Shown here one piece after another: positions 1-64,000 of a stretch of DNA of 64,000 bases. Every line of letters begins with the position of its first letter. Position 1 is the stretch's first letter. The stretch comes from Tubulanus polymorphus. Its lineage: Eukaryota > Nemertea > Palaeonemertea > Tubulaniformes > Tubulanidae. Both the position numbers and the translations under genes were made by a program. The notes under the pieces are model-generated. The model had not been told where the DNA came from. It worked only from the letters and a program-made list of their open reading frames with translations, and did not search any database. The stretch spans positions 3,690,072-3,754,071 of the forward strand of contig NC_134034.1 of NCBI RefSeq assembly GCF_964204645.1, read 5' to 3'.

Positions 1-289
1 CTCCAACTCGCATCTATGTTCTCCGCATTTCAAAAGCCTATACGAAAATTCCAACAAAATAAAGTTCAGTCAGAACACCTGCGTATACGAACACATCTCT
101 ATAGCGAACACTTCGCCGGAGACAAAATAATCCTATACTCTTCGCATACTACAGTACACACTCCGCACAAGTCAGATCTTTTACGACTGCGAAAATTTGT
201 CCGAAAGTAGTGACATCTGAGTGAGATGTTATATAGTAGAAAAGTTACAGTCTGGAGAATAGGAGACATGGAGAATCTGATTATTGTGG

Positions 290-575
290 AGCGGTGTGGC
301 AGAGTGGATAGAGTGTTCGGCTCGAACCCCATACGTTGCCGTAGTGTCCTCGGGCAAGATACTTATCCTCATTGCCTCTCCCCACCTAAAAGTCAATGGG
401 TACCTGGCCTGATACATGACTCCTAAGCGCTTAGTAGCCGCTCGGTGTTACTTCTCCCCAGGAAGAGGTGACTGATACATGTTTAGAGTATTAAAATGGC
501 CAGGGTAATCATACCGAAAAATGTAAAGCGCTCCGAGCAGCTTCACTGGATTAAGCGCTATATAGGACACATATC
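290..575 (+). mobile_element. tRNA-derived SINE, family A
   Basis: The head resembles a tRNA (GTGGCAGAGTGGATAGAGTG, then GGCTCGAACCCC, A- and B-box like). It is followed by a body (TCGGGCAAGATACTTATCC.., AATGGGTACCTGGCCTGATA, GCGCTTAGTAGC..GCTCGG, GAGGTGACTGATACATG) that recurs at 6093-6290 (reverse), 51913-52335 and 54870-55075. It ends in a short ATT-rich tail. Confidence 0.75.
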
Positions 576-1401
576 ATTATTATAGTATAGAATAAGTTCC
601 CATGATAAAGCCATTACCTACATACATGTAATTCATAAAGATTAAAAGCAAACTTTGCGGAAATGTCCCCATCACTTTCTCATCCCAATTACTGTAGACT
701 CCTACTAAATCCAGTGTTTTTAATAAGAGCCAGATCCCAGGTCTCAGACCCGTCTGTTGTTTGTAAAGGACCCGCCTGTTTTTTCAAACCAGCCTTCGTT
801 TCAGGGACTGTGACATATTATGGGACCCTCCTGTTTTTCAAAGGAACCTGGCTGGTTAATTTCTTATTGAAAACACTGAAATCAGTACTCTCGGTAAACC
901 GTTTATTTGTTAATCTAGCTTAAGTCACTTACTTTTGACAAACTTTTTGACAAGAGAAAGATGTGAGCAACGATTCCTCGGTTCCGCACAAAACCGTGCA
1001 TTCTTCCTGACCACAAAAACACACTACAAATTTGAAGAACATCATTCAAAGATTATCAATTTATAGTGAACTATATTTCAATGCAGAAGTTAATAATCTG
1101 CAGCTTTGAACGCGCAGTTCTTCAGACACTATGCACGTATTTTTTGTCATTTTACTAATAATGATCATCAAGACTCCACATGTGTATAATATAGGATACA
1201 TTTTTAATTGAAAATGAACTACAAACACAAGACATTAGAAATTTTATCGGCACACTTTCAAAAACTGATCATCCACACTTTATGGTACAATGGTGTATGT
1301 CCGAAGAGGGCGGTTCCGGCTGCAGATTGATATCTACACGAAACGTATTGACTATTTTTTCATAGTTAAATAATTCCTAATTAAACATGATATTCCACAT
1401 A

Positions 1402-1660
1402 CAGTTGAGACTCGTTAATACGATTCTGTTTAAGACGAAACCCATTCATTACAATGATTTCCAGCTTGTCCCAGCTAACATATCTATACCATTCCAGATT
1501 TGGATATTACGAAACCAAAACACGACAATTTCACTTTTGCCCAAAAGATTTGTATTAAACGACGTTCCACGGAATATTGATAAGCGGGCCATAGACAATA
1601 TCCGGATAAGATCAAAGTCCGGGTTGGTTAAACCGATCCCCATTAAGCGGGATTGACTGT
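1402..1660. mobile_element. mariner-like MITE next to NFX1 exon
   Basis: The ends are imperfect inverted repeats beginning CAGTTGAGACTCGTTAA on the left and, on the reverse strand, CAGTCAATCCCGCTTAA on the right. They resemble the CAGTCAA termini of the TA-flanked elements at 39661 and 60474. The element ends 30 bp from the donor of the 1691-1830 NFX1 exon. No clear TA duplication is seen. Confidence 0.5.
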
Positions 1661-1690
1661 TTTTCTTCTTTTTTTTTTTAAAATAGATAC

Positions 1691-4600
1691 CTTGTTTAAT
1701 TTCTTGCGAGCAGGGGTCACACGGACCGGAGTGACACAAATTCGCGCAGTCGTGTAAACCGCAGTTTAACTGTTTTTCGCATTGGTTTTCACACTTCACG
1801 TTCACGGAGAGACCGCATTTCACCGTTTTACTACGCGAAAAATACCGGTTAAGGGAAACAATTAAAAATTTCATTTCGCTGAAAAAAGGTCATCGAAAAC
1901 AAAAAACGGGTAAAAAATTATTTTTCAAAATTTCGCGAGGGAAATGTTGTCCAAAAAGAGCATATTCTTCCGGATTTCCTCTAGAAAAACATAGGCCTAT
2001 GTTAGTTATGGAAAATGCTTGAAAATGAAACGAACATTAATTGACATAAACCTTGAAAATTTGGTGTGTGAAAAAGGATACGAAATTTTTCCGCAATCAC
2101 AATTTTTCGTGGTAGTCGCATTACAAGGCGGACACGGACCCGGGTGACACAATCTGAAATGAGATCAGAAATATAGAACATTTCTGTGTATAAAGATTAA
2201 TTCCTAAGAGCTATTGCTAGGGTCATTTCTATATATTCACATAAGTTTTAAATCAAGCTTTGTTTAGCTATATACACAGGACATCGAACATTTTATCAGG
2301 TCACATTTTAAATTAAAAATCTGATCGTCCACACTTCACATTAAGTCAGGACTTTGCTGACACGTTCTTATTGAAAATGAACTAAAAAAAATCAGACATT
2401 AGACATTACAGGGCAGCCAACCTCTGAACAGTGCTGTCAGTAACAAATTGAAATCTTTTTAGTAACTTTTCATCGAAATAAGGAAGAAAATGTTCAAATT
2501 AATCAGTTATCAACAGTAGGCCCTCAGTAACATCTTTTGTATTTCTATATGCATCAAACTAATCTAATCAGTATTTCTCATTACGAAATACGTAGTAACA
2601 AATACTGAAAATCAGGAACAGCTGGCAGTTCTGACATTACATCAGCACACTTTCAGTAACTGATCATCCCCAATTCATATGTGTTCAGAACTTCACCCGA
2701 GACATTTTTTAACCCTGTCAGTGCGTCTACACCGCAGGGCAGTGTATGAACTGGTGATGGATTTTGCTAGTACACCGCACTGCGGTGTATTGATGTAATC
2801 AGTAATTAGTTTTTATCTCTATTAGATGATGGCAGCACCTGTCAAACATAGTGAAATATTAGTAACTAACGATACACTGCGCCGCGGTGTAGATGCACTA
2901 TAGTGCTATTCCCGTTATTCAACACACTAGGGTGGAATTTTCAAAAATTTTCAAATTATCTCCAGCACTATAGGGTATTGATTAGTCAGCACTGGTTAAA
3001 TTGAAAATGAACAACAATCACCAGATTATTAATCGGCAAAACTGATTCGAATTCAAACTACAACATGGTTCCAGGAGAGGTAGCCGCATTAATCGAAGAC
3101 CTGATCGAAACGTCGAAAAACTTATCCGCTAAATTTATGCAGCAAACAGCTAGGATAAATTAACACCGGCACGTTAAACCGGGGGCTGAGACATAAGTCG
3201 TACTTACATGTTACATTTATGCGGGCAATCTCGCGATCGCTTGCAGACCTCGCCGCAGCCGTGCGGCGTCTCGTACCGACTGTAAACCGGATCTTGCGCT
3301 TTACCGCAGAAACAGTAGTAATGATGCGGCAATCTGTCGTTGATGTTCTGACACGCCGGACAACGCCAGCCGGAATCCTCACCTGAAATCATCGAGAGAC
3401 GTCCGCGATGAGAATAAGTAACTAATCACGATTTTATTGAAATATCTGAAGTTATCCAGAACAAGAACATCATTAGTAACTAATCATAACTATACTGAAG
3501 TCTTAAGTCATTAACTCTTTGCCTGCCAGGTCTATCTTTTAGGAAATGCTGCGCTTTGCCAGGATTTCCGTGTTTTTCAGAGATTCATAAAACAAAAAAC
3601 TAGAAGAGATCAAATTTGTTTTATTTTGCTCATCTGGTCTTGCTTGTTCGTGTAAAATAAGCAGTATTTCTTCTAAGAGTGATAAAATCTGCAGCAATAA
3701 TAATTGGCAGGCAATGGATGGGAGATATCGAACGTACCAGTACGTGTTTGGCAGGCAATGAGTTAAGAATGAGAAGGTTATCATTAATAAAAACCGATCA
3801 TAATTTCATTGAATACCGTAAGTCATCTAGAACATTGTCATAAGTATCTTATCATAGTTTTACTGAATCAATGAAGTCATTCAGAATACGATGGCTGTCA
3901 TCTAAGTTCCTACGGTAATCATTATTTTACGTAACAAATATCTAAAGTCATTGAGAACATTTTCATAAGTATCTACTTATGATTCGACTGAATACTTGAG
4001 TTATACCGTAATTCGAATAAAAAGGTCGGCAATCGTAACAAATCATAATTTCAATGAAATCATCCTCCGACAAACATAACTTTACTGAATACTCAAGTCA
4101 TTTAGAATGAGAAGAAGGTCCTTACAAGTAGTAAATAATCCTAATTTTACTGAGAAATCATTTCAGTCATCGAGAATGACTAGGTCATCATTCGCAACTA
4201 TTTATAATTTCAAAGAGTTTTTGAAATTATCTTGAAAGGTCATTTTAATATATATGACTTCATTTGACCAAAAAAAAAAATTATAATGTTACAGGTTCGC
4301 TCAGGTACAAAGTACATTAATGGCAACACCATAATGATAATTGTTAACAAGAAATGGGTCAAGTCATGTACATTTTTAACATATAGATACATAAGATTCA
4401 GAGAACATAAGACAGAGAAAGAAAAACAATAACAATAACAACAGTGGTAATAATTGAAATGGGAAAAAAACAATTAAAAAAAAGGAAAATAATAAAGGAA
4501 AGAAAACAATTGTCGGTTAGAAAGGTCATCATCAGTATCTTATCCTAATTTAACTGAATACTTGAGGTCATTTAAAATGAGGTCATCATAAGTAGTCATA

Positions 4601-7600
4601 ATTTCATTGAATCATTGAAGTCATTTAGAACGATGTCGATAGAAAATACCCTAATCGTCATTTCACTAAGGGATCATTCATTTATTATGTACACATGAAA
4701 TTTGACTTTTTCAACCCCCCTTGTACGCAAAATCAGCCATTTTTTAATATACATTAACCCTTTCAGTGCTGACTGATCGATACCCTATAGTGCTGAAGAT
4801 AATTTGAAAATTTCACCCTAGTGTGTTGAATAACGGGAATACCATTAAAGCGCCTCTACACCGCAGCGCAATGTATCGTTAGTTTCTAGTATTTCACTAT
4901 GCTTGACAGGTGCTGCCATCTTTCAATAGAGATATAAACTAGGCTAATTACTAATTACACCAATACACCGCAGTACGGTGTACTATCAAAATCCATCATG
5001 AGTCATACATAGAGATAGAGATATAAACTAGGCTAATTACTGATTACACCAATACACCGCAGTGGGGTGAACTATCAAAATCCATCACCGATTCATACAC
5101 CGCACTGCGGTGTAGACGCACTGAAAGGGTTAAGCATTACAGTACGCAATTGCCTGACCCCCCTCCCCTAATGCGTACGTAATAAATGAATGATCCCTAA
5201 ATCATTGAAGTCATCGGGAATGAGAAGGTCGTCAGTAGCACTAAACCATACCAGAAACAGCTTTACGAATAGCTTTTTTTGTTTTTTTAGGACGCTGAAG
5301 TTAACGTACGTACGTACCGTCGACCATAGCGACTGGCGACCGCGACCAGGTTTTGATGCAGCGCAGGTGAAAAATGTGGTAACAACTGCGACAATTCCAA
5401 ACGGCGGCTTCGTGTTTGACGACGTCGTAACAGATCATACATTCATACGTGTTCTGAATCAGTTGATCGATCAACGAACCTGAAACGACGAAAATTACAA
5501 ATAACACATAGTCCAGCGCTTAACCTCTTCACTACCGCGGATATTTTTTTTTTTTTAACACCCTCAACCCGCTAAGCGCCACACAAGGCATTATAAGCAG
5601 GTTCGACGTTTCTTTTTCCCAATCGGGGAGAGACCAGAGAAGAACCTTCGACCAAGAAACTCTGTCGCCACCAGGGTTTGAACCCATAAACCCTGGATTG
5701 ACGAGACCAGTAACCGGCGGCTTAAACCACTCGGCTACTGCGCTGGATAATGTAACGTACCTCACCAGGATTCGAACCCAATGGCATCAATCAATTTAAA
5801 AAAAAATCGGTATTAGAGACTGTTAGAGTTACTAATCCTCCATCTATGAGTTAAAATTGGAACTAAATTGAGGCAGACAAGCCTATAGTACGGCTACACC
5901 ACACCAGCGATTGTAGTAAACACATATATCTGCGATGTAAATATATGTCACGCATGGTGAGAGAAGGTCATTATTTGCGTCGTAAATACACGTCACAAGT
6001 GGTTATGAAGAGGTTAATCCGGATCAGTTTTTACGATCAAATTCCTATCATTTGAGGAAAAAAATATTGGTATTATCACCACCAGCCTATAACATCGGTC
6101 ATCTCACCCCGGAGGGAAGCAAGCTGCTAGGCGCTCAGGAGTCATCTATCAGGCCAGATATCCATTTACTCTTGGGTGGAAAGAGGTAATATGGATAAAG
6201 TCTTGCCCAACTGGGGAAATTATGGTAGTGTACGGCCTGGCTTCCCGGAGTCGAAACGCTCTAACCACTCGCCTATGCCGCTAATCTTGCAAATAAATTC
6301 TATATGATGTTGTATGATCTAAATTCCTGATAAACCGGATGAATTTCATCAGTCCAAAAATGATCGGGATAAAGCAGGGTTCTCGATAAACTATCACTTT
6401 CAGCCCAAGGCGATTGATTTACCTCTTTTATCATATTTACCTCTTTGAGTTTCTAGTTCTTCGTTCGTCATCTTCTTCAATTCTCGTCTATTGTAGACGA
6501 TCTTATCCCCGGTTCTAACGGCGAAACCGGTTGAATCCTTGGCGCCGTCGTAAGATCCCCGATCACGAGAACCCCTGTTGTGACCGCTGGAGCCCTTATC
6601 TTCGCCGAAGCCTTTTTCATACGAGTCTTTGACTTTTCCGTTAAAATCACGCGCGCTGAAACCCCTGTCGTAAGTTCCCCTACCTCTGCCATAACTTTTA
6701 TTATAAAAATCTCCATCTTTGTTACAGCCATTGTCATAAGAACCCTTATTTTTGCCATATTTTGCCATTTTGTCTTTGCCCGACGGCTTTTTATAAGAAC
6801 CCTGATCTTTCCATCTAGTATTCTTGTTGCGCGGGACTCTGTCTCCATTGGACGCCTGTTCATAGGAACCCTGATCTATCCCTGTAGTATCCTTGTTGCG
6901 GGGGACTCTGTCTCCGTTGGACGTCTGTTCATAGGAACCGCGATCTATCTGTTTAGTATCCTTGTTGCGGGGGACTCTGTCTCCATTGGACGTCTGTTCA
7001 TAGGAACCCCGATCTATCCCTCTAGTATTGTTGTTGCGGGGGACTCTGTCTCCATTGGACGTCTGTTCATAGGAACCCTGATCTATCCCTCTAGTATTGT
7101 TGTTGCGCGGGACTCTGTCTCCGTTGGACGTCTGTTCATAGGAACCCCGATCTATGCCTCTAGTATCCTTGTTGCGGGGGACTCTGTCTCCATTGGACGT
7201 CTGTTCATAGGAACCCCGATCTATCCCTCTAGTATCCTTGTTGCGGGGGACTCTGTCTCCGTTGGACGTCTGTTCATAGGAACCGCGATCTATCCCTCTA
7301 GTATTGTTGTTGCGCGGGACTCTGTCTCCGTTGGACGTCTGTTCATAGGAACCCCGATCTATGCCTCTAGTATCCTTGTTGCGGGGGACTCTGTCTCCGT
7401 TGGACGTCTGTTCATAGGAACCGCGATCTATCTGTTTAGTATCCTTGTTGCGCGGGACTCTGTCTCCGTTGGTGCCCTTTTTATGAGTGCCCTTGCGTTC
7501 CCTGCCCGACTCAGGCCCTTTGTTGTCCGGTCCGTAGCCGCAGTCGCCGTCGAAATTCTCGTCATCGACACGATAGTCGTTGCCGGCCTGGTGACCGCGC

Positions 7601-8433
7601 CGATCGGGAGGTCTGTATCTGTAATTATCGCGAGCCGGTGCGGTGTATCTGTCGTGAACGTCTCGTTCGGAACGCAACGTTTTCCGATCCTCGTTTCCGA
7701 CGACTCTTACGTCCCCGTAACGAGATTTAAAACTGCAATTTCCGACGCCGTTCGAGCGTTCATTGTTTTCGTCGAAATCCTCAGCGCGAGTGTCTCTTTT
7801 CGAACGCGACGGCGGTTTCACACGCGTTTTTCTATCCTCCTCTTCGGCGATTCTTACGTCGCGATATTTAAAGACGTCATTTCCGCACCCGTTCGACCGG
7901 TCGCTTTTTTCGTCCCGGTATCTTTCCGATTCTCGATCGAAATCCGAATTCGTATCGCCGACTCCACGCGTCGCGGCGCCTCCCCTTCCTCTGCCAGCCC
8001 TACCCCCTCTCGACCCTCTACGCTGCACTCCCCGACTCGATTTATCCGCCCTATCCTCATTTCTATTGTCGCGATTTTCCGCCCGTCTGTCGTAGTTTTT
8101 CCACCGGCCGCGAGAAGTTTTTGAACGTTCCGTGGCACCGCGGTTCATTGGGACGCCTCCGCGATTTCGACCGCGCGACTTTGGCCGCGCCCCGCCGCCT
8201 GCTTCCGCTACGACACCGCGCTGCGTCGAGTCCGGCCGCGATTCAACGCTGTCCGCGTTATTTCCAGGCGCCGCGGGCGTTTCTTGAAACTCGTAGAATC
8301 CGTTCGAGTAGTCGAAATGTCCGTCCCAATAACCGGAATAATCGTAATCATAACCGTAATTATAATCATAACAATAGCCGTACTCATCGTAATTATAGCC
8401 ATATTCATCGTAATTCGGAAATTGTTGCTCCAT
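1691..8433 (-). CDS. NFX1: NFX1-type RING and zinc-finger protein, 5' part (partial gene)
   Basis: Five coding exons join in phase: 8433-6441, 5479-5318, 3382-3208, 2153-2082 and 1830-1691, about 847 residues, running off the left edge. The first coding exon begins behind a clear acceptor (pyrimidine tract then CAG, exon from 8446), so a 5'UTR intron lies upstream of the ATG. Residues 1-60 are Tyr/Asp-rich, 70-310 are Arg/Asp/Gly-rich and disordered, and about 316-546 are ten 23-residue repeats. Residues 678-729 form a RING/RING-CH module (CMIC, CRSC, HIFH, CIKTW, WRCPAC). NFX1-type Cys/His zinc fingers follow (CGEVC..CPHKC, LCHPGPCPPC, CGLHDC, LCHSGPCDPC). Known family members are nuclear and cytoplasmic nucleic-acid-binding proteins with E3-ligase-like RINGs, acting in transcription and mRNA control. 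The ordered RING and finger modules make the family secure. The remaining fingers and any R3H domain must lie beyond base 1. Confidence 0.9.
2708..2999 (-). mobile_element. piggyBac-type MITE (TTAA), inverted copy
   Basis: Starts TTAACCCTGTCAGTGCG and ends CAGCACTGGTTAA. The interior carries the family core (TACACCGC..GCGGTGTA palindromes, GACAGGTGCTGCCATC equivalent) in reverse orientation relative to 4754-5133. It lies in an NFX1 intron. There is no coding capacity. Confidence 0.65.
4670..5197. mobile_element. GGGATCATTC MITE interrupted by a second MITE
   Basis: Near-perfect terminal inverted repeats GGGATCATTCATTTATTA..TAATAAATGAATGATCCC. Uninterrupted copies about 157-165 bp long occur at 27387-27543 and 36390-36555. 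The first copy has TAA on both sides, the 36390 copy has TCT on both sides, suggesting a 3 bp target duplication (PIF/Harbinger-like, an inference). This copy is split at its internal TTAA by the element at 4754-5133. Confidence 0.85.
4754..5133 (+). mobile_element. piggyBac-type MITE nested in another MITE
   Basis: Begins TTAACCCTTTCAGTGC and ends GCACTGAAAGGGTTAA, a perfect inverted terminus with TTAA on both sides. The uninterrupted host copy at 27387-27543 reads ACATTAAGCATTAC at the same place, so the TTAA was duplicated on insertion. That is the hallmark of piggyBac transposases. Inside are several TACACCGC..GCGGTGTA palindromes and a partial internal duplication (about 4980-5060). It is non-coding. 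Confidence 0.9.
5565..5762 (-). mobile_element. tRNA-derived SINE, family B (reverse)
   Basis: On the reverse strand the head reads GTAGCCGAGTGGTTTAAGCC (A-box like) followed by GGGTTCAAACCCTGG (B box), as in a Leu/Ser-type tRNA with a long variable arm. A non-tRNA body follows and the copy ends in the poly-T tract near 5551-5562. It lies in an NFX1 intron. Its body differs from SINE family A. Confidence 0.65.
6090..6292 (-). mobile_element. tRNA-derived SINE, family A (reverse)
   Basis: On the reverse strand the sequence reads GGCATAGGCGAGTGGTTAGAG, then a B-box-like CGACTCCGG, then the family A body (GGGCAAGACTTTATCC, AGTAAATGGATATCTGGCC, GACTCCTGAGCGCCTAGCAG). It lies in the NFX1 intron just before the large first coding exon. 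Confidence 0.7.
6795..7485 (-). repeat. In-frame 69 bp coding minisatellite in NFX1 exon
   Basis: Ten tandem 69 bp units encode the 23-residue motif SYEQTSNGDRVPRN..T.GIDRG. Units differ mostly at the KD/NN, RG/KQ and R/Q positions. The length is an exact multiple of three, so copy-number change would not break the frame. The repeats are hydrophilic and probably disordered. The reverse strand is also open across them (about 6580-8124), which is a by-product of the repeat composition. Confidence 0.93.
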
Positions 8434-8559
8434 TGTTGTAATTTAACTGGAAATAAAAGAAAACAAAGCCATTTTATGGAATGTGCATATATAAAACGAG
8501 ATGACGAGAGAAATCCCATAATGATTCATTCAAAGATAAAAAATTCCTGAATAGAAGAG

Positions 8560-8640
8560 TAATTTTGAGCAACGTTTCGGCTAAACACTATTAGCCATCA
8601 TCCTAGGCATACTGAGGAACAAAATGAAATAACAGAATGT
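8560..8640 (-). repeat. GAAACGTTG hairpin motif
   Basis: The reverse strand reads GATGATGGCTAA, a short loop, then TTAGCCGAAACGTTG. The same layout (GATGA, stem, loop, stem, GAAACGT) occurs at 32164-32360, 41033-41125 (GAAACGTC arm) and 62915-62960. It is probably a terminal piece of a retroelement family, possibly Penelope-like; see findings. Confidence 0.35.
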
Positions 8641-8825
8641 TTATACAAGAATCAGACAATAGGATAAGGATTAAAGGATTAAGATCAAAGTAATTAAACA
8701 ACAAAAACCAGAAACCAACGGAGGCAAACGACAAATTAGGGGTAGTAATGGATAGTAAAATAGCGGTTGACAGTTGGTAAAAAAAGATGGATAGTACTTC
8801 ATAGGTTAGGCCAAAAATAGACCTA

Positions 8826-9000
8826 AATGATGTATACCTTGTTTCTCATTTCTGAGCTGAGCTGATCAAAAAGTTGGCCCGGCCGGCTGCCTGTCTATTC
8901 TGTACATAAGTTTTTTAAAATCATGATCAAGCTAAGAATAACAGACCCGGCAAATATAGAAACGAACTGATTACAAATTTCATCGCAGTTCATGAAATAT
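8826..9000. mobile_element. ACCTTGTTTCTC MITE, partial copy
   Basis: Starts TACCTTGTTTCTCATTTCTG and shares CCCGGCCGG and GACCCGGC blocks with 9391-9575 and with 43335-43780. The right terminus is less clear here. Confidence 0.5.
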
Positions 9001-9390
9001 GAGGAACAAGGAATCATTTTTTTATAGCCTTAACTTGTTTATCTAGGGTTAGAGCTTTATTTCTTCAGATAAATCAGTTTATACCTGATGGATTTATGCA
9101 TTAGTTACAAAAGCTTCAACACGGTCAGGATGGTGGGTGGTCGGGGGGGGAGTTTGTCAGTTCGAACGAAAGCCCCTTTTTAGAAGAAAGTGCCCTTCAT
9201 AATCTCATAAGAATAAGTTTTCGACTCAAAGTGTGACTTGGTCTGGTAAGATTTCAGAACGAATGTCCTAACAGTATTAGTATTAGTAACTGAAGCACAA
9301 TTATTGTTATATATATTGTCAATATGATACCAATGACCCAAATTTGAGTGTGAGTAAATATTCGCTAGATGCTTAGGCTAAACAAAAATA

Positions 9391-9575
9391 ATACCTTGTT
9401 TCTCCGCAGCGGCCGGGTCATTTTTGTAGAATTTGATAAAATTTGTAAACAGTTCATTTCTATAGCGGCCGGGTCTGTTAAAATTGATCACGATTTTAAA
9501 AAAAGTAATGTATAGGGTAGATAGGCGGCCGGCCGGGTCAACATTTAAGCTCAGCAGAGCGGAGAAACAAGGTAT
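9391..9575. mobile_element. ACCTTGTTTCTC MITE, intact copy
   Basis: Perfect terminal inverted repeats ATACCTTGTTTCTCCGC..GCGGAGAAACAAGGTAT, with GGCCGGGTC motifs repeated inside. No coding capacity. Confidence 0.8.
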
Positions 9576-9599
9576 CAATTTTTTTTAGCCTTAGGAAAC

Positions 9600-10460
9600 A
9601 GTTTTTAAACGATTTTCCTGGGGAGGTCCCCTGAATGGGCGTCGCAACTGTGGTGCTCACTTTTCAAATACAACAGAACCCGTCAAAAGTCCCCTTTATA
9701 TAATTCAAAAGTGTCCCTTTCAAAATCCTGAGGCTTGAGGTCGGTCATTCCTGGATAACGAAGCTTTCGAGGAGTTTTACCGGAGAAAATTTCCGTAACG
9801 TTTAAGCCGTGAGGTTGATACATGCACGTTGTGACAACTGTGATGAGCGGCCCAGCAGTAGAACCTGCTTATCACTCAGCTCAGCACTGGACTGAACACT
9901 CACTCAGTCAAAATACCGATACATTATCAAATACCCCAGGGTCAGGGACTGCGTCCCAATCCCATTGGGGAGCGCCTGTCAGCTGTCGGCCAATCGGCAA
10001 TGTCGACATGAGAGCTCTGACGAAGCCTACTACTACTACTAGCCTAGGAACTAAACGTTTGATGGCTGCCAGCGCAGTGTGATGCAACTACTGAACTAGT
10101 TGGTGTAGTGTGAAGAATAAATAATGAGACTGGGACTGAGAGATGGTCTGGCCCTGGGACTGCTGGGTCATGGTATTGGTAGGTACGATGTCGATGATGA
10201 TGGTCGGATGGATGGTCACACTCACACTAACATCACATTCCACAGCATCGTCACGTCAGAACTGAATGAAGAAGCCCCCTACTGCTACTCTCTCAGTCTC
10301 TGTCCAATCCATTACTACTACATACTACATAGCCATAGGCCTGCAAGACTTTTTTTTACAATTTTACAATTTCTTACTTTATCAATTACCTTTCTGCACT
10401 CAGTCTGCTTGTCTTAAACTGTGATTTCACCACCGCACACAACCGATTTAGAATTATAAT
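9600..10460. other. Intergenic stretch, nothing assigned
   Basis: No reading frame with a recognisable domain, splice pair or repeat family. A short open frame near 9822-10082 is low-complexity Ser/Thr/Pro sequence without coding support. Confidence 0.4.
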
Positions 10461-10475
10461 ATCACTGTATCACTT

Positions 10476-13400
10476 GATTGATGTCTGTCTGCAGAGTTTC
10501 CAGAACCTGTCATGTCAGGTCTTAAGACCTGACATGACAGGTCTGACCTGTCATGTCAGGTCCCGAAAAAACCCAAACTCATGACAATATTTGACGAAAC
10601 GGCGAAATATCTAGACATGTGCTAGACGAATGGAAGAACATTTTGAGTTGAATGAATATTCTGACCCGTCGTTAATATCGAAAATGATTCAACAATAACG
10701 ATAAGGAAATTGTTCTGACAAATAATTCATTTGAAAGGTTGATTTATAAGAAGAAAATATTTATGTGTAAACTATGACTTATTTCTGTATTAAAGGGAAA
10801 AAAATAAGTTTATAAGTTTTAATTTAGTAGATGAATTTATTAATGTAGAAGTAAGAGCACATTATAAGTCTAAGAGAAAATTTTCGCTAGATGAATCGAG
10901 GTCTTGATATTTCGTTTCCGCAATAAGACACTGAAAATTATCTGCTCACTATCACAGTTCGGCAACACTCCTCACTGTCATCAGTCATGAAGTCTCACTA
11001 TTTATATTCATTGTCTTTATGATGTACATGTAAAAGAGCCGAATGCAATATAGAAACTGATTTTATTGAGACTGATTTTAAATCTACTCATCAATTTAAA
11101 GCATGAAGTTTTTTTTCAATTTATACCAGTTTTAATGCAGACCTGTCACCTCAGGTCCCGAGAAGCTCTGCAAAATGGCGCGAGCTGCCGTGTGAGGTCT
11201 CACTTCATAATTATTGTTTTATAGCAACTTAAGATTAACTCTATCAATGGTTAGCAATTTATATTATACTTATTACTATATAAAGGTTATAAAAAGTAAA
11301 GTTTTTTCCATTTCATCAGTTTTAGTGCAGACCTGTCACCACAGGTCCCGAGAAGCTCTGCAAAATGGCGCGAGCTGCCGTGTGAGGTCTCGCTTCAAAA
11401 TTATTGTTTTATAGTAACTTAAGATTACCTATATCCATGGTTAGCAATTTATATTATATTCATTGCTATAAAGAGACCATAAAAATTAAAGTTTTCCTTC
11501 ATTTCATCATTTTAAATGCAGACCTGTCACCACAGGTCTCGAGAAGCTCTGCAAAATGGCGCGAGCTGCCGTGTGAGGTCTCGCTTCAAAATTATTGTTT
11601 TATAGTAACTTAAGATTAACTCTATCTATGGTTAGCAATCTATATTATACTCTTTACTATAAAGAGACCATAAAAATTAAAGTTTTCCTTCATTTCATCA
11701 GTTTTAATGCAGACCTGTCACCACAGGTCCCGAGAAGCTCTGCAAAATGGCGCGAGCTGCCGTGTGAGGTCTCGCTTCAAAATTATTGTTTTATGGTAAC
11801 TTAAGATTAACTCTATCTATGGTTAGCAATTTATATTATACTTATTACTATATAAAGGTTATAAAAAGTAAAGTTTTTTCCATTTCATCAGTTTTAGTGC
11901 AGACCTGTCACCACAGGTCCCGAGAAGCTCTGCAAAATGGCGCGCGTTGCCGTGTGAGGTCTCGCTTCAAAATCATTGTTTTATAGTAACTTAAGATTAC
12001 CTATATCCATGGTTAGCAATTTATATTATATTCATTGCTATAAAGAGAACATGAAAATTAAAGTTTTCCTTCATTTCATCAGTTTTAATGCAGACCTGTC
12101 ACCACAGGTCTCGAGAAGCTCTGCAAAATGGCGCGAGCTGCCGTGTGAGGTCTCGCTTCATAATTATTGTTTTATAGTAACTTGAGATTACCTATATCCA
12201 TGGTTAGCAATTTATATTATATTCATTACTATAAAGATACCATAAAAAGTGAAGTTTTTTCCATTTCATCAGTTTTAATGCAGACCTGTCACCACAGGTC
12301 CGGAAGACTCTGCAAAATGGCGCGAGCTGCCGTGTGAGGTCTCGCTTCAAAATTATTGTTTTATTGTAACTTTAGATTAACTCTATCTATGGTTAGCAAT
12401 TTATATTATACTTATTACTATATAAAGGTTATAAAAAGTAAAGTTTTTTCCATTTCATCAGTTTTAGTGCAGACCTGTCACCACAGGTCCCGAGAAGCTC
12501 TGCAAAATGGCGCGAGCTGCCGTGTGAGGTCTCGCTTCAAAATTATTGTTTTATGGTAACTTAAGATTAACTCTATCTATGGTTAGCAATTTATATTATA
12601 CTTATTACTATATAAAGGTTATAAAAAGTAAAGTTTTTTCCATTTCATCAGTTTTAGTGCAGACCTGTCACCACAGGTCCCGAGAAGCTCTGCAAAATGG
12701 CGCGCGTTGCCGTGTGAGGTCTCGCTTCAAAATCATTGTTTTATAGTAACTTAAGATTACCTATATCCATGGTTAGCAATTTATATTATATTCATTGCTA
12801 TAAAGAGACCATAAAAATTAAAGTTTTCCTTCATTTCATCAGTTTTAATACAGACCTGTCACCACAGGTCTCGAGAAGCTCTGCAAAATGGCGCGAGCTG
12901 CCGTGTGAGGTCTCGCTTCATAATTATTGTTTTATAGTAACTTTAGATTAACTCTATCTATGGTTAGCAATTTATATTATATTCATTACTATAAAGAGAC
13001 CATAAAAATTAAAGTTTTCCTTCATTTCATCAGTTTTAATGCAGACCTGTCACCACAGGTCCCGAAGACTCTGCAAAATGGCGCGAGCTGCCGTGTGAGG
13101 TCTCGCTTCATAATTATTGTTTTATAGTAACTTGAGATTACCTATATCCATGGTTAGCAATTTATATTATATTCATTACTATAAAGATACCATAAAAAGT
13201 GAAGTTTTTTCCATTTCATCAGTTTTAATGCAGACCTGTCACCACAGGTCCGGAAGACTCTGCAAAATGGCGCGAGCTGCCGTGTGAGGTCTCGCTTCAA
13301 AATTATTGTTTTATTGTAACTTTAGATTAACTCTATCTATGGTTAGCAATTTATATTATACTTATTACTATATAAAGGTTATAAAAAGTAAAGTTTTTTC

Positions 13401-15252
13401 CATTTCATCAGTTTTAGTGCAGACCTGTCACCACAGGTCCCGAGAAGCTCTGCAAAATGGCGCGAGCTGCCGTGTGAGGTCTCGCTTCAAAATTATTGTT
13501 TTATGGTAACTTAAGATTAACTCTATCTATGGTTAGCAATTTATATTATACTTATTACTATATAAAGGTTATAAAAAGTAAAGTTTTTTCCATTTCATCA
13601 GTTTTAGTGCAGACCTGTCACCACAGGTCCCGAGAAGCTCTGCAAAATGGCGCGCGTTGCCGTGTGAGGTCTCGCTTCAAAATCATTGTTTTATAGTAAC
13701 TTAAGATTACCTATATCCATGGTTAGCAATTTATATTATATTCATTGCTATAAAGAGACCATAAAAATTAAAGTTTTCCTTCATTTCATCAGTTTTAATA
13801 CAGACCTGTCACCACAGGTCTCGAGAAGCTCTGCAAAATGGCGCGAGCTGCCGTGTGAGGTCTCGCTTCATAATTATTGTTTTATAGTAACTTTAGATTA
13901 ACTCTATCTATGGTTAGCAATTTATATTATATTCATTACTATAAAGAGACCATAAAAATTAAAGTTTTCCTTCATTTCATCAGTTTTAATGCAGACCTGT
14001 CACCACAGGTCCCGAAGACTCTGCAAAATGGCGCGAGCTGCCGTGTGAGGTCTCGCTTCATAATTATTGTTTTATAGTAACTTTAGATTAACTCTATCTA
14101 TGGTTAGCAATTTATATTATATTCATTACTATAAAGAGACCATAAAAATTAAAGTTTTCCTTCATTTCATCAGTTTTAATGCAGACCTGTCACCACAGGT
14201 CCCGAAGACTCTGCAAAATGGCGCGAGCTGCCGTGTGAGGTCTCGCTTCATAATTATTGTTTTATAGTAACTTTAGATTAACTCTATCTATGGTTAGCAA
14301 TTTATATTATATTCATTACTATAAAGAGACCATAAAAATTAAAGTTTTCCTTCATTTCATCAGTTTTAATGCAGACCTGTCACCACAGGTCCCGAAGACT
14401 CTGCAAAATGGCGCGAGCTGCCGTGTGAGGTCTCGCTTCATAATTATTGTTTTATAGTAACTTAAGATTAACTCTATCTATGGTTAGCAATCTATATTAT
14501 ACTCTTTACTATAAAGAGACCATAAAAATTAAAGTTTTCCTTCATTTCATCAGTTTTAATGCAGACCTGTCACCACAGGTCCCGAGAAGCTCTGCAAAAT
14601 GGCGCGAGCTGCCGTGTGAGGTCTCGCTTCAAAATTATTGTTTTATAGTAACTTAAGATTAATTCTATCCATGGTTAGCAATTTATATTATATTCATTGC
14701 TATAAAGAGACCATAAAAATTATATATAATAAAATTACCATAATATATAATAATATAGGGCCTAATCTTAATGAGTATAATGATTGTTATTAATACTGAT
14801 TATGATTACATAAGGCACTACTGGTATCATTTTGCCTGATCTTGATATTTTTATGTTTCGTGTTACAAAAAAATAAATTAATTGTAAACAATTCGTTCAA
14901 TGTTCTCCAATAATTCACAATCATTCCATCTTTATTATTATAAGGCGATATAGTTCAACAACTTTTTATAAACGGACAAACATAAATTCTTAAATGAATT
15001 CTAAACACATCATAGTTTGTTTTTTGTTTTTGAATAATATATTCAGAAAGCACTACGATATGTTCTTTGTGTTCTTATCGGCTATCATTTGTTCTAAATC
15101 CGCGCCTATCATATCTTCTAATCGCCTATCATCGGTTCAGTCATAACGATTTTCATTTTAGCGAATCGACCTGTCACCTGAGGTCCCACCTGTCATGTCA
15201 GGTCTTGGGCCCTGACATGACAGGTTCTGGAAACTCTGCAGACAGACCTAAA
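10476..15252. mobile_element. Long inverted-repeat element carrying a satellite array
   Basis: The left end (GTCTGTCTGCAGAGTTTCC, AGAACCTGTCATGTCAGG, from about 10483) and the right end (about 15176-15247) are inverted copies of one another. Each holds further small palindromes of CCTGTCATGTCAGG. The 10 bp word TGTATCACTT lies just outside both ends (10466-10475 and 15253-15262) and could be the target duplication. A 9-11 bp duplication with long inverted ends would fit a Mutator-like non-autonomous element, but the outermost 5-7 bases do not match, so the class is uncertain. No transposase is seen; the interior is AT-rich flank plus about 19 satellite monomers. Confidence 0.6.
11135..14730 (+). 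repeat. 190 bp satellite array, about 19 monomers
   Basis: Monomers of about 190 bp each contain GCAGACCTGTCACCACAGG, AAGCTCTGCAAAATGGCGCG, CCGTGTGAGGTCTCGCTTC and an AT-rich half (GGTTAGCAATTTATATTATA). Five-monomer blocks at about 12356-13305 and 13306-14255 look identical (950 bp), a higher-order repeat. Monomers around 13877, 14067 and 14257 are near-identical, so recent homogenisation is likely. Each monomer also spans a 66-70 codon open frame, which simply recurs with the unit and has no family resemblance. Confidence 0.92.
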
Positions 15253-15259
15253 TGTATCA

Positions 15260-16115
15260 CTTCCGGGTATCGCCAATAAACTATAAATTCAATCAAGATG
15301 TAGCAGAGCGCCCTCTTGTGGTAGAAATTAAGGACTTTACTAATCCCTAGTTTTTTTTCCGGATTTTTCAGTTTGTGAATCTGTTTTGTTTCTGTGTCAA
15401 TAAATCTGCCGGTCTGGTAATAATTTGAAACGTAAACAATGAAAATGAATTGAACTAAAAAAAAAATCGTGCATTGGACTTATACCTGGATTAGCTGGAC
15501 AGGGCTACATTCTGTGCCCTGTCAACCGTTCTGTGTCAGTCTGTTTATTCATTTAGAATATCATTTGTTTTTTTAAATCACCGAGCGCTAGGGCATTGAA
15601 GAAGACACGTGAAATGATGAAGTGAAAGTAAATTTCAACTAAAATACGTACGACGGACTATATTTGGGATTAACCAGACGGTATTGCCACCTAGTGTAGG
15701 AAATTATATTTGGTATCATAGGTGACAATTTAGTACTTCTAAGGTGGAATTTCTCATGGATTTCTAGAGTTTTCGCCTTGCTTTTTAGACTGATACGTGT
15801 AAGTAGGTTTCTAAGATGCTGTCAATCTTTAATTTCCAGCGAAAAAATTGGGAGGGCGGTGAATCGAGTCGTTTAAAAAATCCGTCGGCGTCAGTCGTGA
15901 AAAATTGCGATATCATCAGTATCACCCATCACACTTCCACTTTTGGATAATGGAAATTCGGCTTTAGAAGGATGGAAGTGGATATTTTGCCTATGCAGCA
16001 TTATTTATTAAATGCTATTTTGTCAATGGCTATATATAATAAGATCTTGTATTTTGTAATTGTACAGTCCATTAATGCAAAATACCTATAAAATCATTAT
16101 ATATACTGTCATACT
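15260..16115. other. Intergenic stretch, nothing assigned
   Basis: AT-rich sequence without recognisable exons or inverted-repeat elements. Confidence 0.4.
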
Positions 16116-16240
16116 GTGTTTTTAGGGTTAGGCCTGGGGGGGGGGGGGGTTCGATAGGGTTTGGGTCTAGAGGGTTAGGGTGAGGTTTAGGGTCCGTTTT
16201 TACCCCTAGAGGGATAGGGTTAGGGTAAGGTGAGGCTATG
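16115..16240 (+). repeat. Degenerate telomere-like TTAGGG stretch
   Basis: Contains several TTAGGG/TAGGGTTAGGG-type words and a run of about 14 G. They are scattered and imperfect, so this is a degenerate interstitial G-rich repeat rather than a telomere. Confidence 0.5.
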
Positions 16241-16261
16241 TGTAGTGAAAACTTACAGCTG

Positions 16262-16345
16262 GTTTTCAGTGAGCCCGGTGGTCCTGTGGATAGACGTTAG
16301 ACTAGCAATATGCTGGTACGGGTTCGAATCCCGCTTTATGCTGCT
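16262..16345 (+). other. tRNA-like sequence (tRNA pseudogene or SINE head)
   Basis: A T-arm CGGG-TTCGAAT-CCCG and an anticodon-type stem ACTAGC-aatat-GCTGGT can be drawn, with an A-box-like GTGGTCCTGTGGATAGACG before them. The acceptor ends do not pair and the anticodon loop is only 5 nt, so a working tRNA is unlikely. Confidence 0.5.
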
Positions 16346-17443
16346 ATTTTCTCTTAACTCTGTTCTCCATATTTTCCTCGATTTTTTAAAGTCACGTGTA
16401 AATTAACCAATCAGTACGAGCCTTTGGCACAGTAGCGTTAAACGGGAAAAATGCTGCATTGGCAAAATATCCACTGCCTTAAAAAGATCAGGATCAGGTC
16501 CATCTTTGCACGCGGTGTGTTTAGCTCGTCGGAGACATCTGATTCAGTCTTGTTTCAGTAGGGTGGAAAGAAATAAGTCACTACGTCGCAGGTGCGGATC
16601 CAGGGGCATGTTGTGACCATGTCGACCAATAAAAAAGGCTCTTAATTTAGGGCGGAATGGCATATCAGCAAAATTGTTGAAATTTTACTATCGTTTTAGA
16701 GCTTTCTAAGCATCTCTGAAAGGCGTTTAGTCAAGAAACATAGGTTACATATTTAGGATGAATATCTATTGTGTATCTCAGGTTGTTACAACGGCAAATT
16801 TTGGTATAGAGAAAAAAATAAAAAGGCACTTTAAAATTCAGACCGTGTCGGGCGACACGGTCTAAATCCGCCCCTGCATCGGGCCCTCTTTCTACTACGA
16901 CCGCATCAGTTCGTTGTCCAGCATCGGTGATGCTGATGGGATTTTTCTTACAAACTGCGTTGTAGGTGATTAAAATCAGTTGTGTGTAAACACACAAAAA
17001 TCACGCGGTATCATCAGTTCAATTGTCGGTTCAAAATCAATCTTAGCCACGTGCGAACAAACCGTGTTTTTAAGTGTGAAACTAAGAGCATATTTTTGAA
17101 AGTTTTCACGCGTCGGTCACAGTTTGTATCGATGGGAATATTTTTCACGCCGTTACGAAATTAATAAGTTGCGTTAAACTAATGAATGCAATATATGAAT
17201 GACCGGTTCAATTGTCTTCAAAATGAATCATAGCAAAATGAATCATAGAAGGTTGCGACAGATGTGAATACTAGCGCGGCTGTCCTTTTTATTACCTAAA
17301 TGATTTCAGGCATTAAAACTGACTTTAAATCAACCAAAATGCTATATTTAATATCATCATCGGTTTATCTCAGTAAATTACGTCATCTCCGCATTAAGGA
17401 CGACCTAATGAAACACCTGTGAAGAAACCACCGTCCTCGGGTC

Positions 17444-18157
17444 AGCTGCTCAAAAGTTGGTTAAAGATAACCGGTGGATAAATACCATAGTAATAATGAA
17501 CTTTTGACTCTAACCCACTTTTGAGCAACTGGGACCGGTTGCATAGTCATGGCTTAGATTAAGACCAGTCTAAGACCAAATTAGTTCTATAGCCAATCTA
17601 ACATCTTAAGACCAGTCAGGAGGTCTAAACATTTATGACCACTTTTGGACTTAAGTCACGATTATGCAACTGGCCCCTGGGGCCTGTTGCATAGTCGACA
17701 CTTAAGACCGAAAATGGTTGTGTATATTATGACTGTTTTTTAAGTTATTCGATTGGCTATAGAACTTAGATGGCCTAAGACTGGTTTTAAGTCTAGACTG
17801 GTCTTAAGTCTAAGCCTTGACTGTGGATCAGGATTCAGGTTGCGCAGTCGTGACTTAAGTCCAAAATTGGTCTTAGATTGGCTAGAACTAAATGGTCTCC
17901 GACTAGTCTTAAGTCTAAGCGATGACTATGGAACTGGCCACCGAATTTCAAAAGTAGTCTTAAGATTGGCTATAGAAAAAAGTTGGTCATAGACTGGTCT
18001 TAAGTCTAAGCCATAACTATGCAACCGGCCCCCGGGGCTAGTTGCTTAAAAGTTGGTTATAGATAAATACCGGTGGGTAAATACCATAGTAACAATGAAC
18101 TTCTAATTGTCACTATCTCATCAGCTGGTTAACCCTATAACCAACTTTTGAGCCCCC
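17444..18157. mobile_element. Cluster of four abutting palindromic MITEs
   Basis: In order: a CAAAAGTTGG family copy (17444-17531, ends CTGCTCAAAAGTTGG..CCACTTTTGAGCAAC), a GGCCGGTTGCATAGTC family copy (17530-17677), a longer rearranged copy of the same (17678-18032, with internal duplications of the GTCTTAAGTCTAAGCC arm) and another CAAAAGTTGG copy (18034-18157). Each folds on itself. They lie end to end sharing CCCC/GGGG junctions, which suggests insertion into the termini of earlier copies. Confidence 0.75.
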
Positions 18158-18479
18158 TGACTGCTAGTCAAGAGCTCTTTCGCATTGGGCTACAACGGTG
18201 ACTGCATTTTTCGCTGAAACCTCTAAGTCGCTAGTGCGGCAGAATGTGGCGATAGGTGCCACTTATTTCTCTTTTTTGGAACAAGGAAATAGTCATTATC
18301 GTATCACTATAGTTCAGGTACGACCTATCATCGTGCGAAAAATTGCAAACATTTATGTGTCGGAACCTTTAACCCTAACCCTTTTTGTTATCGCTTTTAG
18401 ATGATTAAAATCAGTTGTGTTTTAAGACAAGAGAGTTACGCAATATCATCGGTTAAATTGTTCAAAATCGATCATAGCG

Positions 18480-18585
18480 TGAAAGTCTAAGACCAACTTA
18501 GTTATATAGCCAATGTAACAACTTAAGACCAGTCTTAAGATTTTAAACCACTTTTAGACTTAAGTCATGACTGGCCCCTGGTGGA
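18480..18585. mobile_element. Partial GGCCGGTTGCATAGTC-family MITE
   Basis: Holds GTCTAAGACCAACTTAGTT, GACCAGTCTTAAG and GACTTAAGTCATGACTGGCC arms but lacks the left terminus. Confidence 0.6.
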
Positions 18586-18599
18586 CTTGGTTTTTGCCT

Positions 18600-20020
18600 C
18601 GGTCAAGAAATAATTTCAATCTTGGAATCGGGTTTTTTTTTGTTGCTCTAGTCTGATCACCATTTTCTATAGTCCAGTGACTGGGTGCGGTCAGTAGAAG
18701 TTCATGACCGAAGAGTGACAAACAAATCTGCGCGGTCTTAAATAGATCGGTTAAAGTCAATATAAGGTTGTCTGTGGCTTTCATCTTTAAGCCTATTTAC
18801 CTTTAAGACATAACAATTACAAAGACCGGTAAACAGCCTGTGCTGAACACATGCGCTGATAAACATAGTAGACCATTTTGCTCAACTCGAGTTGGATCCG
18901 TAAAACTCATGAGGTAACTGTTTTCAACTGTTATGTTAATTGATATATTTTCATGTCACTGTAGACTGGATAACATATATCTCCAGGTCGTTTCCTTAAA
19001 AGTCAATTTTTTAATTCGATCGAAAATGTTTTTACTCATTTCATGGCTTAATTGTCGAAAAAATGCCTGGATTCTGGAAAAAAAGTTTTTAGACTTTCGA
19101 CTTAGATTTAGGGCTATGAATAGCACCAAAAATTCATAAAGACTAATGTTTCATAGTACGTATCAGGGTGGCCACTCATGTGGAATTCAGGGAAATCAGG
19201 GACAATTCAGGGAATTCGATTTTCACCCAAAAAGTCATGGAATAGTCAGGGTATTTCATGAAAAAGGTAAAAAATCGTGGAAAAGTCGGGGAAAACTATT
19301 TTGATGCGTGTCAGAAATGCATTTTACATCACTATCTAAAAATTTGGAATAAAATGCACCGTAGTTGAGACAACTTCGGTCATGGACTTTTGGTAAAATG
19401 TTCAGGTAAAAGTCCTGGAAAAACAAAAGCAGATTAAAGTGGCCACCCGGCGTATTTTGGTGCCGGTCCGACTTCTAAAAACCTTGCAAGAAAGATATCT
19501 AGGACTTAAATCCCTGAATGAAAATGTCAATAATCTAGAAAGTTCTACGCAACATGCGCACATGGAATAGGAATTGTCTTCAAGGACGACTGCACACATG
19601 TAGACACGCGCGCTTGTTTTTAAGGAGTTTAGTGGTGCTGTATAGTGGCAATGTTTGTTGCGACAATAGAAAGTTTTAAGATATGCGAAGCTTCCCATTT
19701 TAGAGTTCTAGAATATTGTAAAGCTTCCCTTTTCGAGTCAACAGTTCTAGAATATTCCGCGAATAGTTCTGCTCGACGAAGAGAAAGCCCGCTGGTCCGG
19801 GAGCCGGGCTTAATAAATGTCACCGACTTTGCAGGATCTGGATGAGGGTTTAAAAAAAAATATTTTCGTGACTTCAAATTGATATGAATTTATGGTACGT
19901 AAGAACCGAAATTACCAGCGAAACTATTAAAGAGGCTCGCAGAATATTCGGCTTTCAAACTTCCATTAAGGAGGCATTTTCGCAATGCCTTCACTGCAAT
20001 ATTAGTCATGTAGACCAGTC
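18600..20020. other. Intergenic stretch, nothing assigned
   Basis: No exon or element recognised. Around 19160-19440 there are runs of CAGGGAAATCAGGGA-like words of unknown nature. Confidence 0.35.
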
Positions 20021-20035
20021 ATAGGATATATACAA

Positions 20036-20060
20036 ATATATATATAAATATATATATATA

Positions 20061-20124
<64 letters not shown>

Positions 20125-20125
20125 C
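20036..20125. repeat. (TA)n microsatellite
   Basis: About 90 bp of nearly pure TA, upstream of the DnaJ gene. Confidence 0.95.
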
Positions 20126-20561
20126 CTGCTTCCTTATGGGCCCTTCCTTATGGGTGAGTGATGCTTTTAGGAATGTGTTGAAATCGTGAATTGCGTAAAG
20201 TTGTATTTTTATTTCGGCGGCCGGCAATTCGGATCAATTTCTTCTGTTTGCGTCTCGAAACAATACGACGATTATCGTCGCGTTATCGAAACCGCGTCGA
20301 TTATTCCGGGGGTGTTTAAAAACCACGCTTCTGACCTGGTTGCGGTTATTGTGTTGCGATTAATAGCACGAATTATCGCTGTAGTAAAAGTTTTTGTGTT
20401 TGTGTTTTTTGCAGAGATTTCAGGACAACGCGTAGAATACAGAACAGACCGAATAGGCAGACGCGGACAGAGACAGCAGACGGACGGTTGAGTTCGTGGT
20501 TGAACTAGTTTTCCTGACAATCAATTGGAAAGAGTTATAGTAAAACATTTTAAGTTTAAAG

Positions 20562-23500
20562 ATGGGCGAATATTACGTCATTCTCGGAGTGAGGAAAGAT
20601 GCGTCGGACACAGATATCAAAAAAGCGTAAGTTTTTCGGCGGGAATTTTTCGTTTTGATATCGCGAGCTGAAAAACAAGAAATGAGTTCCGAAAGAAGCG
20701 GGCCTAAAATTTGACTTGATCACATAGTGGCAATGATTGCCAAAATGGAACTACGAGATATCTCATTGTGACAATGATGGCCGAAATGGAACTAGGAGAT
20801 ATCTCGTAGTGACAATGATGGCTGAACTGGAACTATGAGATGTCTCATAGTGACTATGATGGGTGAACTGGAACATCGAGATATGTCTATAGTACGCGTT
20901 ACCTGATTAAGGCAGTTATCATCATTTTAGAATTCCGCTTCGTGTTAAATCTTATCTGTTCACTCGTCATTTCCAGCCGTAGTAATCATTTCTAGGGAGC
21001 ACCTTTGAACATCTATTGCATGAAATTGGCGCTATATAAATTTTGACATTCGTTCATCGTACGTTTCGTTTTTTTTTTGTTTTTCTCGCGGCGTAGATAT
21101 CGGAAACTAGCGTTGAAATGGCACCCGGACAAAAACCCGAACAACAAAGACGAGGCCGAGAGAAAATTCAAAGAGATTTCCGAGGCGTACGAGGTCCTAT
21201 CTGACGGTTTGTACTCATTCATTTATTAATCTTAGTCGATGATACTATTATTTGTTTATTATCTATTAATCAGGGAACGATTTTAACGAATTACTATTTG
21301 AATTGCTCTGTGTTTTTTATCCTAAATTCCGTAGTAATTAATGATACGTGAACTGATTAGTGAATGGTCTAAATGAATTAATTACAGGGTCCCTGCGACT
21401 CCTTGATTCCTTAGAAACTTCTTTGTAACGGAAAGTGTTTTTAAAGCAGCTTGAATTTAGCAAAATGCCCAAAACTTATTTAAAACTTGTCTAATTTTGA
21501 GTAGGGCCTAATAGGCAATCAGAAATTATCGTCTACAGGTAGTTTGCAATGTAGAGTAAACTACGCTACGCTTAGATGGGTATAGTTGGGGCAGTAGACA
21601 GTTACTGAATAAGTTAGTAGTGAACGGGATAAAAATTTACTTACAAAACCACTGAATTAATGGTTCAGCGAGATAAACCATACCAATTTAGGAGGAATTT
21701 TCTCCTTTTAAACTCGTAATATCCAGGAATAACTGATCATCCTTAATTAGTATTTGTATTCATGTGTTTTGTGAAATATCAATTCAACTAGTAGTTAATG
21801 ATACTTAATTGACACGTTTGATTAATTGCTAATTGATGCTGTTTAGACTTAATTAGCTTGATTATTGCGGATATCTCATTTAATTGGTGGTAATAATAGC
21901 GGTTTATCGCGTGATTTTAGAAAAAAAACGTAGTCATAGAAATATTATTTTGAAATTTAAAAAAAATTCAGTTACTTAGAGTCACTGTTTATTAATGATA
22001 CTTAATCAAAAAGAACATGTTTATATGAATTAGATACGATACTTAGTTGATCAGTGTATAATTGGCCGTACTACTATTGCTACCTCAAATAGTTAATAAT
22101 AATAATAATAATAATAATTTATATCCACAATAAATTACAACATACCATAAGGATATACAAAAATATGGGACAAGTATGGGACATTTTAATATAATGCGGG
22201 GGAGATTAGATGAAGCCAACAAAGGCTTATGAACGGTGATGGGCTAGTTGACTAAAACTTTGTCAACCCTTAAGCGTTGACCGGATTGCTGGAAATCATC
22301 TGAAAAAATTCACTTCAGACCCAGCACACTTTTCTAAACAGCGTACCGCTATAGCGCGTTGTTGGTAACTACTATTTCCCTATGTTTGACAGGTGCTGCC
22401 ATCTTCAAATAGAGATAAAAACTAATTATCGATTTCATCAATACATTACGATGCGGTGAATCGCGACACAGCGATGCGTTGTACTTGCAAAAGCCATCAC
22501 CAATATATACACCGCACTGCGGAGTAGATACACTACTAAAAGGGTTTAAGCGACCGGGTCGATAAATGCCGTGGTGACATTTGAAATAGCATTGGTTCAC
22601 CAATCTTTACCAATTTTTGAGCAATTGTCCCAATGACATTTATTGAATGTTTGTGATTACCGAGGTGATAAATCATCGAAATATCTTAACCCATTAGCAC
22701 TCAAGCTGTGCGTATCCGCCCTGCCTATTACTCCTCAAGCCGCCCGAATCCGCCCGGCACTTTTTTCATATGCTGCACGAAAACGGCTAAAGTGGAATTC
22801 GAACCCAATAGCTTATGATAAACTACACACCTAAGTCCTCGAAATACCGAACAGAAATCAACATCCTCCGATTTCAATTTCTGGAGGATTTCGAGTTTGT
22901 ACATAACACATCTGAGCGCTCACTTCAAATTCAAGTAAGTTTGGATGAATTTCGGGGTCCTAAAAGGACACGATTTTGGTGGCTCACCTCATCAAATCAT
23001 ACATCATATAAAAGCCTTGACTATTTACTACAAAATAAAACTAACTTGTAATGCATGGAAATAAACAGCAAATGAGCTATTCAGTATCGTGATGAACTTG
23101 GATTTTATCTTGAATTTTCTGAGGAGTAATTGACTCTCCTTAGCGCAATTCCTGAGTGCTAATGGGTTAAGATAAAATATTTTACATTACGTCGACCGGG
23201 TCGGCAGTGAAGATAAATAATTAATATATCCGCGTTTTTAATTTTTCCGCAGCCGACAAACGTCGTATTTACGACCAGTACGGAAAGGACGGTCTAACCG
23301 GAGCCGGCGCGAGCAACGGAGCTGACTTCGGCGCGGGCGGCGGATTCGACTTTGATTTCGGCGGTGGGTTCGCGTCGCACGGCGGCGGCGCCGGCGGATT
23401 CCGTCACGATTTCATGTTCCGCGATCCGTTCGACGTTTTCCGCGATTTCTTCTCGCACGACCCGTTCGCGTCGAACGACTTCGATCCGTTTTTCCCGTTC

Positions 23501-26500
23501 AGCGGAGGTGAGTGCCACCGATAAATCGGCGGAGACGTCGTTAGATATATTCATATACCCATGATACTAATGTCTATTTCAACCTGACTTGAGAGCATTC
23601 CGGGTGGCCTAGCTCGCTAATTTTTGGTAGTACATACCCGATAAAGGTCTTTGTAGGACCAGAAAGGACTGGCAGTCGACCTAAATCATCATGCCAATGC
23701 ATTCTGGTCCTAATTAGATATGTACCGCCAAAACTGACTGAGCTAGGCCACCCTTTATGCTCTCAAGTCGGGTTGAATAAGACATTAGAGAGATGGTTGC
23801 CTCTATGAATCACCCTATGACATCATCAAACTAAGAAAAACTCTCGTGATCCTGAAACCCTTTCAGAAACTATGGCTGCCTCCAAAAATCACACTCTGAC
23901 ATCAAACTAAGAAATCTAAAAATCCTGAGACCCTTTCATAAACGATGACTGCCTTCATAAGTCACCCTATGACATCATCGAAACATTTCTGTGCCCTGGA
24001 AGAGATGATTGCCTCGATTAATTACCTTACGATATCATCAAACTTATAAAAATTCTAATTTGATTTTGAGATAATTTCGTAAATTCCGTAAATTACACGA
24101 TGTCATCAGTGTTTAAAATATAATTCCGATAATCACGAGATCAAAAAGCTTTTAAAATATCGAAACTATCAAAATCTATTAAGAATCGGATTTTCGGTTT
24201 TACACTAAAAACCATTTTCAAGGAGTGAAAATGAAAATTCCTTGAAAATGGTTTTTAGTGTGAAACACTGAAAATTCGGGTCCTTAATAAATTTTGATAG
24301 TTTCGATATTTTAAACACTTCTTCGATCTCGTGATTGTGGGTTTATATTTTACTCGTCTCTCGCGTGCGTTACGTAGTTTTACCGCGTTGTCGTCAGTGT
24401 TTGTGTATTATATGTCAATTTCTAGGTCGATCTCGCCATCAGCAGCCGCGTCGAGCCACATCAAACCGACAAGTATCGTCGAATTTCCACCATCCCGGAT
24501 TCGGTGGATTCCCGTCGTTCGGATTCACTTCGCCGTTCTTCGGTGATCCGATGTTCGGATCCGACCCCTTCATGGACTCCGGGTAAGTAGTTAATCTCAC
24601 GAAGCGCTTGTCACGGGGGTTGGTGCGAGAGTGATATTTTTGAAGTTTAATGAAACGCTACGTCGATTTCTCGAAGCCGACGGCCCAGTTCGGCGTATCG
24701 TTTCAACGACGTTTTCAAACTTAAAAATTTTTAAACAATATCGATGCTTGTTGTAAACCAGGGCCTGGTTTCACAGACGGGTATTAATTTTAACCCGGGG
24801 GGCTAACACAATTCATTATCAGTTGAGTTAGCCCGGCGGGTTAAAGGTAATACCGGTCTATTATATAGAACCGGCCCCAGATGTATTTTGTGTCCTAAAG
24901 TTATAGTCGGCCCATATATATATCAAGTGTGATCTGTTGTCAAGTCATTTGCAGTGATTATGTTTTTGTGTTTTTTTTTCGTTTCGTGGCATTAAAAATT
25001 CGAAACCATCCAGATTGGATTCAGAAGTTTAGGGTTTAACACTTCGACTGCCTCTTCAGTGCTTTGCAGTGCTATGTATCGCATACTTCTATATTGCTTG
25101 TGCGGTGTATCCATGTAATTAGTTGAAATCAATACTGGAATCGATATACAACACAATATTGCGTTACATCAATTATACACCGCACAGTGGGGTAGATGCA
25201 AAATCTAATACATTATTTGTACACCGTACTGCTGGTTTCATAATATTGCGGTACATCAGTTATACACCGCTCTGCGAGTAGATGCAATATCTAATACATC
25301 CATTGTACACTGTACTGCAGGTTTCATATTATTGCAGTACATCAGTTATACACCGCTCTGCGGGGTAGATGCAATATATAATATATCCATTGTACACCCC
25401 ACTGCTGGGTACACAATATTGCAGAACGTCAGTTATACACTGCACTGCGAGGTAGATGCTATGTATAATACATCAATTGTACACTGTACGGCTAGTTTCA
25501 CAGTTATACATCGCACTGTAGGGTCTAGGTGCAATATATACAATACATCTCTAATACACCGCACTGCAGGTAAACACAATATTTTAAAGAACGGGAAAGC
25601 CGACGCCATGATGTCACTATACATTTGCCTTTACGATCTTCAAAATTTATCAGCGCCCTCGCCTTAAGCGATAAACAATGGATTCTCTGTTAGATTTTCT
25701 CTTCGAGCATTTCGAAAAGCATTTGGTTGAATTTAGAAACTTTTTCAAATCATGGAAGACACTAATTAATTGAGTAGAGACAGAAAACCAGTCTAGAAAC
25801 CACTAGCAGTGCCTAGCGAATTTCAAGAAATCAGCATTCCCATTGGCTTATAGTTCTACGGTTTTATGAAGCTCAACGACAAACTAAACTAAGGGTGTAG
25901 GAACTAGTGCAGATCTGGCAAGTTACCAAGCATAACATTCATGATAATAATCGGGATGTTGGAACTACCAGGAACTGTCATGGTATACGTGGTTGTTATG
26001 ATATGAGGGTTTTTAATGAAGCTCTATGACGGATGAACGATTATACGTAAACATAGGTCTATTATTTATGCGATTATTGTGATTTTCTTGTTGCGATTAT
26101 GTATTTATATTGAGTGGATTCGTGTTTAATTGCCGATTTATAAACGTACGATACAGCCCGGTATCTGTCAATCAGAACACGTGCGTATATATATAACCAT
26201 TGGAAGAGTTCATTTGGGTCATGATGTGCTCATTCATAGTGCCACAATGTCCCTGGGCACGACGCTTGTACACAAGTGGAATTTTCACTTGCCACAAGCG
26301 GAATCCTCTATTGTTGCAGTAGTTGATGTCCTACTACACACAAGTGACACCTGGTGGATATCCTCTATTGCCATAGTAGATGATGTCCTATTGCTCACTA
26401 GTGACACCTAGGACTTTTTCATTGGTATTACTTTTATTACATCATGTACCTTAGCGAACCACACTTTCACGAAATCATGTCAAATCTTACATTTAAAAAA

Positions 26501-29500
26501 AAGTGACACCTGGCTGCAGTAGTTGATGTCCTACTGCACACTAGGGACACCTGTTGGACCCTCACTTGCCACTTGTGGAATCCTCTATTGCCACATTCGT
26601 TGATGTCCTACTGTAGGCCTACATGAGTGACACCTGGTGGATCCTCACTTACCACAAGTGGAATCTATTGCCATCGTAGATGATATCCTACTGCAAACTA
26701 GTGGCACCTGGTGGATTCTCACTTGCTGCAAGTCGATTCCTCACTTGCCACAGTGAGATTTCGGATCATGCTTCGGTAGAGCTCGTGATTTATTCGATCG
26801 AATTAATATTTAGAGCAGTTAATGATTGGGAGATATTATTGATTGATCAAAACGTAATAGTTAATTGAATTTGTTAATTGATCAGATTAATTAATGATAA
26901 TTGTTTGGTTGTAAAATGAATATTTCAGAAGGAGACGTCGAAGGAGACAACGTCCACACTCTACAGCCGCCGCCGCAGCGCCCCCTTTTAGAGGATTCTC
27001 GTCATTTTTCTCGATGGATCCGTTTAGTTCTATGTCAACTGGGTAAAATATTAGTTCTACGTACGGCCGCCAGGTGGTGCGATCAATTTCAAAATATTAT
27101 GCGTATTCGTTCAAAATTTTGGGTGCATGCGAAGAAATTATATATCGGGGCAAAGGCTATTCTATATATAAGACTCTGCTTAAGTCGGATCTTTTCTGAC
27201 AAGATTTGTTTGTCTGTTATCTAAAGCTAAACTACTATCTCGTAAGTTGAATGGTTATCTCTGAGTTGAATGGTAATCTCTTTGAGTTGAATGGTAATTT
27301 CTTGAGTTGAATGAGTTGAGTGGTCATCTTTTGAACGGTCATTCCTTGATTTGAACTCTATGAGGCCTATCTCTTAATTGAACTACGGGATCGTTCATTT
27401 ATTACGTACGCATAAAATTTGAAATTTTCAACCCCCTTCCCCCTGTACGTAAAATCGGCCATCTTTTCATATACATTAAGCATTACAGTATGTAATTGAT
27501 CCCTCCCCCCTCCCCTAATGCATACGTAATAAATGAATGACCCCTACTACTATCTCTAAGTGTTGAACCACTATCTTCTAGTTAAATGGTTTTTTCTTAA
27601 GTTAAAATGTTACCTCTGAGTTGAATTGTTTGATATGAGTTGAACTGTTAACTCTTGAGTAGAACTCCCAACTCTGAGCTGTTTACTGAGTTGAAATGTT
27701 AATCCTGAGATGAACTGTTTACTCGGAGTTAAACTGTTAACTCCTGAGAGGAACTGTTTACTTGGAGTTAAACTGTTAACTCCTGAGTTGAACTGTTAAC
27801 TCGGGGTTAAACTGTTATCTCAGAGTTGAACTGTTAACTCCTGAGAGGAACTGTTTACTCAGAGTTAACTGTTAACTCCTGAGTTGAACTGTAAACTCCT
27901 GAGTGGAATTGTTTATTTAGAGTTAAACTGTTAACTCCTGAGTTGAACTGTAAACTCCTGAGTAGAATTGTTTATTTAGAGTTAAACTGTTAACTCCTGA
28001 GTTGAACTGTAAACTCCTGAGTAGAATTGTTTATTTAGAGTTAAACTGTTTACTCCTGAGTTGAACTGTTAACTCCTTAGTGGAACTGTTTACTCAGACT
28101 TAACTGTTAACTCCTGAGTTGAACTGTTAACTCCTGAGTGGAGCTGTTAACTCATGAGTGGAACTGTTTCCTTGGAGTTAAACTGTTAACTCCTGAGTTG
28201 AACTGTTAACTCGGGGTTAAACTGTTATCTCAGAGTTGAACTGTTAATTCCGGAGTTGAACTATTAACTCCTGGGTTGAACTATTTACTCAGGGTTAAAC
28301 TGTTAACTCAGAGTTGAACTGTTAACTCCTGAGTTGAACTGTTTACTCAGGGTTAAACTGTTAACTCAGAGTTGAACTGTTAACTCCTGAGTTGAACTGT
28401 TTACTCAGGGTTAAACTGTTAACTCAGAGTTGAACTATTAACTCCTGAGTTGAACTGTTGAATCTGAGTTGAACTGTTAACTCTTGAACAGTCAATCTCT
28501 CTCTATTTCATGCATCCAACTTGAGCAGAGTCTACTGAATACAAATCTCAAGTATAGAAATCTTTTATCAGGAAACAAAACATCAATTCTTCGAAGCAGG
28601 CGTTTTTCCCTCCTGGCAACTCTATGCAACTTGATGAAATAGTTGTAGCTTAGCGAGGCCGCTGTTATCAGCGTCCAGTTCTGGAGTTCCGAGTCAAGAG
28701 TTAAAACATTGGAAAGGAATTGATTTAACTCTGACTCTTAACTGTGGAACCGGTTCCGGGATGATTTGTGGAATTGGCGAATTTGAACCGCAGATTTCTT
28801 TCCCGAGCCAAGAACAAACTTCGCGAGTGGTCGCGAATGGTCGCAACTATTGCCACGAGTTGCCTGTTGTTGCCAGTGCGGGTTTTACCGACGGTCGGTA
28901 TTTACCGAAATATGACCGGTCCAACGCATGTTCAATCTTAAGGCACACACCGATCGTCAGTGAATGTTACAATCGACACCGGACATTTTTAGATTAATGA
29001 AAAATCGCATGTCTGTCCCTACGGGTCCTTCATTCCTTGAAAACTCTTTCTAAACCAAAAATGTTTTACAAGGTCCTTGAATATCCTTTAATTCGAGTAA
29101 AATGCCCACAAGCCCCGGAAAACTCCACAAGTCCTTGAAAACTTGAATTTTGAGAAATTGACTATGAGAAGATCTTTAAGTTTGGTCTTTCAAGATTGGG
29201 CCTACTTAGTTTTCATAAAAGAATTTTGTTCTGTGTATTATTTGATGAAGACTAGCTTGTTAGTAGTATAATATCGATTAGTGGGTCCGTTATTGAATAT
29301 GAAAGTGAGGAATAAACTCTTGAAATTTTATCCTCGAAAAATCCTTGAATTCTGGAATGACTGATCTGTAGGGATCCTGATAGAACACTAAACTCATTAA
29401 TTATTTATTTTTGTTTTTCAGCTGGTGATTTGTTTTTTATTGCTTAATTTTTTTCATTCTTAAAAAAAATTATACAATTTTTATTTTCAGGGCATTTTCA

Positions 29501-32500
29501 CTACTATTAACATTGATTTTTTTTCTCTATTTTTGATGTCTGGTGTTTCTTTTTATGGAATGAGGACGTGTATATATATATATGTAATATTATTCGCACA
29601 CTGACTGCTTGTTTGGTGAGCATGGTGTAAACCGTTATATGTAATAGTGGAATCTTCGTTTGGAAACACGGCTTAATAGCGAGTCTCTAAAAGTGCTTAG
29701 AAAGTGACTTACATTTGGAAAAATTTAGTAAGGCGCTTAAAAAGTGCTTGATATTGACAAAATTTCAAAATTAAGCGCTTTCGAAGTGCTTACCGGTACT
29801 TTTGAACTTAAGTATCCATCCCTAATTGTTTTTTGGGCAATTATGTGTTATGCCAACATTATTTTAGTGCGAAAACGATGCTTAAAAGTGGCTTACTTTG
29901 GCCATAGCCCTAATTACCACGATGAACACCTGAAAACCTGCTACTGGTCAGACTATAATAGCTTAAGTTTTATCAAATTTACCCAGTTGCACCCTTAGTA
30001 GACACAACCTCCCTTAGCTGGGATTCAAACCTGATGACATCATGAGACTCTGCCCCAGCTCAAACCCCTGCCCTAGTAGACACATCCTCCCTCAGCAGGG
30101 ATTTGAACCTGGTGACATCATGAGACTCTGTCACAGTACAAACCCCTGCCCTAGTAGACACATCCTCCCTCAGCAGGGATTTGAACCTGATGACATCATG
30201 AGACTCTGTCACAGTACAAACCCCTGCCCTAATAGACACATCCTCCCTCAGCAGGGATTTGAACCTGGTGACATCATGAGACTCTGTCACAGCACAAACC
30301 CCTGCCCTAGTAGACACATCCTCCCTCAGCAGGGATTTGAACCTGATGACATCATGAGACTTATCACAGTACAAACCCCTGTCTTAGTAGACACATCCTC
30401 CCTCAGCAGGGATTTGAACCTGGTGACATCATGAGACTCTGTCACAGTACAAACCCCTGTCTTAGTAGACACATCCTCCCTCAGCAGGGATTTGAACCTG
30501 GTGACATCATGAGACTCTGTCACAGCACAAACCCCTGTCCTAGTAGACACATCCTCCCTCAGCAGGGATTTGAACCTGATGACATCATGAGACTCTATCA
30601 CAGTACAAACCCCTGTCCTAGTTGACACATCCTCCCTCAGCAGGGATTTGAACCTGATGACATCATGAGACTTATCACAGTACAAACCCCTTTTCTAGTA
30701 GCCACATCCTCCCTCATCAGGGATTCGAACCTGATGACACCAGGAGACTGTCACGGCACAAACCTTTTTGTATTACATTCAGTCTCATGATGACGCTATT
30801 AAGTACTGCAGTTGAGTCCTGTGAAGCAATACGGTTTGAATCCCTACCGTGGGGTTGGGTTGGCGAATATGCCCTCGAGTCGGTTATAACTAAGGTTCCA
30901 CTATTAATTGGCACGCACGATGGCTCGCTTTCATACGTTACTAATAAATTTCTAAATCATCGAAAAATAATTCATCAGAATTTTAGCGGATGAATTCCCG
31001 TATGTTTTTGTTTCAGTCTGCATGATGCCTGAATACTAAAAACAAATAACTCTTTAAGATATTAATGAAAAATGGCAAGAATTAGTTATAAAATCGAGCG
31101 ATTAATTCATCAGAAATTTAGAATTCTATTTTTTTTTGCAAGCGAATGTTTTTTGAGATAAAATATGTGTTGAATGTAATGAAATATCAAAGGAAATCCG
31201 GAACCAAGTTCCACGGTTGTGACTTGGAATTAATTTCTTTTAAAAAGTGAAATTATAACAATTTTGGTAAATTATTGACCATATTGAGTTGATTCTAGAG
31301 TCTGTATTGCTAAGCATTTGACCTAAAAAGAGTTGCAGTTTTTAGAACGTGACTCTCGTATGAGAATCCGTCCCCGGAGTCATTGACTCTGAAGTCGGAC
31401 TAATTTGGCTCTCTATCTCTTCTTTTCTTACATTTTGACATCAAAGCTTCGTTCGTTTTTAAATAGGTCTCGAAATTATCATTTCTTAGAATTTTGACAT
31501 TCTTATCAAATGATTCTACGTAAGAGGTCATGATTTTTTTCGGAATTTGACTTTATTCTTTTTTTGACGGGGACTTAAAATAGATCGAAATCAAATTAAT
31601 CCGACGATTTTGGATTTTATGAAAATGACGTATTTATTTTCTTCGTTTTTAGGTTTTCTCAATCATTTTCAAGTTCGTCGTTTGGTGGCGGAGCGTCCGG
31701 AGGTTTCCGGTCGACGTCGCGTTCAACCAAAATTGTCAACGGTCGAAAAATAGTCACAACCAAGTATGTATCTTGCCATCAATCTACTGGCCGGAACTGT
31801 CCCCTTCAGATATTCACCGGAGCCACCCCTTAACATATTTACTGGAACCACCCCTCAGACATTCATCGGAAATGTCTCCTTCAGATATTCACTGGAGCCA
31901 CCCCTTCAGATATTCACCGGAACTGTTGGATATCCATTGGAGCCACCCATTCAGATGTTAGCTGGAACTTTCCCCTTCGGATATTCCCTGGAACCACCCC
32001 TTAATATTCCCCAGAGCCACCCCCTTTTTAGATAGTCCCCGGAACCATCCCTTCAGACAGTCACTGTTGTATCTAATGATCAGTTTTTGAAAGTGCACTG
32101 ATGGAATGTTTAATGCCTGGTGTTATCATGATTGATAAAACACTATATCCGTGTTGACGCGATGTAGAGAGAATCCCACAATTATAACGAAAAAGTCCGA
32201 AAATGTAACTTCGAGATAGTAGTTTATTTCAACGTTTCGACTATATCCTAATATTATTCCTGAAGATGACTATTAGGATATAGTCGAAACGTTGAAATAA
32301 ACTGCTATCTCGAAGTTTCATTTTCGGACTTTTTCGTTATAATTGTGGGATTCTCTCTACAATGCCTGGTGTTTATAGTTCATTTTCAATCGAAAATGTC
32401 TCAGATCAAGTACTGAACACATGTGTAGTGGTGTGGACGATCAGAAATTTGAAAGAATGGTTATAAACTACTGTACTGTCTGACCGATGCGGGGGGGGGG

Positions 32501-32688
32501 ATGGTCCAGGCTGCAGCAACCTGCTCTCGATCTAAACAAATATCGTTTCATTTCGTCGTTTTCAACTTAGAAAATATTTTCTTCTTCGCAGAGTCGTCGA
32601 GAACGGGGTAGAAACAGTTACCGTGGAAGAGGACGGAATTTTAACCTCGAAACTCGTGAACGGTCAGCCGCAAGCGATCGCGTACTAA
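20562..32688 (+). CDS. DnaJ subfamily B co-chaperone, DNAJB6/DNAJB2-like
   Basis: Seven coding exons join in phase: 20562-20626, 21097-21206, 23253-23507, 24426-24582, 26929-27042, 31653-31763 and 32592-32688, giving 302 residues. Residues 2-68 are a J domain ([10 protein letters not shown] start, HPD at 31-33, YDQYG at its end), which in this family stimulates Hsp70 ATPase. A Gly/Phe-rich stretch (about 75-145: [24 protein letters not shown]) leads to a Ser/Phe/Gly-rich part. The C-terminus ([29 protein letters not shown]) is the beta-strand block typical of DNAJB6/B2/B8, linked to holding aggregation-prone clients. The upstream ATG context and a likely 5'UTR acceptor near 20412 support the start. 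Exon 5 (38 codons, phase-neutral) is basic and Ala-rich and could be skipped. No AATAAA was seen close to the stop. Confidence 0.93.
20750..20895 (+). repeat. 43 bp minisatellite in DnaJ intron 1
   Basis: About three and a half units of GAGATATCTC.TAGTGACAATGATGG..GAA.TGGAACTA, spacing 43 bp. Confidence 0.8.
21210..22260. other. DnaJ intron 2, first part
   Basis: AT-rich intron with a short (TAA)n run near 22092-22120; no exon or named element seen. Confidence 0.5.
22266..22550 (+). mobile_element. Degenerate piggyBac-type MITE
   Basis: Shares CGCTATAGCGCGT, GACAGGTGCTGCCATCTTC and ACACCGCACTGCGGAGTAGA with the family and ends near ACTAAAAGGGTTTAA. Both termini are decayed, so this is an older copy. 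It lies in DnaJ intron 2. Confidence 0.6.
22620..23215. other. DnaJ intron 2, last part
   Basis: Contains CCCATTAGCACTCAAGC near 22690 and GAGTGCTAATGGGTTAAG near 23153-23171, an inverted pair about 480 bp apart that may be the ends of another TTAA-type element. No coding exon recognised. Confidence 0.4.
23567..23788. mobile_element. Palindromic MITE in DnaJ intron 3
   Basis: Long inverted ends: CTAATGTCTATTTCAACC and ACTTGAGAGCAT on the left, mirrored by ATGCTCTCAAGT..GGTTGAATAAGACATTAG on the right; inner arms GGTGGCCTAGCTC / GAGCTAGGCCACC. Confidence 0.8.
24131..24336. repeat. 206 bp inverted repeat (hairpin) in DnaJ intron 3
   Basis: Arms AATCACGAGATC..AAAATATCGAAACTATC..ACTAAAAACCATTTTCAAGG fold back onto their mirror copies with few mismatches. 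It would form a hairpin of roughly 90 bp in the pre-mRNA, ending about 90 bp before exon 4. Confidence 0.85.
24761..24888. mobile_element. Small palindromic MITE
   Basis: Ends GGGCCTGGTTTCACAGAC and, on the other strand, GGGGCCGGTTCTATATAATA; inner arms TAACCCGG..GGGCTAAC / GTTAGCCCGGCGGGTTAA. Confidence 0.6.
25060..25590 (+). repeat. 86 bp minisatellite in DnaJ intron 4
   Basis: About six degenerate units of about 86 bp carrying TATACACCGC.CTGCG.GGTAGATGCAATAT and ATTGTACACTGTACTGC. The TACACCGC/TGCGG words are those of the piggyBac-type MITE core, so the array may have grown from such an element. Confidence 0.8.
26255..26765 (+). repeat. CACTTGCCACAAGTGGAATCC dispersed tandem repeat
   Basis: Irregular units with CACTTGCCACAAGTGGAATC, CTCTATTGCC.CAGTAG, TTGATGTCCTACTGCACAC and AGTGACACCTGGTGGAT. 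Related pieces occur at 37885-37995, 49390-49440 and 55655-55895. Confidence 0.75.
27240..27385 (+). repeat. Short GAGTTGAATGGT repeats
   Basis: Degenerate repeats of GAGTTGAATGGTAATCTC, related to the larger array that follows the MITE at 27387. Confidence 0.6.
27387..27543. mobile_element. GGGATCATTC MITE, uninterrupted copy
   Basis: Ends GGGATCGTTCATTTATTACG..CGTAATAAATGAATGACCC. Its intact ACATTAAGCATTAC is the empty-site reference for the insertion at 4754-5133. Confidence 0.85.
27545..28500 (+). repeat. 20 bp minisatellite in DnaJ intron 5
   Basis: About 45 variable units of roughly 20 bp around GAACTGTTAACTCCTGAGTT. Local 60 bp higher-order units (with GAATTGTTTATTTAGAGTTA) appear near 27900-28050. 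Confidence 0.9.
28505..29995. other. DnaJ intron 5, middle part
   Basis: No exon or named repeat recognised. Short open frames here lack splice or family support. Confidence 0.4.
30013..30745 (-). repeat. 78 bp tandem array carrying tRNA-type B boxes
   Basis: About nine units of 78 bp. On the minus strand each holds GGTTCAAATCCCTGCTGAGG, an exact match to a Pol III B-box pattern, and a GGGCAGGGGTTTG segment. The unit is 26 codons, so several frames stay open across it, but there is no coding evidence. A further GGTTTGAATCC lies at about 30835. Confidence 0.88.
31785..32060 (+). repeat. ACCGGA..CCACCCCTTCAGATATTC minisatellite
   Basis: About nine irregular units of roughly 25-30 bp around GGAGCCACCCCTTCAGATAT, starting 20 bp after the donor of DnaJ exon 6. 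Confidence 0.75.
32164..32360. repeat. 197 bp near-perfect inverted repeat
   Basis: Arms of roughly 80-90 bp begin GTAGAGAGAATCCCACAATT and end with its mirror. Near the loop the sequence reads CTGAAGATGACTATTAGGAT then ATAGTCGAAACGTTG. It lies in the last DnaJ intron. Confidence 0.9.
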
Positions 32689-32699
32689 TCTCTCCACAT

Positions 32700-33355
32700 G
32701 ACCTTGAACTGTTATTGTAAGCAGACGGTTGAAGTGAATATAACGATTTCGAAGGAAAAAAAAAAGCAAAAACAAATCTTGTGAAATAATCCGGAGATTT
32801 TTTTACCGAGAAACCTGAAAAGACGAAAAAAAACTACAAACGGAAAAAATGTGTGTGTTTAATAGAGCGTTGTTCGTTCGTTTCATTTGGAATAATCTTT
32901 AACAGATCGGAGGAGAATTCGATTCTCTCGTTCGCTCGAGCCATCGCCGCGAGCCTCGGGGAAGCGGGTAACTTCACACGCGACGAGCCGCGAAAGACTG
33001 GTTTTTGATGAAATGTGGCGTTGATTGGAGGTTTTTGCGGTCCACCAGAAACCGGATCGAACGAAAAGTTCGCTCGCGGGTGATGTGCGGGAATGAAAAT
33101 ACCACTGCTCGCTCTCTCTCTTTATCGGCGATCAGGATCCAATTCTGCAGTTTTCGAGTTGACCCGTTTGCTGCTGTGTGTAGTATACTGAAACTGTCGT
33201 AAATTTCGACGTAGGCCTACACAGAGCTGCCAACTGTTCCTGATTTTCAGTATTTGTTACTATTTTCAGGGTTTCCTGGGGTCCTTCCAAGTCCTTCTCT
33301 ATCCTTCTTTTGGACAAACATCATCTTTGTCCTTCTTTTTGACTCTAGGTCCTTC
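32700..33355. other. DnaJ 3' flank, possible 3'UTR
   Basis: Relatively GC-rich for non-coding DNA up to about 33200 and may include the 3'UTR. No canonical polyadenylation signal found. Confidence 0.4.
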
Positions 33356-33357
33356 CT

Positions 33358-34440
33358 TTGGCTATGACAAGGAACCTGTGGTACACACTCCTTTGGCTAT
33401 GACAAGGAACCTGTGGTACACACTAAAACAAGGAACCTGTGGTACACACTTGACCTGTGGTACACACTTACTAAAACAAGGAACCTGTGGTACACACTCC
33501 TTTGGCTGACGCAAGGAACCTGTGGTACACATACCTTTGGCTAACACAAGGAACCTGTGGTACACACTTGGCTAATGCAGGGAACCTGTGGTACACACTC
33601 CTTTGGCTAATGCAGGGAACCTGTGGTACACACTCCTTTGGCTAACGCAAGGAACCTGTGGTACACACTCCTTTGGCTGACGCAAGGAACCTGTGGTACA
33701 CACTCCTTTGGCTGACGCAAGGAACCTGTGGTACACACTCCTTTGGCTGACGCAAGGAACCTGTGGTACACACTCCTTTGGCTGACGCAAGGAACCTGTG
33801 GTACACACTCCTTTGGCTGACGCAAGGAACCTGTGGTACACACTCATTTGGCTAACGCAAGGAACCTGTGGTACACATACCTTTGGCTGACGCAAGGAAC
33901 CTGTGGTACACACTCCTTTGGCTAACGCAAGGAACCTGTGGTACACACTCCTTTGGCTGACGCAAGGAACCTGTGGTACACACTCCTTTGGCTAACGCAA
34001 GGAACCTGTGGTACACACTCCTTTGGCTAACGCAAGGAACCTGTGGTACACACTCCTTTGGCTGACGCAAGGAACCTGTGGTACACACTCCTTTGGCTAA
34101 CGCAAGGAACCTGTGGTACACACTCCTTTGGCTAACGCAAGGAACCTGTGGTACACACTCCTTTGGCTGACGCAAGGAACCTGTGGTACACACTCCTTTG
34201 GCTGACGCAAGGAACCTGTGGTACACACTCCTTTGGCTGACGCAAGGAACCTGTGGTACACACTCATTTGGCTAACGCAAGGAACCTGTGGTACACACTC
34301 CTTTGGCTGACGCAAGGAACCTGTGGTACACACTCCTTTGGCTGACGCAAGGAACCTGTGGTACACACTCATTTGGCTAACGCAAGGAACCTGTGGTACA
34401 CACTCATTTGGCTAACGCAAGGAACCTGTGGTACTGCTCT
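33358..34440 (+). repeat. 35 bp minisatellite, about 30 units
   Basis: Regular 35 bp units GGAACCTGTGGTACACACTC + CTTTGGCTGACGCAA; variants GCTAACGCAA and CATTTGG are interspersed. The left end is irregular (AAAACAAGG variants), the rest highly homogeneous. Confidence 0.95.
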
Positions 34441-34907
34441 GGCAGTGAATGGATTAAAATAAGACTTCTTTACTTAGCAACCAGTTAGAAAATGAATTGG
34501 TTTTAATTCTTATTCAAGTTATATCTAACTCAGAATTGGATCCGGGCGCTGATTTGATTGACAAGTATTAACTTTAAGTGGGATTAACTCGATTATTGAG
34601 TCAAGCTCTGGGTTAGATTTAGTGCTTGCCTATTGAAAACCGGCCCCTTGGGTTTTAAAAAGCCCTCCTTTGAAAATTTGCGGCCACTGGAAAAAGTTCA
34701 AAACTTTAATCGAGCACTTTTAGAAAGGTTACATATATGTAGTGTATACAATGCAATTAAAATGGTTATATCATTATTATATCATGTAAACGCGATATTC
34801 AAGGTTAAAAAAGTATTGAGAATATCTCTAGAAAGCTGGTCCCCCTCCTTCAAATATATTCATCGAAACCCTTTCGGTGCTGGCTAATTGTTAACCCGAA
34901 GTGCTGG

Positions 34908-35030
34908 GACCAGTTGCTCAAAAGTTGGTGAAAGATGATAATTAGTGGATAGATACCAAAGTATCAATGAGCTTTTAATTGTCAATATGTCCACTGCTTA
35001 ACTGTGACCAACCTTTAGAGCAACTGGCCC
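34908..35030. mobile_element. CAAAAGTTGG-family palindromic MITE
   Basis: Ends GGGACCAGTTGCTCAAAAGT and ACCTTTAGAGCAACTGGCCCC mirror each other. Confidence 0.8.
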
Positions 35031-35033
35031 CAG

Positions 35034-35176
35034 GGGCCAGTTGCATAGTCGTGACTTAAGTCCGAAAGTGGTCTTAAATCTTAAGACCGGTCTTAACTTG
35101 TAAGATCGGCTATAGAACTAAGTTGGTCTTAGACTGGTCTTAAGTCTAAGCCGTGACTATGCAACTGGCCCCAGGA
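35034..35176. mobile_element. GGCCAGTTGCATAGTC-family palindromic MITE
   Basis: Ends GGGGCCAGTTGCATAGTC..GACTATGCAACTGGCCCC; inner arms GACTTAAGTC..GACTTAAG-type. A clean copy with perfect termini. Confidence 0.85.
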
Positions 35177-35389
35177 GATAATTCGAAAATTTTGGAAAGT
35201 ACCCCAGTGTATTGGGCATACCGCTATAGTGCGTCTACTCTACACTGTGGTGCAATGTATTATTAGTTACTTATATTTTGACAGGTGCTGCCATCTAGTA
35301 ATAGAAACAACTAATTACATCTATACATCGCAGTGCGGTGTACTATCAAAATCCTTGCCAAATTATACATCGCACTGAATGGGTTTCAA

Positions 35390-36385
35390 TTCAATCCCAG
35401 GTTTATCGACCAGCCCGCGGTGTTATAGTCTGGTATCAAAATTACCGCTGTTTGAACTCGGCCCAGTTTTATGGACTGGGTATCAAACCTATCCGTGGGG
35501 ATAGATCCTTTAGATGGACCGAGTATCAACTTAGTTTTGGGCAATATTGTAAAAAAATCAAAACGTCCGTTAACGTTTCCGTAGTAACTTCACACCAAAA
35601 TGCTTTTATACACATTACTTTAACTGATGTTGTGTTTTATATCTGGTTCACTTTTCCGACAACTCTATTTTTCCCCAAATAATCCAGATTAGGTGAGCTT
35701 AACTATAATTGAAAATTTTTTATTTTTTGCGAGCGAGCAGTCCCTCTACGAACTTATTTTAAAAATCTTGGCCAAATTTCAGATTATGTTTTAACAGTGG
35801 ACCAGGCGATATTGTGTTTTCTTTTCGTTTATTTTTAATGTTATACCGGTAATTATTTGTTTATGTGGTGTGAATGGGTGCGCTGTATCGGTGGGGTCTA
35901 ACGGGGACACTGGCCCCACTGGCAGTTGAACACGTTTAAGGGGGTAGAGCGCCCCTCCCTTCTGAGGGGGACGCTTCGGTGGTTGAGTTGTGTGCTTCAT
36001 TTTATGTAAAATGTAACCATAAATTATAAAATAATAAAATACATGTTTACGAAATAGTAGAAAAAGTTAATGAGTTTTGCTGTGTTATAGATGTTTTACT
36101 AGGCCTACCTAGCCATATCTAGTTGTGGCAAATGTCCAAATTGGTCCAAATTCACCCTTATTGCTTATAAACCGCATGAGTTTCGTCATCTAAGCCTGTT
36201 TTGCCTTGACTCTGGCTAATATAAACCGGGTGAATTTCATTGGTCACGAATATTTGCTGCAAGTATATACTCGTATTTCCAGTGTCACTGCTAGTACTTC
36301 CTACTCACTGATACTTGCAATCCTGTGCCCGGGAAAGACACTCAGTTCCCGATTGGCCGGCAATGTGAACATTAACTCCGCTTTA
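35390..36385. other. Intergenic stretch, nothing assigned
   Basis: Short open frames are present (for example 35338-35682) but show no domain, signal peptide or splice context. Confidence 0.4.
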
Positions 36386-36389
36386 TTCT

Positions 36390-36555
36390 GGGATTATTCA
36401 TTTATTACCTACGCATGAAATTTAAAATTTTCAACCCCCCCTCCCCCTGTACATTATTAAATCGGCCATTTTTCCATATATATTATGTATTACAGTACGC
36501 AATTGCACTGAACCCTCCCCCTCCCCTAATGCGTACGTAAAAAATGAATGATCCA
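36390..36555. mobile_element. GGGATCATTC MITE, third copy
   Basis: GGGATTATTCATTTATTACC at one end and GTAAAAAATGAATGATCC at the other, flanked by TCT on both sides. Confidence 0.8.
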
Positions 36556-36598
36556 TCTCAATGCTCATTGGTTAATTTTGAGCGAAGGATATGTAATA

Positions 36599-36694
36599 CA
36601 GTGGAACCTCATTACAATGAACTTCACGGGACAAGAAAATCTGTTCGTTCAGTTTTACATTTGTTGTATCTGAGTTCGTTATAACGAGGTTCTG
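36599..36694. mobile_element. CAGTGGAACCTC MITE
   Basis: CAGTGGAACCTCATTACAAT mirrored by GTTCGTTATAACGAGGTTCTG; the same termini frame the element at 39549-39994. Confidence 0.65.
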
Positions 36695-36860
36695 CAGAGC
36701 ACTGCAGATTTCTCATAAACCACATGAACTTTCATCAGATTACCCAGAGTAAGCGGACTTTTACCCTACCTTGTACATCAATCCAAAGTGATCCAGATTA
36801 ATTGCATAAGTCGAAGACGCAATTAATTTCTAGCAAGCTCATATTCAAATATCTGAATAT

Positions 36861-37146
36861 TAACCTTTCAGTGCTGAGTAATCTATATCCTATAGTGCTG
36901 GAGATAATTTGAAAATTTTGGATAATTTCACCCTAGTATGTTGAACAACGCGAATACCATTTTAGTGTGTCTACACCGCAGCGCGGTGTATCGTTAGTTA
37001 CTGATATTTCACTATGTTTGACGTGTACTGCCATCTTTCAAGAGAGATAATTACTAATTACATCAATACACCGCAGTGCAGTGTACTATCAAAATCCATC
37101 ACTGATTTATACACCGCACTGCGGTGTAGACACACTGAAAGGGTTA
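36861..37146 (+). mobile_element. piggyBac-type MITE
   Basis: TTAACCTTTCAGTGCTGAG..CACACTGAAAGGGTTAA with TTAA on each side and the complete family core; one of the best-kept copies. Confidence 0.85.
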
Positions 37147-37149
37147 AGT

Positions 37150-37880
37150 AATTGATTGTAGTCAACCTCACTGAAGCCGTCAATATATATCACTGAAGTC
37201 ATATCTCTATTTTTAGTCCAATTCAAGTTACTAAGTGTAAGTCATCATTTGGATGATTTATCAAAATAACGCTGGTCCCATCTTCAACAACACTTAAGCG
37301 AATTAGACTATTTGTCCTGTCAAAAAACACAAAACATCAGAAATGAAAATATAATAATTTCGTCCATTTATTAGAAGGTGTAAATATTTTCAAACAGCAA
37401 TTTCGTGGTTACGAAACCAAAATCATTTTAAAAAAAAGTTCTTTAATACTTTGATGATTAGTAAATTTACGTAAAACTTTTACTGTGGAGTTTGACGCTA
37501 TATAGTTTAATAGACAGTACCTAGTGTTATAGTTTACAGTAAAAACTGACTTGGCAAGAAACATTGGAAATGAACTTGAATTTATCTCAAGATCGAAACT
37601 TATGGAAGAACTGTGGTACATGTCCATACACTGAATCAAAAATATAATTTGGCCATGGAAAAGGGTGGATAGAAAACCAGCTATTCCACCGGATGGCGTC
37701 ACAAAATGATTTCCATTTCAACTCTTAACTTCTTTTAGGATCACAAAACCCACATCGCAAGCCTTGAAAAACATATCAGATTCACTCTTATAATCAGTGA
37801 ATGGTATCATTTCCATTGACAATTGATTTATTTCAGCGGAGAAAACTCATCAATTCTTTCTTTTCAATTTCATTTCAATT
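37150..37880. other. Intergenic stretch, nothing assigned
   Basis: No exon or element recognised. Confidence 0.4.
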
Positions 37881-37884
37881 TGAT

Positions 37885-37995
37885 CTTCACTTGCCACAAG
37901 TGGAATCCTCTACTGCTACACTAGTTGATGTCCTACTGCACACTAGCGACACCTGGTGGATCCTTGCTTGCCACAAGTGGATTCCTTGATCACCA
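37885..37995 (+). repeat. CACTTGCCACAAGTGG repeat, dispersed copy
   Basis: One and a half units of the sequence arrayed at 26255-26765. Confidence 0.7.
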
Positions 37996-38234
37996 TAGTA
38001 AAATTGGCAGGTCCTGATTGACATATATATAGAAATGCTAACTTATAGTCCCTAAGCGTTTAGTTACCATACCCTGTATTATGCAAATGTAACACTCATC
38101 ATCTCTACAGCCTAGTTCATTATCAGCATAAACATTTGAGTGAAGAAAGTATAAGAAATTCTAAACATAAAACACCGGATCAAGCATAGGTTTCGATGCA
38201 CTACACCGTATCAGATATTCACTGTTGTATAGTG

Positions 38235-38505
38235 TGAGGTATCAGGGGCAGATCTAGGGGGGTTCCAAGGGTTCTGGAATACTGCCGAGCCATGCCCCTT
38301 GGAGATGCCGCTAAATCCGTGGATTTGACGTAAAATTGTCCTTGTTTGGCATGATTTGGCGTAGTAAGTGCCCCTGAAAACCACAAGTTTGATGTTAAGT
38401 ACCCTTTTTGCTATGATTTGACATAGAAAGTGCCCTCCCCCATAATAGTGAGTGCCCTTATTCAATTTGGAGCCCCCTCAAGATAGGGCCCTTGATCTGC
38501 CCCCG
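38235..38505. repeat. GGGGCAGATCTAGGGG dispersed repeat
   Basis: Starts GGGGCAGATCTAGGGGGGTT and ends GGGCCCTTGATCTGCCCC, with segments (GAAAACCACAAGTTTGATGT, TGATTTGACATAGAAAGTGCCC) shared in reverse with 40860-41030 and related to 43450-43700. Confidence 0.6.
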
Positions 38506-38509
38506 CGTA

Positions 38510-39110
38510 GACAACATGTTTTATGTGTGCTCATATCTAGGCTATATATGTAGAACTACAAACTACCAAACATTTTGTTTTCAATATAAAGAGAAAACAT
38601 CTCGGGCAAAAATCTGAACATGTGAAGTGTGGATGATCGGTTTTTGAAAGTGTGATGTTACAAATGTCTATTGTCTGGTGTTTTTAGTTCGATCAATTCA
38701 AAATGTGGTTGAACACACGCTGCGAAGAGTGGACGATCAGTTTTTGAAGGAATGAAGTTTTTGAAGAAGTATCTTCAGAAGAACCAGATTAAATCGGATC
38801 ATTTTGGACCAATCAAATCATCGACAACTAACTCGAGAAAACTGTATTAAACATGAAACACGACTGAGTACACCACAACATGTTACATAGTATACACCCC
38901 TCTGAAACTCAACCAGCCCTCTTAAATATCTTGTCCCTCTACCAGAGAGTAGATATCACTATCTGCTGATAATTGCTATTAAATATATTGAGCTAATGTG
39001 AAAAATAGAACATCGTACCAAAATAAAGCTTTATACCGTCTGTTCTGTTTTCGGGGGTTATCGAAAGCCTCGCTGCTTCAATATAATACACCGAACAATG
39101 ATTGTAGCCC
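38510..39110. other. Intergenic stretch, nothing assigned
   Basis: Contains two GTGTGGACGATCAG-type words also seen near 32430, hinting at an undefined dispersed repeat. Confidence 0.35.
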
Positions 39111-39112
39111 CT

Positions 39113-39378
39113 TTAACCCTTTCCGTGCTGACTAATCTATACCCTATAGTGCTGGAGAAATTCCACCCTAGTGCGTGGAATAACGGGAAAAACACTATAA
39201 TGCGTCTACACCGTGGCGCGGTGTATCATTAGTTACTAATATTTCACTATGTTTGACAGGTGCTGCCTTTTTGAGAGATTATCACTAATTAAATCAATAC
39301 ACTGCAGCACGGTGTACTAGCAAAATCCATCACCGATTTATACACCGCACTGCGGTGTAGACGCACTGGAAGGGTTAA
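39113..39378 (+). mobile_element. piggyBac-type MITE
   Basis: TTAACCCTTTCCGTGC..GCACTGGAAGGGTTAA with TTAA at both ends and the full core. Confidence 0.85.
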
Positions 39379-39548
39379 TGAAATTCCAGCTTATACCAAA
39401 GAACACTGCTGACGTACATTGATAAACAGGCTGTAAACAATACCCGGATTAGATCGGGATCCGGAATAAACCGATCCGAATTAAGCGGGTTTGACTGTGT
39501 TATATCTGAGAGAGTAGTGCAGCAGCAGGGTGTGCAGATCGATAGAAT

Positions 39549-39994
39549 GGTGGAACCTTGTTATAACGAACTCTGATACAACGATTCATCAGATATATGG
39601 CAAATATAGAATTTCGTCTCAAAGTAAGACAATTTAATCAATTTAATATCGCTGGATATACAGTCAACTCCCGATATACCCATGTCGGTGCAGAACGATT
39701 ATGGTGGTATAGAGAGTATGGCGGTATAGAGAGTATGGCGGTATAGAGTATGGCGGAATAGAGAGTATGGCGGTATAGAGGGTATGGCGGTATAGAGAGT
39801 ATGGCGGTAGAGGGTATGGCGGTATATCGGTGGTGTTTTACTATGTGTAAGTATAAGGATGTACATTGAGAAAACCTGGCAGTAGGCGGGGGTGGCCGTT
39901 TATGGGAGGGCGCGGTATATCGGGATTTGACTGTAACGAACTAACGAATATATTTTCTGGTCCCGCGAAGTTCGCTGCGACGAGGTTCCGCTGT
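39549..39994. mobile_element. CAGTGGAACC element split by a mariner-type MITE
   Basis: GGTGGAACCTTGTTATAACG at the left is mirrored by CGCTGCGACGAGGTTCCGCTG at the right; these belong together as in 36599-36694. The middle is occupied by 39661-39933. Confidence 0.7.
39661..39933. mobile_element. mariner/Tc1-type MITE with internal 17 bp repeats
   Basis: CAGTCAACTCCCGATATACC at the left and GGTATATCGGGATTTGACTG at the right, flanked by TA on both sides (39659-39660 and 39934-39935). Inside are about eight units of GGCGGTATAGAGAGTAT. A sister copy is at 60474-60650. Confidence 0.85.
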
Positions 39995-40032
39995 ACACGC
40001 AAAAATCTATCTCTTATTAATTTTACATTAAA

Positions 40033-40785
40033 TTAGTCGAATAACTTCGATAGACGTTCGACGATCTCGCGGCCGCTATCGTACGGAACGACAGTCGCCT
40101 TCAACTCGGCGCATTCGGGCGCTTTCGATAAAACCATTTTGTGCAACGCGTAGTCCCTGCGCGCGAACACCAAGTCCGACTCGGCGAGCCGTAACGCCGG
40201 GCACAGGTCGTTCGCGCCGTCGCCGATGTAGACGATCTTCTCGAAGTCGACGCCGTCGGGCGCGGCGCGTCTGCGCTCGGCGACGAACTCGTCCATTATG
40301 TGACCTTTGCACATGTTTATCGTGCTCAGGTCGCACCAGTCCTGTTCGTGGTAGAACGCGATCTCCAAACGTCCATCGGCGTCGAACGACGCCGGGTTCG
40401 TGAATACGCGGTCGAAGACGCCGTCCTCGGCGCCGCGGTCGGCTAGAATCCAGCCGATGAACGTCGAATTTGAATCGGAGATGATCGCGCTTTCGACGTC
40501 CGACTTACGACGTCGCAAAAACGAAATCAACTCGTCCATACCGGGCGCTAGCGGCATGCACGCGACGTGATTCTTTAAATCGGCCTCGCCGACGCCGTTC
40601 GCGTGCAGGCGCTTGAATATCTCGCCCATGTAACGCGTCCAGTTGCGCTTCGTGTATAGATGTTCGATCTCGTCCGAAACGACGCCCCCTGGTAGCAGAT
40701 CTTTCACGTAGATGTCGCTGTTCGCGTCGATTATCGTGTGGTCGAAGTCGGCGATGACGAGCAGTTTTTTCAGCAGCGGCGGCAT
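40033..40785 (-). CDS. PHOSPHO2/PHOSPHO1-like HAD phosphatase
   Basis: A single coding exon of 250 residues. Residues 13-17 are the HAD nucleophile motif DFDHT, 103-107 SDSNS is motif II, K160 in NMCKG fits motif III and 188-195 GDGANDLC supplies the motif IV aspartates. The length agrees with the PHOSPHO1/2 family (about 240-270 residues), which hydrolyses pyridoxal 5'-phosphate (PHOSPHO2) or phosphoethanolamine and phosphocholine (PHOSPHO1) in the cytosol. The start is set at ATG 40785 because an acceptor (TTATTTTCCAG) opens the exon at 40825; the open frame above that is intronic repeat. Upstream non-coding exons were not found. The exon is very GC-rich and codon-biased compared with its surroundings. 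The substrate cannot be settled from sequence alone. Confidence 0.93.
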   Translation of the reverse strand: MPPLLKKLLVIADFDHTIIDANSDIYVKDLLPGGVVSDEIEHLYTKRNWTRYMGEIFKRLHANGVGEADLKNHVACMPLAPGMDELISFLRRRKSDVESAIISDSNSTFIGWILADRGAEDGVFDRVFTNPASFDADGRLEIAFYHEQDWCDLSTINMCKGHIMDEFVAERRRAAPDGVDFEKIVYIGDGANDLCPALRLAESDLVFARRDYALHKMVLSKAPECAELKATVVPYDSGREIVERLSKLFD

Positions 40786-41032
40786 TTTATCGACGCGTCC
40801 CGCGTGGAATTTCGTTGAAAAATTTCTGGAAAATAATTTACGATAATGCGGTTGATTATTTAGGGGCGGATCCTCAGCCCTATATCGAGGGGGTTCCGAT
40901 TGTATTATAAGGGCACTCACTATTAATTATGGGGCGGGCACTTTCTATGTCAAATCTTTCTATGACAAAAAAAGGTTACTTAACATCATCAAACTTGTGG
41001 TTTTCAGGGGTACTTACTACGCCAAATCAAAT

Positions 41033-41125
41033 TGTGAGATACTATCAATTTGTGAAACGTCTTTAGTAATATAAAAGATTTATATTACTAAATAAGGACG
41101 TTTCACAAATTGATAGTGTCTCACA
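41033..41125. repeat. 93 bp inverted repeat with GAAACGTC arms
   Basis: TGTGAGATACTATCAATTTG and GTGAAACGTC, loop near 41078, then the mirror GACGTTTCAC and CAAATTGATAGTGTCTCACA. Confidence 0.85.
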
Positions 41126-41129
41126 GTCG

Positions 41130-43325
41130 GATGGAATAATAGGATATATATCTGTCATATCACTAGTAAGTGTCATATAAAATAAAAGTTTTAATTTTAG
41201 ATTGAAAAACGAAGTTTGTCAGTGTTTTGTGAGGTCGTCGTGTGTGGAGCCAGCGGCCATTATCTTTTTAAACGTATCAGTACCAAGACATTTCTTCACG
41301 GATTTATTGCAGAATTACCACTCAGTCTCAAAACACAGATACACTATCATCAAAAACCCCAGCAACTGTATCCCAAGCCCATCGGCGAGTGCCTGTGGCC
41401 CAATGCACTTCCCGGGGGTCTAGGAACCCAGGGGTTAGCCAGGCTGATGGGTCAGCGGTTACAAATTCTAAAATCATCACGTTGATCAAGCGCTCACCTA
41501 GCAGCAACAACAGCAGCGAACATTAAAAACGCAGATCGATACGATACGAGTAAAGGGGACGACGACCTTGAGATTCACTGCGACCTCACGTGCCACCGTT
41601 TAGTTTTAGTTCAATACAGATGTCGCTAGTGACTGGAAATTTTAACGGTCTCACGGTGAATGTCGATAATATAACGAAGAGTCGCCGTAGAATTAGAGTT
41701 ACAAAGATTCCGAAGTATTTGTTTTGCATTTAGGAGTTGGAAATAGTTGAAGGAGTTAAATTGGTATCGGTAGTAGTAGCTTTGCTAAAAGCGGACATTC
41801 TGCCGAAAGGCTACATTTTTCTTCACCAAAAGTAAGTATGACGGTTAGTGGTTAGTGAATCTGCCTCTCATATCGATACTTTTTTTAAAACATGTGCGAT
41901 TTGTTTTGAACGAAAACGAATGAGATGTTCCCAATGAGTGGATATTTTGAAATTGATGCTCAAATTTTCTTAAGGCCGGTATCTGAGCGGACAACTTGAA
42001 TGAACCCCCCGAACCCCGTAATATACGAGCCTACGATTATTGACTCAGATAATGTAGCCCTCGTGCATGTAGTTGGCGCAGTCAACATAATTTCGTCAAC
42101 TTTTTAGTAATCCTTTCGACTTTTTTTAGAATTTGAAAGTTTTTTTGAACGAGGACAACTAACCGGGAAAAGGTGTCACCAATGAGCGCACCTTGTAAAT
42201 TAATGCTTAAACTTTCTTTTAAGCCGGTACGCACAGAGTGGACCTTCGTCGATGAAGGGTTCGCTGAGATAGCAGATCTTTTGCCCATAGTTCTTCCAAT
42301 AAGACATCTGCTATTTATGTATGTAGGCCTGCAAACTGGTAACGATTGCTAAAAGAGATGATCGCCTAAACGCGTCACAATGAAGAACACTGATAAACGG
42401 AGCTAAAAAAAAATATTAAGCAAGATATCGCGAAAAAAAGGTCTCATACATTAATAAATAGACTTTAGTATGTCGATCTCAAGGTTGGTCTAGATGCTAA
42501 ATGTAGGATAAACTGGGGTTTTCTAGGTTCGTACCCGTTCCTATTGATACCGATGCTAATTCTGAGTTGACTGAATGTCGCAACAAGGAATCTATAAGTA
42601 AACACCTATATCCTAGCTTCGAACCCGGTTACTCACGGCTACTCTCGGATTTAGTATAGTGGGCACCACGAGGTATTCCCCACATTTACGATGATTTGAA
42701 GACAACGACGTGGGCGTGGACTGTGTCGACACTTAATTTCGAATCACAAATATACCAAGAATCAATACAATATATGATCTCTGCGATAATAGACGAGTTA
42801 AAAACAGTCAGTAGCGATAAAAGTGCAGGTTGAGAAATCGAGAACTAAGTATCGGGAAAGGTGAATCGGGGCTGGGTATTCAGAAAAATTACAAACATCA
42901 CGTATTCTGGTAACGAATGGAACAACGGTTCAATTCAGCCTAAAAGAACGGTGAGCGAGTTCTGCCCATTGTGATATCGCTGACAAGTATATAAGATCGC
43001 TAGCACCAAAAGGGAAGAACTGCCGTCATTCAATGCTTGCCAAAATACTAATCAAATTACATGAATCAATGAAGCAGTGATAACATCGGATATGTTACGA
43101 AATCACAAAATACAAAACAACTAATGCAATGAATCTATATTTCATCAGATGATTATTCGATTAAATATAAATCTGAATAAATCTATGAACGAATCATCGA
43201 ATGCGCGATCACTTCTTTGTGGTACCGAACTTGCATGTTCTTACTTTGAACCGGCGATCTCTGAATAAACAAAAAAAAACAAAACAACATTCAATCAATG
43301 ATTTGATCCAAATCGACTTGCTAAA
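41130..43325. other. Intergenic stretch, nothing assigned
   Basis: May include 5' exons or promoter of the phosphatase gene, but no ATG-bearing exon or domain was recognised. A pair of similar segments (GGCCGGTATCTGAG / AGCCGGTACGCACAGAG near 41975 and 42223, with ACTTTTTTTAGAAT between) suggests a decayed repeat. Confidence 0.35.
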
Positions 43326-43332
43326 ACAAATT

Positions 43333-43780
43333 AACTTGTTTCTCATTTCTGTCGCGCTTAAAAGTTGACCCGGCTGGTCGCCTTGATCTGCCCTAACCCT
43401 GTGAATAACTTACTTTTTAGAAAACAAATCATGATCAAGAGACCCGGCACAGGGGTGGATCTAGGGGAGATTTCAAGGTGTTCGGACCCCCCCTCAAATT
43501 TGAAGTGCCCTAAAAATGTCACCCCAAAATTTTTTGGACCAAGGTTTTCTTCCACCTATAATATTTTTTCAACGCATGAAATGACCGAAAGCACCCCCTA
43601 AAATGGTGAAGAACTATCCGGAGTACGTGGTGTTTCGTAAAAAGTGCCTTTTTTCTCATTGGACACCAACCCCCCATGGAAAATCCTAGAACCGCCCCTC
43701 CGGCAGCTATAGAAATGAACTGATTACACATCCTATTGCAGTTTAGATAAGTGACCCGGCCGATTAGGAGAAACAAGGTA
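43333..43780. mobile_element. ACTTGTTTCTC MITE holding a GGGGTGGATCTAGGGG insert
   Basis: Left end AACTTGTTTCTCATTTCTG and right end AGGAGAAACAAGGTACC mirror each other as in 9391-9575. Between about 43450 and 43700 lies a separate block (CAGGGGTGGATCTAGGGGAG..CCTAGAACCGCCCCTCCG) resembling the repeats at 38235 and 40860. Confidence 0.6.
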
Positions 43781-44040
43781 CCAACTTAGCCTAAACGCCC
43801 ATTAGCGACCAGTTGAAACCGATCGTGTTTTGTCGCAACAATCCATCATAGTTAATACCCCAAAGCCCCCTAAAAAAGATGTGACCAGTCAAAATGGTCC
43901 TCAAGGATCCGGACACGACACGATTTCTTCGATTCATGGGTACCGGGGTAGTGTCTTTATTGGAAGAATAACGGTACGTAAGCTATGAGAGTAATTTGAA
44001 ATTTCGAATCAAATGCTATCTTCTACCAATGAATGGGTCA

Positions 44041-44783
44041 TCATTTGCATCGAAACGTCAAAAGATTCTCATAGCTTTTTTCTTTTGGATGCGAGTTTAT
44101 CTTCATCGATGCAACTTAATCAGCCCGGTTGCTATGGGCACTAGCCATTCCAACAATAGCGCTACCAGAGGATACTACGTGATTGAGGTCTCTATCCAAA
44201 GCGTTCAGATAACCTGTCCAAGCACAACTCACTCCAGCATTTGTAATCAGCTAAAAGAGATTATGAAAATGATATCAACTGTGGTCGATAACGGCGCGAT
44301 AACAGTTTATCTGCAGCCATGCTTCCCGTGACTGCACGCTGCAGTGGACGTGCTCCGTGTAGTGATCAAAAGGAAGCGACTCCAAATCAATTCAATCAAG
44401 AAATATGAAATAACGCACATACCCCGCAGCAGGTCAACTTGAATCTTCTGTGTTCGTAATAGTTGGAATGGATTGCGTACACCCCGGTTAGAATACCACC
44501 ATTCGGGCAGACGTAGTTCATCTGGTTATCCATAGTATTCACAAAATCCAAGGTGGCGCACTGATCGTTGACGTACCCAGCCCTACATTTGAATTCAAAT
44601 CTTCTGTCTTCGTAATAGTTACTGTGGGTGCTTCTTATCGAGCGGACCAGTTGGACAGTGGAAATCTAGAACTCCGTCAAAATCATTAGCCCAGTCTTCA
44701 GCATTTACGTACAGTGAAGTAAACAGCAACACAACGACCACGGAATGGCAAAACTTCTGAAAAATGTTCAAAACATTATTCAT
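44041..44783 (-). pseudogene. Dermatopontin / amebocyte aggregation factor-like gene, disrupted
   Basis: Two exons, 44783-44423 and 44250 to about 44041, with a GGG-GTATGTG donor and a TCTTTTAG acceptor. The first encodes a signal peptide (hydrophobic HSVVVVLLFTSLYVNA) followed by EDWANDFDGVLDFHCP. Then, one frame over, come SIRSTHSNYYEDRRFEFKC, FVNTMDNQMNYVCPNGG and AIHSNYYEHRRFKLTCC. The second gives CAWTGYLN, SGSAIVGMASAHSN and a C-terminal ENLLTFRCK. This W..FD..L.F.CP plus S.HSN..EDR..F.C pattern is that of the dermatopontin family, small disulphide-rich secreted matrix or aggregation proteins. Damage: a frameshift between FHCP and the next block (about 44640-44655), and an in-frame TAA (44116-44118) inside an apparent 57 bp insertion after HSN. 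An AATAAA (43961-43956) follows. It could be a recent pseudogene or carry an assembly error. Confidence 0.75.
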
Positions 44784-44799
44784 AGTTTATCGTAACAGG

Positions 44800-45950
44800 A
44801 CCGGTTTTGTCCTCATAGTCATATAACTTTGACACGGGGTTAGTTAGACTCGTAGTCAGTCGAGATTACCTTGAACCAGCTTGTTTGGCTCGCCAACTCA
44901 CAAATTACTGCTGGTCTTTGTGTTTTAGAACCGCTCGATGCCCAGAAAATGAACCCAAATTTTCTTGTGGGAGGGCCCCAGACCTCCTAAGACGCTTTGT
45001 GCGGCGCCTGGTGCTAATATACCGGGTACATGTTTAAACACCAAGGTGCAGTTTTGGGCCCCAATTCCTGGATCCGCCCCTAAAAACGTGCCCTTTATTC
45101 CTCCTCAACCCTGAGACATCCGGGACACCGTTGGCCTATGATTGATACCGGGCGAACGCAGTAGTTTGAACCTACTTGAAAATGATAACTTCAATTTAAT
45201 TGTGCATCAATATATCAATTTCACTTACCATTTGCTATTTTGTTTCGACCACGTTCCCTTCAAGTTGCGATGGGGATTTGACGTCTGGGTAGTGTCAGAG
45301 GGGTTTTATTCATAATTCCTCATCAGACCGAACGAATGGGGTTAAAAATGACAAATTAAATGAGGCCACATTAACTGACTTTCTATGAATGAGGCATCTA
45401 ATCATATTTGATCGAACAAATTGATTATTTCTACCGGTTCATAATATTCCTATTAAGTGATTGATTCACGTCCAGACATCCTGTGGGCGTACGTAACATA
45501 TTGTTCATATTCGCATTCAATGAACTTTCGGTAGTTTTGAATACAAGTAAAAATATTATATTTTACAATAAAAGCCTTTGTTTGATGATTATTTTCATTT
45601 TTGCTATTTGAGTAGATACGCATTTGGAGCAATATAGATCATGATTTTTGACACAAAATGATTCACGTTAAAAAGTATCATTATTACGAATATGCGTATT
45701 ACATTTGTGAATGATATCTCAAATAAATTGAAACAACGATCACTTTCAATTAAAAACGCTTTTGTTTCCTACGAGGTTATTTTGAAATCAAATGAATACA
45801 CCACATGTTGCGTTTACCAAAAGCAATGCTAAAATCTGCTCTAAGAGTCCCGCACAAACTTTTGATCGAATTAGATGTCGAGATATGTATAGATGCATGT
45901 CCTTTACCAAGAGCTTTTAAGTACTCCAGTTGACAGTGGTGGATCCAGGA
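44800..45950. other. Intergenic stretch, nothing assigned
   Basis: AT-rich upstream flank of the dermatopontin-like gene; no exon recognised. Confidence 0.4.
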
Positions 45951-45958
45951 GCCTATTT

Positions 45959-46351
45959 CACCCCAGTGAAGTTCATTACTAGTTCCTTATTCCCTAGCTT
46001 ATTCCGTTACTTATTGAGAATTCATCTCCCAATAAAGAACAAGGAAAAAGTAACTTGTTCCTTATTCAGTTTTCACCTTTACTGGTTCAACTTCGTCACC
46101 GGTTCATCCGTTACTTATTGAGAATTCATCTCCCAATAAGGAACAAGGAACAAGTTACTTGTAATAAGTAACGAGAAAATCTGAATAAGGAACAAGTTAC
46201 TTGTTCCTTGTTCCTTATTGGGAGATGAATTCTCAATAAGTAACGAGAAAATCTGAATAAGGAACAAGTTACTTGTTACTTGTTCCTTATTGGGAGATGA
46301 ATTCTCAATAAGTAACGGGACAAGGAACAAGTATTGAACTTCACTGGGGTG
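45959..46351. mobile_element. Inverted-repeat element with GGAACAAGTTACTTGTTCC palindromes
   Basis: CACCCCAGTGAAGTTCA at 45959 is mirrored by TGAACTTCACTGGGGTG ending at 46351. Inside, the module TTATTGAGAATTCATCTCCC with AATAAGGAACAAG occurs about four times in both orientations. No coding capacity. Confidence 0.8.
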
Positions 46352-46494
46352 CCAATTTCGAAGAAATTGTCATATCCCGAAAGGGCACTTTGATATCCAA
46401 AAAGGCATCGATAGGCATACTCTAGTCCACGCTGGAACTAATCAATTCTCTGCGATGTTATCCAACGCTGCTTTCCTCAAATAAACGTTACTAG

Positions 46495-46770
46495 GACAGC
46501 GGGAAATAAAATGAAATAAAATAGAATTTTATTAATCAACATTTGCCTATGTCCGGGCACCAAACATCATCACCACCAGAACTACACATACCCAAATAAA
46601 CACGATAATACAATACACTAAAATACAACATGTATATACAAATATTTACAAAATAACACTGAAGTGATTAAAATTTAGAGAATGAAAACGTAACAAAATA
46701 TATAATACATCAACTATTTACAATACTATATATACAACTGCACAATACAAAGATGCACTCTCGCAAAGCC
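46495..46770 (-). mobile_element. Probable LINE 3' end (reverse)
   Basis: On the reverse strand the piece ends ..GGCAAATGTTGATTAATAAA then ATTCTATTTTATTTCATTTTA, a polyadenylation signal and simple tail. No reverse transcriptase frame is left. Confidence 0.45.
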
Positions 46771-46809
46771 GAAAGATAGCGTTGTTGACCAGTAACAAAT
46801 ATCATGTGT

Positions 46810-46949
46810 TAACCATGAGGGGCCAGTTGCACAGTCGTGACTTAAGTGGTCTTAAATCTTGAGACTGGTCTTAAATTGTTGGATTGGTTATAGAACTGTT
46901 GGTCTTAGACTCGTCTTAAGTCTAAGCCATGACTATGCAACCGCCCCCT
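46810..46949. mobile_element. GGCCAGTTGCACAGTC-family palindromic MITE
   Basis: GGGGCCAGTTGCACAGTCGT..CATGACTATGCAACCGCCCC; inner GTCTTAAGTCTAAGCC arm. Confidence 0.8.
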
Positions 46950-46954
46950 GTGGC

Positions 46955-48830
46955 GGTACGATATTAAGGAACACTTGATCAAGAACAAATGAAGTGGATT
47001 TCGGTATATTTTCCGACAACTTATCTAGAAGTGATGTATTGGATGATGATATATGAATTCGAAAACTTATTCAGAAGTGATGTATATTGGATACCAATAT
47101 TTAATGAATTCGAAGGATTTTACTTCGTTGATGCGCCTCGCTTAGCCCGCTGCCCACCGTCGTATTGGGATTCCAGCCAGGCTGAGATGAACTACCTGCA
47201 CTGGACTGCACTGTGCGGAGTATCACCATTTATATCAATATTCTCAAAATTACCATTTTGCCTATATAGGTTCAGCGATCCAAAATAGCAACTGGAACCC
47301 GTAAACTCAGCAGGCCTCTATACCAGGGACGTTCCGAGATTCAAATTTTCAAAAAAACGTGCTTTTGAGTCCAAGCAAATTTTGACTCAATTGGCGGGCG
47401 CCAGTGTTGACATCGGTATCATCAACAGAAGTGGTAAAGAGCTGTACCTAAACACGAATCAAGGACGGCACGAACAGACTAGGTTAAGCGCAGCCCCTTG
47501 ACTTATCCAGAGTTGGCAATAAAATTCAATGACGCCTCCCCCAATATAGGCACGGCATCACGCTGCGAGGAGAAACGAGACTTGAATATTACCTATTTTA
47601 GGTATTCTGACCGGCGGAGAAAACCGCTAAGCGATCACGTGTCCAGGCGGCACCGCCGGTTTCAACAGATGTCGTTTGGTCGATATTTCAATATTTCAGT
47701 TGAACAATCAGCGACGCAGAAAACAGGAGCGAGAGAGAGAGAGTTTCAACAATATAAACGACGGCTGCGCACAAAGTTACGATGACATCATAGATTTATA
47801 TACGTACATATTTCAACACATATAGCTAGTAGATAGTTCCAGATCCTTACTGTAAAACCTCAAGGTATGTAAAGCATATTTAAAACATCTCTATCAAAAT
47901 AACTGGTTTCGTTTCTGTATAAACATGTACGATTTTTAATCGTTAGAAAGGCTAGGTTTCGTTGAGTCTGTCCTGGGCCGGTTCCACAGTCGCAACGATT
48001 TACAATAAGACCAGGCATGGCTTGTGTTTTAGACTTAAAAACGTCTACAATCCTAGGTGATCAGTTTAGTCCACTAATTGGAGTCTCTTCTCAATATGAA
48101 GCTGGGATGAAGCTGGGGTGATAGATAGGCTTTCATCAACATAAGAGGCTCATCAGAGTATAGGGTCAATTAGTACTACACGTACATCGGAAATTTATTA
48201 AACAATAATTTTTTGAAATCTAAATATTCAATCCAGGATTGAAATTTTTCCAACTAGTCTCGGGTACCGTTCTGGTATAGACCAGGGCCCTCGTAGTTCT
48301 GGCATCTTTGGGCTTGCAAGCTGGCCTCTGGTTCCACTATTCAAAATGTCCCTCTATATAGGCTAGCTGAACGTGAATTCAGAGGAAAATCTGTCACAAA
48401 TAAGTGTTTCTAACAATTTTTGATTTTGAAACTAGTCTAGAAACTGGGTCAGGACTTCGGATCCGGGTGCGTCTTGAAATATCACAGGAAATTACCGCTA
48501 TCTATTTCGAGGGACTGCGTAAATTAATTTCTATGACTTCAATCAGCCTATGTGATGGTCTAGGGCTGTAAAAACTGTGGTACCCCAGCGATTTGTGCAC
48601 ACACTGAAGCTAGCTGCGTCAACATAGAAGTTATAACGATATAATTCAACTCCGCGCAACTGGAGCCCAATCTATAGATTTCTCTTTATACCCAACACAC
48701 CGATAACCGCTGCAGCTGTTGTCGCAGTCTTATTGAACCTCGCGTGCCAGTGATGTATACATTTCACCGTGCAACACGTGTTATATATAACCCCGTGTCT
48801 CCGAGACTGTAATCTAGACTTCTAATACGT
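46955..48830. other. Intergenic stretch upstream of the membrane-protein gene
   Basis: Contains a small imperfect duplication near 46990-47110 (TTATCTAGAAGTGATGTATTGG / TTATTCAGAAGTGATGTATATTGG). Open frames at 46989-47288 and 47498-47785 lack domains and are left unassigned. Confidence 0.35.
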
Positions 48831-48833
48831 ATA

Positions 48834-49022
48834 CAGTCGACATGGCGCGTCATATTGGCCGTCAAGTGAGAGGAATGGCGGAAAGAGGTATCTGTGGCAG
48901 TGGAAGAGATGTTGAGTGGTTAACTGATCAGTTGGCCATTATCACGCGTGAACCTGTGACATTTCACTCTGCAGTTAGCCGCTTTTGTAACACCCGACGG
49001 CCAAAATGACGCGCTCTGACTG
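48834..49022. mobile_element. CAGTC..GCGCGTCAT MITE
   Basis: CAGTCGACATGGCGCGTCAT and ATTGGCCGTC at the left are mirrored by GACGGCCAAAATGACGCGCT and CTGACTG at the right. Confidence 0.7.
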
Positions 49023-49723
49023 ATTTGTGGATTTTTGGTGGTGGATGAACGAACTAAATTTTAGTAAATAATGTACATTACGCGTTTAAGGGGTCTTGTG
49101 TGAGTCGACGTGAACTACGTCATCAATATTGGCGTTTTAAGATAACAATGTGGAACCCGCAACACCAGCTGTTCCACCAGATGGCGCGACGAGCAGTAGG
49201 TCTTCCGTTGTCAAAATTAGACTCCCGATCCATCATATACCATAACAGCACCCACCAAATATACAAGACTTTGATTCCTCATATCAGATTCGGATATAGT
49301 CTTCGTAAATAATTGATTAATTTAAGAGAGAAGTTCATTCAGATTAAATTGAAATGTAGAAGAAATCGAATGCGGACGACTAGCAAAGTTGGCGGATCCT
49401 CGCCTGCCATAAGTAGAATCCTCGATTGCCACAGTAACGCTGCGGGTACCCCATTGTCAGTTTTGGCGTTTATTTTGTAATCAATACATTTCATAACTCG
49501 TATCTATTTTGGGATAAATTTTGATAATCATTTTTGAGAGAATGTGCACTCAATTTAGCATCGAGGCTAGAGCGGTTGCCGGTCAATTCAATTCGATTCA
49601 ATTATCGATAGACAAATCCAAAATATCTTCATTCATGCTGAAATTAATATTATATTGGTTATTGTTGACGATATTAAGCCACACGGCATCAATAAACTTT
49701 CAAGTTAGTTTTTTTGTTTCTAG

Positions 49724-55453
<5,730 letters not shown>

Positions 55454-55654
55454 TGTAGTGAAAAACGCTTTCAGCAATGGGGAACCATAACACCAGCCAT
55501 GCCTGATACTAGATTGCGTGAATAACAGTCATTTTTAGGATTTTTGAAATTTAAACAGGATTTCTAAACTGTCTACTCTAAACATCAATATAATTCATTA
55601 TGATATTATCAAACCAGCCTTGAAAAAGATATAAGATGCACCTTTTCAATAGTT

Positions 55655-55895
55655 TGCAGTAGTTGATTTCCAATTGCACATTTGTGACACCTAGTGGATC
55701 CCCACTCACAAGTGAAATCCTCTATTGCCGCTGTGATTAATGACCTCCCCTTCGCTAGTGACACCTGGTGGATCCTCACTGTCTTGTCACAATCAAATTC
55801 CTCTATTAACGCAGTAGTTGATGTCTTACCGTCTACGGTGGTGACACCTGGTGACACTTGCCACAAAAGGAATCATTTATTGCCACAGCATTGTT
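55655..55895 (+). repeat. CACTTGCCACAAGTGG repeat, third locus
   Basis: Three degenerate units with AGTGACACCTGGTGGATCC, GTGAAATCCTCTATTGCC and GTAGTTGATGTC. Confidence 0.7.
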
Positions 55896-55899
55896 ATAG

Positions 55900-58070
55900 G
55901 TTCCCCATTGAACAAAACATGATTACCGTACCTGGAGTAGTTACTGACTCCAAAGAGACCATCCTCGGTTCTAGTGTTCAGATACAAACGTCAAAATTTT
56001 AATTTTTTTTGGGCGGGAAGGGGGTTGGGTTCATAGATGGTGATAGCACAGCGCTATGTTCAGTCGGTTGAAGATCTCAAATAGGTTTTGAGCTAAACCA
56101 TTACTACATCCTCGACGGAGATGTCGAATCACCTTTTACTTACAGCAGCAGTAGCTGGTACGAATAGCACAGCCATAATAGCGTATATACTTATTCATCT
56201 TATTCATAATCCATACATACAATATGATAATTCCCGAATACATGCGTTACATGCAATTCTATTTTCAAGGGATGGAGTACTGTAACCAACAGGCCGTAGT
56301 AAAAAACATAAGCGCATGGGCCCAAACTTTGCCAATAGTTGGGATCCAGTTCCACACAGTTGTTGGCAAAGTTTGACTAGCTTCTTAAACGGGAACCGAG
56401 AACTGCTGGATCCTTGCGCTTGATGTGATCATACAAAGAGATCATTCCAGAAATCGAGAAATTTCTAATTAAAAATTATGTACAGCAGAAAAACCCCCCA
56501 AAAAATTCCGTTTCACAAATGAAATATATTTCTCTCAAGGAATATTCTCACGAGGCGGGATCGTCTATGTTTATATGATGCACGACCGAATTCCACAGTT
56601 CTGAATTACGTAGATTAAATTCAAATTGAAACAATTCGAATAGAATTTAACTCCAAAGAGAGGATTAACTCGGGACTGTGGTGGAAACAGGGGCCGTTTC
56701 ATAGAAATACATCGTACATATTATATTAGATAGTCGTACACAATTCTGATGATGATGGCGATGCTTAAACGGTTTTTTGAAACGGTCCCCGTGTGTACAT
56801 ATTCAAGAATGTAAATATATAACGTCGTTTTAACGCAGCTTCTTTTTTTGTCATTTTTTCCAAACGTTTTTCCTCCGCTGATAGATCCATTGTACGTGAC
56901 GTCATAATATATGTATGCGTAGTTTATACGTTATAGTTTTTACGCGACAATAATCCAGATGATTTTGACGCATTTTGGGGATTAGGGCTCAGTCACAAAA
57001 AGATTAAATCTCAATCGATTCAAGATTATCGAAGATATGAAATCGATTCGTTAGTTGAAGCTGGCCCCGCCATCTCTCATCTATTTATTGTCCGTATATA
57101 TGACGTCGATCACGTGATGGAATCACTACAATGGGTGTACAGGTTTCACGGGTGTATACAGAGAGACGCGAGTGATATTTCATTTTTTTTTTGTAAAAAT
57201 ACGTATAATTGCTACAGTCGGTCGCGTCTAATGTATTTTTATCGTCGATTCTAAAATTGAGAAATAAAGGGAAATAAAAGTCTCAAGTTAAACGAAAAAG
57301 AGTTTAATTCTTATCTCGCTTCGAAAGGTATCGTCTAAATCTCACCCCAGAGAAGCACATATCTATTGGCGGCGGCACACGCTAGATGGCGCGACTACGT
57401 GTGAAGTCGATTTTTCTATGGTATACCAATTAAGATGTAATACACAAAAATATACGCAAGAAAACGATGATTGCGTGGGTCCGGACTACCGACCCTCCAA
57501 ACCCGTAGTCTGTCCCTGTGTTACAAGAAATATATCTCTATTTACCATTTTTTCAAATAACTAGATGCCCTTGTTTCCATAGTTACTGAAAATTTTGATT
57601 TTAACAAAGTAGGACCGGTTGAATTGTCAAATTTCTTGATATAAATATGCAAACATGATACTCTAGAAAACGTGTTTTGGAAGTTTGACTCGCAACTACT
57701 TAAAAACTAATACGGATAATTGAAAACGGTAAAAGGTATATAGGACCACATATAGATGGCTATTGATCCTGAAAATTTCAAAAATGTAGATTAAAATTTG
57801 TAAGAATTACGAACTTTTGAATGAGATGAGCAATAATTCAAGTTGAATTATCGGGAAGACGATATCAATGTTTATAACTTCACCAGTGCGCATTGTTGCA
57901 TTAACTTAACAAATGAGTGATATCATAAAAAAGTTTATTATCAGCCGAGTTCATCGATATTTTAACTTTGTTTCTATCTTAATCAAATCCAGAGATATGA
58001 ACGAAATAAAAAAATTAAACCGGAGAAAAATAGGGACAAAAATTTCAACAATGCTGACCCGGCGGGTACC
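55900..58070. other. Possible 3'UTR and intergenic stretch
   Basis: No exon recognised. It could contain a long 3'UTR of the two-membrane-segment gene up to the AATAAA pair at 57263-57278. From 57300 to 58070 nothing is assigned. Confidence 0.35.
56690..56790. mobile_element. GGGGCCGTTTCA MITE
   Basis: GGGGCCGTTTCATAGAAA and TTTTTTGAAACGGTCCCC mirror each other over 101 bp. Confidence 0.65.
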
Positions 58071-58077
58071 CAAAAAA

Positions 58078-58108
58078 ATGGCGCCTGGAAACTGTAAAAA
58101 GGCTTATT
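58078..58108 (+). repeat. 31 bp direct repeat, left copy
   Basis: Begins ATGGCGCCTGGAAACTGT and ends AGGCTTATT; identical over 31 bases to 59738-59768. The two bracket the intronless GPCR. Confidence 0.9.
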
Positions 58109-58548
58109 GAAATGCACCTTAATCTAACACCGTAAGCCAGTGGACGGTCTAAGCTATACTAAACCGTACTACTATCATGCGCAGTTTCTATCACGCATCA
58201 AGTTGATGATACCCACAACGGCCGTCAGGTGGGAATCATGGCAAAATACATGGTGAATTACTCTCAGGGGTACACATATTTCGATGATCTATACGAAGCC
58301 AAGTTGAAATTCTTGAGCGAGAAAATGATGAAGATTGTGGCAATTCTATCATGTTGCCGAATCGATTGAGAATACATGCAACTACATCACCTGATCTTAG
58401 ATTATTACTTTAGTTTGGAAATTACCTGGTATGCAATGTATAGTTTGACGTACTACGTGTATAGAGTAGACCAAACGTGCTGCGCCGGAGGCAGATAGAC
58501 AGATAAGCTGTTTTCGCGTTATACGACCAAGTATGGCTGCTTGAATAT

Positions 58549-59640
58549 ATGATGAACAGCACCGCGTCAATATCAACCACGTCTTTGATCGCTGACCAGT
58601 GTCAAATCTGGCTGAGGCAGCCGTATCGATGGGATTATAAATTCAGCGTATTTATCTATCTTTTCCTCTACGGACCTGTATCATTCTGCGGAATTCTTCT
58701 CAACAGTTTTACCATTTACGTATTGATTAGTTTGAAAAGTAAGGAAAGCTACTATCTCATAAACGCGCTCGCGTCTTCCGATCTCATGTACTCCTTAACC
58801 GTGTTCATACTGTATCCCCTGAGAACGATCCACGTCTATATCGCTGTAGGTCGTGTTGTATTCCATATGGATGACTGGCATTTCGGTTGGGAATACATCT
58901 ACGTATTCAGGGCGTTATTCTATATGCTGCAATGTATTCGGAACTGGGTCGTCATGTTGATCAGCATCGAACGATTCGTCATTGTTGTTTTCCCTTTACA
59001 ATCGCGGAGGTTTTGGACGAGAAAAGTTGTCAATTCTGCGCTAGGATTCATCAACGTCGTATCTTTCGCATTTTACTTGCCATATTTTTTCCCTAAAACG
59101 AGATTTGGAGCCTTTTTCTGCAAAGATAGCCGCCTTTATACGGTTATGCGATTTGAACTGCTCAAATATTACACTAAAACTTCAATTCTCTTCAATTGGG
59201 AATATACAATGTCCGATTTTATTGGAACAACTTTTACGATTATCATCCCTATGTTTTCACTGATATTCCTAAACTCGATTTTGATTTTAGTTTTACTTTT
59301 TCAGAGGATACGTCGTTCCAAAATTAGTGACACGACGACTCGGTCCTCGAACGAATTCAGAGTTCTGCGCATGGCTTTATTATTGGTTTTGATATTTTTC
59401 ACCTGCGAATCCTTTATTTTTTTGGAGAAAGCCTCTTCACAGTTTGTCAAGTCGTTAGGGTATGAGTTTTTGCCGATGATTGGATGGACAAATGGGAGGT
59501 TTGCAAGCACCCTCGTTTACAGAAAGATAGCCATTGGAATGACAGTCGTTGACTCGTGCGCTAATTTCTTTGCGTATTGTTCCACGAATGATAAATTTAG
59601 ACAAAAAGCCCGAAAAATCCTAACTTGCGTTGAGCGGTGA
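58549..59640 (+). CDS. Divergent rhodopsin-family GPCR (neuropeptide-receptor-like), intronless
   Basis: 363 residues, single exon. A short N-terminus with one N-glycosylation site (NST at 3-5), then seven membrane segments at about 32-60, 70-92, 115-140, 160-182, 222-250, 273-295 and 324-344. Family marks: LLNS in TM1, LASSDLMY in TM2, SIERFVIVVFP (ERF for DRY) at TM3, and DSCANFFAYC replacing NPxxY in TM7, followed by a basic C-terminal helix. The TM6 CWxP position reads FFTCESF. ECL2 has Cys191 but no partner Cys is visible at the usual TM3 start. The pattern recalls the large invertebrate FMRFamide/thyrotropin-releasing-type receptor expansions; the ligand is unknown. An AATAAA lies at 60168. 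Confidence 0.88.
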   Translation: MMNSTASISTTSLIADQCQIWLRQPYRWDYKFSVFIYLFLYGPVSFCGILLNSFTIYVLISLKSKESYYLINALASSDLMYSLTVFILYPLRTIHVYIAVGRVVFHMDDWHFGWEYIYVFRALFYMLQCIRNWVVMLISIERFVIVVFPLQSRRFWTRKVVNSALGFINVVSFAFYLPYFFPKTRFGAFFCKDSRLYTVMRFELLKYYTKTSILFNWEYTMSDFIGTTFTIIIPMFSLIFLNSILILVLLFQRIRRSKISDTTTRSSNEFRVLRMALLLVLIFFTCESFIFLEKASSQFVKSLGYEFLPMIGWTNGRFASTLVYRKIAIGMTVVDSCANFFAYCSTNDKFRQKARKILTCVER

Positions 59641-59737
59641 GCGTCTTCGTAGGAACTCGCAGTCAGTTTACCTATTTTCGTGATCAATCCCCATTTCTCT
59701 ATGATGTACGGGCATACTTTCCAGAATAATCAGCGTT

Positions 59738-59768
59738 ATGGCGCCTGGAAACTGTAAAAAGGCTTATT
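59738..59768 (+). repeat. 31 bp direct repeat, right copy
   Basis: Identical to 58078-58108 and located 98 bp past the GPCR stop. Confidence 0.9.
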
Positions 59769-59769
59769 C

Positions 59770-60470
59770 AAGTCATCATTTATTACACGTTACTTCCGTG
59801 TTGTTGAAAATCTTGCGAGTCCTGGACCAAACCCCAATGAACAATGTGATCTGTGTGCTGGCCACAAATGCACACAGATCACACTACACTACCCATTACA
59901 CACTCCAGTACCCACAGCTTTCATATATCCATCCAAATATTTAGTGGCTTTCTTCCTGGGTATGATATTAAACCAGTGAACTGAGTCGGTCCTGGTCCAT
60001 TGATAATCCCATGAAATTGTATAAACCTCACGTCGTGCTGGCGATATCTCATGCCAGGACTGTTTGGTATCGATGCTTGTTTCGATGTTGGCTGAAAAAT
60101 CTTTCATTTGGTATCATATTATAGTTTATCATAATGCTTTATGTCCCGTACTATTTGTACGAGTATGAATAAACTATCGATTCGTCACTTTTGGTCAGGG
60201 GCCCTATGGAGCCAAATTCCAAAGCTGTCGGTTTACTGGACTGCGCAGTTTATTTTCGACGATATCTAGGCAGACATTTCTCAATAAAAGAACTCATTAT
60301 GGACCATGAACGTGTTTTATATCAAAGAAATGAATAGGGGGATCGTCGGATTTTAAATCGTACCGGGTGTTTCGTTTGACGATTTCGTACTAAGCTAGTG
60401 TCTTTATAGGAAATTGCTATCAGAAAAAGCCGTCAAATCATCGTATTACTGAGGGTTTCTACTGAGGACC
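59770..60470. other. Intergenic / GPCR 3' flank
   Basis: AATAAA signals at 60168 and 60284 are candidates for the GPCR transcript end; no other feature seen. Confidence 0.4.
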
Positions 60471-60473
60471 CTA

Positions 60474-60650
60474 CAGTCAATCCCGATATACCGCCCACAT
60501 CAGTGCAGAGGGATTTTGGCGGTAGGCCTATAGAGAGTATGGTGGTATATCGAGGTTGTTTTACTAAGTTTGTATAGAGATGCACATTGAGAAAACCTGG
60601 CAGTAGGCAGGGGTGGTGGTATATGGGAGGGTGGTATCGAGGGTTGACTG
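60474..60650. mobile_element. mariner/Tc1-type MITE
   Basis: CAGTCAATCCCGATATACCG at the left and GTATCGAGGGTTGACTG at the right, flanked by TA on both sides (60472-60473, 60651-60652). It shares CACATTGAGAAAACCTGGC with 39661-39933 but lacks that copy's internal repeats. Confidence 0.85.
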
Positions 60651-61038
60651 TATTTGAACTTACAAAAAAGCGTAGAAAATAATTGTCATTAAAAAAAAAA
60701 CGATGCTCAAGTTCTTTGAATGACATTCAGTAAGGCTGCTGGAACTTCATCGATATGCGGGAGAGTTCACTCGAACCACCAGAACCCTCCCAAGATCCTC
60801 GGGCCTAGGTAAAAGGAGTTTCTTTTATCAGCGCGTACGTGATTTCAGATAAACGCGTGTCACACACTGAATGCACTGAGACAGGCGAGTGGCGCCTCTG
60901 CAATGTGCTCAAACGTGGATGCGGTAAGCGAGTACACGTGCACCGTGTGGCGGAATTTATGGTTTTTTTCGGAAATAATCGATGCGCAGTTTGTAACGTG
61001 TGAGCGATACTACTAAATCTACTACTGAGTTTGTAGCG

Positions 61039-61090
61039 ATGTCGCTGAAATTATTGCTCATCTTTGCAGCGATCCCTCTTGTTTTTCGAG
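61039..61090 (+). CDS. Possible first coding exon with signal peptide
   Basis: ATG 61039 opens MSLKLLLIFAAIPLVFR, a compact signal-peptide-like sequence, followed directly by G-GTAATC, an acceptable donor at 61091. No matching downstream exon was found; the gene would continue to the right, perhaps beyond the window. Short, so chance is not excluded. Confidence 0.35.
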
Positions 61091-61391
61091 GTAATCAACC
61101 AATTTTGTCATCGACACTACGCGCTTTTATTTATTTAGGCTGAAGAAGATAAGAAGCCAGAACGGCGGCGGGCAGAAGGGACGCGCGTCTGAAAATAAAA
61201 CTTTTTCTTAGACCTCTACTAACTATAGCTATGGTAGGCCCATGGCATAATACTATATAATCATAAGTTTGGCCTAGCTAGGGCTATTCTTTTATAGCGG
61301 GACCCACACGAGTATGCCTAGGCCTAGGCCCAATATGCATAATTAAGCTACCGGTAATCCTAAATAAAGCGTCGCAGGGAATTCATTTTTA

Positions 61392-62054
61392 CAAATTCAA
61401 ATTCAAAATAACTTTATTGATCCTTAATGTTCAACGTATACATCATTGGATTGACATTTTCAATAAAGTGGAGAGGACAAACAAGAGACATGGAGAATAG
61501 AAAAAAAAACAAAAATAATAATGGAGCAGTTTAGAAGGAAATTTTAACATAATTAATGTAACAGAGAATAGGCTATAAACATATATACAGTATCATGAAT
61601 GGAGTAGGATAAGAGTATTAGACATTTATTAACTACATCCTATATATAAACTTACAATGAATATATACATATACATACACATACACACATACAAATATAC
61701 ATAAATATACGTATACATCCACATACACATATATACACACACATACATGTGTATCAATATAGTCCAGTCAACCCAGAGTAAAGCGGTATCTCGTGTTTAA
61801 TTAGAGTTGTGACGAAAGGTAGCTAGATCATTTACCAGGTTACATACAACTTTGCCTATTTCAGAATCATTGTTATAATTAGAGAAGAGGAGGGCGAATT
61901 GTTCATCAGGGTTTAGGGTTGAGAAAGAAGGGATAATATCATTGATGTTGGTGAGATGTTTAGTACGGATTGTTGAGAGAGCAGTGCAGTCGAGAAGGAA
62001 ATGTTTTTCGTCCTCAATTTGATTTGAGTTGCAAAGCTTACAGGTCCAGCGCTG
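61392..62054 (-). mobile_element. 5'-truncated LINE, C-terminal ORF2 fragment and 3'UTR
   Basis: On the minus strand, 62052 to 61797 reads through RWTCKLCNSNQIEDEKHFLLDC, a C-x2-C..H-x4-C knuckle typical of the end of jockey/CR1-like ORF2. About 60 more residues follow, then TAA at 61799-61797. About 400 bp of 3'UTR follow, ending AATAAAGTTATTTTGAATTTG with TTTGAA repeats. The frame is open over the retained part, so the copy is fairly young. Confidence 0.8.
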
Positions 62055-62059
62055 GCTAA

Positions 62060-62890
62060 CCTAAGCGGGTTGGCTGTTCTGGCTGTGAGACTGTGGACTC
62101 GCCCTCGTACACAGTACACACAGCCTGTTTGTTGGTTCTCATTGGTTTCCCAATCAATAATTTTCACAAAATCGGAAATTCCCGCATAACTAAGTACCGG
62201 TAGGCCTCTAACTTAGTACAGTTAGAAAACTGAGCCCGTATGCTGATTGTTAAATTCATTTGAATAAGCTGAAGTCAATTTCGAATCAACCTGTTCATGA
62301 TCAGTACAAAAGTACATAGGCCTAACTTTATCGCTGTACCAGTGCTATCATATTTGCTTTTCCGTCAGACTTTTGTCGAGTTTTGAGTTAGATCATGGAC
62401 TCTAAAATTATTTAGAGTCCATGGTTGAATATATCCCATTCCCAGGGTCCTGACGAGATGATACAAGATGATATTGAGATATAACATATTTTTAGATCAT
62501 TCGATATTAAAAAATTATTGCACATATTCTTTTATAATTGAAACCAAAAAGCGAACATTGTCATGATATAAAACGCGTTTCTAAATCCATGAATAGGCCT
62601 ATTAACAAACGAACGCAAAGAGTTTACGATGTTTAAGATGTTGAATACACAGTTCAGATAAAGCATATTTCTAGGTATAATGATAGGTATGATAATTTAA
62701 ATCAAACAGTTTTCTACGAATTAGTTTGCTTTAGGCCTAATTCATCACATCAAAGCAACAATTCGATGAATAGTTTATAAGTGATACACTTATAATGATA
62801 ACCACCCTCAAACGTGGTGAACGGATAATAAGATAAAAACCCGTTATCTACAAATTAAAAGAATTTAAAAAACAAGAAATTCTTTTATTC
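62060..62890. other. Intergenic stretch, nothing assigned
   Basis: AT-rich; no exon or repeat family recognised. Confidence 0.4.
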
Positions 62891-62911
62891 GAACAATATA
62901 AAATATATAAA

Positions 62912-62962
62912 ATACAGGACGTTTCGATCTCACCCTACAGATCATGGTCAGGTGTGTGACCT
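62912..62962 (-). repeat. GAAACGTCC hairpin motif
   Basis: On the reverse strand CCTGACCATGATCT, loop GTAGGGTG, then AGATCGAAACGTCC; same layout as at 8560 and 32164. Confidence 0.4.
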
Positions 62963-63429
62963 GACGATGATATCTACGTTTTTAAATTCTTTTGAGTTGT
63001 AGACAGTGGGTTTATATCTTCTTTGACACATTAGTCTCTCATTATCATTAAATCAATTTAAATCAATCGTACCGTACGATTGTATATCAACATCAGATCT
63101 GGCTTTTTTAGTTGTTTTCCCGGTTGGGGCAAGGTAAATGTAGGCTTAACCCAAATCTATCCTCACCTGCCGGGAGTCAAAAATGCTAGGCCTAAATCTC
63201 CGAGGAGATTTCACCTGCATTGTGTTCCTATTTTATTTTATATGACTACGACCAAATCGACAAGAACGGTGTTCTTGTTTACACTGTTTTTCAGGCGTAG
63301 GCCAAAAAAAAATCAGTCAGCATTGCCAAGTTCAAGAATTCATATCCAGGATATAATCAAATAAGAAAAATACATATTGTGGTATCTTTTCATTTCAATC
63401 AACTCGAAGCGTTAAGGAGCAGGGCTTCC

Positions 63430-63690
63430 ATAGCAATGTGATGTGTACCGTACGGTGCTGTGCACTCCCACCAGGTGGGGATAGTGCCTTCAGTCCCTAT
63501 GTATGTCTTAAGTTAAATTCAATCGGAATGGTTAAATTCAATTGGAATGCTAGCTTTGCTAAAAATACCTTCATGGACTTAGATAGCCTAACTTTCCGAC
63601 GATTTATTCATCTACCGATCTTTGCCAGTATGTTTTTACCATGATGTGTATGACCCGATCAATAAAATTTGATTTGATAAGATTTCGTAT
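63430..63690 (+). mobile_element. Possible LINE/retroposon 3' end
   Basis: Ends ATCAATAAAATTTGATTTGATA, a polyadenylation signal followed by short TTTGAT repeats, as in the other LINE tails here. No recognisable protein remains. Confidence 0.35.
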
Positions 63691-64000
63691 TTAGCAATGG
63701 ACGAGCAGGCCCGTGCCGAGCTTTTGGATGGGCAGTTCTACTTCTCTACCGTGAATAGGAGCCCTTTCCTAAGACAGGACAGATCTTAAATAACCTATCG
63801 ATAAGCCTAAACTCAAACAATAAAACCTGAGCACATCATTTGAGAATGGATAAGGCCTACTTATCATCGTGTTTCCAAAAAAAACATGAAAATCGGTAAA
63901 AATTTCGAAAAATCTTGGGTGGTTGTGGTATCTCGGGGACGACTGATCGTTGGTGAATATTCTTTGAGAGGGTGGTTCCATTTTACACGAAATCTAACAT

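Follow-up and report, generated by a model that had tools for sequence, protein, structure and literature searches.

The locus

The window, i.e., the whole stretch of 64,000 nucleotides that was analysed, contains at positions 10476–15254 a complete copy of a cut-and-paste DNA transposon of 4779 bp, whose boundaries were set by comparing copies. The element starts with GATTGATGTCTGTC and terminates with GACAGACCTAAATG, and TATCACTT is present on each flank. Its parts are:

10468..10475, forward strand: left target-site duplication TATCACTT, 8 bp (copy comparison)
10476..15254, forward strand: whole transposon copy, 4779 bp (ends from copy comparison)
10477..10562, forward strand: 5' terminal inverted repeat, with three ACCTG-N6-CAGGT palindromes at 10505, 10527 and 10546
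10563..11126, forward strand: 5' subterminal non-repeated region, similarity to the monomer not above shuffles
11127..14722, forward strand: satellite array, 190-bp period, 19 monomers, one ACCTG-N6-CAGGT palindrome per monomer
14723..15167, forward strand: 3' subterminal non-repeated region
15168..15253, reverse strand: 3' terminal inverted repeat, with palindromes at 15169, 15188 and 15210, two of them with one mismatch
15255..15262, forward strand: right target-site duplication TATCACTT (copy comparison)
15263..15268, forward strand: CCGGGT adjoining the duplication, a target motif common to several other insertions

A satellite array enclosed by inverted termini had been proposed in a preliminary description of this DNA, and this architecture was borne out: the two arms (10477–10562 and 15168–15253) are 86 nt long, imperfect and 86% complementary, and between them lie 18.9 copies of a 190-bp period (11127–14722), counted as 19 monomers by the core motif. 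A foldback element of the FB, Tetris or Galileo type was considered and rejected, as the inverted repeat comprises only 86 nt and the arms enclose a single array in one orientation. At the gathering threshold, Rfam gave no matches within the window.

The boundaries required some revision. The start first proposed, 10476, was kept, but copy comparison moves the provisional end from 15252 to 15254, the final base of the element. Likewise, a repeat does flank the element, but where a shared 10-bp word had been described, the duplication is the 8-bp TATCACTT: in the word as first read, TGTATCACTT, the left TG belongs to the flank and matches by chance, while the right TG is the element's own final dinucleotide. 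The mismatch between the outermost bases of the two ends, initially held to make the boundary uncertain, is a constant feature of the family rather than a boundary fault, the end pair being common to 23 of 23 copies (found with the same two 14-nt ends, at most one mismatch permitted); two older copies terminate with GAATGAT.../...CTAAATC.

A family of copies with target-site duplications and empty sites

Searching the 267.8-Mb genome for the termini, as had been suggested, yielded at least 40 scored places for each end (the best of 129 first-look candidates for the 5' query and of 124 for the 3' query), and the copies align with varying array lengths. A 19-bp end word, allowing up to three mismatches, gave 97 + 102 matches in the genome against 14 + 12 for the reversed control. 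Both ends were read in 27 copies: the window copy; L009–L028, which are ranks 2–21 by 5'-end similarity, so that the sample leans to young, intact copies; L029, L030+L031, L032+L033 and L034+L035, picked for wide spacing of their ends; and L040 and L041, picked as short. The median identity of the compared ends is 0.956 (21 copies: the window copy and L009–L028), and some copies have ends without any substitution between them, i.e., the carrier family is young. The ends are also present with other interiors or at larger spacing, and some copies with a different 5' subterminal region still hold the array.

Duplications of 9–11 bp had been anticipated at the insertion sites; duplications were found, but with a length of 8 bp, and they are perfect in 24 of the 27 copies. 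In L023, seven of the eight bases match, and no duplication was found among the 27 for L027 and the 17.7-kb copy (L034+L035). Empty sites, whose existence had been predicted as well, were sought with eight joined flanks from which one duplication had been removed, and are present for one of these eight insertions, L017, which sits in a dispersed repeat. Almost the full 120-nt joined site is matched at ten places, and in the four that were read the junction is uninterrupted, with a single, slightly diverged 8-bp copy, TTATATTG against TTCCATTG. The other seven queries returned only their own flanks and are hence uninformative either way. The element inserts with 8-bp duplications and moves end to end as one unit, and the idea of a mobile unit with a satellite of its own is supported by many copies with the same ends and different array lengths.

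In some animals, Helitrons or Helentrons are the most frequent known carriers of short satellite arrays scattered through the genome. A satellite-bearing member of this class would look similar, with conserved ends and a central array, as far as the available part of a description goes (PMC8268682). However, rolling-circle transposition yields no duplication, according to the accessible text of PMC9659126, whereas here 8-bp duplications flank 24 of 27 copies, the inverted repeats measure 86 nt, and empty sites exist. The class was rejected on the basis of these duplications, and we give this explanation practically no weight.

The satellite and its tie to the transposon ends

In total, 38 satellite clusters were found among the matches listed (470 matches; the best 40 of 72 candidates scored). 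Of these, 35 lie between two ends and three beside one end, and none of the 38 lies away from ends; one copy, at C4:18.596 Mb, was scored as having both ends though one of them is 16 kb off owing to nested insertions. An observation that was named as refuting the original proposal, satellite copies never flanked by these ends, was not made: all 38 clusters among the matches listed adjoin ends. The genome contains 505 instances of the monomer core at no more than one mismatch, against none for the control. Its first 100 places form 16 clusters on C1 and C2, 15 of which have an end word nearby, as judged by eye; for the remaining one among the matches listed (C2:13072030), the nearest listed end word is 7.3 kb away. 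Classical satellite DNA forms long standalone arrays, usually heterochromatic; none was seen off the ends in the 38 clusters, which come from the listed part of the 470 matches. In the places examined, the satellite is found beside these ends, and it spreads via the jumping of its carrier element.

Alternatively, a standalone satellite might have been invaded by, or captured between, two independent short inverted-repeat insertions, in which case the association would be accidental. Such a history could account for ends with other interiors or larger spacing, but the arrangement is found again and again at unrelated loci, with a single duplication enclosing the entire unit, and no part of the unit is present at the empty site; accidental capture is therefore very improbable.

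The tie extends to the sequence of the monomers. With one mismatch at most allowed, the window contains 25 instances of ACCTG-N6-CAGGT, where 1.1 are expected, and all of them are within the element: each end has three and each monomer one. The earlier observation that words of the termini recur inside the monomers was confirmed, since the monomer consensus scores higher than every one of 300 shuffles against either 120-bp end, whichever the orientation (4/4 comparisons), while the inner subterminal regions, used as controls, exceeded the shuffles in none of four comparisons. Moreover, monomer positions 1–70, which bear the palindrome, are better conserved than the rest (0.973 vs. 0.922; 245 monomers from 25 arrays, with 42 of 287 monomer matches left out as not near full length). 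Counting the true one, two of the 187 circular shifts attain this difference, for a 70-bp split chosen after the conservation profile had been seen. From the presence of the motif in ends and monomers, the similarity to the ends and the conservation of positions 1–70, we infer that ACCTG-N6-CAGGT is a present or former transposase site. The similarity also supports the suggestion that the array may have grown from an end of the element.

Turnover of array length

With the assembly of the arrays taken as given throughout, the number of monomers per copy ranges from 1 to 31, and both extremes have perfect duplications (L040, one monomer, 1160 bp; L019, 31 monomers, 6610 bp). Array length evolves more quickly than point mutations accumulate: between L019 and L022, the compared ends (560 + 330 bp, gaps excluded) differ by no substitution, but the two copies contain 31 and 16 monomers, respectively, and L020, whose ends are 99.9% identical, has 11. 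When coded by monomer type, the array of L019 equals that of L022 plus 16 monomers, which are repeats of an internal block, apart from one extra first monomer in L022.

Blocks are apparent in other arrays as well. Higher-order periods of two monomers in L010, of three in L017 and L018, and of four in L019 and L022 (short monomers counted) were found, and in the window array an exact repeat of 1015 bp recurs 950 bp further on, a distance that corresponds to five monomers. The nearest relative of a monomer resides in the same copy for 122 of 245 monomers, compared to a mean of 24 with shuffled labels. The array length turns over inside the element through gain and loss of monomer blocks, and the within-copy relatedness and block pattern are as would be expected of unequal exchange or conversion inside each element.

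Gene-bearing relatives and the presumed transposase

In larger relatives, the same array precedes a disrupted coding region. L029, a copy of 6527 bp with family ends, the array and a perfect duplication, AATTACTT, has after its array a broken coding region in which a PHD-finger match clears the cut-off and the OTU matches fall narrowly short. At the C12 locus (L038+L037), five monomers are followed by open frames, and a gene piece matches CxC4 (PF18717) with an E-value of 7.5e-5 and 23.0 bits, below the curated cut-off of 26.9; the 5' end of this locus was not found, and a second, oppositely placed copy lies upstream. In L036, a frame of 337 codons remains open, and its OTU match exceeds the cut-off. 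Genome-wide, the C12 gene has one second copy, 99% identical, and three partial relatives. A more distant homologue, L039, 32% identical to the C12 gene over 200 residues, matches CxC4 over the cut-off (34.2 bits). Six CxC4 loci over the cut-off were found in the genome, three of which adjoin relatives of the C12 gene; the C12 locus is not among the six.

The preliminary description had proposed looking for an autonomous relative with a transposase. Larger, array-bearing relatives with transposon-type coding regions do exist, but no intact autonomous copy and no intact transposase or source gene was found in the genome, all coding regions being broken, and no catalytic domain was recognised in the coding regions of the family. 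The KDZ core (PF18758) gave no match in the family's coding pieces, and none of its 20 places in the genome is nearer than ~230 kb to the family's coding loci. An assignment to KDZ/Zisupton was therefore rejected, the core domain being undetected at the coding loci, and the family is not filed as Zisupton. The presumed transposase is probably CxC4-bearing and, as the duplication length suggests, Zisupton-like.

Three long copies were considered as autonomous elements and dismissed. In the 17.7-kb copy (L034+L035), the long ORFs, which presumably encode hAT and Gypsy proteins (recognised by eye), form one block that interrupts the array, and were therefore read as nested insertions. L030+L031 (11.4 kb) and L032+L033 (12.2 kb) have perfect duplications, and their ORFs were judged by eye only.

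Comparison with known systems

The following comparisons draw on excerpts of the cited articles. For transposon repeats that have a stretch in common with the element's end and feed a satellite, we regard Tetris, a Drosophila virilis foldback transposon, as the nearest parallel (PMC4079207). Like the present element, Tetris is non-autonomous and carries internal tandem repeats (~220 bp in Tetris) in variable number; its repeats share 37 bp (~80%) with the outer end, it produces duplications of 8–10 bp, and its repeats, for which a role as extra binding sites was proposed, feed a satellite (PMC4079207). However, the repeats of Tetris are located within each long inverted repeat, in contrast to the one central array here; the excerpt reports no gene-bearing partner for Tetris, whereas gene-bearing relatives with the array exist here; and many Tetris arrays are found outside the element, whereas here none is clearly away from ends among the matches listed (PMC4079207).

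Galileo has internal tandem repeats as well, and these hold extra sites for its transposase (THAP), which, according to the portion consulted, was proven by binding tests (PMC3688188). It differs in being a Drosophila element of the P superfamily with a P-type transposase and with repeats inside long inverted repeats, while the sites in the present family are predicted from sequence; Galileo transposition was not reconstituted in the work excerpted (PMC3688188). Helentrons such as CgHINE of Crassostrea gigas, and pearl elements, resemble the present family in that short satellite arrays are spread by mobile elements whose ends are conserved (PMC8268682, PMC7492417, PMC12628747), but they are of the rolling-circle type and make no duplications, unlike the 8-bp duplications and inverted repeats found here.

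Zisupton shares the 8-bp duplications and the inverted repeats, in the text accessible to us (PMC12730594). Zisupton/KDZ genes are multi-exon, and nematode copies lack detectable duplications in the section available (PMC9297572). A further likeness is the CxC4 cluster in the homologue L039, which Pfam describes as KDZ transposase-associated; the difference is that the KDZ core is undetected at the coding loci of the present family. The available parts of the two sources make no mention of an internal satellite for Zisupton/KDZ (PMC12730594, PMC9297572), and among the titles and abstract openings listed in a literature search there was no report of a satellite inside such an element. The present family stands apart through its type of carrier, its one central array, the occurrence of that array also in relatives with genes, and differences in array length between copies whose ends are unchanged.

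Origin and possible role of the array

The origin and spread of satellites is an old question, and most cases linked to transposons were found after the carrier had decayed. Here, a young carrier with clear ends, duplications, empty sites and 1–31 monomers makes the birth, spread and turnover of a satellite traceable in one family. We are fairly confident that the element is a non-autonomous cut-and-paste transposon with an expanding and contracting satellite interior, a reading that includes mobilisation in trans and a predicted binding-site role. The window copy and its sisters would be deletion derivatives of a gene-bearing element, whose transposase would mobilise them in trans; the array would have been born from a subterminal piece of the element; and the repeated palindromes would provide extra transposase-binding sites that are retained by raising the chance of binding and movement, as was proposed for Tetris and as the Galileo binding tests suggest.

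How far the array matters to its carrier is a separate issue. It might be neutral cargo, to which we give about an even chance: a tandem repeat would have formed inside a transposon and be reshaped by unequal exchange, and its similarity to the ends would record its origin only. Turnover by block duplication requires no function, and both L040, with one monomer, and L041, with four, have perfect duplications, so that a long array is unnecessary for movement. On the other hand, the end-like part of the monomer is its best-conserved part, and gene-bearing relatives, like the copies whose 5' subterminal region differs, have kept the array. We also entertain, as less likely than not, that the array is a working cis part of the transposon, made of binding palindromes that were amplified from the element's own end, were already there in the gene-bearing ancestor and can be adjusted in number. 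If so, the satellite would be selected as a transposition enhancer or a transposase sink, and its dispersal would be a mere by-product. The idea that satellite monomers act as transposase-binding sites is directly testable in this family.

Target preference

Target sites were compared in 21 of 23 copies, those with at most one mismatch between the two duplications. CC stands directly beside the duplication, often as CCGGGT, in 11 of the 21 sites, compared to a frequency of 0.076 at random flanking positions; CCGGG does so in seven (random flanking frequency 0.0008). In eight sites, CTT forms the duplication's own end and is followed by CC (random: 0.0012). One of four further copies outside this set, L032+L033, has CCCGG beside its duplication. 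Genome-wide, ACTTCCGGGTTCGA was found 22 times and its reversed control never; two of the 22 lie at insertions of the family, L014 and L027. Relative to the target motif, both orientations of the element occur.

End motifs and tandem arrays in the window

A second family of end motifs, unrelated to the satellite-transposon family (cut-and-paste elements with a central 190-bp satellite array), occurs in the window; its ends read TTAACCC(T/G)TTCAGTGCGTC, and we take it to be TTAA/piggyBac-like. Its palindrome, TACACCGCACTGCGGTGTA, has 31 matches in the window, counting both strands, where 0 are expected.

Places of the second family in the window
2709-5133
22508-22526
25151-25502
35324-35342
36972-37147
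39207-39378

Degenerate copies of the palindrome sit in an 87-bp tandem array at 25151-25502, and because the array carries them, its sequence suggests that it may be a second array in the window that was built from a transposon end motif. The window also holds further tandem arrays, a hairpin and a stretch of overlapping inverted and tandem units, as well as a coding repeat: in the minus-strand ORF, the 69-bp units are in frame and encode a protein repeat of 23 residues.

Other repeats in the window
6400-8433, minus strand: ORF of 677 codons
6782-7472, within this ORF: 69-bp unit, ten copies
27600-28487: tandem array, period about 20/58 bp
29996-30764: tandem array, period 78 bp
32163-32361: near-perfect hairpin (91 nt, 98%, loop of 17 nt)
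33477-34434: tandem array, period 35 bp
45996-46324: overlapping 72-bp units, inverted and tandem

Loci elsewhere in the genome

The KDZ transposase core (PF18758) exceeded the cut-off at 20 places in the source genome, separate from the satellite-transposon loci, and at none across 14 control genomes.

Two of the PF18758 matches
C10:8771202-8771681
C2:16478382-16478861

One satellite-transposon copy has a broken-up array:
C4:18580200-18598100, L034+L035

Here, the array is split by an insert of about 15 kb, which contains hAT-like and Gypsy-like ORFs (protein labels assigned by eye) and a TG repeat of 639 bp. At 3053-3650 of L029, a gene-bearing relative, the broken gene holds a unit that resembles an exon plus an intron, about 173 bp long and apparently tandemly repeated.
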